In this document: positions 1 to 64,000 of the stretch, in pieces
Layout: every line of letters starts with the position of its first letter
How positions within the stretch are numbered: the stretch's first letter is position 1
Source: Ceratorhiza oryzae-sativae
Lineage: Eukaryota; Basidiomycota; Agaricomycetes; Cantharellales; Ceratobasidiaceae
Direction: 5' to 3'
Length of the DNA stretch: 64,000 nucleotides
NCBI GenBank assembly: GCA_030998015.1
Contig: JARWMV010000014.1
Span: 1-64,000, forward strand
Translations under genes and position numbers: made by a program
Notes under the pieces: model-generated
The model's database searches: none
Seen by the model: only the letters and a program-made list of their open reading frames with translations
What the model was told of the DNA's origin: nothing

Positions 1-100
1 ATATTCTGGCATTCTGGCATCAAGGGTAACTCAATTACAGAAGCACTGATTTATAAGCTGATGCAATTGAGTTACCCTTGATGCCAGAATGCCAGAATAT
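1..100. repeat. Perfect inverted-repeat (foldback) element at window start
   Basis: Positions 1-36 are the exact reverse complement of 65-100, leaving a 28-nt loop, so the segment can form a 36-bp perfect hairpin. It may extend left of the window. The arm contains GGGTAACTCAATT next to ATTCTGGCAT. A diverged version of the same arm occurs in the hAT-type MITE at 48,080-48,224, so the two are probably the same family. It directly abuts a gag reading frame starting near 101, as if inserted there. Confidence 0.85.
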
Positions 101-2030
101 CAGCATCACATCCTTACTGCAACTGAGTGGGCAAACACATATCTTGAACAAGAAATTATCAACCACACCAATGTTGCTTGGCTGCACAATAACAACCTAT
201 TCTGGCAAAAATTCAGGGTATGACATAGCAATGTTAACTGCAATGAAAACTATTGTGAAAAATGGCAGAAGCTAAAGCAAACCAAGACAGTGCAAGACTA
301 CCTCACACTATTCAACCTATATTCAACAGGCCTTGGATACAATGATGCTGCCCTCCATGACCAGTTCTATGCAGGACTCTCAGATGACATCTGAAATTCC
401 ATGGTGGTCCAAAATTATGACCTGACCACACACACCCTTGCAGAAGTCACCCAGAGGGCACTGGACATTGACCAACACCTCATTTCCTTTGGGGGGCAGA
501 AGAACACATACTGCTGCCAAGCCTATGGTGACCAATGTCAAAACTGTCACCCCTGCATCAACAAGCAACACTCATGAACAATTCACAAAAGGGGATCAGA
601 TCTATACAATTAAGGATGGCAAAGCAGTAAAGGGACAAGTCATGTCAATCAGACAAAATACCAAGGGACAAACTGTCCCTACAGTAAGGTGGGACAATTC
701 CACAATGAATATCCAGACATTGTTCAAGGAGATCTGGAAGGACAATCATCCCCCAGTAGCCCAGAAGGCAAGGGATCCAGATGCCATGGACCTAGACTCA
801 GCCAGAAAAGGAATGGGGCCAATTATCTGTCCCAATTGTGGAGGAAAGGGACATGTTGCTGCCAAATGCCTGTCACAGAAACTATCTGGGTATGAAGTGG
901 CCATAGAGGAACCCAAAACCAGCAAAGTCAAGTCTTTAAAAGACTAAGCTCAAGCAGTTCTTGGAAGGCTGTCTTAGGCTCCATTCTGAATAATGTACAA
1001 AAAGAAAATGCTTGTAAAGACTTTGAATGTATATCTCTAGGAAATGAATCCCAAGTCCAATTTTTCTTTCACACTTTCCCCTTAAGTACTACTTCTGAAC
1101 AAAAATCACCACATACAATGATGAAATTTACCAGCTGGGCAATGGTTGACTCAGGTGCCACCTCTGTATTCATACATGAGAACCTAGTCAAACAATATTG
1201 AATCCCTACTCAAAAACTAAAAACACCAAGGAAGCTAAGGGTAATCAATGGTTGTGAAATTGACTCAGGCCAAGTCAATACATACTGCATGTTTGAACTA
1301 GTCATACAGGGGCACAGGGAAATACTCAGTGCCTATGTTGTCAATGTGGGAAAAAATGACCTTGTACTTGGCATGTTGTGGCTCAAATACCATAACCCCC
1401 ACATCAATTGGGAAGAAAAAGTGCTCAACTTCAATTCATCAATTTGCTCCAAACACTGCCTCTCACAACCAATACGTGCAAGAGCCAATGAACCACAGAG
1501 CCTCCAGCTGTCTGGACTAAATGAAACTGCTGCCCTACCTGCCAAATACAATGAGTTCAAGGATATATTTGCAGGAGAGGAGGACAAACAGCCACTGCCA
1601 CCTCACTGAGAATGGGACTTTGGTGTAGACCTAAAACCAGATGCAAAGATTGGCCATGGCCCAGTATAGAGTGTGGGGATTAAGGAAGACACAGAACTAC
1701 AAAAGACACTAAACCAACAACTGCAAAATGGTCACATTTGCTATCCAAATTGCCAATGGCATCTCCAGTCATATTTGTCAAAAGGAAAAATGGGAAACTG
1801 TGAATGTGTATTGACTACTGGTGCCTAAACGGTGTGACCATCCCCAATGCATACCCCCTGCCTAAAATACAGGATTTGATAAAAACCCTCTAGGAAGCAA
1901 AAAATATTCACCAAGCTGGACCTGAAATGGGGGTTTAACCTGGTCAGGGTACAGAAGGGGGATGAATGGAAACTGGCCTTTAAAACCAAAGGACCTTTAG
2001 CCCCATTGTATCTCCAAGGGGTTTTTGGAA
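101..2030 (+). pseudogene. Degraded Ty3/gypsy gag-protease-RT fragment
   Basis: Reading frames broken by stops run gag, protease, RT. The gag piece (438-947) ends with a zinc knuckle of the form CPNCGGKGHVAAKC near 826-867. The protease motif VDSGATSVFIH lies near 1147-1180, and 1289-1609 encodes a typical DLVLGMLWLKYH protease-to-RT segment. RT-like sequence fades out by about 2,000 and no YxDD motif is reached. CpG is almost absent, as expected for an old methylated repeat. It is related to, but not the same as, elements A and B. The 5' end and LTR lie outside the window or are lost. Confidence 0.8.
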
Positions 2031-2159
2031 CTTAGGCATTTTTGTGAACTTGTAGTTTAATGCAAAACATGTTTAATCATTCAGTAGAGAAACAGTATTG
2101 AGATGTTAGATCAAAAAAAGAAGAAAACAGAGAATCAAAGAAGAAATCTACAAACTGAA

Positions 2160-2617
2160 AATTTACAACAATTTACACAATTCAATCATTCAGTACAGAC
2201 TTATACACCACATTCCTCACTACAGACTCTGCAGAGTTATTGAAGATACAAATATGGGAAGCAGATGTGCAGTGTGACAAAGCAACACATAACTGGCCAT
2301 GTGAAAACACTGCATTCTCAAAATTAAGTCCAACATATTTGACTGACTGTCCCTGTGACTTATTGATTGTCATTGCAAATGCTAAGCAGATTGGAAATTG
2401 ACATTGATCCAACACAAATCCAAATTCTGACTCCTCCATATACAGGGTTATCCAAGGGATAAAAACAGTGTTACCTGTAATCAAAAGGTGTTAGTAATGA
2501 GGCTAATTCAATAGCAGTATCTGCACATACCTGCCTCACTTCTGGTTAATAGCCTCACTTCCAAGACTTGTTGGCCCATACAAACAACAACTGCTTGTGT
2601 TCCATTACAAGCAGGTG
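2160..2617 (-). pseudogene. Pif1/Helitron-type helicase C-terminal fragment
   Basis: Minus-strand frame 2484-2182 encodes the classic C-terminal helicase signature: FPICLAFAMTINKSQGQS, then VGLNF and VFSHGQLCVALSH. This is typical of Pif1-family helicases and the Helitron RepHel protein. The preceding CNGT-like motif can be read to about 2,617, where an LTR of family C begins and truncates it. No Helitron CTRR hairpin end was found, so this is a fragment. Helitron origin is likely but a host Pif1 pseudogene is not excluded. Confidence 0.7.
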
Positions 2618-3347
2618 TGTTACAGATCACTAACATTTTCTATTATTTTAGTCTGCTCTGCCAACCTCAAGTGATTCCTCTGTAATTAAATTGTGAAATA
2701 CTTGAATTTGTATGCACTCAAAATTGTACTATTTTCCGTTCCGTTAAGTAGTACAAATTTCCTGCATTCCAACGCATATTTTAGTAAGTTTTTACGATAA
2801 GATCTCAGAGAGATACAGAGGTTGCAATATTTCCTCCTATCAGGAGATATTGATTACAACATCGCACCGCTCATATCTCGGCAACCGCTTACGCTATCAA
2901 AGTGATCTTGTGCTCTATCGATAGCTAATCTTCGGCGGTATCTGCTGCCCGAAGATCGTCGCGATCCACCAGATCTTCGCGCCGGAATGGCCTGAAGATC
3001 ATTAGAATCTTACTGGACCATCAATCAAGATCTAATGACTCCAGTGAGTCAGGAGAGCTTCCCAAATTGATCCAGAAGCTTCTCTGACTCACTTTATGAC
3101 TCACTGAGATGTATCCTCCATTCATTACATGTATACACTTTGATAATATGATCTACAAGCCAATAGCAGGTCTCAGATGCATCAATGCCTTTGATCCACA
3201 CCCTGTCTTTACTCTCTTATCCTATACTGGGCTAGGGTGTACCCCAAGTATAGCAGTACCCTCTTTTGATGATTGCACTGGCATGCATGCATCTATTTGG
3301 CTCTGGAATGCCCTCCTCAGGGTATAAAAGGACCTCCTCTGAGGTCC

Positions 3348-4092
3348 TCAGCCAAACCCTGAAAATCTAGCCAGTGTGAAGTAGCTCCACCTGTCTAAGT
3401 ATGCTTTTTAGTGCTCACTAGGAACCGAGTAGCATGCACTATTGGTGCTACCAGGGCCTTGTGAGTGCTAGAAAGCATACTTAGACACCAGGCTTCTAGT
3501 GAGTGCTAGCTAGATTTTCTGCTTTTGTGTTGTGACCCTCTGGAGGCTCCCTTGTGAAGCACTTAAGTAGTGGCTGCGTTGATGGTTTGGTGTTATGCAG
3601 TATGTATTGAGTGTTCTAGTTACAGTGTTTGCTATGGTCTATGGTGGTTGACAAGATAAAGCAAGCTGAGGTGCCCTGTCTTGCTTTATCCCTCTTATAT
3701 ATGCCTGTGGCTGCGGTGGCTGTGGACGTATTATCTAAACACACTCCGCAGTAGGTGTAGGTTATGTACAGTACTATGGGTTAGGTAATTGTTTGTCTTG
3801 AGTTTGTGCAGCTCTGAATCTTATAGAGCCGCATGAGGTCTGAGGGGTAGGCGCTGAGGTCACGTGACCCTTCTGTAGCGCTGAGATCACGTGACAACTC
3901 GCTCCTTGCTCCAAGTAACAGTGGAGAGAAATGCTGGAGCAAGTTCAGGGTAACCACCGTAAGCGCCGGCTAAGCGCTGAGGTCAAGTGACCTTGTTTAT
4001 GGCTTGTTCCACTTAGGAAAAATGCCATAAATCTGTAAAAATATTCAGTTGTTTTGTTATGTCTGTTTGACAGGTCATAACATTTTGGCTGA
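3348..4092. mobile_element. Small TIR element (MITE) split by a solo LTR
   Basis: Left end TCAGCCAAA and right end TTTGGCTGA are inverted repeats. The match continues imperfectly for about 25 bp into AAAATCTAGC. Flanking GTCC on both sides (3,344-3,347 and 4,093-4,096) may be the target duplication. Removing the LTR at 3,528-4,082 leaves an element of about 185 bp. Inside is a strong hairpin: TGTCTAAGTATGCTTT near 3,393 pairs with its complement near 3,470-3,485. A divergent relative lies at 36,940-37,119. Confidence 0.7.
3528..4082 (-). repeat. Solo LTR of family B, short form, with TTTTG duplication
   Basis: Reverse complement of the element B LTR: begins TGTTGTGACCCTCTGG and ends CAGGTCATAACA. 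It is flanked by TTTTG at 3,523-3,527 and 4,083-4,087, a perfect 5-bp target duplication. It is 555 bp against 775 bp because it has fewer copies of the approximately 100-bp CACGTGA/GGCGCTTA repeat. It is inserted inside the MITE, which is itself inside LTR C copy 1. Confidence 0.92.
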
Positions 4093-4679
4093 GTCCTTCC
4101 AGACCACCTTCCCTCCTCTACTCAACCCAGACTGGTTATTGGTTTTTTTTCTCTTTCTATTTCTCTTGTCTGTGTGTGATTTCTTATATTACTAGTACTG
4201 AGGAATAAAGTACCATATTAGTTATATATTGTCTGATTCATTGTATCTTATATACAGAGATATATAAGGATACAATATTGCCTGATTGAGCATGACATTA
4301 AGTACCAGCTATTAGAGGAAATCTAAGTACCTGTAGCTGAGGAAGTACACACATTGGGCAGTCCACCACCTATCCTATAAGCTATTGCTTAAGTCTAGTA
4401 TTAAGATTAGTATCAGTTAGTCCAAGCAACTAGGGCTGAACTACATTTGAGATATTTAAGGGAACCTGACCATAGTAGTCTTGCTCTTTATACCTATAAA
4501 TTAGTGAGTTTACACTGTGAAAGATTAAGACTACCTTGAGTGTTACTTGATTGCATTGCAACTACTTTGAGCCTTCTTACTCTAGTCTAAGAAGTATTGA
4601 GTACAATTAGTGTATACTAACATATCTACATTTGCTTAAGCTCTAGATATTCAAGTGTACCCTGACACGTAACAAAGTC

Positions 4680-5525
4680 TATGGGTTGTAGGAGACCAGG
4701 AGGGGCTTGATTTGAATGCTTGTTCTGGATACACAAGTTGCATGCCTGAATATAATTAACAACAGATTTTTTCATTCTGGACCAATAGTAATCTCAAGAT
4801 AGGAGATCTAGTGTCCGGAAATGCCCTGGATGACCTGCTGCAGGATTGTCATGCCTGCTTTCTATGACTACTCATCTGATTTCTGACTTGTTTGGTACAT
4901 ATATGTGGTTGTGGTAGTACAACAAGTCATCTTCTAGATGCCAGCCTTTAACCAGAATGTTCTCCTCAAGGGACTTTAGAATCTTTGATATGGTCTTATC
5001 ATCTGGTAATGCATCCCTGATTAGATCATTGAGGGAATGGTCAGTGGGAATTGCTGAAATGAAAAGCTCAGGGCTGATAAGCAGCAGGGTTTCACCCCCC
5101 TCTTTAGCTGCCTCTCTCCAAAGTGATTCTCATTGAGATAGTATATCAGCTTTTCTGTTTTGTGCCCCTTTTCTGTACTTGATTCTTTAATTGTAGTTGG
5201 CCAGGAAGCCCATCCACCTTGCTTGTCTCCAGTTTAAGTCCCTTTTTTTCTGGAAGAACTCTAGATTTTTGTGATCTGAGAGTACCAAGACAGGGATTTC
5301 AGATCCTTCAAGCAAGTGACACCACTCTTTGAACACTTGTATCATAGCCAGTAACTCTTTATCATGTATATCATAGTTTCATTTGACCAGTGATAGAGTT
5401 TTAGAGTAGAAGGCTACCAGATGTAATTTACCATCTTTGCCATACTGGTTAAGAATAGCTCCAGTGGCAAAGTTGGATGCATCACATTCCAGTATAAATT
5501 CCTTTGTGATGTCTGGTTGGATTAA
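4680..5525 (-). pseudogene. Element A: RNase H to integrase zinc-finger remnant
   Basis: Minus-strand translation across small breaks gives RNase H motifs (ECDASNFATGA near 5,500; NYDIHDKELLA near 5,380), then an integrase HHCC zinc-binding region with GHPGHFRTLDLLS near 4,800. It is the direct continuation of the RT at 16,114-17,101. Element B inserted between them and duplicated GACAG (5,526-5,530 and 16,109-16,113). It ends where LTR C copy 1 begins. Confidence 0.85.
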
Positions 5526-5530
5526 GACAG

Positions 5531-6305
5531 TGTTATGACCTGCCTAGCAGACATAACCTAACAACCGAATATTGTACAGATTTATGGCATTTTTCCTGAA
5601 GCGGAACAAACCATAAACAGGATCACGTGATCTCGGCGCTTACCCAACGATTAAGCGCCAGTGGTTACCCTGAACTCGCTCCAGCATTTCTCTCCCATGT
5701 TACCTGGAGCGAGGAGCGAGTTGTCACATGATCTCGGCGCTTACCAACAATTAAGCGCTGGTGGTTACCCTGAACTCGCTCCAGCGTTTCTCTCCCATGT
5801 TACCTGGAGCGAGGAGCGAGTTGTCACATGATCTCGGCGCTTACCAATGATTAAGCGCTGGTGGTTACCCTGAACTCGCTCCAGCGTTTCTCTCCCATGT
5901 TACCTGGAGCGAGGAGCGAGTTGTCACGTGACCTCGGCGCTTATTCAGCGATTAAGCGCCGGGTGCTTAAGTCCAAAAGGTCACATGACCCTCGGACCTC
6001 GCGCGGCTCTATAAGATTCGGAGCCGCACAAACTTAAGACAAACAATTACCTAACCCATAGTACTGTACATAACCTACACCTACTGCGGAGTGTGCTTAG
6101 ATAATACGTCCGCAGCCACCGCAGCCACAGGTATATAAGGAGGATAAAGCAAGACTGGATGCCTCAGCTTGCTTTATCTCGTCAACCACCATAGACCATA
6201 GCAAACACTGTAACTAGAACACTCAATACATACTGCATAGCACCAAACCGTCAACGCAGCCACTACTTAAGTGCTCCACAAGGGAGCCTCCAGAGGGTCA
6301 CGACA
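5531..6305 (+). repeat. 5' LTR of element B
   Basis: It starts TGTTATGACC and ends GGTCACGACA. It contains about three tandem units of roughly 100 bp (about 5,620-5,945). Each unit carries CACGTGA or CACATGA, an inverted pair GGCGCTTA/TAAGCGCC, and a palindromic CTCGCTCCAGC...GGAGCGAGGAGCGAG core. A TATA-like CTATAAG near 6,010 and GTATATAAGG near 6,131 are candidate promoters. No obvious TGG primer-binding site follows; the sequence after the LTR is TTATAAAGCAAGC. Confidence 0.93.
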
Positions 6306-6426
6306 TTATAAAGCAAGCTCTTAACTTAACTAGTGGCGAACATAAGTATACTGCACAGATACTAAGGGCTGAGTACACGAGAAAACCAGCTAACTCCTGT
6401 GATACATAAGAGAACACAAAGAAACT

Positions 6427-8262
6427 ATGTCACAGAGACCACAAACTCGATCTCAAAGCAGAGTGGCAAATAGTAGGCCACAATCACCCAAACCCATTGC
6501 TTCCCCAGAGGCGGAAGGTAACCCAGATGAGACCCTCCAAGGAATGCCAGGGGGGTTGCCACAAAACCCACGACCAGTGGCTCAACCCAACCCCACTCGG
6601 GCCCCCATCCTGGGAGGGGAAATAGGGGGAATACCACTCCGCAGCCCTCAACCGCCAATTCACCTGATAAATCCAGACCCAGAAGATATCTCAAATCCAG
6701 AGAGGGATGAGGTAGAAGATATGACCCGAACCATATACGAACAAGGCACGGCCTTGGCGGAAGAGGCAAGGACACAACCCCAGCCAGGTCCCGGAACCAT
6801 AGCCACTGCCAACCCTATTCACACCATTGCCACAGCCATCAGGGCGGGGCTCAAGGAACTTAGAGACAATAATCATAGGGAACTAGAAAAGGCAATCACG
6901 GGTATAAATCAGTGTCAAATATCACTAACCCGACAAGAAGGAAACGTGGACTGGATGGTAAGGTCTATGGAAACATCCAACAAAAATGTCCTCTATGTGG
7001 CAAAGAACCAGGACGACCTAAAAGCAGAAATGGGGAACCTGATAAAAGAATTAAAGGACATCTCCATGGAAATAAACCGGGTACTGGGAATGCAAGAGCG
7101 AAAGCTCGAAAGCTTAGAGAAGAAAACCGAAAACACAGGGGAGATCCTAATCGCACTAGAACAACGGGTAACCGATCTAGGAAATGAGCTCCGGAAAACA
7201 ACTGAAGCAGGAAGGCCAAGGGAAAGGACAGAAGAAACCAGGGGAAGAACTAGGGTGGTCATAGGAAGCCCCTCACGATCCCCCTCAGCCTCCCCAGTAC
7301 GAACACCTTTTCTGGGAAGAACCTTCCAGGCTGAGTCCACAATAAGACCCCGAACAGAACCTCCATCCCAAGCAAACCAACCTACCCTTGCTGCAAACCA
7401 CACTCCTAAGGAGGCAAGACTAGGGAGACCCAGCAAATTTAATGGGAAAAAGGGGAAGGAAGCAGAGAACTTCATAATCAGCATGGAACTTTTCTTTGCT
7501 GACTATGACGAATCAGCCTTTGATGACCGAAAAAAGATATCTGCGGTGCTAATGAACATGGAGGATGGGGAAGCAGCAAACTGGGCACAACCTTACCGCC
7601 GGAAACTACTAGCAGGCGAACACACAGGTATTCTTGCATCCTGGAAGGATTTCAGGAAGGGATTCCTGGATGCTTTTAATGACCCAGTCATAAAGGAAAA
7701 GACCATCCGGAAACTAAGGAAATTAACACAGACCAAGAGCGCATTGGATTATGCTACCCAATTCCGGATCCTGATCCAAGAGGTAGACTGGAACCAGGAA
7801 GCACTCAAGGACCAATTCAGGGAAGGGTTAAAACCCGAAGTACAACAAGAGATCTTAAGGATTGAAGTACTGGCAAATGAGGCTGAAGGTCCATCATATA
7901 CCTTAGATCAATTAATTGACTTTGCCTGCAAAATGGATGACATGCAGTTTGCAAACCAGAAAATGAATACAAGGACCAGCAACTCATCAAATTCAACCTG
8001 GGCACCAGCGAAATACAAACAAGGGGGAAACAAGCCTTTAGGGACCAGTGGCAAACAGGGGAATACCCAAACCAACAACATGGTAAGGATACCAAACAGT
8101 GAAAAGGACAGGCGAAGGAAAGAAGGACTCTGTATCAAATGCGGTAAATCAGGGCATGTCCTGAAGGAGTGCCGAGGCCAGTGGACCTACGACAAAGCTA
8201 AGATACAAGGGAAGGCCAGCAGACAAGTTGAGGAAGAAAGCAGCTCTGAGTCGGAAAACTAA
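6427..8262 (+). CDS. gag: Element B Gag polyprotein
   Basis: An intact 611-codon frame. It forms the particle that packages the retrotransposon RNA. Residues 1-110 are Pro-rich. A long helical/coiled segment (about 130-260) has heptad-like KLESLEKK repeats. A retrotransposon gag (capsid) domain covers about 330-520 (motifs FNGKKGKEAENFI, ALDYATQFRILIQEVDW). A CCHC zinc knuckle CIKCGKSGHVLKEC lies at residues 569-582. The C-terminus is acidic and Ser-rich. The ATG at 6,427 follows a 121-nt leader after the LTR. Length and order fit chromovirus Gag. No frameshift is seen here, in contrast to pol. Confidence 0.93.
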   Translation: MSQRPQTRSQSRVANSRPQSPKPIASPEAEGNPDETLQGMPGGLPQNPRPVAQPNPTRAPILGGEIGGIPLRSPQPPIHLINPDPEDISNPERDEVEDMTRTIYEQGTALAEEARTQPQPGPGTIATANPIHTIATAIRAGLKELRDNNHRELEKAITGINQCQISLTRQEGNVDWMVRSMETSNKNVLYVAKNQDDLKAEMGNLIKELKDISMEINRVLGMQERKLESLEKKTENTGEILIALEQRVTDLGNELRKTTEAGRPRERTEETRGRTRVVIGSPSRSPSASPVRTPFLGRTFQAESTIRPRTEPPSQANQPTLAANHTPKEARLGRPSKFNGKKGKEAENFIISMELFFADYDESAFDDRKKISAVLMNMEDGEAANWAQPYRRKLLAGEHTGILASWKDFRKGFLDAFNDPVIKEKTIRKLRKLTQTKSALDYATQFRILIQEVDWNQEALKDQFREGLKPEVQQEILRIEVLANEAEGPSYTLDQLIDFACKMDDMQFANQKMNTRTSNSSNSTWAPAKYKQGGNKPLGTSGKQGNTQTNNMVRIPNSEKDRRRKEGLCIKCGKSGHVLKECRGQWTYDKAKIQGKASRQVEEESSSESEN

Positions 8263-8279
8263 TTGGTCCTACCACTTCC

Positions 8280-8804
8280 ATGTTGGAGGACCCCAATATA
8301 ACCCCTACCGCAGATGTATGTTACCTCAAGAAGTCTAGTAATCAATCAATAATATACACTACGGTAGAGGGAATCATGGAACCAGCTAAAACGCTGATTG
8401 ACTCAGGATCTTCAACCAACTTCATCGATAAGGCCTATTCAAGGGAAAAAGGGATTCCAACCACTCCCCTCAAACACAAGAAATCAATTGTGGCCATTGA
8501 TGGAAATGAAATCAAGGATGCCATAGAAGAAAGGGCAGAACTAAACATCGAAGTGGAAGGGAAGACACTAAAATGCTCCCTTTATGTAATGACCCTAGGT
8601 GACACCGACATAGTCCTAGGGAAAGAATGGCTTGAAGAAGCAGAACCTATCATAGATTGGAAAGACCTTACCATCTCATACCCAGACGAAATCAAGGCAA
8701 GGGCAGCAAGTGAAAGCCTACAATCCCAGAAGAATTTAGGGATTTTGAAGACCTATTTGGGGAAGAAGGTTTCCGAGAACTTCCACCCCACCGAGGTAAC
8801 CTAG
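8280..8804 (+). CDS. Element B aspartic protease region of Pol
   Basis: This frame starts 17 nt after the gag stop in a different phase. It contains the retropepsin active site LIDSGSSTNFID (residues 38-49) and the downstream TDIVLGKEWLEEAEPIIDW motif that precedes RT in Ty3/gypsy elements. It should continue into RT. The frame is lost between about 8,711 and 8,735, where one base is missing from the expected run, so the last 25 or so residues of this ORF are out of phase. Separate gag and pol phases are normal in this superfamily; the protease/RT break is not. Confidence 0.88.
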   Translation: MLEDPNITPTADVCYLKKSSNQSIIYTTVEGIMEPAKTLIDSGSSTNFIDKAYSREKGIPTTPLKHKKSIVAIDGNEIKDAIEERAELNIEVEGKTLKCSLYVMTLGDTDIVLGKEWLEEAEPIIDWKDLTISYPDEIKARAASESLQSQKNLGILKTYLGKKVSENFHPTEVT

Positions 8805-8812
8805 ACTTCAAA

Positions 8813-9940
8813 ATGGACCTGATCGAGGGAGCGGAGCTGCCAAAGCCTGCAAAGAGGTACAGTATGTCACCAGCAGAAACAAAGGCGCTCAGGGAGTACC
8901 TAGAGGAGGAACTAAGAAACGGGAAAATAAGGCCCAGCCAGTCAGTTGTAGCTGCACCCTGTTTCTATGTGAACAAAGCAGATGGAGGGCTTAGGTTGGT
9001 AGTCGACTACCGTAAGATGAATGACATCACCAAGCCAGACAGGTTTCCACTTCCAATCCAAATAGAATTGATTGAGAGACTGAAGGATGCAACCATCTAT
9101 TCAAAAATGGATGTTCGATGGGGGTTCAACAACATCAGGGTAAAAGAGGGAGACGAATGGAAAACAGCTTTCAGGACAGGAGAAGGCCAGTTTGAATGCT
9201 TGGTCATGCCATTCGGAGTAAAAGAAGGACCAAGAACCTTTACCAGGTTCATGATGGAAAAGTTCCGTGACATAATAGACGATTATGTGGTAATCTACAT
9301 GGACGATGTACTAGTGTTTTCCAGAAACAGGGAAGAACACGTACAACATGTCAGGGAAGTGTTAAGAAGAATGAGGGAAAACCACCTCTTCCTCAAACCA
9401 CACAAGTGTCAGTTCTTCGTGAAGGAGGTAAGCTTCATTGGAATTGTCATATCCCCAGAAGGGATATCGATGGAAAAGGAAAAGGTAAAGGCAGTTCTAG
9501 AATGGCCAGAACCTAACACAGTAAAAGAAGTCCAAGCCTTCCTAGGCTTCGTGGGGTTCTATAGAAGGTGGATAGAGAAGTTTAGCACCTTAGCCAAACC
9601 CCTCACAGATCTCACCCAAAAAGATGTCAAATTCCTGTGGGAAAGAAAACAACAGGAAGCATTTGAAGCTATCAAAGAAGCAGTAGCAAGAGAACCGGTC
9701 CTGATCCACCCAAACCCAAACAGGCCATACATACTGGAAACAGACGCCTCAGGAGTGGCCATGGGGGCGGTACTAAGCCAAAAGGGTGATGACAACCGAT
9801 TGCATCCAATTGCCTTCCTATCGAAGAGCTTCACCCCACCAGAGAAAAATTATGACACCTACGACAAGGAGTTGCTTGCAATTGTTAGGTCCTTAGAGCA
9901 CTGGAGGTTATACTTAGAAGGGACAGAGGAACCATTGTGA
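8813..9940 (+). CDS. pol: Element B reverse transcriptase and RNase H
   Basis: 375 codons. The phase is already correct from about 8,723, upstream of the first ATG. RT motifs appear in order: RLVVDYRKMNDIT, FECLVMPFGVKEGPRTF, and the catalytic VIYMDDVLVFS (YMDD near 9,295-9,306), then the thumb FLGFVGFYRRWIEKF. RNase H follows from about 9,725 (YILETDASGVAMGAVLS) to NYDTYDKELLAI. The ORF stops at 9,940 where one G appears to be missing; RNase H continues in another phase. The protein copies element RNA into cDNA. It is closest to fungal chromoviruses by motif style. Confidence 0.93.
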   Translation: MDLIEGAELPKPAKRYSMSPAETKALREYLEEELRNGKIRPSQSVVAAPCFYVNKADGGLRLVVDYRKMNDITKPDRFPLPIQIELIERLKDATIYSKMDVRWGFNNIRVKEGDEWKTAFRTGEGQFECLVMPFGVKEGPRTFTRFMMEKFRDIIDDYVVIYMDDVLVFSRNREEHVQHVREVLRRMRENHLFLKPHKCQFFVKEVSFIGIVISPEGISMEKEKVKAVLEWPEPNTVKEVQAFLGFVGFYRRWIEKFSTLAKPLTDLTQKDVKFLWERKQQEAFEAIKEAVAREPVLIHPNPNRPYILETDASGVAMGAVLSQKGDDNRLHPIAFLSKSFTPPEKNYDTYDKELLAIVRSLEHWRLYLEGTEEPL

Positions 9941-11686
9941 TATACACTGACCATAGGAACCTCCAGTACTGGCAAAATGCCCAGATGTGGAATAGAAGGC
10001 ATGCCAGATGGTATCTCACTCTGGCACCCTTCAATTTTCAGATTGTGTACAGCCAGGGAAACTCTCACAGAAGCCAGATGCCCTTTCCAGAAGGAGCGAC
10101 CATGGGGATACCCCTATGGAACCACAGATCATGATTCCAGAAGAAAGGTTCATAGGTTTCATGGCAGAAGTACAGGGGAATTTCTGGGAAGAGCTTAAAG
10201 AAGCTCAGGAAGAAGACGAATCTATCAGATCCTTAAGGCTGAGTGTGGCAAATAAGGAACAACTACCGCCCTCAGTACAGAAGGAATTTAGACGGTATGA
10301 AATGAAGGAGGGCCTATTAAGGTATGACGATAGGCTCTACATCCCAGATGACAAGGACTTGAGGTTGAGTCTCCTTGAGGAGTGCCATGACGCCCCAGTG
10401 GCAGGTCATCAGGGACAAGCCCGAACACTAGAATTACTATCAAGGGATTACTATTGGCCAGGAATGAAGGCCCAAGTAAACCGATACGTGGAATCTTGTG
10501 AAACGTGTCAAAGAAGCAAAGGACACAAACAAGGCACTCCCTGAAGTCTTACCAATCCCATGGAAACCATGGGCAGATGTCGCATATGATTTCATCGTCA
10601 AATTACCTGTCTCAAAGGGGTACGACAGTATTTTGACAGTTGTAGATCGCTTCTCCGGCAGGCCCATTTTGTACCATGTCTGGAGAGCACCAATGCAGAA
10701 GAACTGGCAGAAATATTCATAAGGGAAGTATGGAGACATCACGGGACCCCAGAAACCACTGTCTCAGACCGAGGGCCAACCTTTAACAGCCAATTCCTAA
10801 AGGCCCTATACAAAGGAATTGGGACAAAGCCCAGATTCTCCACTGCTTTCCATCCAGAAACAGATGGTCTGTCGGAAAGGACAAATCAATGGGTAGAAGG
10901 GTTCTTAAGAACCTTCTGCAATTATAGACAAGATGATTGGGTAAAATGGTTACCCATTGCCGAATTCTGCCATAACAACCACGTAAATGCTACAACAGGA
11001 CAAACCCCATTTGAAACAGTATATGGAAAAAACCCAAGATGGGTTGTCCGAGAGGGAGAAGAACCATCTGAGGCACCCCTGCAGACAACATGCGTAATCA
11101 AATGGAAAAGGTATGGGATGAGGCAAGAGCCTCAATGGAATTACACCAACAAATGGAGAAGAAAGGGAGGGAATTCAAGGTAGGAGACAAGGTTTGGCTG
11201 CTCCTAACAAACCTCTCGTCCAAGAGACCCTCCAAGAAACTGGACAACCAAAAAGGGGGGCCCTTTGAAATCACAGAAAAGATCTCATCCCACGCATATC
11301 GCCTGGACCTACCTAAAACTATACGTGTACACAATGTATTCCATGTAAATCTCCTCTCGCCATTCACAGAAGATAAAGACTTCCGAAGAAGGCAGGCCAA
11401 GCCACCACCAATCATAACGGAAAAAGGAGAGGAGGAATACGAGGTGGACCACATTGCAAATTATGAATGGCGGAATGGCGAGCTGTTTTACCAAATCAGA
11501 TGGAAGGGCTACGACCCAATAGAAGACACAATGGAACGTGCCAGCAAGTTTGCTGACATGAAAGAGGTTCTAAATGACTTGCAAAGGCGCTTACCAGACG
11601 CACCAATGCCAGTCAAGACAAGTCAGCACTCAGGTGACTCGAAAGGCAGGCCAAAGAGAACCAAACGAGGATCTGGAAAGCTTTAA
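9937..11686 (+). pseudogene. pol: Element B RNase H end, integrase and chromodomain, frameshifted
   Basis: The product is readable across five or more phase changes. RNase H end IYTDHRNLQYW (9,937 on). Integrase zinc finger with AGHQGQARTLELLSRDYYW and CETCQ (10,400-10,515). DDE core: first Asp in YDFIVKLPVSKGYDSI (10,590), second in TVSDRGPTFNSQF (10,765), Glu in GLSERTNQWVEGF (10,870). GPF-type motif GGPFEITEKI (11,258). Chromodomain from EYEVDHIANYEW to WKGYDPIED (11,439-11,530). The last intact stretch is 11,090-11,686. The chromodomain usually targets insertion to modified chromatin. Every break can be explained by one base missing from a homopolymer. Confidence 0.9.
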
Positions 11687-11773
11687 AAGGAGCCATCCAG
11701 GATACCCAAGAAAGGCCAGAGCCCGCTCTACTACCTCACTTGCACCACAACACACCTGCGAAACCCCAAAAGC

Positions 11774-12592
11774 ATGCCTTTCGTCACTCACCCAATCGCA
11801 CATCCCAACCGTTACACCCCACTTGCCGAAAATCAGGTGGCCCCACTTCGGCAGCCACCCACCACCAGGCGGCCAGCACCCTACCCTGGCAGGGAAAATC
11901 GTCCTAAACCAGGGATGTACTGCTCCAGTGTGGAAGACGCCCAGAGGTACGCCGAACGACTGTTGCCAGGGGCTAACCTAGTGTACATCCCAAAGAAGTT
12001 AAGGGATGAAAGGAACTGGATTGACGATGACAAGTACCTGGATCCCAGGTTAGGGGTCCTGACATGGCATGGAAGCCGGAAGCCAACGACGAGAAACGCC
12101 TTGTTAAGAACACCGATGTATGTCGTCGACAATATCGTGGGACCAACAGTCGACGTGGTGACCAAGGCAGCAAGGCAACAGAGGAGGGCCACAGGCCAAA
12201 TGGCAGACGGAGGGGACTGGGAGGTGGAGCGCCGGGCAAAGGCACTGTTGGAGCAGTGGAAGCTGGCACCGGCGGCACCGTATGTGGGACTGCTTGAGGC
12301 CACTACCACTGATGAAATGTTTACTGCCATCAGGTTGAAGGAAGCAAACTTGGCCGACTTCCGTAACTGGGTGAAGGTACGCCCAAACCTGCACGGTTAC
12401 GACACAGATATGTCGAGCCTCACGGCAAGCCTGGAGTCCCTGGTGGTGAAGGAGGAGGAGCCAAGAGTAACGATAAAGGAACCAACCCCGGACCCGGCCC
12501 AAGAGGGAGTCCAAACGGATTGGGCCAAATGGGAGGATGAGCTGGCGGGCGCCTTGGAGGAAGTGCCCCTGCTGGCCCCGGAGCCCCTGTGA
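11774..12592 (+). CDS. Cassette ORF1, unknown function, conserved in both element copies
   Basis: A 272-codon intact ORF starting 88 bp after the integrase stop. I do not recognise a family. The first 50 residues are Pro- and basic-rich. The central part holds the conserved blocks DAQRYAERLLPGANLVYIP, RNWIDDDKYLDPRLGVLTW, VGPTVDVVTKAARQ and APYVGLLEAT. The C-terminus is acidic with WAKWEDELAGALEE. The same blocks occur in order in the decayed copy at 21,821-22,653, which is good evidence that it is a real protein. It lies convergent with ORF2; the two stops are 81 bp apart around an AT-rich segment that could end both transcripts. A structural or accessory role with Rep is possible but unproven. 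Confidence 0.82.
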   Translation: MPFVTHPIAHPNRYTPLAENQVAPLRQPPTTRRPAPYPGRENRPKPGMYCSSVEDAQRYAERLLPGANLVYIPKKLRDERNWIDDDKYLDPRLGVLTWHGSRKPTTRNALLRTPMYVVDNIVGPTVDVVTKAARQQRRATGQMADGGDWEVERRAKALLEQWKLAPAAPYVGLLEATTTDEMFTAIRLKEANLADFRNWVKVRPNLHGYDTDMSSLTASLESLVVKEEEPRVTIKEPTPDPAQEGVQTDWAKWEDELAGALEEVPLLAPEPL

Positions 12593-12672
12593 TTATCGGG
12601 CCTATCACACGTTTTTTGGAATGTCTTAAGAATAATTTTCATAATCATATAATAATACATTTCAAAATGTTT

Positions 12673-13211
12673 CTATTTTTTCTTGCCCTTGAGGGGCCGG
12701 GTATAGGGTTTTTTTGCCTTCTTATCCTTCCTAGTAGTACGGGCCGCAGAACCACCGGCCTGGTTCTCAGGCAACAGCCAGGGGGCCTCCCCCCCTGGGA
12801 GATCGGCCATATAGTTCTGGAAACATCCAGAACCAGAAGCCGCAAAGGGTGAGGCCTCAAACAAAGGGGCCGAGCCCTCCTCAAAAAACTCAGCAAGGGC
12901 AGCCTGGTGTTGCCGCTCCTCAAATAACCGGCAGTCCTGATCAACGAGCGCCCAGACACGCTCAAGGGTGGCCTCATGGGCCCGACCATCAAGGAGGATG
13001 CGCTCTTCTACAGAACAAGTTAGCTACGTGAGAACGACGAAGAACGAACACACATACCGGGCACCCCACAGAAGAACCAGTCCCCAACACCTCGATAGAA
13101 GTCTTCAAGGGAGGCGTCGCACACAGCATCACAGTAGGCGCAGTACTCCCCCTCAGGGAGAGACCAGCAGGTGCAGTCAAGGGGATTGTAGTTAAGGGAA
13201 ATAACACGCAT
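12673..13211 (-). CDS. Cassette ORF2, spliced Cys-rich antisense gene
   Basis: Two exons: 13,211-13,058 and 13,007-12,673, with a 50-bp intron (donor GTATGTGTG, acceptor CTGTAG), giving about 162 residues. The N-terminal 35 residues carry a compact cysteine cluster (DCTCWSLPEGEYCAYC, then AVC), likely metal-binding. The middle is acidic and helical (ALAEFFEEGS). The C-terminus is Lys-rich (KDKKAKKPY...KGKKK), resembling a nuclear signal. The diverged copy at 22,734-24,528 keeps the start, cysteines, donor position, acidic segment and basic tail. It is divergent from rep across a shared intergenic region of about 540 bp. No family recognised. Confidence 0.8.
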
Positions 13212-13749
13212 AGTAAAGACGGGATGAGGAAGGAAAACAACAAAACCACAAACATTAAAAAATCACGGTGCAACACAATAACTTGCACAAACATCAAAAC
13301 AAGGTCTGGTCAGGTGACACCAACAGACATGTGACCATCTGCCAGAAAACAAACAACAAAGCACGGAATCACATGACCTAGCCTAGTCACGTGACCACCT
13401 GCCAAAAACAAACAACAAAGCACAGGAATCACATGACCAGCCTAGTCACGTGAATATACGCTATCCCCTAACTACCGGAGGGGTCGGAGAGGGGGCACCA
13501 ACCGAAGTGGGGGAGCGGAGGCCCCGAGCGTAGCGAGGATCAAGGCCGACGCGGAGGAACGGATGGGAGGGCACCCCTCGGAGATGCGTCATCACCGAAA
13601 TAAGGTCATGTGATCACAACAAATGCAAGACGGAGTCATGTGACAATTGAAACGGACCTTGCAGCTTATATAGACAAGCACAAGACCCAAGATAACCCAC
13701 ACTCTCATGCTCTCTTCCCAGTCCCCAAATACCTCTAAAACTGTAAACG
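13212..13749. promoter_or_regulatory. Divergent ORF2/rep intergenic region with tandem repeats
   Basis: This is a shared upstream region for ORF2 (left) and rep (right). Two tandem copies of a unit of about 60 bp lie at about 13,330-13,449, each running from GTGACCA through CAAACAACAAAGCAC to GCCTAGTCAC. They supply CACGTGA and CACATGA boxes. A TATA-like TTATATAG near 13,668 precedes the rep start. A short stem CCCCT/AGGGG (13,465-13,469 with 13,479-13,483) has a 9-nt loop. The GC-rich block 13,476-13,600 recurs, duplicated, in the second element copy at about 24,655-24,965. No canonical TAATATTAC nonamer is present. Confidence 0.65.
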
Positions 13750-15034
13750 ATGCTAAGCGGAAATGGATCGAACGCGGCAACACCCCAGCCAAGCGGATCA
13801 AGCGAAGGGCAGAGGTCGGCGTCGCCATCGCCAGCGCCCTCGGTATCAAGCCGAGCCCCCTCACCCGCCTCTATGCGGCCTACGCCGACGGATCGAGGGT
13901 CCGAAGAGCCGACCGAAACCGCACCGGCCCCTCGGTTCCGCGTCCAGACCAGGGCGGTGCTGCTGACCTGGTCGAAGCTACACGATCAGCCCTCAAGTGG
14001 GCTTGTCGCCCGATACAAGGCGTTCTGCCGCCAACGGCCAAATCATTGGGCGACTTTGGTGGTGGTGGAACGCCACAACCCCGAGGAACCGAACTACGAC
14101 CCGGCCCGGCCCCTCCATGTCCACGCCCTCTCCATCAGTCAGGAGCGGAAGGGCGGCTGGAACACCCAGAACACCCGGTTCTGGGACTTCGAGGGGCAAC
14201 ACCCCAACATCCTGCCAAAGGACCTCAAGGACGGACCAGGAGGCAACCCTGCAAGGGAGGCTTTCAACTACCTCTGGAAGGACGTTGGAGCTAACGGCGA
14301 GGAGGTAGAGGAGCTGATGGCGGGGGACCTGACCTTGGAAAGGTTGGAGGAAATCCTGGTGAAGGGAAAGGGCAGGAAAAGGTCGAGGGCGGAGGCGGAC
14401 CTGGAGGACGGGGCGGAGATTGTTGCCTCGGCGACAAAAAAAGAGTACTACCAGGCATTCAAGTGCCTGCGCCCCCTCCAGATGGTGACAACGTGGAACT
14501 CGGTACAAGCATATGCTGAGTACACGTATAAGGAGGACCGGGGATGCATGCCTGCAATCCCGGTGGAGTTGGAAGCCCCAGAAGACCGGGCGCACATCGA
14601 CAGGGCGGACCGATGGTTTGCGGAAGAGCTGAGGAGAGGGAGGGGGTGTGCGCCATCGCATCCTGGTGATCGAAGGCGAAACAGGAACTGGGAAGACGGC
14701 GTATGCGCGATCCAAGGGCTCCCATAGCCGGATGTGCAATGTCTGGAACGTGGGGAATCTGTCGGAGGACGCCGACATCTGGATCCTGGATGACATGGTC
14801 CAGTCAAACGGGAAGTACTCGCTCAAAGCCCTGAGCCAGTACGAAGCAGACTTCACAGGCAGATATGCTCATGTGAAGTCAATGAAGGTACGACCGACGG
14901 TGATCCTGGGGAATAGCCGGTCGGCCATAATGAAGTGTTGGACGGACATAGAGGGGGAGGAAGGGGACCTATGGGTATCCAAAAACGTAGACTGGGTATA
15001 CTCAGGAGGGAAGCCATTTTTTGTTTTTCCTTAA
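13750..15034 (+). CDS. rep: CRESS-type Rep (HUH endonuclease plus SF3 helicase), one frame break
   Basis: The N-terminal frame (13,750-14,727) holds the rolling-circle HUH domain after a Ser/Pro-rich leader: motif I VLLTWS (residues 70-75), motif II PLHVHAL with H123 and H125, motif III YLWK with catalytic Tyr174 and Lys177. The C-terminal frame (14,648-15,034) holds the superfamily 3 helicase: Walker A GETGTGKT (14,675-14,698), Walker B DADIWILDDM (14,768-14,797), motif C TVILGNS. The two are out of phase at a G run (14,640-14,646); the second copy is in phase there. Known Rep proteins of this architecture nick and replicate circular ssDNA genomes. Endogenous Rep-like genes are known in fungi; residence inside an LTR retrotransposon is the novelty. 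The ATG at 14 codons further upstream in another phase (13,707) is not favoured. Confidence 0.88.
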
Positions 15035-15128
15035 AGGATAAAAATAAATTATCTTTGTATAAGCTGTTTTATTCTCAGACCATGTGTCGAGAAGTAAGCT
15101 TAAACAAGGAAATAAGCAAGGAGAAAGT

Positions 15129-15255
15129 AATCTCATGTAGCGTAGAGGTTAAGGGGTCTAGCCTGACTCATCATCTCCTAGCTGAGCAAATTACACATTG
15201 AACAGAAGGTTGTTGGTTCGAGTCCAGCGCCCTTAGCCTCCTCGATATATGAGAT
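15129..15255 (+). ncRNA. tRNA-like structure with Pol III A and B boxes
   Basis: A-box-like TAGCGTAGAGG (15,138-15,148) and a perfect B-box GGTTCGAGTCC (15,215-15,225), with a T-arm stem GTTGG/CCAGC, resemble a Ser/Leu-type tRNA. The outer ends ATCTCAT (15,130-15,136) and ATGAGAT (15,249-15,255) pair. GAGGTTAAGGG (15,145-15,155) pairs with CCCTTAGCCTC (15,230-15,240). The second copy at 26,551-26,672 has the same elements, with compensatory changes in the second stem. It is not a normal tRNA, because the acceptor is displaced. It could be a Pol III promoter or transcript, or a captured tRNA-derived sequence. Confidence 0.6.
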
Positions 15256-15318
15256 ACCTTTTACAAACTTTTAGAACCCAGAAAAGAAACATGCCTCGAG
15301 ATCCCCCAAGACATGTCC

Positions 15319-15332
15319 AAAGGGGGGGATAA
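15319..15332 (+). other. Polypurine tract of element B
   Basis: The run AAAGGGGGGGATAA ends exactly at the 3' LTR start. This is the expected primer site for plus-strand synthesis. The equivalent AAAGGGGGAGATAA precedes the LTR of the second copy at 26,769. Confidence 0.85.
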
Positions 15333-16108
15333 TGTTATGACCCGCCTAGCAGACATAACCTAACAACCGAATATTGTACAGATTTATGGCATTTTTCCCG
15401 AAGCGGAACAAACCATAAACAGGATCACGTGATCTCGGCGCTTACCCAACGATTAAGCGCCTGGTGGTTACCCTGAACTCGCTCCAGCGTTTCTCTCCCA
15501 TGTTACCTGGAGCGAGGAGCGAGTTGTCACGTGATCTCGGCGCTTACCAACGATTAAGCGCCGGTGGTTACCCTGAACTTGCTCCAGCGTTTCTCTCCCA
15601 TGTTACCTGGAGCGAGGAGCGAGTTGTCACGTGATCTTGGCGCTTACCAACGATTAAGCGCCGGTGGTTACCCTGAACTCGCTCCAGCGTTTCTCTCCCA
15701 TGTTACCTGGAGCGAGGAGCGAGTTGTCACGTGATCTCGGCGCTTACCAACGATTAAGCGCCGGATGCTTAAGTCCAAAAGTCACATGACCCTCGGACCT
15801 CGTGCGGCTCTATAAGATTCGGAGCTGCACAAACTTAAGACAAACAATTACCTAACCCATAGTACTGCACATAACCTACACCTACTGCGGAGTGTGCTTA
15901 GATAATACGTCCGCAGCCACTGCAGCCACAGGCATATATAAGGAGGATAAAGCAAGACTGGACGCCTCAGCTTGCTTTATCTCATCAACCACCATAGACC
16001 ATAACAAACACTGTAACTAGAATGCTCAATACATACTGCATAGCACCAAACCATAAATGCAGCCACTACTTAAGTGCTCCACAAGGGAGCCTCCAGAGGG
16101 TCACGACA
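15333..16108 (+). repeat. 3' LTR of element B
   Basis: 776 bp, starting TGTTATGACC and ending GGTCACGACA, followed by GACAG. It has the same three tandem units with CACGTGA as the 5' LTR and only scattered single-base differences from it. Confidence 0.93.
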
Positions 16109-16113
16109 GACAG

Positions 16114-17701
16114 GAGATTTGACTAGTGCTTTTTTCAGAATTTGGAAAGATGCTTCCTCATTCTTACCCCATTGCCAAGGGACATCTTTATGCAAGAGCT
16201 GGTACATAGGCCAAGCTTGTCCTGCAAAGTCCTCTATGAAGCAGTGATAGTAGTTGAAAAACCCTAGTGCTTCCTGCACTTCCTTTACCATACACGGTGT
16301 TTCCCAATTAACTGCTTCTGTGACTTTTTTAGGGTCTGTCTTGACTCCTTTGCCATTGGCAATTACACCTAGGTATTCCACTTCAGAAGTGTTGAAGACA
16401 CATTTTTCTAGGTTGCAATATAGCTGGTGTTTCCTGAGTCAGGATAACACCTCCTGAACGTGCTTCATGTGATCCTCAGGGTTTTTGGAAAATATAAGTA
16501 TGTCATCAAGGTATACTATAACTGACACATTTAGTAGATCCCTGAAGATCTCATTCATGAAGTTCTGGAATGTGGCTGGAGCATTACAAAGACTGAAAGG
16601 CATGACCAAGTATTCAAATAGACTGTATTTTGTTTTAAACACTGTTTTCCATTCATCTCCTTTAATTCTGACCAGATTATAGCCAGATTTAAGGTCCAGA
16701 GTTGTGAATACACATGCTCCTCTCAATTTCTCTACCAGGGTGGAAATGAGAGGTATGGGATACATGTTTTGTACTGTATTGGAATTAAGCAAGTGATAAT
16801 CAACACACATCCTTCTTTTGCCATTCCTTTTAGGAACAAAGATTACTGGAGAGCTGTATCACAATTTGGAAGGCCTGATCAACCCTTTATCCAGCTGTTC
16901 TTTGAGTATTCTCCTTAATTCCTTGTCATCCAAAGGGCAAAGGGGGTATACCAGTCCTTTTACTGGTGCATTTTGATCCTTGAGGACTATCTCAAGGTCA
17001 TATGGATGGTGAGGAGGTAGCTCTGTCACTTTGTCCTCAGAAAATACATCTGCATAGTCTTGGAGTTCCTCTGGGATGCCTTCCAGTGGTTTTAACACCA
17101 TGACACCTCCAGTGTCCCTAGGGATGCCTTCAAGAGGTTGGTAAGCCTTGACACCTCCTAGGTTTTCATTGAATGGGTCAAAGACACCACCAACATTGCC
17201 AAGAACTACATTAGAAGCAGGAACACAATTTTTTATACAGAAGTTTGAGTCAAAGGTAACATGTTTATTTGGCCAGTCAATATTTGGATTATGTTATTTG
17301 AGCCATGACATTCCTAGTACTAAGGTGTGTCTACCTATGTCTGCTACATTACAAACCAATTGTTCTTTATGACTACCTATTTCTAAAATAAAAACACATT
17401 CTGTATCAACAATACCAGAAGAGATTTCACAACCATCAATAACTTTTAATCTTTTTGGATTTTTCCTTTTATAAGTGGGTATTCAATACTGTTGGACTAG
17501 GCATGGGTGTATAAAGCATGAGGATGCACCTGAGTCAATTGTTGCCCAACTGTGCATGGTTTGCATATGGTTGATGCTTTTATTTTCTGGAGCAGATGGG
17601 ACTTGAGAGGTGACAAAATATATATTCAAAGGGGACATGTTGTCTACAGCATATATCTCAAAGTCCATACAGGTTTTTGCTTGATACATTTGCTCTGTCA
17701 A
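16114..17701 (-). pseudogene. Element A protease and reverse transcriptase remnant
   Basis: Read on the minus strand: protease with IDSGASSCFIHP (17,600-17,520), an RT N-terminal segment (17,101-16,859) with LRRILKEQLDKGLIRPS, the RT palm 16,810-16,439 with [17 protein letters not shown] and catalytic [12 protein letters not shown], and the thumb/RNase H start 16,381-16,114 with EALGFFNYYHCFIEDF. Stops and small gaps separate the pieces. CpG is nearly absent. The frame continues at 5,525 leftward after the element B insertion. Confidence 0.88.
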
Positions 17702-17704
17702 TGT

Positions 17705-19048
17705 TCAAGTGTCCTCATTTTCCAACTCATCACCAGAAAGGGAAGTGGCTTGCCCAGAATAGGGTTTGGAGGGACAAGTGCTGGAATAATGACCACAACC
17801 ACCACAAGTGCTGCATATAACAGGCTTTTTTCCTTTACCAGCTGAATCTAAATCCATGGGTCCAGGACCAGAACCTTTAGCCAGGGTAGGAGCCAAGGGA
17901 GCAACAACGATTGGATGTGAATCTTTTTGGATCTGTTTAAACATGGTTTCTTTGGAAGATCTGTCATTCCATTTGATCATGGGAATTGACTGCCCTTTGG
18001 CATTGCAGTTTATAGCCAAAATTGTTCCTTTGCAAGCCTTACCATCCAGACCAAGCATGTACACCTTTTCCCCAACAGACATCTTTTCCCTGGCCTGGCC
18101 TTTGGGAGGAGCTGCTGACAGCAAGGTGGAAGCTTTGGTGGAGGTGCTAGCCACATTGGAAGAGGAAGAGTTTTTGGAGGATGGGTTTTGGGCCTGGAAT
18201 GACTCAATACATTGATCAATTTGGAGTGCCTTGTCTGCAAGAGTTTGCAAAGTGACATTGGCAGCCATGTGGTCATAATCTTGGGCCACAAGGAACTCCT
18301 TGATTTTGACTGTGAGACCATTGTAGAAGTGATCATGAAGAGATGCATTGTTGTAGCCAAGACCCTCAGAATATGTCTGGAAGTCTTTGAAGTATTCTTG
18401 GACTGAATTCTTTTGTTTGAGCAATTTGAATTTTGCCCTGAAATTTTCAGTCTTGTTGGCAACATTCCAGCAAGTGTTAAATTGGGTCCAGAAATCATTG
18501 ACATTATGAAGCCAAGTTACTGGATTGCTATTGATAATGTTGTCTTCCAAGTAGGGTTCCAGCCACTCATGGGCTTTGCCATCCAGGCAGGAGATGATGT
18601 AGGCAATCTGCTCATCAGCAGTCACAGAGGGATAAGAAGTCTGCAAATAATGGGCCACTGCAACCCTGCAGGATACTGCTTTGTTTTTATCTGAACCATC
18701 AAATTTGGCAGGCACCAATAACTTGGGTGCTTGAGTATGTGCAATAGAGGTGCTTGTGCCAGGTCCTTTGAGTGTGGCCTGGAGCACGACTATGTTTGTT
18801 TCAAGGTTAGATATGCCTGTATCATGGTTCTGGAGAGTGGTGTTGATGGTGGAAAGTTCAGCCAACTGTTGATTGATGAATACCACAAGATTGTTATTTA
18901 TGGTGATCAGTGCATCCTTGATTGTGTGGGTAAATGCTAGTAGATCAGCTGGATCAGTGGGTACTTGAATCTGAATGGCATTGAACTGAATCCAGGCAGG
19001 GGTGGGGTTTGGTGTGGACATAGCTAAAAAAGGAAGTGGGATAGACAA
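17705..19048 (-). CDS. gag: Element A Gag, largely intact frame
   Basis: A continuous 447-codon frame despite strong CpG loss. It begins MSIPLPFLAMSTPNPTP and contains a gag/capsid domain (about residues 110-290; KLLVPAKFDGSDKNKA, WLEPYLEDNI, AKFKLLKQKNSVQEYFKDF). A CCHC zinc knuckle CSTCGGCGHYSSTC lies near residues 412-425, and the tail is Ser/Glu-rich. Protease follows at once, with stop 17,705 against a frame starting at 17,701. It belongs to the same broad gag family as the fragment at 101-950. That an old copy keeps gag open suggests recent decay or chance. Confidence 0.87.
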   Translation of the reverse strand: MSIPLPFLAMSTPNPTPAWIQFNAIQIQVPTDPADLLAFTHTIKDALITINNNLVVFINQQLAELSTINTTLQNHDTGISNLETNIVVLQATLKGPGTSTSIAHTQAPKLLVPAKFDGSDKNKAVSCRVAVAHYLQTSYPSVTADEQIAYIISCLDGKAHEWLEPYLEDNIINSNPVTWLHNVNDFWTQFNTCWNVANKTENFRAKFKLLKQKNSVQEYFKDFQTYSEGLGYNNASLHDHFYNGLTVKIKEFLVAQDYDHMAANVTLQTLADKALQIDQCIESFQAQNPSSKNSSSSNVASTSTKASTLLSAAPPKGQAREKMSVGEKVYMLGLDGKACKGTILAINCNAKGQSIPMIKWNDRSSKETMFKQIQKDSHPIVVAPLAPTLAKGSGPGPMDLDSAGKGKKPVICSTCGGCGHYSSTCPSKPYSGQATSLSGDELENEDT

Positions 19049-19914
19049 GTATGGTAGGTGCTCTTGATGCTGGGATTTTCACTCTCAAACACTGTGGCTG
19101 CTCTGCTACCTAGTGTTGGACAATGACTACAACTAATCAACAAGCCTTTGACAGGTGTGATATAGAGTGTCTTTTTTGCAAGTGGGTAGATTGCTGTCTG
19201 CAACATGTGCAGTGATGGACAAGAGTCCTAGGGTTGGGCAATAGCTACCATCTGCCTAGTAGACACCTGTTACTGGATAGTCTCTTTCTGCTTTTGATTA
19301 TTATGTGGTCCAAGCCTTTCTCCATTTCACAGTAGGCTAGTACAGGGGCATGTCTCAATCCTGAGTGATAAGGAAGAACTTGACCTAATGTCAGAGCTAC
19401 AACCAGAAGGGATGACCCAAACATCTAAGGGGACGATGGGAGACCTATAGGCAATAGTGCTGGAGGTCTAAGTCACAATGTCAAGGGGGAGACATGTGAC
19501 AAGGAGTAGGGGTGCAATAAGACACAAGGATGTGGAAGTAGGTGCACTTGTCCTTAAGAGGACTGGGCAGGGACTATGGACTATAAGTCACACAGGTAGT
19601 AGAGGGGATACAACAGGAGGTCAAGTTCTGAGGCTTAAGGCTCTCAGACTCTCCCTTATATATTCATATGATGAGCTATATCAAATACACATATGGTGCA
19701 AGACAACTATCATACAATGTCAGAATGGTGCCACATAACAGAATATTCCAGAAGGTACAAACAGAACATAAACAACAACAAGGTCACATGATCATGTAAG
19801 TAATTCTATGCATATATCCAATTAAATGGGACTTGTCCAAAAATATGAGAAAGAGAGATGTATAAAATATAGGAAAATCATAATAAAATCCATGTCATGG
19901 TCTAGGCCATGACA
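19049..19914 (-). repeat. Element A leader and probable 5' LTR
   Basis: No gene is seen. On the minus strand the right edge reads TGTCATGGCCTAGACC, starting at 19,914, a plausible LTR start adjacent to unrelated integrase sequence at 19,919. The LTR/leader boundary could not be fixed by eye. A TATA-like TATATATTC lies near 19,655. The segment contains the LTR plus untranslated leader upstream of gag. Confidence 0.5.
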
Positions 19915-19918
19915 TCTA

Positions 19919-21149
19919 CCATTGGCAGACAAACATGCTGAATGGCTGCAGAAGGGTTACAATGAACTCCATGCAGCCCTGGAGCTGGCACAGGACTCAA
20001 TGAAGGCATACTATGACCAGAAGCACAAAGCCCCAGAATCAATCAAGATTGGCAACAAAGTCTGGCTTGATGCACAAAACATTCAAACCCTGAGACCATC
20101 AAGGAAACTGTCAAACAAACAAATTGGTCCTTTCAAAGTGGTTGCAAAACACAGAACACATGCATACAAACTGGATCTACCACACACCATGATGATACAC
20201 CCAGTCTTTCATATACACTGGGTGACAAAAGTCTTGCAGCACTTGTGTTATGGCTCTGGGCAGTCAGGATTGAAGGCAAAGCACAACCTTTTGTATGACA
20301 TATGTAGGGTACTGTCTAATACATATATTGCAACACTTTGTGAGCATCTGGAGTGCATACGCAGTGCATGAGGGGAGATGTGGCACAGGGGTGGTTTTTA
20401 ATGTCATTGTTCTAGGTGTCCCCAAGCTTAGCTGTAGTAGCAGGCATGATAGCGCCAAGCTTTGAGATTTCAATGAGTATCTGAGCTTTTGTGTGCATGC
20501 CCCCATTATTGAGCAATGGTGGCCCAAAGTTGGCAATTTTGGTGCTTTTTGGCCAAAAACAATGAAAAATGGTACTTTCAGTTGCCCATATCTCTGCAAT
20601 GGTGGCACGCACACAAAAGCCCAGATGCCTGTTGCAGTTGCAAGGCTCAGTGCTATAATACCTACTACTACAGCTAAGCTCAGGGACACCTGGAACAATG
20701 ACATTAAAAACCACCCCTGTGCCACATCTCCCCTTGTGCCCCGTGTATGCACTCCAGATTCTCACAAAGTGTTGTAATATATGTATGAGATGGTACCCTA
20801 CATATGTCATACAAAAAGTTGTGCTTTGCCTTTGCTCCTGACTGCCCAGAGCTGTAACATGAGTGCTGCAAGACTTTTGTCATCCAGTGTACCACTGCTT
20901 AGCTGGAGGAAAGAAGATCCCTTCAACTGAGCAGTGCCTCAACCAGCCCCTATAGTCATGCCAGAAGGGGATGTCAAATATGAGGTAGAACAAATCATTG
21001 ACTCCAGATATAATAGACAGAAACACATTGTGGAATATCTAGTCAAATGGTTAGGTTATGATGAGCAAACCTGGCAAACATATGAAGACCTAGCCAATGC
21101 ACTGGAGATGCTGGAAAACTTCCACAAAGCCCAACCCAATAAACCCTGA
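19919..21149 (+). pseudogene. Element D integrase C-terminus and chromodomain, split by a MITE
   Basis: 19,919-20,215 encodes the end of a Ty3/gypsy integrase (GNKVWLDAQNI, LSNKQIGPFKVV, MMIHPVFHI). The frame resumes at 20,892 with IPSTEQCLNQP-like residues and a chromodomain (20,964-21,149; KYEVEQIIDSRY, YLVKWLGYDEQTWQTYEDL). The 674-bp element between them has TA duplications. The integrase N-terminus is missing, cut off at element A. Confidence 0.85.
20216..20889. mobile_element. Near-palindromic Tc1/mariner-type MITE with TA duplication
   Basis: The left end CACTGGGTGACAAAAGTCTT and the right end (complement CACTGGATGACAAAAGTCTT) start inverted arms of about 310 bp each, with a centre of only about 50 bp. 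TA flanks both sides (20,214-20,215; 20,890-20,891). There is no transposase. The CACTGG...CAAAAGTCTTGCA ends are typical of the Tc1/mariner group. It is inserted in the integrase of element D. Confidence 0.88.
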
Positions 21150-21174
21150 GACCCTCAAGCTTGAAGGGGGGAAG

Positions 21175-21620
21175 TGTCACAACCTGACATGCATATATTC
21201 ATCATATAATATTTTCTTGAATTCTTTTTACATTTTTTAAGATCATTTTCAAAACACACTTTCCTTTTATGGGACAACTGTATCATGTGACTCACAGAAT
21301 GTTCCAGACTGCTTACTGAGATGTATTTCAGCTTTGATGTGAAATTCCACAGCTCTGCAGCAGCTTCTATTGCTAAGTGATGTGACTTGTAGTATAGTTG
21401 TGTTTGTTCTGATGTGGTTTGAAGAATGTATATAAACCAGGTCAAGTTCAACAAGGCCTCCTCATGAACTTGACCTCCTTGTCAATACAAGTCTTGCTCT
21501 CTCTCTGCTCACTGTCTTGCAATGTGTTGTCATCACCCTTACTTCCCTTGTTGCCACTGCCAAGTTGCTCCTGGGCTCTGCCCTTGTGATCTCAGGTGTC
21601 CACACTGTCACTTGACTTGT
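21175..21620 (+). repeat. 3' LTR of element D
   Basis: It begins TGTCACAACCTGACATGC straight after a polypurine tract AAGGGGGGAAG. It contains a TATA-like TATATAAACC near 21,430 and pyrimidine-rich CTCTCTCTCTG near 21,497. The right end is unclear, between about 21,615 and 21,631, where sequence homologous to the element B chromodomain tail begins. No matching 5' LTR was seen in the window. Confidence 0.7.
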
Positions 21621-21820
21621 CACTGCTGACACATGACCTGCTGAAAGACTTGCGCAAGTGCCTACCAGATGTGCCAATGCCAGAACAGCAGAGTCATAAA
21701 GCTAATGACTTGAGAGGTAAGGACAACAGGAGCAAATAGCTGCAGAAGGGGGATATAAGGCAGCTAAAGAGGGGCAGGAAATAATAACCACTTTGGCCTG
21801 CTACCCCTACTCTACCTATA

Positions 21821-22653
21821 ATGCTCCCTATCACAATGAAGAACTGCTTTGCCCCACTGGCTGACAGATACTCATCCTTTGTCAAAAGGACCAAACCAAG
21901 AAATGGGCAGAAGCACCCCTTCAGACCAGTTGAAGACAGGGCACTTTGGGCTGACATCAACTTATGCTCATCACTTTGTGATGCAACAAGGTATGCACAA
22001 CAAATCCTACCAGGTGCTAACATAGATTATATCTCTCAGAGGGAAAGGGACAAACAAAACTGGATTGACACAAATGTGTATCTAGATCCAAAAAGGGGGG
22101 CCCTCACATGGTGCCAACCTGGGGCACTGAAGACATGAAGTGCAATCATGTGCACAAAAATGTACATAATAGACAGCCAGGTTGGCCCCACAGTAGATGC
22201 TGTTGCCAAGGCAGCCAAGAGGCAAGGAACAAATGGGTGGCCAGTGCTCATTGCACCAAAGAGGGAGGAAGAAGTAACAAAGGACATGGTGGACTGGTTG
22301 AACACAAGGGTAAGGGAATGGCATGACCTTCCCCCAGCACCATATTGGGGTCTCCTTGAAGCATTAACAGGGGCAGATATGTATAATCTGATTGCAAGGA
22401 AGGGAGCAACCCTGAAGGACTTTGAGGAATGGTTAAAAATGTGACCAAAGGAGGACAACAAAGAGCTGCAGAAACTTGGGGACAGTATGGAGTCCCTAGC
22501 ACTCTTAGAAGGGAATGGGGAACCAGAAAAGGTGGCACCAGGACCTGCAACAGCAGAAGACTGGGAGGAATGGGAAAACAAGGAGATGACAAAGGACCTA
22601 GAAGAGGCAATGCAGGAAGAACTGCAGCCACCCTTTGGAGGAGGGTCATCATG
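21821..22653 (+). pseudogene. Decayed cassette ORF1 homologue
   Basis: Two frames (21,821-22,138 and 22,148-22,444) plus a tail to 22,653 match ORF1 of element B in order: DATRYAQQILPGANIDYI, NWIDTNVYLDPKRGALTW, VGPTVDAVAKAAKRQ, PAPYWGLLEAL and a final WEEWENKEMTKDLEEA. The N-terminal 60 residues differ but are also basic. Breaks include a stop after GALKT and a TGA at 22,442. Confidence 0.8.
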
Positions 22654-22733
22654 ATTAAAGTACCTGTAAATGACACAAACCCATTATGACACATGAATTC
22701 TCAGGAACAATATATATTCTTTAATATGAGATG

Positions 22734-24528
22734 CTACTTGTGTTTACTGGAGGAAGCCCTTGCATATGGCTTCACAGCCCTCTTCTTGCCCTTCAATAAC
22801 AGGATCCTGTGCAAACCAGACCCTCCCAGAAGACAGATAGGTGAGCCAAGGGCACTTGCCCCCAGTGTTATGGATCACTAACATTTTTCTATTATTTTAG
22901 TGTGCTCTGCCAACCTCAAGTGATGCATCTGTAATTTTCTTGAAATTAAATGAATTTGTACACATCTGAATTTGTACTATTTGTATTTTATTAAATATTA
23001 AAGAATCTCCTCTTTCCAACACATATTTTATTGTGATTTTATCTTAAGAACTCAGAGAGATATAGAGGTTGCAATATTTCCTCTTATCAGGAGATATTGA
23101 TTACAACATCGCACCACTCATATCTTGGCAACCGCTTATGCTATCAAAGTGATCTTATGTTCTATCAATAGCTAATCTTTGGCGGTATCTGCTGCCCAAA
23201 GATTGTTGCGATCCACCAGATCCTTGCACCGGAATGGCCCAAAGATCATTAGAATCTTACTGGACCATCAATCAAGATCTAATGACTCCAGTCAGTCAGG
23301 AGAGCCTTCCAAATTGATCCAGAAGCTTCTCTGACTCACTTTATGACTCACTGAGATGTAGCCTCTGTTCATTACATGTATATACTATGATAATATGATC
23401 TACAAGCCAATAGCAGGTCTCAGATGCATCAATGCCTTTGATCCACACCCTGTCTTTACTCTCTTATCTTATACTGGGCTAGGGTGTACCACAAGTATAG
23501 CAGTACCCTCTTTTGATGATCACACTGGCATGCATGTATCTATTTGGCTCTGGAATGCCCTCCTCAGGGTATAAAAGGACCTCCTCTGAGGCCCTTCCAG
23601 ACCACCACCCTCCTCTACTCAATCCAGACTGGTTATTGGTTTCTTTTCTCTTTCTATTTTTCTCTTGTCTGTGTGTGATTTGTTATATAACTAGTACTGA
23701 GGGATAAAGTACCATATTAGTTATATACTGTCTGAGTCATTGTATCTTATATACAGAGTTATATAAGGATACAATATTGCCTGATTGAGTGTGACATTAA
23801 GCACCAGCTATTAGAGGAAATATAAGTACCTGTAGCTGAGGAAGTACATGCATTAGGCAGCCCACCATCTATCCTATAAGCTATTGCTTAAGTCTAGTAT
23901 TAAGATTAGTATCAGTTAGTCCAAGCAACTAGGGCTGAACTACATTTGAGATATTTAAGGGAACCTGACCATAGTAGTCTTGCTGTTTATACCTATAAAT
24001 TAGTCAGTTTACACTGTGAAAGATTAAGACTGCCTTGAGTGTTACTTGATTGCATTGCAACTACTTTGAGCCTTCTTACTCTAGTCTAAGAAGTATTGAG
24101 TACAATTAGTGTATACTAACATATCTTCATTTGCTTAAGCTCTAGATATTCAAGTGTACCCTGACCCATAACACCCAGGGAGGTCTTCCATAAAATTACT
24201 GATGATACCTGACCCACTGTACTCAAGGGGTTCAAGGGGAGGAGGGGTGGGAGCCTGACCCTCCTCAAAGAACTTGGCAAGGGCAGCAAGATGCACTGCA
24301 GCCTCAGCCTCCTCCTCTTCACCAATGAAGAACAAGTGTCAGTCATGAATGTATGAAAGTATTAGTTTACATACTGGGGAGGCCCACATAAAGCCAGTCA
24401 CCCACACCACACTCAAAATTGGTAAGGGCAGTGTCACAAACCATGGAACAATAGGCACAGTAAACTGCAGGGGGCATAGACCAGCAGGTACAGTCCAAAG
24501 GATCATAGTTAAGGGTGATGGTATGCAT
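22734..24528 (-). pseudogene. Decayed cassette ORF2 homologue, split by LTR C copy 2
   Basis: Minus strand. The start codon is at 24,528, followed by LNYDPLDCTCWS and YCAYCSMVC with the same cysteine spacing as ORF2. The intron donor GTATGTAAAC lies at the equivalent place. Exon 2 has the acidic segment LAKFFEEGQAP and SGSGIISNFMEDLPG (to 24,179), then LTR C, then a basic tail LKGKKRAVKPYARA ending at the stop at 22,734. The LTR inserted inside the codons for the LPGG segment. Confidence 0.75.
22866..24173 (+). repeat. Solo LTR family C, copy 2, CCCAG duplication
   Basis: 1,308 bp from TGTTATGGATCACT to CCTGACCCATAACA. CCCAG flanks it at 22,861-22,865 and 24,174-24,178. TATA GGGTATAAAAGG lies near 23,570. 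A conserved short frame of about 64 codons downstream of the TATA recurs in the other copies but follows LTR sequence and is not taken as a gene. It is inserted in ORF2' of element B'. Confidence 0.95.
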
Positions 24529-25135
24529 GGTGAATGTGCAAAAGTAGGTGCAAGGGACCATATGATAAAAGGCCCACATTGGCAAAACAACAACACCAAG
24601 CAGAATAACAACTAAGTCACATGAAATTTTGAAGTCACATGACCATACACTATCTTGTTATACCAGAGGGGTTGGAGTGGGGGCACCAACTGAAGATGAC
24701 AAGCAGAGGCCCTGCACACAGCAAGGAACAGGCCAATGTGAAGGAGTGCAGGAAGGGCACCCCTCAGAGATGCATCATCACTGAAAACATGTAAACAGCT
24801 AAGTCACATGACCTATTGAAGTCACATGACCATATACTATCTTGTTATACTGGAGGGGTCAGAGAGGGGGCACCAACCAAAGACAACAAGCAGAGGCCCC
24901 AAGTGCAGTGAGGAACAGGCCAGTATCAAGGAGTGCAGGAAGGGCACCCCTCAGAGATGCATCATGAAAAACTGGAAACATCTATTTTGTTCTAGTCATA
25001 TGACCAGAAAACAACAAGAATGAGGATAGTAAGGGCAACCCCATCTGGATAAGGTGCCATATCTGATGTCCCCCACCCACTCTGCCTCCACTACCAAACC
25101 CAACAATGTGCTCTACCAGAATTGGGTAAAGCAAG

Positions 25136-26451
25136 GTGACACAAGTACAAAATGGGCAAGATGAACAACAGAGGTTGGTCTCACTGTTGCCAGGGCCTTG
25201 GGAAGCAAGCCCAGCCCCTGAGTTAAGTTCTTCACAGCATACATCAATGGAACCTGAGCCCAAAGAGCTGAGGCAGCAAGGGCAAAACAATGCCATGATG
25301 CCCAAATTTTGTGTCCAATCCTGGGCAGTGTTATTAACATGGAGTATGCTGAGGGATGAGCAACTGTCAGGGCTTGTGGCTTGGTAATAAGAACCTTGCC
25401 AAAACAGAATGTACAAATTGAAGAAGCCACCTAAACAACTTTAGGTATGAAGCCTCCTGCTGGAACCAGCCCAACCACTGGGCTACACTAGCAGTGGTAA
25501 GAACCAAACTATGATCACATTTGCCCCCTCCACATCCATGCCCTGATGATCAGCCAGGAATGCAAGGGCAGATGGAACACCCAGAAAACAAGATTCTGTG
25601 ACCACAAAGGGAACCACCCCAACATCCTGCAGAAGGATCTCAGGGACAGTCCAGGAGGCAACCCAGCATGTGATGCCTTCAACTACCTATGGAAGGCTGT
25701 TGGTGAGAATGGAGAAGAGGTGGAGGATCTAATGGCCAGAGATCTGACCCTGGAGAAGCTGGAGGGGATCCTGCAAAAAGGGTGTGGAGGAAAATGATCA
25801 CAGCAACAGGCTGACCTGAAGGATGGGGAGGAGATTGTGGCTGCAACCACCAAGGAGGAGTTCTACCATATGTACAAGCACCTCTGCCCCCTCCAGATGA
25901 CAACCACATGGAACTCAGTATGAGCATATGTGGATTACACATACAAGAAGGATGTGGGCCTCCTTGAGGCAATCCCAGTGGAACTGGAGAAGCCAGAAGC
26001 AAGGGAGCATGTGAACCAGGCAGACAGATGGTTCAAGGAGGAGCTCCAGCACAAGGGGGCAGGAATGTGACACTGCATCCTGGTGATTGAGGGAGAGACA
26101 GGGACTGGGAAGACCGCCTATGCCCAATCAAAGGGTTCACACAGCCAAATGTGCAACATGTGAAATGTGGGGGCACTGTCAGAGGATGCTGACATCTGGA
26201 TTGTGGACAACATGGTGTCCACAAGTGGAAGGTACTTGCTCAAAGCACTGAGTCAGTACAAGGTGGACTTTACAGGGCACTACAGCCATGTGAAAATAAT
26301 GAAGGTGCAACCAACAGTCATCCTTGGCAACAGCTGAGTGGCTATCACCAAGTGCTGGTCAGACATTGAGGGAGAGGAGGGAGAGAGATGGGTGGCAAGG
26401 AATGTGGAATGGGTAAATGCAGGAAGTCTGCTGTTCTTTGTTTTCCTGTAA
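25136..26451 (+). pseudogene. Decayed Rep homologue of element B'
   Basis: Colinear with the element B rep: motif I AVLLTWSML (25,325-25,350), motif II remnant near 25,530-25,550 (HIHAL), motif III AFNYLWK (25,678-25,698), Walker A GETGTGKT (26,094-26,117), Walker B-like DADIWIVDN and motif C TVILGNS. It has several stops, mostly TGA or TAG, at sites where element B has CGA or TGG. At the junction between the nuclease and helicase halves this copy is in phase, unlike element B. Walker B has lost one Asp. Confidence 0.85.
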
Positions 26452-26550
26452 AAATAATTAGCAATGCCATTAATTCCCCTTTGTGGGAAACCTGCTTAAC
26501 AATCCAGTTGTCATAAGGACAACATAGTGGCAATGGTGATGAAGAAATAA

Positions 26551-26672
26551 CCTCATGTAGCATAAGGGTTAAGGGGTCTAGCCTAATTCAACTTACATCA
26601 GCCAACTGAACTGTTTCATGTTGGAGGTTGCAGGTTTGAGTCCAGCACCCTTAACCCTCTTAATACATGAGA
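26551..26672 (+). ncRNA. tRNA-like structure, second copy
   Basis: Equivalent of 15,129-15,255. A-box-like TAGCATAAGGG (26,558-26,568); B-box GGTTTGAGTCC (26,633-26,643), whose one difference is a CpG-to-TpG change. The stem AGGGTTAAGGG pairs with CCCTTAACCCT, keeping pairing through compensatory differences from element B. CTCATG at the 5' side and CATGAG near 26,665 pair. Confidence 0.55.
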
Positions 26673-26768
26673 TTCTTTTTGGACAAGAGTCAAACAACTT
26701 GGTATTAGAAAGTAAGGACATTGTCACATCTTGAAGTCCTCCAAAATGTGACCCAAAGGGGGAGATAA

Positions 26769-27540
26769 TGTTATGACCTTCACAGACAGCCATAACATAA
26801 CAATAGAATTAGCCTATAGTTTATAGCATTTTATCCTAAGTCAAACAAGCTATAAACAGGGTCACATGACCTTGGTGTTTATCCTGGCACTTATGGTGGT
26901 TATCTAACTTGCTCCTGCAATTCTCTCCATTGTAACTTGGAGCAAGGAGCAAATTGTCACACAACCCTGGTACTTATAACTGTCACATGACCCCAGTGCT
27001 TATGGTGGTTGCCTAACTTGCTCCTGCAATTCTCTCCATTGTAACTTGGAGTGAGGAGCAAGTTATCACATGACCCTGGCACCTAACACATCACATGACC
27101 TTGGCACTTACAGTGGTTACCTAACTTGCTCCTGCAATTCTCTCCATTGTAACTTGGAGTGAGGAGTGAGTTATCATGTGACCCTGGTGCTTAACACATC
27201 ACATGACCTTGGCACTTACAGTGGTTACCTAACTTGCTCCTGCAATTCTCTCCATTGTAATGTGGAGTAAGGAGTGAGTTATCACATGACCTCAGCACTT
27301 AAATCACATGACCCTCAGACCTTGTGCAGCTCTATAAGATTCAGAGCCACAGCAACCCTAAGAGTGACTTACTTAATACTTGTTTACACCACACATGACC
27401 CATAACATACTGCAGACTGCAGAACAGGGATTGTCTGTACATACTACATAATACTATCAATATACACTGCAAATTACCACTGACAACATAGCCATTACTT
27501 AAGGAATCAACAGAGACAAGAAGATGGAGGGGTCTTGACA
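26769..27540 (+). repeat. 3' LTR of element B'
   Basis: 772 bp from TGTTATGACCTTCAC to GGGGTCTTGACA. It has four decayed tandem units containing CTTGCTCCTGCAATTCTCTCC...GGAG(T/C)(G/A)AGGAG and CACATGA in place of CACGTGA. The CTATAAG TATA-like site is near 27,331. Confidence 0.88.
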
Positions 27541-27608
27541 CTGCATGTACACTTAGTCACTCCCTTGGTTAGAATAGTATAAAAGTGGGGAGAGCAAGCC
27601 AGTCTACC

Positions 27609-28916
27609 TGTTATGGGTCAGGGTACACTTGAATATCTAGAGCTTAAGCAAATGAAGATATGTTAGTATACACTAATTGTACTCAATACTTCTTAGACTA
27701 GAGTAAGAAGGCTCAAAGTAGTTGCAATGCAATCAAGTAACACTCAAGGCAGTCTTAATCTTTCACAGTGTAAACTGACTAATTTATAGGTATAAACAGC
27801 AAGACTACTATGGTCAGGTTCCCTTAAATATCTCAAATGTAGTTCAGCCCTAGTTGCTTGGACTAACTGATACTAATCTTAATACTAGACTTAAGCAATA
27901 GCTTATAGGATAGATGGTGGGCTGCCTAATGCATGTACTTCCTCAGCTACAGGTACTTATATTTCCTCTAATAGCTGGTGCTTAATGTCACACTCAATCA
28001 GGCAATATTGTATCCTTATATAACTCTGTATATAAGATACAATGACTCAGACAGTATATAACTAATATGGTACTTTATCCCTCAGTACTAGTTATATAAC
28101 AAATCACACACAGACAAGAGAAAAATAGAAAGAGAAAAGAAACCAATAACCAGTCTGGATTGAGTAGAGGAGGGTGGTGGTCTGGAAGGGCCTCAGAGGA
28201 GGTCCTTTTATACCCTGAGGAGGGCATTCCAGAGCCAAATAGATACATGCATGCCAGTGTGATCATCAAAAGAGGGTACTGCTATACTTGTGGTACACCC
28301 TAGCCCAGTATAAGATAAGAGAGTAAAGACAGGGTGTGGATCAAAGGCATTGATGCATCTGAGACCTGCTATTGGCTTGTAGATCATATTATCATAGTAT
28401 ATACATGTAATGAACAGAGGCTACATCTCAGTGAGTCATAAAGTGAGTCAGAGAAGCTTCTGGATCAATTTGGAAGGCTCTCCTGACTGACTGGAGTCAT
28501 TAGATCTTGATTGATGGTCCAGTAAGATTCTAATGATCTTTGGGCCATTCTGGTGCAAGGATCTGGTGGATCGCAACAATCTTTGGGCAGCAGATACCAC
28601 CAAAGATTAGCTATCAATAGAGCACAAGATTGCTTTGATAGCATAAGTGGTTGCCAAGATATGAGTGGTGTGATGTTGTAATCAATATCTCCTGATAAGA
28701 GGAAATATTGCAACCTTTATATCTCTCTGAGTTCTTAAGATAAAATCACAATAAAATATGCGTTGGAAAGAGGAGATTTTGTACTATTTAATGAAACACA
28801 AATAGTACAAATTCAGATGCATACAAATTCATTTAATTTCAAGAAAATTACAGAGGCATTGCTTGAGGTTGGCAGAGCAGACTAAAATAATAGAAAAATG
28901 TTAGTGATCCATAACA
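27609..28916 (-). repeat. Solo LTR family C, copy 3, CTACC duplication
   Basis: 1,308 bp, inverted relative to copy 2 and nearly identical to it. CTACC flanks it at 27,604-27,608 and 28,917-28,921. The short segment 27,541-27,603 before it has a TATA-like AGTATAAAAG and no gene. Confidence 0.95.
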
Positions 28917-28921
28917 CTACC

Positions 28922-31540
28922 CCAGCTAGCTCTACCTTGTCAATTCCCCTCTAAAGGCAACCAGTGTGAAGAACAGTCCCTAGCTGACTTATTAGCTTAA
29001 GTATCAGCTAGAAGGGCCTTGAGTCAAGGCCATGTTGCAAGCCCCAGCCCTAAGCACCTGACTTAGCCACTGTCAACAGTTGCTTACTGAGCAACAGGTG
29101 TCCATCAGCCACAAGCACATAAATACATATGGTGTCAAGCCACAAGACAGTAGACACACACAAGGCATCCAGCTGACACAAGCCACACATCAGCAGTAGT
29201 CAGGACATAGTCCAAACCATTAAGGGCATCAGCCACTTGTAAAGCAAAGTCCAACAACTGCTTTCAGAGGTTGTGACAATTTTGTGTACAACAAGCATTT
29301 GTGATCTGTGACTTGGAACAGATGAGCTGGGCCAAACCTGGCCAAACCTGTTGGCACTGGGCCATCCCAGTGTCCCTGGCTCCATCACTTACTGTGCACA
29401 CAGTCTGAAATCCTCTGTGCAGACTTGTCACATGGTGATATAGGCAGCATATATGTTGCCCAGATCCCAGAGAACATCTGGGCAATGTTTTTGCTGCACT
29501 TTACCATGGCTCTCTCCACTTGAGGACAAGCAGACATGCTGTCTAACTTGTCTGCACTAGCAATCACTAGCACTGCAACACCCACCTTGTTGGTACAGCC
29601 AACAGATTACTTTATGGACTCTGCCAATTTAGTCCCAAGGGGGAGGGCATAAGGATAGCAGTCACATGGCTACTTACAGTTCATATATGCATCACAATCT
29701 TGATGTATGATTTTTAGTTTTTAGTTTTTTACCATGCTGTTGTCACTTGAGTGAAATGTACTCTACATACACATATTCTATCACCATGCAAAGTGACTAA
29801 GACTATTGAGTGCAGTTTCATTGAGGGCAGAGCCCTTACATGTGTGTTCCAGTGCTGGAACTGGCTCCAAAGAGTCAGTGCTGGCACTGGCATTGCTGGA
29901 AATCCCTGGAATTTCTTCCCACAGCAGCTGGAATTTAGGCATGGAGGATTCCAGCTTGACATCTTTAATATATGGCAATTAAGCTACTCTCAATTGTTCC
30001 CTCCTCAACATCTGAAGAGCACACCATTTCAGCATTTACCAAGTTTAACAGCCCTGATCTAGGGAGACAGAATGCAGAGACAGTCATGAGCATGACTCAT
30101 GTTTTTCAGTCTGGACACCACCATGTGTGTCATAGGCCACTTCAATTTCCCTCCCCTCTTTTCTTCCTGGCTGGATCTTACTCAGACACACTGGCCTTTG
30201 CTGTGCCCAGCTGGACCTTGGTCTATCATTAGGACCAGCACTATCTCCAAGCCACTCTCTTACAGCCTAGCAACACCTGCTCAAGGCAGTGCTTTTCTGC
30301 TTCCTTTTCTTCCTTTTTCTCTATGTGTCACCTTGACTATGTATTGCTGTGCTTGGCTGTGTGTAACCAGTGTACAGCCTCATATGTGGCCATAGTATAA
30401 ATACAGTTGAGACCAAGCTGTTGAACACCAGCTTGGTCTCAAACTTGTCAAAACCCCTTCTACTCCTGTGTCTCACCTTTGAGCCCCTTGTCACCACCTT
30501 CCACAGAGACTGCATAAGCTAGCCTTGGCACATCTAGCCACCCATCTACCAAGGCAGTGCAACCCTTTGCATCTAGCCATGAATCACTAAGCTGTGCACA
30601 TGACTGACATATACATCATCCCCACTTCAAGACCCACTTAGTGATACCTAAGTGGCATGACAACCCTATTCAGGGAATCACACATCAGACTGGCCTTAAC
30701 CAGAGGCCTTATCAGACAACCAGGGAACACTGAGTGGTGAACCCAAGCCAGGGATTAGGACTATAAGTGGAGGTATTATCCTCATTAACCATACTTCAAG
30801 AGTACATGTCAGGGCCTAGAGACCAGGTTGTGACAACGTGAGCACTGTGACAAGCTTGGCCAATCATGCACCTACTTGTCACTATGCTTGTAGTATACAG
30901 GCCCTTATAAGCCACTGCTCACACCTTTCAGGAGATCCCTGGCCTTGTACATACAACTGATCAACCATCTGCAACAACTGGGTCCAATTTGGATGATCTG
31001 GAGTTGGAAATAAAATATAAAAATGACTGTGAAGCAAAGAGTCTTGGTCAAGATGACCAGCTAGCTGTTCAGGATGAAGATAACAAAGCCAAGAACATGG
31101 AGGCTCCTCTGGAAAAACCTGAGGGGTAATGAAAACAGAGGGAACAACACCTTATAATTAAATTTAATGACATGTTGTTGCAAGTCATCACCCTTATACA
31201 AGATGTGATTACAGGTAATTACTCTGGTTGTTTCCCCTACTTTTCATAACCCCCTATTATGATTATCCTTAATTATCCACACCAGATTTTGCTGGCCTTG
31301 ACAAGGAGCTGGAAGTGTGCCAGCTGGCAACAGCAAGGAGTTCAAGGCTGCTCAAAATGATGGTATCAACTTAACCAACCCATAATTATTAGGTGTGCTT
31401 GCAGGTGATCAGGCTCTCAAGCATTCAATTAATTGCTTATCTCCTCTACCAGGTAACTGGCCAGTGGAACCAGCCCCCAGACTCATCCCTGCAACTGTGG
31501 TTTCTTTCTAACTGTACATACATTCTTTATCACATGTGCA
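28922..31540. other. Gene-free repetitive DNA of unresolved type
   Basis: No convincing gene. Short open stretches on either strand (29,200-29,585 minus; 29,751-30,062 plus) lack recognisable domains. 30,300-31,000 looks LTR-like: TATA GTATAAATAC at 30,395 is followed by a perfect hairpin (30,407-30,420 with 30,429-30,442, arm TTGAGACCAAGCTG, 8-nt loop), and TGTGACAACGTGAG occurs at 30,830. CpG is nearly absent, so this is old repeat sequence. Confidence 0.5.
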
Positions 31541-31559
31541 TCAATACATGACTAATCTG

Positions 31560-31990
31560 CCAGTGACATCAGGGCTGTTTGGAAACAGTTTAGAAACCCA
31601 AACCAATTTCAAAACTGGGTTTATAATCCAAAATGTCATTAAAACTGTAACCTAAGGATTGCTCTTGCATCTAGCCCTAGGTTGGTGTGAGCTAAGCATT
31701 CTAGAAGGTAATTTGACATGCAGATCCGCATACATCAGGAAAAACTGGGTTGTTTATAAACCTGGATTTCACAGATTACAGGCAATTATAGGCAATTTGT
31801 GAAATCCAGTTTTAATAAACCTGGCTACCTCCCAGCCCATGCTCCCCATAGCACAGTGTTAAGCCATGAGCAGAATGTGGTCCTTGCTCCTGTCCCCTCC
31901 CCACTGGAAGCACTTTGGCGCTAATTTTGGGGAATTTCAAAATTCCGTTATTGCTATAGTCCTGGTTTGTCCACAGTTATTGCCTATAAT
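31560..31990 (-). repeat. Interspersed repeat F, copy 1
   Basis: Contains an inverted pair CTGGATTTCACA / TGTGAAATCCAG (31,765-31,810). Read in reverse, GTTGATTATAGG (near 31,990) through CCAAAGTGC (near 31,908) matches 44,652-44,745 in the same order. No coding potential was seen. CpG becomes common again from about 31,900 towards ATG8. Confidence 0.55.
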
Positions 31991-32492
31991 CAACACCCCC
32001 ACCATTTATTGTAGGTATTAAAAGGGGGGGTCAGCAATTCTTGCAACTGGTTTATCGGCTGTTATTCTCTGCTATTTACATTAATAATTCAGGTGGGTTT
32101 TCCCTGACGTAAAGACTGACGATCCACCCGACCAACACGAGTACTCCCTGTCGTGGGCATAGGACTGGTGAGGAGCCAATATATAGTTGTATAACAAAGT
32201 AAGAAATCTTATGCTGATGACACGGGATGACGGCAAGACAAGCGGCAGATTCATAGCTCATCTGCACGTTGCATGGACCGCCCCAAAATAGTCACCACGC
32301 ATCCAGCCACCGATGAAAGTCCAGGCAACGCAGAATGATTTGTAATATATGACTTTGTTTGGCTTCGGGCACGTGTTCAACACCCTATCCAAAGGTACAC
32401 CACAGGAGAGCTGCTACCAGCCACGACCACCATCCATCGACTGTTCACCAACTCAATAGTACTCTCCTATTCTCATTTAATATCCTTTAGTT

Positions 32493-33089
32493 ATGCGATC
32501 TAAGTTTAAAGACGAACACCCGTTCGGTGAGTACGTCAGGTTGCTCCTGTTCGGTTGTGGCTGAACAACTCCTCAGAAAAGCGCAAGGCCGAGGCTGAGC
32601 GAATCCGCCAGAAATATCCAGATCGTATTCCAGTGCGTGTTACGCTGGTCATTCGGTTGACCTCGCTAATACGATATCTCATTTAAGGTCATCTGCGAAA
32701 AGGCGGATCGGACGGATATCCCTACTATCGATAAGAAGAAATATCTCGTCCCGTCGGTACGCATCGATGTGTATCACGAATCCTGTCAGCTCACTTACCG
32801 CCCACCCTCTTGAAGGATCTGACTGTAGGCCAATTCGTCTACGTTATTCGCAAACGGATCAAGCTGGCTCCTGAGAAGGCTATTTTTATTTTTGTTGACG
32901 AGATACTTCCCCCGACGGCGGCTCTCATGAGCGCGATTTACGAGGAACACAAGTAAGCGTTTTATCTGTTTACGTACTTGATCTATGCTCAACCTGCTAC
33001 CAAGGGACGAGGACAACTTCTTGTACGTTTCATACTCTGGCGAGAATACGTTCGGGTCGATTGAAGGCGTGGAGAAACTGGAGCTGTAG
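32493..33089 (+). CDS. ATG8: Autophagy protein Atg8 (ubiquitin-like)
   Basis: Five exons: 32,493-32,526, 32,577-32,632, 32,688-32,756, 32,816-32,952 and 33,005-33,089. All introns are GT-AG and about 50-60 bp, giving 126 residues. It begins [11 protein letters not shown] and has [64 protein letters not shown] and ENTFG. The conserved Gly of NTFG is the lipidation site after Atg4 removes the tail, here [10 protein letters not shown]. In the family the lipidated protein sits on autophagosome membranes. It is convergent with the DnaJ gene 192 bp downstream. No single ORF spans it, so it is only visible by splicing. Confidence 0.96.
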
Positions 33090-33281
33090 GGGGTGACGAA
33101 CTTGAGTGACCCTCATGTTCAGCTGCCGCATCTTTTAAGCCCTACGCCTGATTGATGATATTTCCCACCCGCTTTCATTATGTAATATATACCAATTATT
33201 CTGATCAGTCGATGATGAGGATAATCCAAGAATTTTGTCACATCGCTGCGGAAAGAGTGTAACGGCTTGCCGAAACTTGGG

Positions 33282-35202
33282 TCATTGGTGCTGACATCCA
33301 GGTTCATCCTCGTCTCCTTCGTCTTCCCAATCTGTACGGTTATCCCCAAACTGAAAGTGGGTTAGAGTCCAACCGAAAGAGGCCAAGTGAAATACGCACG
33401 TTCGCGGCATTGGTGACTTCAAAATCAACGTCTGTGACAATAGGGGCCAACAAATCGGGCTTCTTTGGAGGCAGCAGTCGATTCAGTGCCTAGAGGAAAT
33501 TTGTGAGCAATGCGTGGACAAATGGAATCAGGTCTGCTGCATACTTCCCGATCAAGACCACGCGACCAGTCGTCATCCGGCATGTCAACCTCGTAAACAA
33601 CATACATGTCACCCTTATTCGAACTGTTGGGGTAAGGCATCCCCTCCCTTGTTATCTATTAGATTCGGATTGAACTATAATTCGCACCAGCTTACCGAGC
33701 GATTTTGACAGTGTCACCCGATCGAATGATGGTATCTTGGTTGGATTTAACCCGAATCCCTCGTCCGTCAAGATGATTTAGCAACACTCTATTGAATCCC
33801 GTCAGCGCCTCGGACAACGTAATGTGAACAATCACAAGCAGATCTGCTCCGGATCGTTTGAAGGTATTATGGGGCTTGGTCTTGAGCACAAAAACCAGAT
33901 CACCTGTCTCTTGGCCAGGCTGGAGACAGAAATAAAATAATTTATTGGCAGTGCAATTTGATTCACTTGCCTCTTGGTCTCCTTGACCAGTGAGAACAAT
34001 GCGTGCTTTATCCTCCATACCCTTACTGACGGTAAAGTCAATCTAGACCAAAGATTGGCAAGCTGAGGAACCTAAAAGGAGACCCCTACCTTTTTGTGTT
34101 CCTGAACAGTCCTATTGCCCTTGCACTTTTTGCATCTGAAGCACAGTCAACAGGGAGGCTTGCCAATAGCAAATGGGCTCGTACCTGTCTTTCTCTTTGA
34201 ATTTGGTACCATCTCCACCGCATTCAGGGCAAACCGTTCGAGAAACTCCGAACTACAAAATTTGTCAACGTCGACCAGGATCCGGGCACGAAGTCAATCA
34301 ACCTGATTGTGGCCAATCCTCTGGTTAATCTTCGTCACCCCTTTGCCTCCACAGACTACGCATTTGATCCTAGTTGATTTAGGTTTCCCACCGGAGCTGA
34401 AGAGATACTAGCTAGCTTAGTGAAGTTCCTATATTGAATTAACTGATGTCGTACATACCCATGACACTGTAAACAAACGACCTAGTTGGTTGGGAATGAC
34501 TCAAGGTACCTCCTGATGGGCCATATATTGTGCTCACGTTCCTGGACATATTCATCTTGACATCCTTCCCGAGATAAAGGTCCTCAAGCGACACTTCGTA
34601 TGGAATGATGGAGTCGTCCCCTCGGGTCGGTCGGCGGGTGTGTCCTCCCATTCCAAATGTGCCGGGGCCCATTCCAGCGAAAAGGTGAGCGAAAATATCT
34701 TCTGGGTCCATTTGCATTGCCTCGTCAAATGAATGACTCGGGCCGCCTGCGCCATACTGATCGTAAAAAGCACGCTTGTCCTCATTGATCAAAGTCTCAT
34801 ATCTGTATGTTAGGAGATTGCGTGTCGCATTCCGATGATACGGGAAAAGGGAGGTGATGCTTACGCAGTGGAAAGTTCTTGAAACTCTTGAGCCGCACTA
34901 GGATCGGGATTCTGTAATGTAGGGGATGGCCCCGTGAGCTCCAGTTACAGGATATGTTTTTACGGCCTAGGTCGCACCTTATCCTGGATAACAGGAATTC
35001 AGATGTTCAATATCAAATGAGAGCACGACTAGGACACATACTGGATGACTTTGTAATGCTTTCTTTTTGTATGCTCGCTTGACATCGGCTGTCCGTTGAA
35101 TTTCTCTTGATCAGCTGAATGCTCAGGAATATCCAAGAGCTTACAAGAGGTCGCATCAGGACTCAGCCCAAGAAGGTCGTAATATTTGGTATCAGCAACC
35201 AT
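33282..35202 (-). CDS. Type A DnaJ (Hsp40) co-chaperone, Ydj1/Xdj1 class
   Basis: Multi-exon (about nine exons). It starts MVADTKYYDLLGLSPDATS at 35,202. The J domain carries HPD, split by an intron after HP (34,980-35,040). A Gly/Met-rich linker (GPGTFGMGG) follows. The cysteine-rich zinc domain has four CxxCxG repeats: CLQCHGSG, CVVCGGKG, CPECGGDG and CKKCKGNR (34,480-34,110). The C-terminal substrate domain has DLVFVLKTKPH and EALTGF. The end is GCQHQ before the stop at 33,282; CQHQ is a CaaX-like prenylation motif, as in Ydj1 (CASQ). It delivers clients to Hsp70 and stimulates its ATPase. The paralogue assignment within type A is uncertain. Confidence 0.92.
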
Positions 35203-35963
35203 ACAGTTTGACTGTGGAAGCCGGCTTAAGATTTACGGTTATTTTGGCACTAAAGGTCAGAAGGCAACGGCACGTGATGGTGATTTTTTAAATAAATATA
35301 TAACTAGCCCCATGATCACGAGGTCAAATCACTTGAAGGAAAAGCAGGCGCGACAGGCGGAGAGGCGAAGAGGAGGAGGAAGCAGGGTGCGAATAGGAGA
35401 ACCAAGCGGATGGCGAAAAGGGGGCAGGCAAAAGGTGCAGAGCCAGCGACAGGCAAGTATCGCTGCGAAGTAATGAAACGGGGGCAGTTTAGTTGGGGTA
35501 ACGACATGTAATGACGTCCCATTACTTCGCCACGTCGGCGTCATTGGCGTATCGGCACCATTACCCTCCCCTCCCCTTTTCATTACGCCTAATTACACTT
35601 GATCGGACATTCAGGTTTTCCAGCGTAGCGCCTAAAATAACGGAACTCTCATAAAATCATTCAAGTAAGAAGTAAGGTTGGTAACAGCAAATAGATATGT
35701 TTTCGGATTGAAGTGGAGCGGAAGCATGCGATGAATGACATTATTTATTTTTCTTCCAGCTTAAACACAATCTCGGTGTTGGTGCGCCAGCGACCAGGCT
35801 GCTCACCCCACGTGATTGCTGGGTTGCGGCAAGACTGAAACAACGTCGAATAGATTGTGGTAGCATACCATTGAAGCAGCACCTCGAGCCATACAATTGA
35901 GCCACTTGTACTCAACCCTCGTTGGCACTAGCCAAAACCGTCATGTTCGTTTTTTGGAGCCTC
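35203..35963. other. Intergenic, no gene seen
   Basis: Upstream of the DnaJ gene. CpG-rich host-type DNA with purine-rich and pyrimidine-rich stretches near 35,340-35,440 and 35,560-35,580. Small ORFs in it look like chance openings. No tRNA or repeat was recognised. Confidence 0.6.
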
Positions 35964-36566
35964 ATCACGAAAACGCGCCCCCATCGAATAACTGCTCGGG
36001 AGGCGATTGAGTTCATTGAGTCCATTGAAATTAATGGACCCACCGCGAGCTCTCACGAGCTCCTTGAGCATTGCAAATTAGTGCATGATCGGGCGCCTAC
36101 GTTGCAAATGTTAACCAGAATGTAAACCCACCGTTATTTTTTAAAATAAATGCGTTCAATCGATTCTGCGGGCCAAACTACCCGTACGGGTGAGATAGGT
36201 GGAGCGGGCCAGCAGTATCGCCGAGGACTTCGACCGTGGCCTCACGAAATGTCTGGACGTTGAATTGTCTGACTAATGTTGGGTGGCCCCGAACCGACGA
36301 ATACACCTGAGACTGTATGAATTGCGACCCCGCCCACGTCACACGTGGGTAATTCGGTCTGCAGAATCGATTGAACTCATTTATTTTAAAAAAAATAACG
36401 GTGGGTTTGCATTCTGGTTAACATTTGCAACATAGGCGCCCGATCTTGCACTAATTTGCGATGCTCAATGAGCTCGTGAGAGCGAGGTGGGACCATTAAT
36501 TTCAGTGGACTCAATGATCTCAAACGCCTCCCGAGCAGTTATTCGATGGGGGCGCGTTTTCGTGAT
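35964..36566. repeat. Foldback repeat with arms of about 207 bp
   Basis: 35,964-36,170 is a near-perfect inverted copy of 36,361-36,566. Arm landmarks: ATCACGAAAACGCGCCCCCA and GGGCGCCTA on the left, complements on the right. The central spacer of about 190 bp is CpG-rich. Differences between arms are scattered, several of the C/T type. No transposase and no clear target duplication. The left arm is open as a short frame (35,922-36,125), which I do not take as a gene. Confidence 0.85.
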
Positions 36567-36939
36567 GTAACGAGCAAGTGAAAATCTGCTCTGCCCCCTC
36601 CCCCCTACTTTTTTGACCCTGTACGTGGAAGCAGTCTCACTCAATCGTAGCCAAAGTCATTTAATAACAAGGTTTATCGCCCGAGACTATCTCGCACGTT
36701 TTGCTCTGTTGTTTAGTATAATTATATCGATAGTTTTAACAACGAACTCGGTCGAAGTTGGAAACCGAAGAAGGGTGTCTATACATGTCTAAGTGGCCTA
36801 TGATCGAGGATATCGTCTCCTACAAACCTGCAGTTATACGTTGAAGTTTGACGGAGACCCTGTCCTAGCCATGCTCTGGAACGGAGGAATATCGCGTGGC
36901 CGGCTTCACGGTATTTGGCTAAAATCCACCAAACCTCTC

Positions 36940-37119
36940 GGGCAAAAGCCAAAAGTCTAGCTGGCACCAAGTAGCCCTAGATGTCTAAGTATGCTTTTCA
37001 CCACTCACTAGATTCCAAGTAGCACGGGCTACCAGCGCGACTAGCGTCCCATGAGCGCTAAAAGGCGTATTTAGACGCTGGGCTTCAAGTTTGCGCCAGG
37101 TAGATTTTTCGCTTTTGAC
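36940..37119. mobile_element. Diverged MITE related to 3,348-4,092
   Basis: GGCAAAAGCCAAAAGTCTAGC at the left and GGTAGATTTTTCGCTTTTG at the right are imperfect inverted ends. The centre matches the MITE at 3,348: TGTCTAAGTATGCTTTTCAC, then a complement near 37,060 (GCGTATTTAGACGC). It sits in single-copy-looking intergenic DNA. No duplication was resolved. 36,567-36,939 and 37,120-37,470 show no genes. Confidence 0.65.
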
Positions 37120-37477
37120 TATATTCTGTTTGCTTCATTAACTCTCATAGAGCTCTCGAACAATGCAAAAGGATAATTTTGATTATATGCCAAGTCAAAA
37201 ATTAAGCTAGACCACCAAAATCCGGCCAGTTTCGCGACGTGCTACGACGTCCATACAAATTTCTGGAGCTTGTTGATACATAGTGGTCTATATTGGGGCT
37301 TCGCCCCCTTCTATGGATTTTGGGCACAACAGCTGTCAAAACCAGTCGTGCATTACCCAGTGAGCAAGGTGTTCGTTCGTCGCACATATCAAATAGACGT
37401 TAATGGAACGTTAGGGTTCGACGCCACCTCGGGATCTGAGGAATAGACTCACAGACGACCCTTGGACCCATATATCG

Positions 37478-38165
37478 ATTTGCAAAGGTATTTTCCAAGC
37501 GCCGAACAAAGTTTGGTTTTTGTGTTTGTCGTGCAGTTGAAAAATTCGATGACCTCCCAAATTCGAGGACGAGCGCTCTGTATGATAGCTAAGATTGGCC
37601 GAAAAGAAAACTAGTGCGCATCAAATAGCAGAAGCCGCTTTCGGCTGCGATTGCTCTACGAAAAGCTGTGTTCGTGAGCTCTTTTGTCTTCAGCACCGTA
37701 AATCGTCGATTTCGAGCTAGTCACTTGGCTAGTGAACCCGTTTGAGAAGATTTATTCAAGTTGAAAGTCCGAAGGTGGTCCTCGTAGGCCTCGAAGGGCT
37801 TCAGTTGCAGCTGATCGTGTGGTCACTTGCGCAAAACTACTGTAAACTCTGGTTGTAGTCACTCGACAAGCGTATCTGATCGCATTGGCAGTTATTTCAG
37901 GTCTACTGTAATCTGTACCGGATATCCTGGTCACGCTCTGAATAGGAATCTGTGAAACGCTATGAACGGCACTTTTGTGTAAAGTGGTCCTATTCTCAAA
38001 TAGCCCGTTCGATGAGTTACATTTTCTGTGATCAATTTTAGCTATCATATGGAGCTGCCATCCTCGAACTCGTGGGGGCACGGTGGATTTCTGAACTGCG
38101 TGAATAACACAAAACCAAACTTTGTCAGCGCTTGGAAAATACTTTTGCGAATCGGTGTATTTTTT
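37478..38165. repeat. Inverted pair of about 130-bp related segments
   Basis: 37,478-37,600 (CGATTTGCAAAGGTATTTTC to ATGATAGCTAAGATTGG) resembles the reverse complement of 38,035-38,160 (CGATTCGCAAAAGTATTTTC to ATGATAGCTAAAATTG), with indels that change phase. The segment between contains a 149-codon minus-strand ORF (38,201-37,752) with no recognised domain. The phase differences argue that this is repeat DNA and not a duplicated gene. Confidence 0.6.
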
Positions 38166-38361
38166 GATGTGACAATTGTGGGGGAAGGCCTTGGCGAGCA
38201 ATGTAATCTGAAGTCAAAATGGAGGAGGAAAGGGAAGCGGCGTGAGAATAGAGAATGAAACAAAGCATGTGACAGAAGACCCGAGAAGACACCAGCTGCG
38301 ATAAGTGGGCACGTGGTTTGGGGAGACAACCATCTAGTGGCAGGCGAATCATCAAGTCCTA

Positions 38362-40260
38362 ATGAACTTCTATAAGGAGGCCGCTAAAATTCTCGATACA
38401 ATAGAGTCGAAAAAGTCGTCTATTAAAGGGTGCTTGGCCTTGGCGACGGAAAAAGATCGAAAGAGGCTTGGGGCCCTCATCATAGGTGAGTCGCCGGATG
38501 AGCAAGTTAGAGTGATCCCGGCTTACAATAGGTGGTCGGGCTAGACACACTCAAACGTATGTTCTCCTTCGCACATCCTCAATTTGTACCTCGCTGAACT
38601 CCAAAAGTCAAACCAACCATTGTGTCGATCATGGAAGCAACTCCCATGATGCGCGATGAGCGTCGACACCTGTACTCGCAAAACTTTGCTATGGTGCTTG
38701 TTCATGACCTGCTATTCACTCGTGGAGGTATACAAGCTGCAGACGGTCCAATAAAACAAGCAGTCGTTCGACACAAGACTCGTCTGCAGGCCGAGCTCGC
38801 GAAGACTAAGATTAGGCAGGGGGTCCAATCAAACGAGCAACTAGCACGGCCTGGTGATCCCCGTGCTGCAAATATCCCTCGGTATCTTCGAGTTAATAGA
38901 AATTTGTGGTCAACAGAGGATGCTATCGAGTATTATTCCTCTCAGAACTTCAGCGCAAGCAACGATTTGGGGATGCCTCTCCGGTATGTGAAAACTTTAG
39001 TTCCTCGGATAGTCTAAAGATGGGATCAGCAACCAGTTCTGTCAAGACCGCCACGTTCCTGACCTTCTGATATTCAATCGGGATTACTCTATACACTCGG
39101 ACGATGCGTATCACTCCGGGAAAATGATTGCACAAGATAAGGCGTCCTGTTTTCCCGCATTGGTGTTATGCCCTCCAGCCCTTGACGAGTCACACGTCAT
39201 CGACGCGACTGCAGCTCCAGGAAATAAAGTGGGTGAGCTTCCTTTTAGGGTATCTTTCGGGTGCTAACTTACCTTGAACGATAGACCTCTCATCTAAGCG
39301 CGCTCATGGGGAATAAGGGAAAGGTGAACCGGGATATACTGGTGTAAATTTCGTTAACGGTATCATGGAGTAGATTTTCGCGTTTGAGAAGAGCAAACGT
39401 CGGTTCCATACTCTGGAGAAAATGCTCCACAAGGCGAGATGCAAAAACGTGGAACCAATACTCGGTGACTTCCTAAACCAGGACCCGAGTGACCAGAAAT
39501 TTGCTCGGGTGACACACATGTGAGTTCTCCTCAGGTTGCAAGTTTTAGTTGTAGTACCCATAAAATTTGCAGTTTACTAGATCCATCCTGTAGTGGCTCA
39601 GGGATAATTAGTCGATTAGACTATCTGAGTTCGAGTTCAGAGGGTAAGAGGATCAGCATGCACGGATATTCTGGAGATCATTCATGGCAAGCCCCGTAAG
39701 GTGTGCCTGAGGATAGTTCTCCTTCCCGGCTTGCAGCTCTTTCAGACTTTCAAACAAGCATGATTCGACATGCGATGAAGTGTAAGCACCGCAACTCCGT
39801 GCTGAGAGTGCTGGAGCTTTATGCACGTGTCCAGTCCCAGCGGTCTGTCGGATCGTTTATTCAACATGTAGCATACATGTAGAAGAAAACGAAGCTGTTG
39901 TCGAGGCGATTCTTCAAGACGAAGACGTCAAAAAGAGAGGATTCGGACTAGCCCCGCGCTCACAAGTGTTATCCTGCTGGGAGAGGCGGGGGGTCCCTCA
40001 CATTGGGTTGAGTAAGTGACCATTCCAAAACATCACGCTATCAGTCATCTTAGACCCACTTAGGCCCAGATCAAACCGGCTCGCTGGTTCGTTGTGTGCC
40101 GGGTGAAGATATCCCAGGTACTATTGGCTTTTTTGTTGCTTGTTTCGTGCGCGAGACGTCGCATGCACCTCGCTCATCGCCGGCACAAAGACTGAAACAT
40201 AAAACATCTTTTACATCGGAAAGTGTTCCGGAAAAGCGTAGCAAAAAGAGGCGCACTTGA
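38362..40260 (+). CDS. RCM1: NSUN5/RCM1-type rRNA cytosine-5 methyltransferase
   Basis: Multi-exon. It starts MNFYKEAAKILDTIESKKSSIKG at 38,362, matching the N-terminus of the NSUN5/Rcm1 family. Next come VHDLLFTRGGI and KTRLQAELAKTKIRQGV (38,700-38,820), PRYLRVN (38,880), the SAM-binding DATAAPGNKTSHLSAL (39,205-39,310), motif IV DPSCSGSG (39,580), and YSTCS with the catalytic Cys near 39,850. The C-terminal exon (40,068-40,260) is basic and ends KRSKKRRT. The family makes m5C in large-subunit rRNA in the nucleolus. Introns are inferred from GT-AG signals; the small 38,540-38,620 junction is least certain. Confidence 0.9.
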
Positions 40261-40558
40261 CTCACTCACAGGACGCACGTCTGCTGCGGTGGAGGGGCTG
40301 ATTTCGCATGTGCATAGATTCATGTAAATGATTGGAGAAATTGGCATTCCCTGGTCGGAGGGTTGGAGAGCGAAGATCAGTTCAATAGGATAAGTTGAAT
40401 ACATAAATCTAGATATCCGAAATTTTGATAACATCTGCCCCCATATCCGCAGCGTTACCACGTCGGATAATCGAGTGGCTAGTTGGCTGACAAGTCAACA
40501 AGCTCACGTGACCTCAATCCAACCTCGACTTGTCCGCCACATCGCTGTATCAGACAAA

Positions 40559-42329
40559 ATGTGGAAACCTGCTGGAAAGTGAGTATGCTGATTAAGCCCG
40601 CGTGTAAATACTTAAAAACGAGTAACAGGGCCATTACGGGTACAAACGATATTCCTCTGGTGAGTAACCTGAAGCTCGAGTTGATCCGATATTGAGTCTT
40701 TCGAAGGGAAACAAGCGTCGTTTTGGACCTGCAGTTATAGAGGATGCACCGAGGGCAGAGATTGCTCAGGCTTCTCCAGGAGCTTTTCCCCGTATGTCGA
40801 GTAGCCGAGATTCGGAATCTGGGTCGAACGACAACCCAAAGCCACCAGCTCCATCAGGTATGGACTTTTTATTCTCTTGCTGAGCCGTCGTTAACCAGAA
40901 GGAAGATTCGGATGCAACTCGCAAGCGCAAGAGTCGCTGGGGGGAGGCTAAAACCGATCAAGCAGGGCTACCAACTGCAATCTCATCGAGTGGAGTATCC
41001 CAGCGGGAGTTGGATAACTACGCGATTCAAATCCGGTTGAACGAGATCAATCGCAAGCTTCAAACGAACAGTTTCATTCCTCCAGAGCGGGAAAGGTGCG
41101 TCATGAGGTAATCACTCCCAGCTCATAATAAATCTTCCCCCACCGCTAGATCACCATCCCCTCCTCCAACATACGATGCCCATGGTAGACGCACGAATAC
41201 ACGCGAGGTTCGATACCGGAAAAAACTCGAAGAAGAGCGGGTTCGACTCATAGATCGTGCTCTAAAATCCGATCCGAACTTTCATCCCCCAGCGGAATAC
41301 CACCAACAAAAAAAGTCACTGCGCCCACAAGACAAAGTATACATTCCAGTCAAGGAGTTTCCAGAGATAAACTTCTTTGGCCTGCTGGTTGGTCCTCGCG
41401 GGAACTCTCTGAAGAAAATGGAGAAAGAGTCTGGTGCCAAAATTAGCATACGAGGCAAGGGAAGCGTGAAAGAGGGAAAGGGTCGGCCTGATGCATACGC
41501 TGACGATAGCGAGGAGGACCTTCACTGCTTGGTTATGGCTGATTCAGAAGATAAAGTTGCTGCTTGCGTTGCGCTCATTAATAAGGTTATTGAAACGGTA
41601 AGTCTTAGCCTTCCGCCTGTGAACACTGTTGACCATTTTTCAATCGATCCATAGGCGGCATCCACTCCAGAAGGGCAGAATGATCACAAGCGAAACCAAC
41701 TTCGAGAGCTTGCTGCGCTTAACGGCACACTCCGTGACGACGAAAATCAGATTTGTCAAAACTGCGGAGGGGTCGGCCATCGAAAGTATGATTGCTCAGA
41801 GCAGCGCAATTTTACCGCTAACATCATATGTCGCGTTTGTGGTAATGCTGGCCACATGGCGCGCGACTGCACCTCTCGTCGTGGCGATCCCAATGGTTTT
41901 GGGCCTCCGAGCGTACCAGGGGGACCCATGCCACCCTACGTTGCAGCCAGCGCCAGCCAGTCCAACAACAGGGCGTTCGATTCCGAATACGCATCGCTCA
42001 TGGCTGAGCTGGGCGAAGGCGGGGCGTCTTCTAGCCGCACGGGCGATCGTGGGCCTTGGAGCCGTGATGGTGGTCTCGGCGGTCAAGCGCCTGGTATGGA
42101 GTCTGGTAGCAACATACCTCCGTGGCGGCGCCCAGAAATGTGGCAAACTCCGACCGTGAATCAGGGATATCGACCACCTTACGGGGGCTTAGGAGGTGCG
42201 GGCTACCCAGGTGCGTCACCTTGGGCGCAGGCGGGATATCAACAGTACCCTGCTGCGGGAGGGGGTGATGCCACAGCGTACGCGCAATATTATCAGTCAC
42301 TCGGTTATCCCAGTCAGGGTTCACAGTAA
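40559..42329 (+). CDS. MSL5: Branchpoint-bridging protein (Msl5/SF1)
   Basis: Exons about 40,559-40,578, 40,629-40,659, 40,707-40,857, 40,906-41,095, 41,150-41,597 and 41,655-42,329. It starts MWKPAGK then [10 protein letters not shown], as in fungal [12 protein letters not shown] is the U2AF-binding-like N-terminal motif. The KH-QUA2 RNA-binding domain contains [19 protein letters not shown] (about 41,361-41,417) and [10 protein letters not shown]. Two CCHC knuckles follow: [14 protein letters not shown] and [14 protein letters not shown] (41,757-41,870). The tail is Gly/Pro/Tyr-rich and low complexity. It recognises the intron branch sequence in early spliceosomes. The exon 3/4 junction is inferred (acceptor near 40,905). 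Confidence 0.95.
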
Positions 42330-42527
42330 ACGGATGTGACATGATCCCTAGCTTGCGAATGTACTTTGTCACACTAATCTTTTGTTCCGCCAGAAGTATA
42401 GTCTCTGAGTGATTACTGAAAATTTGAGTTGTCCGAAAGAACATAAGATAGGTGAATGAGGTTCGGGACGGAGATTTGTCAGGGGAAAGCCTATAGAACA
42501 CATTTACTCCAGAAGATGGTGACACTA

Positions 42528-44114
42528 GGCCACACAAGATTTGCAGGCACGTGACAAGCGTTCCGTGAACGAGCACGGCTCACAAATGTGGAACTGTAAA
42601 AATAAAACAAAAATATACTTGAATGTGTGCATACATATACATTGTGCATGGGAATTGTTGAGAGAAATCACCCATGAATGAATGAGGTGTGAAATGAACA
42701 CACCAAAATAGCCCTGCAAATCTTTCATGACTTGCATTTGCCAACAACCACTCATTGCCATGAAGTATCATGAGTCCATTAAATACATGAGTATGGGCAT
42801 TAACATGAATTCTGTAGGGTATGCACATGGTCAGGAACACATCTCCTGCCACTAAAGCTAGGATTGTCATTTTGATTGAGTCTACTCACAAGACCTATGC
42901 TGAAGTGGGCCAGGAGGTTGCCTGGGATGGAATAACTGTGTCCCAGATATACAAACAATACCAAAAGTCACATGATTTCACTGCCATGTCCCTTTGGAGT
43001 GGCTGTCTATGCAAATTGACCAAATCCCAAGGAGTGCTTGCTGCCTACAAGCTCACAAAGGGTACAGCCACCAGCACTGCTGAGCTACAGTGCCAGCTTT
43101 TCCCCCATGTCACTGCCAAAACTGCCCAGAGAAGGGTGGGGGATGAAAGACTTGAGTGCTTCAGATGCTGAAATGTACCTTACCTGAAGCCTAGCCCATA
43201 TTTCAGGATGTCTAGGATGGGGTATAGGTCATCTTCTCTGGACACCAGATAATTGGTCTGTTGTTATCTTTTCTGATGCCTCTTGGTTCAAGTTGTTTGG
43301 GTCAGATGGGGCTCCAAAGTGTTGGCAGAAGTGTGGCCAAGCACTAGACCCACATTACACCAATAAGAAGGTGCCTCATGGAAGGGACAGTGTCATGACC
43401 TGGGGCTGTGTCACATAGTGTGGTATTGGGTGAATCAAATGCATCACAGACCAGATGACATCTGCAGGATATGTCAAACTCCTGAACAAACAGTTGCTTG
43501 GGTCCCTCAGTGACCATAATCTTGACCCTCAAGATGTCTTATCTGGTGCAAACAAGATAGGAAGCAGTGGACAAAATTAGTCCAAGAATTTCTTGAGTGG
43601 CATGGGATTGATTCCCTTCCATGGCCAGCTTGCAGCCCCAATATGTACATCATTGAGAATCTTGGGATCATCTGGACCAGCAAGTGCATGCACAAGTGCC
43701 TAGACCCAGCAATGCCAAGGAATTATGGCAATACATTCAAGAAGAGTGGTGCAAGATTGATCAAAAATATTGACCATCTATATGAGTCACTAGCTACAAG
43801 AGTGCAGAAGATGGTTGATGTGAAGGGGGGGAGTACTGAATATTAATATAGTATTTTTATGCATACCACAACTCAGAGATTTGGGTCCCTATTTCCAAAA
43901 GTGGTATTAGGCCACAAAAGATTTGCAGGGCAATTTCAGTGTGTTCATTTCACACCTCATTCATTCATCACTGTTTTCTCTTGACAATCCAAACATACAA
44001 TCTATATGTATGTGTGCATTCAAATATATTTTTGTTTTATTTTTACAGTTCCACATTTGTGAGCAGCACTCATTTGCAGAACACTTGTCATGTGCCTGCA
44101 AATATTTTGTGGCC
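42528..44114 (+). mobile_element. Tc1/mariner element with long inverted ends and TA duplication
   Basis: It is 1,587 bp, from GGCCACACAAGATTTGCAGG to its complement, with TA on both sides (42,526-42,527; 44,115-44,116). The inverted arms are about 195 bp (42,528-42,725 and 43,910-44,114) and are themselves bounded on the inside by another copy of the GCAAATCTT end. It lies about 200 bp downstream of the MSL5 stop. The first 70 bp or so keep CpGs that the right arm has lost. Confidence 0.9.
42821..43846 (+). pseudogene. Tc1-like transposase, inactivated
   Basis: 42,821-43,171 encodes the N-terminal helix-turn-helix (ATKARIVILIESTHKTYAEV, VSQIYKQYQKS). Later frames show the DDE domain: a WKGQCHDLG-like segment near 43,380, then WPACSPNMYIIENL (43,618-43,660) and KIDHLYESLATRVQ-like residues near 43,760-43,810. 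Stops and shifts lie between, so it is not functional as it stands. Confidence 0.82.
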
Positions 44115-44639
44115 TAGTGGATGATACATGAAGTATAACAGGCCTACACATACACAAGCAAACTAAGCAGGGTGAAAACTTGACAAGAATATGCCAAATA
44201 GTACAGATTGAATAACTCTGCAAAATCCATGAGGTGAAATTGGGTGTTGTTTGGTCAAATTATTTCATGGGCTGGCTCATGGTCTCATGAACCCAGATGA
44301 AACCAATTGACTGGTGCAATTAGGGTTTATTGCATCTCATAATGCCATTTGCTGCCCCTTGAATAATTCCACCTACAGATTTTGCCAAGTAGATGTGTGT
44401 GATCCTGTAAGGGATATGTGATATGTGAGCAACTTTATGGTAACTTAGCCAGGCCTGATTGGAACAGGTGGGCTCAGCCCAAGTTTGTAAATGCCAAAAC
44501 TGATAACATGTGGGGCCATGCATAAAATGGCCCTCCTGTAATGACACATATGTAACAACATATATTTATATGCCAGGTACATAGAGGTCTTTTAATGTAG
44601 TGGATCATGCTCACCTTACTCAGCAAAAACCATGGGGAT

Positions 44640-44960
44640 AATGGGGTGCAGTTAGGTGTTGATTATAGGTAATTGCAGTGAATAAACCAGGATTATAGCT
44701 ATAAACCTATTTGAAATTCCCCCAACACATCTCCAAAGTGCCTCCCAGGAGACATGCAGGTTTATAAAGAATGGATTTCACAAATTTCCAAAATTTTGCT
44801 ATAATTTGTGAAATGCTGATTTATAAAAAATGCATTTTTCCTGATGGTTTGAAGCATCAAACAAGGTTTTGGATGCCTAATTGTGCATTCAGGTATACTA
44901 GGGTGAAATTTGACAATAATTCCCAAATCATATTGCTGAGGGCTGTACAGGGGAAGTGAA
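44640..44960 (+). repeat. Interspersed repeat F, copy 2, in gene-free repeat DNA
   Basis: Matches the reverse complement of 31,560-31,990 (GTTGATTATAGG, AAACCAGGATTATAG, CCAAAGTGC) and has its own inverted pair GATTTCACAAATT / AATTTGTGAAAT near 44,770-44,820. The neighbouring stretch 44,117-44,640 holds no recognisable gene and is CpG-poor. Confidence 0.55.
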
Positions 44961-45127
44961 GCTGAAGAGCCCACCAAGGAAAAGAAGCAACAGTATGAGA
45001 TCAAACCCCCCAGGCAGCACAGCCACTGCCCCACTTCCAACACCCAACCATGGCCACAATCAACCAACTGCACCATATCCAGTAGCTTTCAGGAAAACCC
45101 TTGGCATCACCACTCTGAACATGCAGC

Positions 45128-45700
45128 TTACATGATTATGTATGTCTCAATGAACATGACAGGTTCTCCAGATGCAGACCAAGTCCATTCTGGCTTAAAT
45201 GTACATAAATAATCCAATTCTTGTAAGAGGTCCTTAAAGAATTCTCTACACCCAATAGATGGATATTTAATGTGCATTACATGGGGATGAGGATGTTCAT
45301 ATATCCTCCTACCTACAGCTCTAACTAACCTTCTCCTCTCTGCTATCTCTGGATGCATCCTTGCTAGGTTTGTCATTCTAGTAGCAGCAGGTTGGTAAGT
45401 CAGATGCCTTTGCTCTCTGGGAGTAAGAGCAATATATGAACTAGATCCACTAGGAAGGATGGGCAAATATTGTTCATAATCTACAGTATCTTGGTAATGA
45501 TAACTATAGTCTGATTGTACATGCCTACCTCCTGCATCACTTCCTACCATGGAATCTGATGCATAAGGATCTTCAGGTGGTAATGGGTGGTGAGTACTGT
45601 CCCAAAAACTTCCAGGGACATGCACAGACATATTTGAAGTACTGGCCATAACAGTTCTTCTCCAATTCAAGATGAATTTGTACTTAGGAATAATTTTCAA
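45128..45700 (-). CDS. Unrecognised 190-codon ORF in repeat DNA
   Basis: An intact frame on the minus strand. The likely start is MASTSNMSVHVPGSFWD (about 45,651) within the longer open frame. The sequence is Tyr/Ser/His-rich, with PEIAERRRLVRAVGRRIY near the middle and a hydrophobic/aromatic end (FKPEWTWSASGEPVMFIE). No family recognised. It stands out because surrounding DNA is stop-ridden and CpG-free. It may belong with the ORF at 45,817-46,122 upstream on the same strand, with LTR C copy 4 cutting off anything further 5'. Confidence 0.45.
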   Translation of the reverse strand: MKIIPKYKFILNWRRTVMASTSNMSVHVPGSFWDSTHHPLPPEDPYASDSMVGSDAGGRHVQSDYSYHYQDTVDYEQYLPILPSGSSSYIALTPREQRHLTYQPAATRMTNLARMHPEIAERRRLVRAVGRRIYEHPHPHVMHIKYPSIGCREFFKDLLQELDYLCTFKPEWTWSASGEPVMFIETYIIM

Positions 45701-45816
45701 AATATGTTTCAGTTACAAATTGATAAATGGCTTGATAAACTGTATCCCAGTAGCTGGTATGGGGAGACCAGAAAGACCTAATAAATGTGTGTTGAACTTT
45801 TATTGGTTGTGGTTGA

Positions 45817-46122
45817 TCAGGAAGATTGAATATAGACTTCAAATTCAAGTCCAGCACTTAGAGCACTTGATACTGAATTTATTGGAATATATGGCCTATA
45901 ATTCCTAAAGGTAAATGTCAGAGTAATATGTGGGGGTGGACCACCAGTACTACTATAACCTAAAACAGTAATTGTAGGGTTTGGGGCTTGAATCCAGACA
46001 GGATCTATCTCAAGAGCCCAAGATATGTTGTTGTATTCTGTGGTAAGAAAGGTATTTCTATACACAGAGTGGTCAAAATTGAGAAATTCTGTTTTGGGCA
46101 ATAGATTGACCAAAAATGGCAA
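45817..46122 (-). CDS. Unrecognised 101-codon ORF, possible partner of 45,128-45,700
   Basis: Minus-strand frame with WALEIDPVWIQAPNPTITVL and GGPPPHITLTFTFRNYRPYIP, a beta-rich looking sequence. It starts 48 bp from the edge of LTR C copy 4 (46,170), so it may be the truncated 3' part of a larger gene. No domain recognised. Confidence 0.4.
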   Translation of the reverse strand: MPFLVNLLPKTEFLNFDHSVYRNTFLTTEYNNISWALEIDPVWIQAPNPTITVLGYSSTGGPPPHITLTFTFRNYRPYIPINSVSSALSAGLEFEVYIQSS

Positions 46123-46169
46123 TGTTAGTTGATGGTTACTTGATGTAAGGACCTGGGTTGCTTCACCAA

Positions 46170-47477
46170 TGTTATGGGTCAGGGTACACTTGAATATCTA
46201 GAGCTTAAGCAAATGTAGATATGTTAGTATACACTAATCATACTCAATACTTCTTAGACTAGAGTAAGAAGGCTCAAAGTAGTTGCAATGCAATCAAGTA
46301 ACACTCAAGGTAGTCTTAATCTTTCACAGTGTAAACTGACTAATTTATAGGTATAAAGAGCAAGACTACTATGGTCAGGTTCCCTTAGATATCTTAAATG
46401 TAGTTCAGCCCTAGTTGCTTGGACTAACTGATACTAATCTTAATACTAGACTTAAGCAATAGCTTATAGGATAGATGGTGGGCTGCCTAATGTGTGTACT
46501 TCCTCAGCTACAGGTACTTAGATTTCCTCTAATAGCTGGTACTTAATGTCACGCTCAATCAGGCAATATTGTATCCTTATATATCTCTGTATATAAGATA
46601 CAATGAATCAGACAGTATATAACTAATATGGTACTTTATTCCTCAGTACTAGTTATATAAGAAATCACACACAGACAAGAGAAATAGAAAGAGAAAAAGA
46701 AAACCAATAACCAGTCTGGGTTGAGTAAGAGGAGGTGGTCTGGAAGGGCCTCAGAGGAGGTCCTTTTATACCCTGAGGAGGGCATTCCAGAGCCAAATAG
46801 ATACATGCATGCCAGTGCAATCATCAAAAGAGGGTACTGCTATACTTGGGGTACACCCTAGCCCAGTATAGGATAAGAGAGTAAAGACAGGGTGTGGATC
46901 AAAGGCATTGATGCATCTGAGACCTGCTATTGGCTTGTAGATCATATTATCATAGTATATACATGTAATGAACAGAGGCTACATCTCAGTGAGTCATAAA
47001 GTGAGTCAAAGAAGCTTCTGGATCAATTTGGAAGGCTCTCCTGACTGACTGGAGTCATTAGATCCTGATTGATGGTCCAGTAAGATTCTAATGATCTCCA
47101 GGCCATTCTGGCATGAGGATCTTGGTGGATCGCAATGATATTTGGGTAGCAGATACTGCCGAAGATTAGCTATCGATAGAGCATAAGATCGCTTTGATAG
47201 CATAAGCGGTCGCCAAGATATGAGCAGTGCAATGTTGTAATCAATATCTCCTGATAAGGGGAAATATTGCAACCTCTGTATCTCTCTGAAATCTTAGTTT
47301 AAAAACTTAATAAAATATGGGTTGGAAAGCAGGAAATTTGTACTGCTTAATGGAACTGGAAATAGTACAATTTGGAGTGCATACAAATTCAAGTATTTCA
47401 CAAATTAATTACAGAGGCATTGCTTGAGGTTGGCAGAGCAGACTAAAATAATAGAAATATGTTAGTGATCCATAACA
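46170..47477 (-). repeat. Solo LTR family C, copy 4, mismatched flanks
   Basis: Full length, 1,308 bp, TGTTATGGGTCAGGG to CATAACA. The flanks differ: ACCAA at left, GTGAG at right. The right side is exactly a truncated LTR of family B, whose expected site would read GTGAG. The left partner has been replaced, so this copy likely took part in an inter-element recombination. Confidence 0.9.
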
Positions 47478-47874
47478 GTGAGGAGCAAATTATCACATGA
47501 CCTCAGTGCTTAAATCATGTGACCCTGGGACCTTGCACAGCTCTATAAGATTTGGAGCTGCAACAACCCTAAGAGCAACTTACATAAGGGTTATAGACTA
47601 TCATGTGAGCCATCAACACTGTTTATTCATGGTCAAGCCACTCACATGACCTGTAAACACTGCAGACTGTGGAAAAGTCTGACTTGCACCTTGGGGAGTA
47701 TATAAGAAATGGGAAGCAAGCTGGAGGACCTCAGCTTGCTTTATATTGTCCACCACAGGGACCTTGGCCATACACTGTAGAATAGAGACATGCAATAGAT
47801 AGAAATAGACAACACAACCAATGTAGCCACTACATAAGGAAGACCAAAGGATAGTAATCAGGGGGGTCTCAACA
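47478..47874 (+). repeat. 3' half of a decayed LTR of family B
   Basis: Starts within GTGAGGAGCAAATTATCACATGACC and ends GGGGGGTCTCAACA, matching the second half of the LTR at 26,769-27,540, including CTATAAGATT near 47,543 and ATATAAGAAATGGG near 47,700. The 5' half is absent at the boundary with LTR C copy 4. 47,875-48,079 has no recognised gene. Confidence 0.8.
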
Positions 47875-48079
47875 AAAACCTTCAGCTTCTGAATGAGACT
47901 TCTCTTGGGGCTGCAGCACCTGAGTTGTGTCACATGAAAAGAGATTGGCTCAAACCTGAGTGGAATACTATAAGTATCACAACTGTAGCTATGCATTGTA
48001 GTATTATCACCCAGGTGCCTATGGGTAAACTTAGATCCACTTGTAATGCACCAGTTTTAGGTCTGCTACATATGTACCT

Positions 48080-48224
48080 TAGAGATGTTGTGCCAGAATT
48101 CCTGCATTCTGGCATTGAGGGTAACTCAATTGTAGAAGCAGCTCAGAAGTGCTGATTGGTAAGCTGATGGAATAGAGTTACCCTTGAAGCCAGAATGCAG
48201 GAATTCTGGCACAACATCTCTCTA
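48080..48224. mobile_element. hAT-type MITE with 8-bp duplication ATGTACCT
   Basis: 145 bp with ends TAGAGATGTTGTGCC and its complement. It folds almost completely into a hairpin with arms of about 50 bp. ATGTACCT flanks it at 48,072-48,079 and 48,225-48,232. An 8-bp duplication and TAGAG ends are hAT hallmarks. Its inner arm resembles the palindrome at 1-100. Confidence 0.88.
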
Positions 48225-48589
48225 ATGTACCTATGGGCTTCAATAAGTGTATAGTGGTGCTGTTGCAAAGCTTATCCCTCTATCAAAAATCTGGAATCTG
48301 GTTATGCAAAACCAGTGCTGTGTAGCAAGAATTATCATGCACAGAATGGTATAGATCAATGCCATTCTTTAGCCTTTGCAGCTCATGCCTTGCAGGATTC
48401 TGTGGAGACTAAGGATCAAAATGGGTGGCCCAGGTTGCCATGTGGGTAATCCTGCAGGTGCAAAGATGGGTTGGGTGGAGCCTGGTTTGCACAGCCTGCA
48501 AGACTCTCTGCACAGGTGATAAACATGGGTGTCATCTAGGGAGACCATACTTGTATTTAGACAGAAAATATATTTTTTATTTACATGTG

Positions 48590-51500
48590 AGACTCAATAA
48601 TTTGGGCAACATTTTCAAGCTCTGGGAGCAAGGGGGTGCCATACCATGATCCAATGGCCATCTGAGCTTGGAATGTGCATGATGACATACAGTGCTGGAG
48701 GTGGTTCATCATCAACTGACCCCCTGAGAATGCATGCTCAGTGTCAACCAACTAAGCTGAGGTGCATGTCATTTCTAGGATACTCAAGCAGAGAGCACAG
48801 ATGAACTTACCAGGTACAGTCAATAGATCCAGAGCCAGGCAGGCAACACAAGGGCAGTGCTCCAGCTTGGAGTCCCAGTAAGAAAGCACCCTGCCATATT
48901 GTGAGATGATGTAAGAGGACACAACTGGAGTCTTGAGATACTCTTGGATTGAGTTGCATTCAAGATGGGTTGGCAGCAACAAGGTTGAAGTGTGGTGCTG
49001 GGTCCAAATACCACCACTAGCCTATATGCATCAAGTTGAGTGTAGTTGCTGGCAGACTTGAGATAAATCTTACCCTTACCATTTGCTGGGGGCAGCTACT
49101 CTGGGTGGTTTGGGGGTACAGAGAGTTGAACCACCTGACAAGGTGATTGCAGATTAGCTCACTAGGAAACTGTTACAGGTCAGGGTACACTTGAATATCT
49201 AGAGCTTAAGCAAATGTAGATATGTTAGTATACACTAATTGTACTCAATACTTCTTAGACTAGAGTAAGAAGGCTCAATGTAGTTGCAATGCAATCAAGT
49301 AACACTCAAGGTAGTCTTAATCTTTCACAGTGTAAACTGACTAATTTATAGGTATAAACAGCAAGACTACTATGGTCAGGTTCCCTTAGATATCTTAAAT
49401 GTAGTTCAGCCCTAGTTGCTTGGACTAACTAATACTAATCTTAATACTAGACTTTAAGCAGTAGCTTATAGGATAGATGGTGGGCTGCCTAATGCATGTA
49501 CTTCCTCAGCTACAGGTACTTAGATTTCCTCTAATAGCTGGTACTTAATGTCATGCTCAATCAGGCAATATTGTATCCTGATATATCTCTGTATAGAAGA
49601 TACAATGAATCAGACAATATATAACTAATATGGTACTTTATTCCTCAGTACTAGTTATATAACAAATCACACACAGACAAGAGAAATAGAAAGAGAAAAA
49701 GGAAACCAATAACCAGTCTGGGTTGAGTAGAGGAGTGAAGGGGGGTGGTCTGGAAGGGCCTCAAAGGAGGTCCTTTTATACCCTGAGGAGGGCATTCCAG
49801 AGCCAAATAGATACATGCATGCCAGTGCAATCATCAAAAGAGGGTACTGCTATACTTGTGGTACACCCTAGCCCAGTATAGGATAAGAGAGTAAAGACAG
49901 GGTGTGGATCAAAGGCATTGATGCATCTGAGATCCTCGGGCCATTCCGGTGCGAGGATCCAGCGGATCGCGACGATCTTCGGGCAGCAGATACCGCCGAA
50001 GATTAGCTATCGATAGAGCATAAAATCGCTCTGATAGAGTAAGCGGTTGCCAAGATATGGGCAGTGCGATGTTGTAATCAATATCTCCTGATAAGAGGAA
50101 ATATTGTAACCTCTGTATCTCTCTGAGATCTTATTGTAAAAACTTAATAAAATATGCATTGGAGAGCGGGAAATTTGTACTATTTAATAGAATGGAAAAT
50201 AGTACAATTTGGAGTGCATACAAATTCAAGTATTTCACAAATTAATTACAGAGGCATTGCTTGAGGTTGGCAGAGCAGACCAAAATAATAGAAAATGTTA
50301 GTGATCCATAACAGAAACCCACAATCTGCAAACCACTTCAGTTTGCAGTCAGAGCACATTACTAGTTGAATTTGAGTCAGAATAGTGTGAAAAAAAAAAT
50401 CCAAAAGGCATAAAATAACCCACCAACAGCTAGAGTGTATATATCCAACTCCATCATTGAACTCATGTATTTTTCAAACACCTGGAGTGCAGCTTCAGCT
50501 GCAACCTGGGTGATGTGATGGAGTCCACAGTTGAGGACATTGTTGTGGATGTTGCACAGTTGAGAGCAAGGCATCAGGATCTCAGGTAGTGTTTTGTGAA
50601 TGAGTGGGACTTCTGACTGTGAAAAGCAGTCAGTAGGTTCTTGGAAGACCTGTAAAATATACTATAAGCAGGAGTTAGAAGTGCAAAAAATGTATGTAAC
50701 TCAAGCACCTTGCTTAGCTTGGAAGCTAATGCCCACTGCTGGTTGGTCAGGGAATATTTCTTGAGCTTGAAGCATGGGTTGCTGGTGAGCCACTGCACTG
50801 GGGTCCTAAAGTGCAGGTGGCCTGCAATGCATATCCTGTCAGTGTTCCAGTGTGTAGCACAGCATGTTGGGAGTGCTTTTGCATTGCCTTCAAGCTCTGG
50901 ATATTTGTTAACAAGCTCTTCAAAGGCAGTAATGAAAACCAGTGAGTCTTTCACACACCATGCCAGCCCAGATATCTCATTACAGCTGTAAGCTACTTCT
51001 ATCAAGGTAAATAAGATAAAACTAACTTTTGGAATAATTTTCCAAGCACTGGCCACTTCCTCAGGGCTTAAATGCATGCCTGAGGCAGCCATAATGGCAA
51101 TTGCCTGTGTAGTCACTCCCTGTGTGACTCCTATGTTGTGTTCAAGCTTGTTGGGGTTGACATTGTCAGCTGCATCCTTGGGATCTAGGCTTGGATTGTT
51201 AGATTCAGTACTGGGCAGCTGGACTGCTTCATTTGAGGTAGCTGCTGCTTTTATTCAATGTGGGGGAGCTGTAAATAGGGTCATGAATGCCTGTGTAGCA
51301 GTGAATTGTCATTATATATGTGCTGTATGATTATTACAAACACCATACCTTTGCCATTAAATTGATGATATGAGCAAAACACCTGACCTGATCACAAGGG
51401 CCATGAAAGTTGCCAATAAGCTGCTGGAGTTCAGTTACAAGAGTATTGTTATTTGAAGCATTGTCTAGACAAGTGCCCATGAGCTGGTCATGCAGCAGTA

Positions 51501-52542
51501 AGCAATATGTTAATATGATACAGAATAAGTACATTCTAACCTTGTGCACAATTCCATACCATTTCAGGCAGTCATGAATATGTTCTGCCATATAACTGCC
51601 TGTATGCACATCTGTGAGACTGTATCAACAATCATCAGTTGTATGTCTGTAGTGCATATAATATGAGGGTGCAACTTACTGAACAAACTCAAGGATGGCC
51701 TTGTACATAAGTGCTTGTTCATACCAAAACACAATCATGGCCAAGAACAACTGAGACAAAGGACTGGTCCAACCATCAACAGCCAAATGGAGCACACCAT
51801 TTATTGACTGCACATACAAAAATCAAGTAAATATTCTTGCAATTCAGCACAAAAAGGTGACTAGACTTACACCCAGGTGATTCACTGCCTCAAGCAACCC
51901 TGATTGGTAGATATGGAGGGTGTATCTGGAGAGAGTTGCCCCAGTAGGAAGGCAAGTGCCTGGATGAAGCATCTCAACCTCCTGTTGAGCCAGATTGTCA
52001 ACAATGGACTCAAACAGCCTGCAGTCCTGAGCACAGCAAAGAGCAAGGATGGCTTGGTGCCTTGCAGCTGAGTAAGATAGCTGAGGATAGAGTGAGGTGT
52101 CAGTGGGAATCAGAATTCCCCTCTGATGATTGCAAGCACATGCTGTGCTTATGAGATTCTGGGTTCTGTTGCCAGTATGAAGGTGCTCACAAAACTGAGA
52201 CATGTGGTGGGGAGAGTTGAACCAACAGTCAAAGTGAAGTATAAGCTTGTTGGGCTTGCCAAGACCATCAAAGTGCCACTTGAGTGCAACATTGTAGCAA
52301 TCATACACATTAGAGTGCCAGCCCTGGTGCTCAGCATCTAAAAATAAAAGGTTCAGCACTAAGGCTGTCAAGCATTGATGGATGAGAGATGTACCTAAGA
52401 TGTTTGAGTTGGTTTTGTCCCAGACTTCAGCATTGCTTGTTGCACTGAGAACTTTACAATGCTTTAGACAATGATGAACAGGCTCATCTGGAGCAGGATG
52501 GGTAGCAGAGGGCAGTTTGGAGGGGGGTTCAGTTGTAGACAT
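48590..52542 (-). pseudogene. hAT transposase, broken and interrupted by an LTR
   Basis: N-terminal part 52,542-51,844 (starts MSTTEPPSKLPSATHPAPDE; FDCWFNSPHHMSQFCEHL). Catalytic-core pieces 51,609-51,334 (CLDNASNNNTLVTELQQLIG, CFAHIINLMAKV) and 51,116-50,574 (TCCATHWNTDRICIAGHL). After the LTR the C-terminal dimerisation domain follows at 48,982-48,590 (YLKTPVVSS, VLSYWDSKLEHCP, an EHAFSGG motif, MSS and GSWYGTPLLP). Some joins may be introns, but stops show decay. Confidence 0.85.
49171..50313 (-). repeat. Solo LTR family C, copy 5, GAAAC duplication, internal deletion
   Basis: 1,143 bp, from TGTTACAGGTCAGGG to CCATAACA. GAAAC lies at 49,166-49,170 and 50,314-50,318. About 165 bp are missing relative to the 1,308-bp copies, at the ATGCATCTGAGA/TCCTCGG junction near 49,933. 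The part after the deletion is unusually CpG-rich. It is inserted in the hAT transposase. Confidence 0.93.
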
Positions 52543-53055
52543 GTCAAAAAGATGTCAATGACTTTGAATGCTCCCTGCTTGCACTTTTATACACACAAAA
52601 TACACTGGTGAGTCAAGAAAATTATGTGCTATTTTTCTAGCAAGCATATGACATGCATATAGGACGTCATTGCTGCCCAGTTGAAAATATACATTTTACT
52701 GTAAAATGTACAAACAGCGAGTGCCGCTCCACAATCCCAGCGCTTGGCACCCGTGGGCTCACCCAGGTTTGCTCCCACGCCTAGCGTACCCGCGTCATAT
52801 ATTCCATTCGGTTTCCGGAACCGGCCGAGGCTCTCCAGGTAATTTCCCGCGGGTAATTACCCGGGCTCATCCGAATTCTCGCTATCCATTTTAATCCCTA
52901 GTGGAGACCACATGGATGCGTTAGGCACCGCTACTTAATCAAATTATCTCGAACTATGACCTTAGAACGCAGGAATGGCTTTTATAGGGTGTTCTGAACA
53001 AGTGCAAAGTTTGAAAGTTGATATGATATTAGCAATCCATGACAGCAACCCGACG

Positions 53056-55265
53056 CTATTCATCAATTGTTCCCGATGTGATCACATCGTCTAAGAACAA
53101 GTTGTTCAATCAGTGGGGACACATATCATACGCTATCACTTACCAATTTTCAACACCGCACGAACAAGCTATACAGATCTCATTTAGCGGATCCGTATTT
53201 TCCATAATGGCAATACTTACTTGGGTAGCGAGTAGATACTGCTGTCGTTTCGAGATGAGAGGGTCATAGACGAATTGTTTCTTCATATCTGTAAAGCAAA
53301 CGCTCTTAGCTCCATTGCTTGCTCTCAGGGCGTGTCAACTCGCCTATCTCGCCCTTTCCATTACAGTCAATTCCAAACGTTGAGACACCCTCGTTGATTT
53401 GCCTACTCTTGACCTCAGCCAACGTTTCAATGGGAGAAAGACCGCTATTTTCGGCCAGAGCGAGCGGAACAGCGTCTAAGGCTGAAGCAAATGCACGCAT
53501 GGCGTACTGTTCGATCGATGGGATCTAAGGTTTTGCGATTTAGATGGGTGCGCCTTCCTGTTTCGAGCAGGCTTACCTCGTCCGCGGCCTTGGCAACAGC
53601 CACAGAACAGCTGATTTCTGCGGCCCCTCCTCCATATACGACCCTATTATCAACAACTAGGTTCCGTACCACACAGATCGCGTCATGTAATGCTCGCTTC
53701 GCCTCGTCAATAATCTATCCAAATGGGTGTCAGATGGCTAATCATCGAGGAGAGGAACGGCCTCAGCAGACCATTTTGTTGCTCCCACGAACGAACACTG
53801 TCACAGCTCGGCTGTTGGCGCATTCTTCGATCACAAGCATTTTGTCTCTCGTGGTCCCAAACGACACCTCCCGGACAATACCAGCAGTTCCGAGCTTGTC
53901 GGCTGTTAAATCCTCGAACCTCGGAACGATTCGTCCATTTGTTGCGATCGCAATCAACTAATTAATCGATGAGTTTCGTCTACAACCTCACCATCGACCA
54001 TACCTCAATTTCGGGACCTCCAACCCATCGCACGGCTGGCAGCTCGTTTTGCATCAGCAAATGATTTGCCTCGTCGTCAAAGCCCCACTGGCATATAACT
54101 AGATTTGCACCAGTGTCCTTTACCCGTTTGATCATATCGTTGAACTTTTCTTTCTCGTACTCGCGGAGTTTCTTGTACTCTTCCACGCTTGTGATATCCA
54201 ATTTATGTTTTGTCTTTGGACGCGGGGGCTCAAACGGACATGTGAGAATAGCAAGCTTAGCGTCTGAGACCGAGCGGGGCATTTGCGGATGTGAAAAGTC
54301 TTTGTCGACGACAACGCCTTGAACCAGTGTTGTATCCTCCAAGGCGCCGCCAAGCTTTCCGTCGACCTTGATGAGTTCAAAATCGACATCGCGACGCTGC
54401 AGATCTGCGACAGACAAGACTGCATCGACAGCTATTTGGGCGAATTTCTGGTGTGCCTTTGAGACGCTAAGGTGGGGTTCAGCACGTGAGTAGACAAGAC
54501 GGGTGCGATACTTGCATCTTGCTACCTAGGCTGGTCATGGCGGTCTTTAAGAGATTTTCGGTGTTGTCTTTGGAGAATTCGACGCGGTCGGAAATGCTGT
54601 CGAGGTGACCGACAGCGACTGCGCATGCCTTCTCGAAGCCGTCTGCAATGCGCATGGGGTGTATACCCCGATCGAGGAGTGCTTCGCTCTGCTCCAATAG
54701 TGCTCCAGCCAAGACTGTGCGCATGGTCGTAAGCCTCATTTATTACATTGGCTGGCAGTGATTAGTTTATACTCGCCAACGACACCGGTTGTCCCATCGC
54801 CAATCTCGTCATCTTGGCTCTTGGAGAGTTGAACAAGCAACCTCGCAATCTGATGCTCAACTTCCATCTGGCCGAGGATAGTGGCACCATCATTGGTGAC
54901 GGTTATTTCACCGTCTGGAGATATCATAATCTTGTCCAAACCTTGCGTAGATAACTCGGTGAATGTCTGAGCGACAGCGGTGGAGAGTGTATCATACCTC
55001 GGGGACCCAAAGAGGTCTTGACAATGTTTGCAACCGTACGGGCAGCCAATATGTGAGACTGGCACTAAATGTAACATTGTCTCCCTGCTCGAGGATTGAC
55101 GGGGCTCACTTTAATAGCCTCTAAGCCATGGCTCCTGGTCTTCTTGGCTTGCTCCCTGACTATAATAAACGGGCGACCGTACTAGCGCTCATTAGTCGAA
55201 TGCTTGTCATTCTGGGCGATGCGGTATACCTCGTCGGTAGTATAAACGGCTTGCTGCTGGGCCAT
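53056..55265 (-). CDS. CCT5: Chaperonin TRiC/CCT subunit epsilon
   Basis: Multi-exon. It starts [20 protein letters not shown] at 55,265 and ends [11 protein letters not shown] at 53,056. Family landmarks: [11 protein letters not shown] region, [20 protein letters not shown] (near 54,925), the ATP-site GDGTTGVV (54,790), [15 protein letters not shown], the apical domain [30 protein letters not shown], and the late GGGAAE with [15 protein letters not shown] and [10 protein letters not shown]. The epsilon-type N-terminus and [10 protein letters not shown] support CCT5. It is one of eight subunits folding actin and tubulin in the cytosol. It shares a 120-bp divergent promoter with the NKAP gene. 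Confidence 0.94.
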
Positions 55266-55385
55266 CTCCTGGTCGCGTCGGTTTGAGGGCAAGAGACGCG
55301 TCTCGTGAAAAGTAGCTGACTAATCCTGGACCGCGGACGGGCGCCTAGTCTCCAGCTAGCTGCCTGCCAAGTGCCACCACCAGCA

Positions 55386-56765
<1,380 letters not shown>

Positions 56766-56847
56766 CGAAATTTCCTTGTTTTATACGGTTTCACATGCAG
56801 CAATCGCTATACCATTCGCACATAATTTTGCAAAGGCGCCAAACGGG

Positions 56848-57614
56848 CTACATCATCAACAGGCCCACGGTGCTGACTGCGCTAATCCCAACAACCGCCC
56901 AACCCGAGCGCATGACGGCCCGGTTGCTCATCACTGCCAGAAATGTATGAGTCGCTACTCGGCTTGGCACTAAGACCAGGACTCACGTCTTCCAGCGTCC
57001 CAGAGCAAGTGACGAATCCCATTCCAGCCGTGATAACTAAATGCCATCCCAACAGCGCCCTTGGTGGCATACTTGAACCATTCCGGCAAGCTCGAAACAA
57101 GCCCCACGACGGCTGCGCTGTCGATCGGAACACCAACGACCGGACCGGCAAGATATGCTATCGAGAACCCGTAGAGCACTATGATCGTTGTTAGAAAGGG
57201 CGCGAGGAAACGGATCGGATAGAGGGCTTTCCGGCCCAGGACGTACATACGCTTATTCCGACTCCGGTCACTCGGTTGGCAATGGACCCGATCCAGGTGA
57301 TTTGGGGGCGGTAGATGGTGAAATGGGGACTGGATGGACGACGGACCCGCTGGGCATTCAAGATACTCGTCGCGGCGGAGGGGGGAAGGGATTCGGTCTG
57401 GATGGTGCTGGAAACAAAACTCAGGTGGACGCACGCGCGCGTGGGACTGTGCGCACCGGACGAGCAAGCGAGCCAATGGGGTCGCGCGAGAATGCAATGC
57501 AACTGCACAGGACAAGGGTCAGCAGGCGGCGCACGCGGCGGGTCCGCACATACGCATCGTCCGCGCAGCAGCTGGCTGGCGCCGCAGCGCAATACCAACG
57601 TGGGAGGCGATCAT
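56848..57614 (-). CDS. SDHC: Succinate dehydrogenase cytochrome b subunit (SDHC/Sdh3)
   Basis: Mitochondrial complex II membrane anchor. A basic presequence is followed by RPSSPHFTIYRPQITWIGSI and NRVTGVGIS (57,330-57,250), then an intron (donor GTACGT near 57,250; acceptor CATAG near 57,182). Transmembrane segments follow, including LLYGFSIAYLAGPVVGV. The haem-ligand region YHGWNGIRHLLWDAG (57,025-56,985) comes before a last exon ending AVSTVGLLMM at 56,848. The exact start is uncertain: ATG at 57,614 with one or two further 5' introns is the best fit. The divergent neighbour is MAF1. Confidence 0.9.
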
Positions 57615-57823
57615 CGCGTGCGGTCGACGGCGGCGGGAGACAAGCGGGCGAGACCGGCTCCTCGCCCGGCACGTGATGATCCTCCATCCCGTCACGTGGA
57701 CCTGGGGCGTTTCGCTCGTTCACGCCTTGCGCTCTGTTTTCTGGTTCACACATCGACTCTTCCGTGGCCCACAGGGAAACAGCACACCCCACACAGTAAC
57801 AAAGTTCATCCACACACTGCCCG

Positions 57824-58882
57824 ATGAAGTTCTTGGATCTTCCCGAGCTTGCCCAACTCTCCTCCCAGCTCTCCATCCACCACTCGGCTGAATGCGCAGT
57901 CCGCACCCGCATCGAAGCCTACTCGTGCAAATCAATCACCAAGGAGAAAAAGCTGTTCAAAAATCTCGACACCTCGTTCCTTGAACAGCTCAGCCTGTCG
58001 CCTCCTGACTCCAAGTACGGAATGCCCGTCGATTCAGCATTCGGCCCGCTCGACAAATCCGCCTCTCGGAAAGTCTTGTACCTCCTCATCGCAACTCTCA
58101 ACGTCGCATTCCCAGACCACGACTTTTCCGAAGCCAAGGCAGACCACTTTTGCAAAGAAAAAGACGGCGCAGGGGTGTTGAACTCGTTATCTAATGCCCT
58201 CCTCTCACCCACCCACAGTCGTAGCTTTTCCATTCTAGCACCAACCCCCCGTTCTTATTCGCCCTATCCGTTGGCGTCTCGCGATGGCGTGCACGGAGTA
58301 TTTCCACAGTCCCTGCCCACCTCGTCTTCCCCTGTCAACCATTTCCCAAACACCCATCCCCCGATTGTTTCCGGCACCCATCCGCATCTCTACCAAGTCC
58401 TCGACAGTGTCATTTCCCTAGCTAATTGTGATGTTTACTCCTACTCGCCCGACATGGAGTCTGACCCGCATGCGGATGATAGTGACGAAAGCGCTTCAGA
58501 CTCTTCGGGCTCACCAGGGGATAACGACACATTCGATTTCGAGCCTGATGAATACGAAAGCGATGGCCTAGCTCATTCGGGGTCGCCTCAGTTCCGCGCA
58601 AAGTCCCACTGGGACCAATGGCTAGACAACGAAGATGAACGCGAGCGCGGACGCCAGCACGCACGTGCCCGGCCCCGACTTCCGACACGCAGTCGCGCCA
58701 GCGGGCTCCTCTGGTCCTCTCATTGGTTTTTCCATAATAAGAAGGAAAAACGCATGCTATTCATTTCCACCTGGGCTCGGCGCCGTCATTCATCGGACAG
58801 CTGGAGCCAAGACCGGCTCGACACCTTCACTGCTTGGGAGGGCGCTATGGGTGCAGGAGCGCGAGCAGCTGGGGTTTGGTAG
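57824..58882 (+). CDS. MAF1: Maf1, repressor of RNA polymerase III
   Basis: A single 352-codon frame. The A box is MKFLDLPELAQLSSQLS and the RIEAYSCK-KKLFKNLD segment (57,824-57,975), followed by a fungal-type long Ser/Pro linker with an acidic patch (DADDSDESASDSSGSPGDND). The C-terminal box is LLWSSHWFFHNKKEKRMLFI then STWARRR (58,706-58,785). Maf1 is nuclear/cytoplasmic and shuts off tRNA and 5S synthesis under stress; it is regulated by phosphorylation, and the Ser-rich linker suits that. The linker between about 58,640 and 58,700 may hide a small in-frame intron. Confidence 0.9.
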   Translation: MKFLDLPELAQLSSQLSIHHSAECAVRTRIEAYSCKSITKEKKLFKNLDTSFLEQLSLSPPDSKYGMPVDSAFGPLDKSASRKVLYLLIATLNVAFPDHDFSEAKADHFCKEKDGAGVLNSLSNALLSPTHSRSFSILAPTPRSYSPYPLASRDGVHGVFPQSLPTSSSPVNHFPNTHPPIVSGTHPHLYQVLDSVISLANCDVYSYSPDMESDPHADDSDESASDSSGSPGDNDTFDFEPDEYESDGLAHSGSPQFRAKSHWDQWLDNEDERERGRQHARARPRLPTRSRASGLLWSSHWFFHNKKEKRMLFISTWARRRHSSDSWSQDRLDTFTAWEGAMGAGARAAGVW

Positions 58883-59237
58883 CATCGAATTCATGGTCAG
58901 AACGATTTATTCCAATAATTTGCCCCATTGATCCATCCGGTCAGTCACATTCCCTTGTGGCATCGGTCAACGTATGTTTATGTAACCCTTTGTGCTGTGC
59001 AGTCTCTTTTGTAGCCTTTCATAACCACTTGTCGCCTAAACCGGATGTAGGCTTGTATTCCCACGTAGTTCTGCGCTGTTTCTTATCGTACGATTATCCT
59101 ACTTTTGCTTGCTGACTGTACCGCTATTTTACTTGCTACGGATTTGTGTCCAAGATGCGGGAATACGGGTAAACTTTGGCTAACAACTTCTATAATCCGG
59201 GTCAAACCACCACGCGCAGAATGAAACCCAGATCGCA

Positions 59238-60250
59238 TCAGCTGGAAGGCTTCGGCCCCTGGTCATTCAACCAGTCTGGCACTCGGCTCTTTGGGTTCGT
59301 CTTCTTGACGGATGTGACCTGCCGGATATATGCATCATGAGTCAACCCTTTTTTCATCTTATCTCGAATGTATCCAGGAAAGTTAAATGGCCTCGGGCGG
59401 CTCGAAGCGTAACCCCAACCATAGCCTGGCGATTTCCCGCCCATACCGGGAGTTGCCGAGTAGAAACCGTGACGCCCATTTTTCGACCGAAATTTATATG
59501 AGGACACCGTTCCACTCGATTGCAAGCGGGTCAACGGTGTACCTTTAGGCTTGGGCTTCGTATCGAGTACTCGTATTACGTCCACCTTGCGTTTCAGCCG
59601 AGATGCACTGCTTTGTGAACTCTCGAGAATAGCCATCGATCCGGGATCCTTAAAGTCTAAAGCTTGGTAAACTTTTGCTTCGTACTGCCTCAAGGTAGGC
59701 TAAGAGTTGTTCAGTAAACCGTGGGAAGGGTCCACAAAGACTCACATAACGGATTACGGATTCCTCCAATATCGTTTTGATATTTATTGCGGCAGATCGA
59801 GCTTTCCGGCTCCTTTCGCTCTCTGCTTCTTCGTCATCCTCTATTGGTGTTACTCTTGGGCGACTACTTAGAGAGTCAATCAAATTTTCATACTTTTATC
59901 GGATAGAGAGCGTGCCTTGGCCAATCCATCGACATCCGCGGGTCTGACAGCTGTATGGATAAACCGTCGATTAGTCTAAGCTCTAAAAAATCAATGACCT
60001 TCCTCAGCGTCTCGTGGTTATGTCATTCGTTCATACCGGTTTCCTCGCCCATGTTCTTTTCAAGACACCGGGCCGCGACCCGTTTTCTCCTCTGGTTGAT
60101 TGCCCCATTGAAATCGCCTCGCATAGGACTCAGCATAACTTCAAGACTGGTGAGAGCTTCAGTTTTTTGCTCGCTGCTTATTGTAGGAAAGTGCTCAGTC
60201 CCTCCTCCGAGACACATGTCACCTAGTTCATCCCGTGAGACCAGCACCAA
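59238..60250 (-). CDS. Uncharacterised multi-exon protein
   Basis: Minus-strand exons: about 60,250-60,030 (MVLVSRDELGDMCLGGGTE; NQRRKRVAARCLEKNMGEE), a middle part 59,870-59,755 (RPRVTPIEDDEEAESERSR; AAINIKTILEESVIRY), and a last exon 59,693-59,238 (LRQYEAKVYQALDFKDPGSM; KRKVDVIRVLDTKPKPKG; PFNFPGYIRDKMKKGLTHDA). No domain recognised. CpG-normal composition, splice signals at frame ends (donor GTGAGT near 59,745, acceptor near 59,700) and gene-dense surroundings suggest it is real. Exon limits in 59,880-60,030 are uncertain. Confidence 0.6.
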
Positions 60251-60507
60251 TGCTTCAGATAGTGCAAGGTGCGGGTTTTGGTATTTTTTAACTCTGGACA
60301 GGTGAGGAATTAGCGTATTGTCTTCTGGCTTCTCATACGAGCTTGCCTTGACATGTGGAGCCGGACGCTAGAACTGTTTCAGTATTGGTTCTTTGGTCAA
60401 TGCCACATTGAGGGGGATCGACCACGTGATGGTGCCTCTTTTAAAATTTGACGTATGGTCGGAAATTCGTCCATTTGGTTCAAGATCAGCGCTTGCAACC
60501 TCCCACA

Positions 60508-61494
60508 ATGGCCCCTCTTGCACCTTCCAAGCTCAAGCTCTCATCCAAGCCCAAAAGGCCGAAATTTTCACCAAAGTCTCCCTTAAATTCTTCAACTCAT
60601 GCCCACCCAAGCCCCTTGATCGCGAAACCAAAGCCAAATCCAACAAAAGAGGACGAGCCGCAAGATGCAGAGCACGAAATGCAACTTCATGGTTTCTCAT
60701 CTGATGAAGACTCCTCGGATGAGGAAGACGATACCAATTCTCCAGAGCTACCTGGTATAGATGTCAGCAAACTCCCTATGGTTGCAAAGGACGACTTAGC
60801 TGTGAAGAGAAGACTCGAGGTAGCGAAGAAAACCCCTGTGAGCATAGGTTTATCTGACCGACTTCTCGGGATTAGCCCACTGACAAATTACAGACTCAAG
60901 ACCGGGGAGTCCTGTATCTCGCACGAATACCTCATGGCTTTTATGAAGCAGAAATGAAAGCTTATTTCTCTCAATTCGGCACCGTGACCCGCCTGAGATT
61001 GTCCCGAAACAAGAAGGCATGTGCCTCGTTTGTTGGAAGGTTTCAGGCATGATAACTCGCTTTTAGACCGGCAGGTCCAAACATTACGGATTTATTGAAT
61101 TTGACTCGGCCTCTGTCGCTCAAATAGTGAGCGAGACCATGGACAACTACCTGCTTATGGGACATATTTTGCAATGCAAACTAATCCCTAAAGACGAAGT
61201 TCATCCAGAGCTTTGGGTGGGGTCGAACCGAAAGTGGAGGGTCGTTCCTCGAGATCGAGTGCATCGCGTGCAGCACAACAAGGTAGCACCCTTTGGCCCT
61301 TCTTGAGCACGAGTATTTATCCAATCGTATAGGCACGCACCGTCGACCAACAGCGGCGAATCGAGCAGAAAATTCTCAGGAGACAAGCCCGCCGCCAGGC
61401 AAAAATTGACTCTGCTGGCATCGGGTACAACATTGGCGTTGCTGGATATGTGAGTTGTTTATGGCCATATCCACGAATGCAGATGTTGATAATA
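60508..61494 (+). CDS. NOP15: NIFK/Nop15-type nucleolar RNA-binding protein
   Basis: Starts [20 protein letters not shown] at 60,508. The N-terminus is basic with acidic stretches ([10 protein letters not shown]). After an intron near 60,836-60,900 comes one [23 protein letters not shown] (RNP2) and [14 protein letters not shown] (RNP1; 61,071-61,112). The C-terminal tail is [20 protein letters not shown] with [11 protein letters not shown]. The intron 61,016-61,066 uses a GC donor (GCATGT) if the frame is to continue as KKTGRSK. The family acts in 60S subunit assembly (ITS2 processing). The 3' end is either at 61,494 or after another small exon. Confidence 0.88.
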
Positions 61495-62333
61495 TGAAAA
61501 GCGGACTCCCGTGTCGTGAAAATGATACCTCTCACTATCCATTCATGACTAAATCAATCATGTACGTTGCCCGATGGTCTCGGTGTTTCAGTGATTTACG
61601 GTTCCATCAACTTTTATCGGCCAAATCACTTGCTATCCATCTTGTGGTTGCCGTATGCTGCAACACACCTGTAATTTACACGATAATACTCATTTCGTCA
61701 GGTTTCCAACTAAGTAGAATCAACGGTTTGTACAGAATAATCATTGGTAGGTATTTCCATTCATACGTCTGGCTTCAGAGCCCAGGATCATATTGCGCGT
61801 TTGATAAAAATAGCACACCTGATGCTTTACTGTCTGAGTCGGGGAAACATGGCCGGGAAATTGTTCGGCCCTAGCCGGGATTTTGCCTCCACGCATCATT
61901 GCAAGAATGGCATGTATTCGGTCTATTTAGATCGATTAAATTTCGGGGCCAACTGTTTCTCAAGAGTCCCATTGCTCAGTCACCTCTAAATCCCCATGTT
62001 CGGTTGACTGGGGGTTCTTTTGTCATTGCGTTTGTTGTCTCTATGCGGCTCAATGCTGTTTTGATCCAGCGGCTGCATTTGGATCTGCATACACGGAGGA
62101 TACGTCGACGACCACGGGAAGGTCCTCATAGAAGACCCTCTTTGCAGCTGAACGTCTAGTATCGAATCCACCCTCTGAGTCAACGATTCTCGATATGCCG
62201 CTCCAAGGCCCATTTACCCAAGCTATTTTTGTGAACCTCGGATTGCCAGAAAGCCACATATATCTGCCATTGCGTATCCCGATGAATGTATTGAGTATTA
62301 CACATATTTATTGTACGTAGGTGTTGAAGCGGG
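61495..62333. other. Intergenic, no gene seen
   Basis: Short ORFs on both strands (61,744-61,989; 61,986-62,213) lack domain motifs and splice support. No repeats or RNA genes recognised. It separates NIFK and the Wss1-like gene, which are convergent. Confidence 0.55.
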
Positions 62334-64000
62334 TTACGCCGTAACCTGAGTCTGGCCACGACGGGTGTTGCAGGCTTGGCAAACACCGTAGTCGTCATGG
62401 TTCAGGCTGAAGAGAAAAGTTGAGTTCGCATTGTGGGAAAACCAAACCAACATACCAAGTACACACTAAGCATGCCCATTCATCCGACGCTGTATGCTGC
62501 ATTTCCTTCGATTTTGCCTCACCCCCGGATGAATTATGCCTATTGGAATCTGGTTGTCTTGCCCCCAGAGATTGAGATCCGATTGTTAGCGGCTTGCTGG
62601 CTCCCAAGCGGTGCGTGCCAACTAGACCCAGCCGTTCTCTCTTGTGGTGTTGAATCTCAGTGCGAAGCATGCTAGTCAATAAAGCTGTTTGTTTCTTGGG
62701 CTTTAAGGAACTGGTGCCAGGCATAGAAGTAGAAGTATCAGTTTTAACCCCAACAGACTCGTCGTCTGATATCAAGGTGAGAATGTCATCACTGCCTTCG
62801 TCAATTTCGGGCGTTCCTATCGTAGAGTGAAATTTCCAGCCAACCCCCGCGTCGGTGAGCAGCTTTTGACGAGATGTATCAGTTTCCTCAAATCCTTCGG
62901 ATTCGGACTCTGACTCGTCCAGAGCAATTATTTCTGCTGATTCCGAACCTGGGAGCAAGTGGCAGTGGGTTAGCACGCATTCTGGTGTTGGACATTCTTT
63001 CTCTACCTGGATCTTGTAGAGTCTGAAGCCGTTTCTCTATTGCTTTCAGTCGAGCATCCCTCTCCTTCGCACTGTGGATGCTGGTTGAGCCGTGAGGCCC
63101 CATGAGCAGCTCCGCATGCCTACCTCCGGGTGCTCCTCCTGAAGCCAATTCCTTTCTTCTTTTCAGATTCGTCCGTGATGTGCGAGTTCAAGGCTTGCCC
63201 GTCTCCTTCAAACGCATACTTGGATGCTACGCGCGTTCCAGGTTTACGTCGCTTCGCTGTGGGTGCCTGAGGGGCACGTTGACGGTGTTTACGACTATAT
63301 TGGCGTTAAACAATCAATCAAGCGAAAATAACACTTGCATACCCAAGTGTAGAAGCTTTCTGGCGTTGTTGAGCACCCCCACACAGATACTCCGGAAGAT
63401 CTTCACCGGCTTGCCCTAGGCCGTTGCCTGAGACCTGAATAGAATCACCAAGTCGAATACCCGAAGAGTACATGCCTGATATAATTCAGCATGTTTCAAG
63501 TCTCAAATATCCGCTCCCTTACCGTCTCCAAAATAGCCGTTGCTTCTGAGCACGGCGACTTCGCTGCACAATTGGGCATTCATTTGTTGAAACCCGATCC
63601 CATGATTCATGTGCTGAGGAATAGGCCACGATTAGCTATAGTGACGTGCCAAGTATTTCGGTTTACTTTAATGTGCGCTAGCTGGCAAGGCATTATATGA
63701 GGACACACAAGTTCCATGATACTCTTGGTACTTACTTCATGGCAAACAACTTGTATAAGCTGTTGTGTACCATAGAATCGCCCATCAGAGCGCCGTAAAA
63801 CTATTTCTTGAGAGCCGGTTAGAAAGTTTTATTCGACTTGATCTATGAGCGCCTACCTATCGTTTCCCCGGCGTTCCAATTGCGACCAAGAAACACAGTA
63901 TTGTGCTAGCAGCAGTAACATAAATAGACGGCGCTTGAGGTTTGGTCGTCAAGACTTACTTCATACTGTATGTGGTTAGTTAGGGTGAGATAGTAGGTTT
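62334..64000 (-). CDS. Wss1/SPRTN-like WLM-domain metalloprotease, 5' end outside window
   Basis: Exons from right to left: NTVFLGRNWNAGE (63,895-63,860), EIVLRRSDGRFYGTQQLIQV to HE (63,810-63,735), LAHIK (63,690-63,675) and HMNHGIGFQQMNAQLCSEVA (63,625-63,515). Together they make the WLM zinc site HELAHIKHMNH. Then come SKYAFEGDGQALN, GGAPGGRHAELL and KAIEKRLQTLQDPG (63,040), an acidic Ser-rich part with SDDILTLISDDE (SUMO-interaction-like), and WACLVCTW with CQACNTRR, a zinc-ribbon end at 62,334. The family cleaves DNA-protein crosslinks in the nucleus. The introns are many and small. Confidence 0.87.

What the first reader, a model, noticed from the sequence alone, without database searches (positions are those of the whole stretch)
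11690..15332. CRESS-virus-type Rep gene carried inside an LTR retrotransposon
Seen: between the chromodomain integrase and the polypurine tract/3' LTR of a Ty3/gypsy element with intact 5-bp duplications there is a gene with both halves of a rolling-circle Rep: HUH motifs LLTWS, HVH, YLWK and SF3 helicase GETGTGKT, ILDDM, ILGNS. Known: such Reps come from circular ssDNA viruses and plasmids, and endogenous copies exist in fungal genomes. Inference: a copy-and-paste RNA element has acquired a DNA replication initiator. That could allow replication of the extrachromosomal cDNA circle, rolling-circle spread, or competition with ssDNA mycoviruses. I know of no described LTR element with this content.
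Basis: partly seen in the sequence, partly recalled or inferred. Interest (0 to 1): 0.93.

Follow-up and report, generated by a model that had tools for sequence, protein, structure and literature searches.

The report
Retrotransposon carrying a viral replication gene
A family of copy-and-paste mobile elements in this eukaryotic genome carries, as a built-in and selectively maintained part, a replication gene of the type used by small circular single-stranded DNA viruses, which joins two ways of copying DNA that are normally separate.

Summary
Window 5531-16108 is a Ty3/Gypsy chromodomain LTR element with GACAG duplicated on both sides. Between integrase and 3' LTR lies a gene with all Rep motifs, including a GRS-like motif of geminivirus/genomovirus type. 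In this copy the frame breaks just before Walker A; 31 of 123 scored genomic places have no stop in the match and an open frame of 428 residues or more.

It is not a chance insertion. About 160 Rep loci were counted from capped lists. In all 21 distinct copies within 20 fetched stretches, ORF-A lies upstream and an LTR downstream; 7 of 10 further elements have their own 5-bp duplications. A diverged lineage (about 70% protein identity) keeps the cassette. Rep dN/dS between lineages is 0.07-0.21, like the integrase end.

The cassette also holds ORF-A, an antisense gene with an intron-like stretch, a conserved non-coding core and a 128-nt hairpin with compensatory changes.

Best mechanism, inferred: Rep starts DNA replication on the element's own extrachromosomal circles. 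Against: the core shows no above-chance stem-loop; no circle data exist; no profile or structure confirmed the Rep. Anti-silencing is the main rival.

The parts
5526..5530 (.). 5' target-site duplication GACAG (3' copy at 16109-16113)
5531..6305 (+). 5' LTR, with roughly 100-bp tandem repeats
6427..8262 (+). gag
   Evidence: Pfam Retrotrans_gag, Ty3_capsid
8280..8804 (+). aspartyl protease
   Evidence: Pfam RVP_2
8813..9940 (+). reverse transcriptase and RNase H
10008..11686 (+). integrase region (frame interrupted in this copy): H2C2 zinc finger, C-terminal chromodomain
11774..12592 (+). ORF-A, 272 aa, no known domain, with relatives in diverged lineages; dN/dS 0.20-0.36
12673..13211 (-). gene B, antisense, about 162 aa if spliced; exon 1 13211-13058, intron-like stretch 13057-13008 (GTATGT...CTAAC...TAG), exon 2 13007-12673 (splicing inferred from sequence and conservation only)
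13403..13596 (.). conserved non-coding core between the divergent gene B and Rep: origin or two-way promoter
   Evidence: 74-77% identical to the diverged lineage, alignment A3; no hairpin above shuffles
13750..14727 (+). Rep, HUH part: motif I LLTWS, II LHVHA, GRS-like FWDFEGQHPNILP, III YLWK
14648..15034 (+). Rep, SF3 helicase part (other frame in this copy): GETGTGKT, WILDDM, ILGN
15129..15256 (+). conserved hairpin with compensatory changes and tRNA-like A- and B-box motifs
15319..15329 (+). polypurine tract
15333..16108 (+). 3' LTR
16109..16113 (.). 3' target-site duplication GACAG
21633..27336 (+). second, decayed copy of the same cassette, nearer to the diverged lineage: integrase end, ORF-A relative 21818-22609, gene B and core relative from 24229, core duplicated at 24607-24778 and 24794-24965, Rep relative about 25124-26445 (4 TGA in the helicase part), repeat-bearing LTR-like stretch 26874-27306

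Best explanation
A Ty3/Gypsy chromodomain LTR retrotransposon lineage carries, between integrase and 3' LTR, a replication cassette related to geminivirus/genomovirus-like ssDNA replicons: a divergent gene pair (antisense gene B and Rep) with a conserved core between them. Shown: the cassette sits at a fixed place in the element, is inserted with it, is older than the split of the lineages seen, and is under purifying selection. Inferred: Rep made by the element binds a site in its own DNA (the core, or less likely the hairpin), nicks it and unwinds it, so that unintegrated DNA circles formed after reverse transcription are copied as DNA before integration or transcription. My confidence in the identity part is about 0.9; the number below is for the mechanism.
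For: Both Rep domains keep their motifs. Rep dN/dS is 0.07-0.12 against the diverged lineage, 0.10 for L004-L033 and 0.19-0.21 between L004, L025 or L035 and L041 or L042; the integrase end gives 0.09-0.21 between lineages. Motif order and GRS match those printed for a Botrytis ssDNA element (PMC8309985) and genomoviruses (PMC10177065). A non-coding core between the divergent genes is 74-77% identical to the diverged lineage, where 132 of 245 Rep third codon positions differ (L004 against L037). Fixed position. Own 5-bp duplications in 7 of 10 further elements.
Against: No stem-loop in the core above shuffles in any of six stretches folded. No Pfam, PHROGs, NCBIfam or PDB match; Pfam Viral_Rep and Gemini_AL1 found nothing in the genome, though those two searches rang in no control either. 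Ordinary LTR integration with duplications explains the copy number without Rep. No transcript or circle data. The core could be a promoter: CACRTGA motifs are dense in the gene B-Rep interval and in the LTRs.
Confidence: 0.4

Rival explanations
1. Rep (perhaps with ORF-A and gene B) works as a counter-silencing or host-reprogramming factor, not as a replication starter for the element.
For: Copies differ largely by CpG transitions: in the first Rep part 347 of 525 differences from the window copy were CpG-context transitions, and TGA is the commonest stop, as expected if the host methylates the element. A review passage reports that geminiviral Rep lowers MET1 and CMT3 (PMC6338049, passages). 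Antisense extra ORFs between pol and 3' LTR are thought regulatory in plant Retand elements (PMC11963269, passages).
Against: Does not explain why nuclease and helicase motifs both survive, nor the conserved core.
Confidence: 0.25
2. The gene B-core-Rep block is itself a small ssDNA replicon that rides inside the LTR element and can replicate alone.
For: Divergent genes around a conserved core resemble an ambisense ssDNA replicon; in the second window copy the core is doubled.
Against: No stand-alone copy seen among those read: 103 of 123 Rep places have an ORF-A place upstream, 97 of them at 0.9-1.8 kb. Of the other 20, two begin within 500 bases of a contig's first base (C53, C62) and C164 has ORF-A when read directly (L023); most of the rest were not read. 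No recognisable capsid.
Confidence: 0.12
3. Rep serves against ssDNA mycoviruses, by competition or as a small-RNA source.
For: The Rep has the motif set of genomovirus-type Reps.
Against: Selection on an enzyme inside a selfish element is not explained by host defence; a small-RNA source needs no intact protein.
Confidence: 0.08
4. Functionless passenger, amplified with the element.
For: Many scored copies have stops: only 45 of 123 have none in the match. Within groups dN/dS rises to 0.22-0.38.
Against: dN/dS 0.07-0.12 between lineages with near-saturated synonymous change.
Confidence: 0.05

Closest known systems
Ty3/Gypsy chromoviruses (chromodomain LTR retrotransposons)
   Same: Gag, protease, RT/RNase H, integrase with chromodomain, LTRs, polypurine tract, 5-bp duplication
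   Different: 3.6-kb region with ORF-A, antisense gene B, conserved core, Rep and hairpin between integrase and 3' LTR
Geminivirus-like TIR transposon of Tuber melanosporum and other endogenous Rep sequences (Liu et al. 2011, PMC3198968; abstract and sections 7 and 8 read)
   Same: Rep-type gene multiplied inside a transposon of a fungus; [quoted passage not shown]
   Different: The Tuber element has terminal inverted repeats, transposase ORFs and an interrupted Rep; no LTR or reverse transcriptase is described for it in the sections read
Genomovirus and Botrytis ssDNA element Reps (PMC8309985, PMC10177065; passages read)
   Same: Order of motifs I, II, GRS, III, Walker A, Walker B, motif C; HPNILP identical to the Botrytis GRS
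   Different: Some 70 residues precede motif I here, more than in viral Reps (recalled); carried in a retroelement; no capsid or nonanucleotide stem-loop found
LTR elements with captured or antisense extra ORFs (bdelloid ORF3, PMC5408684, abstract and passages; plant Retand, PMC11963269, passages)
   Same: Extra ORFs beside gag and pol, antisense between pol and 3' LTR in Retand
   Different: Rep gene; term search of PMC5408684 gave 0 for rolling-circle, of PMC11963269 0 for Rep protein and 0 for rolling

Membership tests
Ty3/Gypsy chromovirus | Order gag-PR-RT-RH-IN with chromodomain between LTRs | tested here: met
   the integrase catalytic core itself was not scanned
Ty3/Gypsy chromovirus | 5-bp target-site duplication | tested here: met
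   window GACAG; 7 of 10 further elements, one not readable at its 3' end, two mismatched
Rep of the geminivirus/genomovirus type | HUH motifs I-III and SF3 Walker A, B, motif C in order | tested here: met
   11 of 16 alignment rows match all six; two decayed full-length copies and three partial rows do not
Rep of the geminivirus/genomovirus type | GRS motif between II and III | tested here: met
   (12 of 16 rows; L042 and three partial rows do not match the pattern); compared with strings
Rep of the geminivirus/genomovirus type | Match to a Rep profile (Pfam Gemini_AL1, Viral_Rep) | tested here: not met
   117 and 118 also empty but rang in no control
Rep of the geminivirus/genomovirus type | HUH and SF3 folds | tested here: inconclusive
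   model pLDDT 32.5; BFVD matches not meaningful
CRESS DNA virus genome | Capsid gene | tested here: inconclusive
   ORF-A and gene B match no family; ORF-A model pLDDT 37.9
CRESS DNA virus genome | Nonanucleotide in an origin stem-loop | tested here: not met
   core folds no better than shuffles; the hairpin 15129-15256 was not compared with a nonanucleotide
CRESS DNA virus genome | Circular ssDNA form | not testable with these tools
   needs DNA from cells
Tuber-type geminivirus-like TIR transposon | Terminal inverted repeats and transposase | tested here: not met
   element ends are LTRs with duplications

The most novel reading that the evidence does not exclude
A retroelement with two replication modes: RNA-templated copying by reverse transcriptase and Rep-driven rolling-circle copying of its own extrachromosomal DNA from an internal origin, with a divergent gene pair resembling an ssDNA replicon built into the provirus.
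Probability: 0.35. Interest if true: 0.96.

Novelty: new variant of a known kind. Interest (0 to 1): 0.86.

Why it matters
Reverse-transcribing elements and Rep-encoding ssDNA replicons are treated as separate replication classes. A selectively maintained, multi-copy, multi-lineage LTR element with both enzyme sets makes it testable whether a retroelement can amplify its DNA after reverse transcription, and gives a route by which replicon genes pass between mobile-element classes.

Tried and rejected
Rejected: chance insertion at one locus; passenger without function; Helitron (the helicase motifs fit SF3 rather than SF1; recalled knowledge, no Helitron search was made).

Led nowhere: Pfam, PHROGs, NCBIfam and PDB searches with Rep; structure models of Rep and ORF-A, both too poor, and the viral fold search on the Rep model; five scans of viral contigs, of which one search gave 9 contigs with no Rep relative (best E 0.066 among 498 open frames) and the one contig (L052) was fetched but not examined; one search found no usable stretch; plasmid tblastn gave 3 records at E 1 or worse; Rfam gave nothing over a family's cut-off; a search for the hydrophobin family to place the host was empty, in its controls too. 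The 9-bp stem across the core is fully paired in 9 of 10 rows, but its changes are CpG-type transitions, so I count it inconclusive. Whether the next-nearest integrase lineages lack the cassette could not be read. L040 shows integrase and an ORF-A relative but no Rep match by blastn in its 4.5 kb.

Literature: no paper with a Rep gene in an LTR element appeared in the listings; these cover only the held open-licence library, and searches failed or timed out; paper not held. One search failed; the same paper was read later.

Rows dropped before counts: one fragment row of 124 (Rep), three of 112 (RT), six of 143 (ORF-A) and the one unlisted match of 151 were not in the tables.
Full report
Observation. 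The window lies in an unnamed 48.8-Mb genome in 253 contigs. It is eukaryotic (a Maf1 match at 57824-58882) and, I think, fungal, from the short intron-like stretch with fungal-type signals; no call names the organism. The element spans 5531-16108 with GACAG on both sides. Its pol and Rep frames are interrupted in this copy, so this copy is decayed.

What the Rep is. An unbroken natural copy (L004, 428 residues) has motif I LLTWS, motif II LHIHA, a GRS-like FWDFEGQHPNILP, motif III YLWK, Walker A GETGTGKT, Walker B WILDDM and ILGN. The same order, with similar strings, is printed for a Botrytis ssDNA element (PMC8309985, passages) and for genomoviruses (PMC10177065, passages). No profile library recognises it, and the predicted model has mean pLDDT 32.5; its order of strands and helices fits an HUH domain but proves nothing. 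Membership in the geminivirus/genomovirus Rep group therefore rests on motifs, their order and spacing.

Part of the element, not an accident. The helicase-part list (150 places) merged with the HUH-part list (123 places) gives 160 Rep loci. The lists are capped, so copies are missing, but a copy split by an insertion may be counted twice. I fetched the 20 best-scoring places of 123 (the window's own among them) as stretches of up to 10 kb; they hold 21 distinct Rep copies. All 21 have ORF-A, in one case cut short, upstream and LTR sequence downstream, and 20 the integrase end; the exception is one copy in L024, cut within ORF-A. Of 109 RT places 83 have a Rep place within 9 kb downstream on the same strand; 26 do not, and I did not read those one by one. 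Of 40 scored tail-LTR junctions 36 have Rep within 1.5 kb upstream. Of 123 Rep places 103 have ORF-A upstream. Ten elements besides the window's were read at or near both ends: 7 have exact 5-bp duplications, all different; one could not be read at the 3' end (L025); two mismatch (L029, L034), L034 having the same 5' flank as L026.

Age and selection. By identity to the window's Rep, 74 of 123 places are at 86% or more and 49 at 72-84%, and a third lineage (L037-L039) has integrase end (67-72%) and Rep helicase (about 70%) at similar distance. L037-L039 carry gene B, core and Rep after the integrase end, with ORF-A whole or in pieces, so the cassette was there before the lineages split. Nei-Gojobori dN/dS for Rep is 0.10 for L004-L033, 0.19-0.21 between L004, L025 or L035 and the decayed L041 and L042, and 0.07-0.12 against the third lineage, where synonymous change is near saturation and in some pairs could not be computed. 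Within groups it is higher (0.22-0.38), as expected for decaying copies. ORF-A gives 0.20-0.36, the integrase end 0.09-0.21 between lineages and 0.80 between the close pair L037-L039.

The rest of the cassette. Gene B is antisense: its ATG is conserved in all 10 copies aligned, and a 50-nt stretch with GTATGT, CTAAC and TAG in the window copy is recognisable, with changes, in the others. A frame with the exon 1 words was found in all 25 rows scanned (24 distinct copies) and one with the exon 2 words in 24 of 25, some with frame damage. Within a 45-codon part of exon 2, window against L032 shows 0, 0 and 16 changes at codon positions 1, 2 and 3; against the third lineage the ratio is 0.33-0.70, so constraint is strong within subfamilies and looser between lineages. 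Exon 1 gave no usable ratio. An intron can survive reverse transcription here because the gene is antisense to the genomic RNA (inference).

Non-coding parts. The core 13403-13596 aligns at 74-77% with the third lineage. Folded as DNA, four 149-nt stretches gave z-scores of 0.05, 1.18, 0.96 and -0.83 and two shorter ones 0.26 and 0.17, so no origin stem-loop is shown. The gene B-Rep interval holds 8 and the two LTRs 7 and 9 CACRTGA sites, palindromes counted twice, or 9-15 per kb against 0.77 per kb in 16200-64000, which also fits a promoter. Between Rep stop and polypurine tract, 15129-15256 forms a hairpin kept in all 8 copies aligned: 94.3% of cells paired (0 of 500 shuffles as high), 7 pairs with change on both sides (1 of 500), covariation score 0.201 (0 of 500); the number of further pair types is no higher than in shuffles (242 of 500), and relatedness inflates such tests. 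As + strand RNA the z-scores are -3.7, -5.9 and -4.8 in three lineages; as DNA -1.6, -4.5 and -3.7 on that strand and 0.1 on the other for the window. It carries tRNA-like A- and B-box motifs in part of the copies (motif names recalled); ARAGORN calls no tRNA and Rfam gives no match there. It works best as RNA, so I favour packaging, dimerisation or processing of the genomic RNA over an origin.

Mechanism. I take self-directed DNA replication of extrachromosomal circles as most likely (0.4), because only this uses nuclease, helicase and an own-DNA target together. Counter-silencing (0.25) is the strongest rival: copies are eroded mostly at CpG in Rep and geminiviral Rep is reported to reduce host DNA methyltransferases (PMC6338049, passages).

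Novelty. [quoted passage not shown]). Captured and antisense ORFs in LTR elements are known too (PMC5408684, PMC11963269). I found no description of a maintained Rep in an LTR element in the searches listed, which cover one open-licence library only.

Noticed in passing
15129-15256: Conserved hairpin with compensatory changes and tRNA-like A and B boxes between Rep stop and polypurine tract; no Rfam match.
   Followed up: yes
21633-27336: Second, decayed Rep cassette of a diverged lineage in the same window, with its core duplicated and a 108-nt repeat array.
   Followed up: partly
6427-16108: The window copy looks like a mosaic: gag, RT and integrase differ from 10 other copies by medians of 0.2-0.4% outside CpG, but Rep to 3' LTR by 1.5-2.6%.
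   Followed up: partly
L026 and L034: Elements on two contigs share the same 5' flank but have different 3' flanks: recombination, duplication or assembly error.
   Followed up: no
5531-6305 and 15333-16108: LTRs vary by whole 100-bp repeat units between and within elements; the units hold inverted repeats.
   Followed up: no
16070-19048: Another Ty3-type element (gag and RT, minus strand) flanks the insertion.
   Followed up: no
3528-3959: Partial LTR of the same family in reverse orientation.
   Followed up: no
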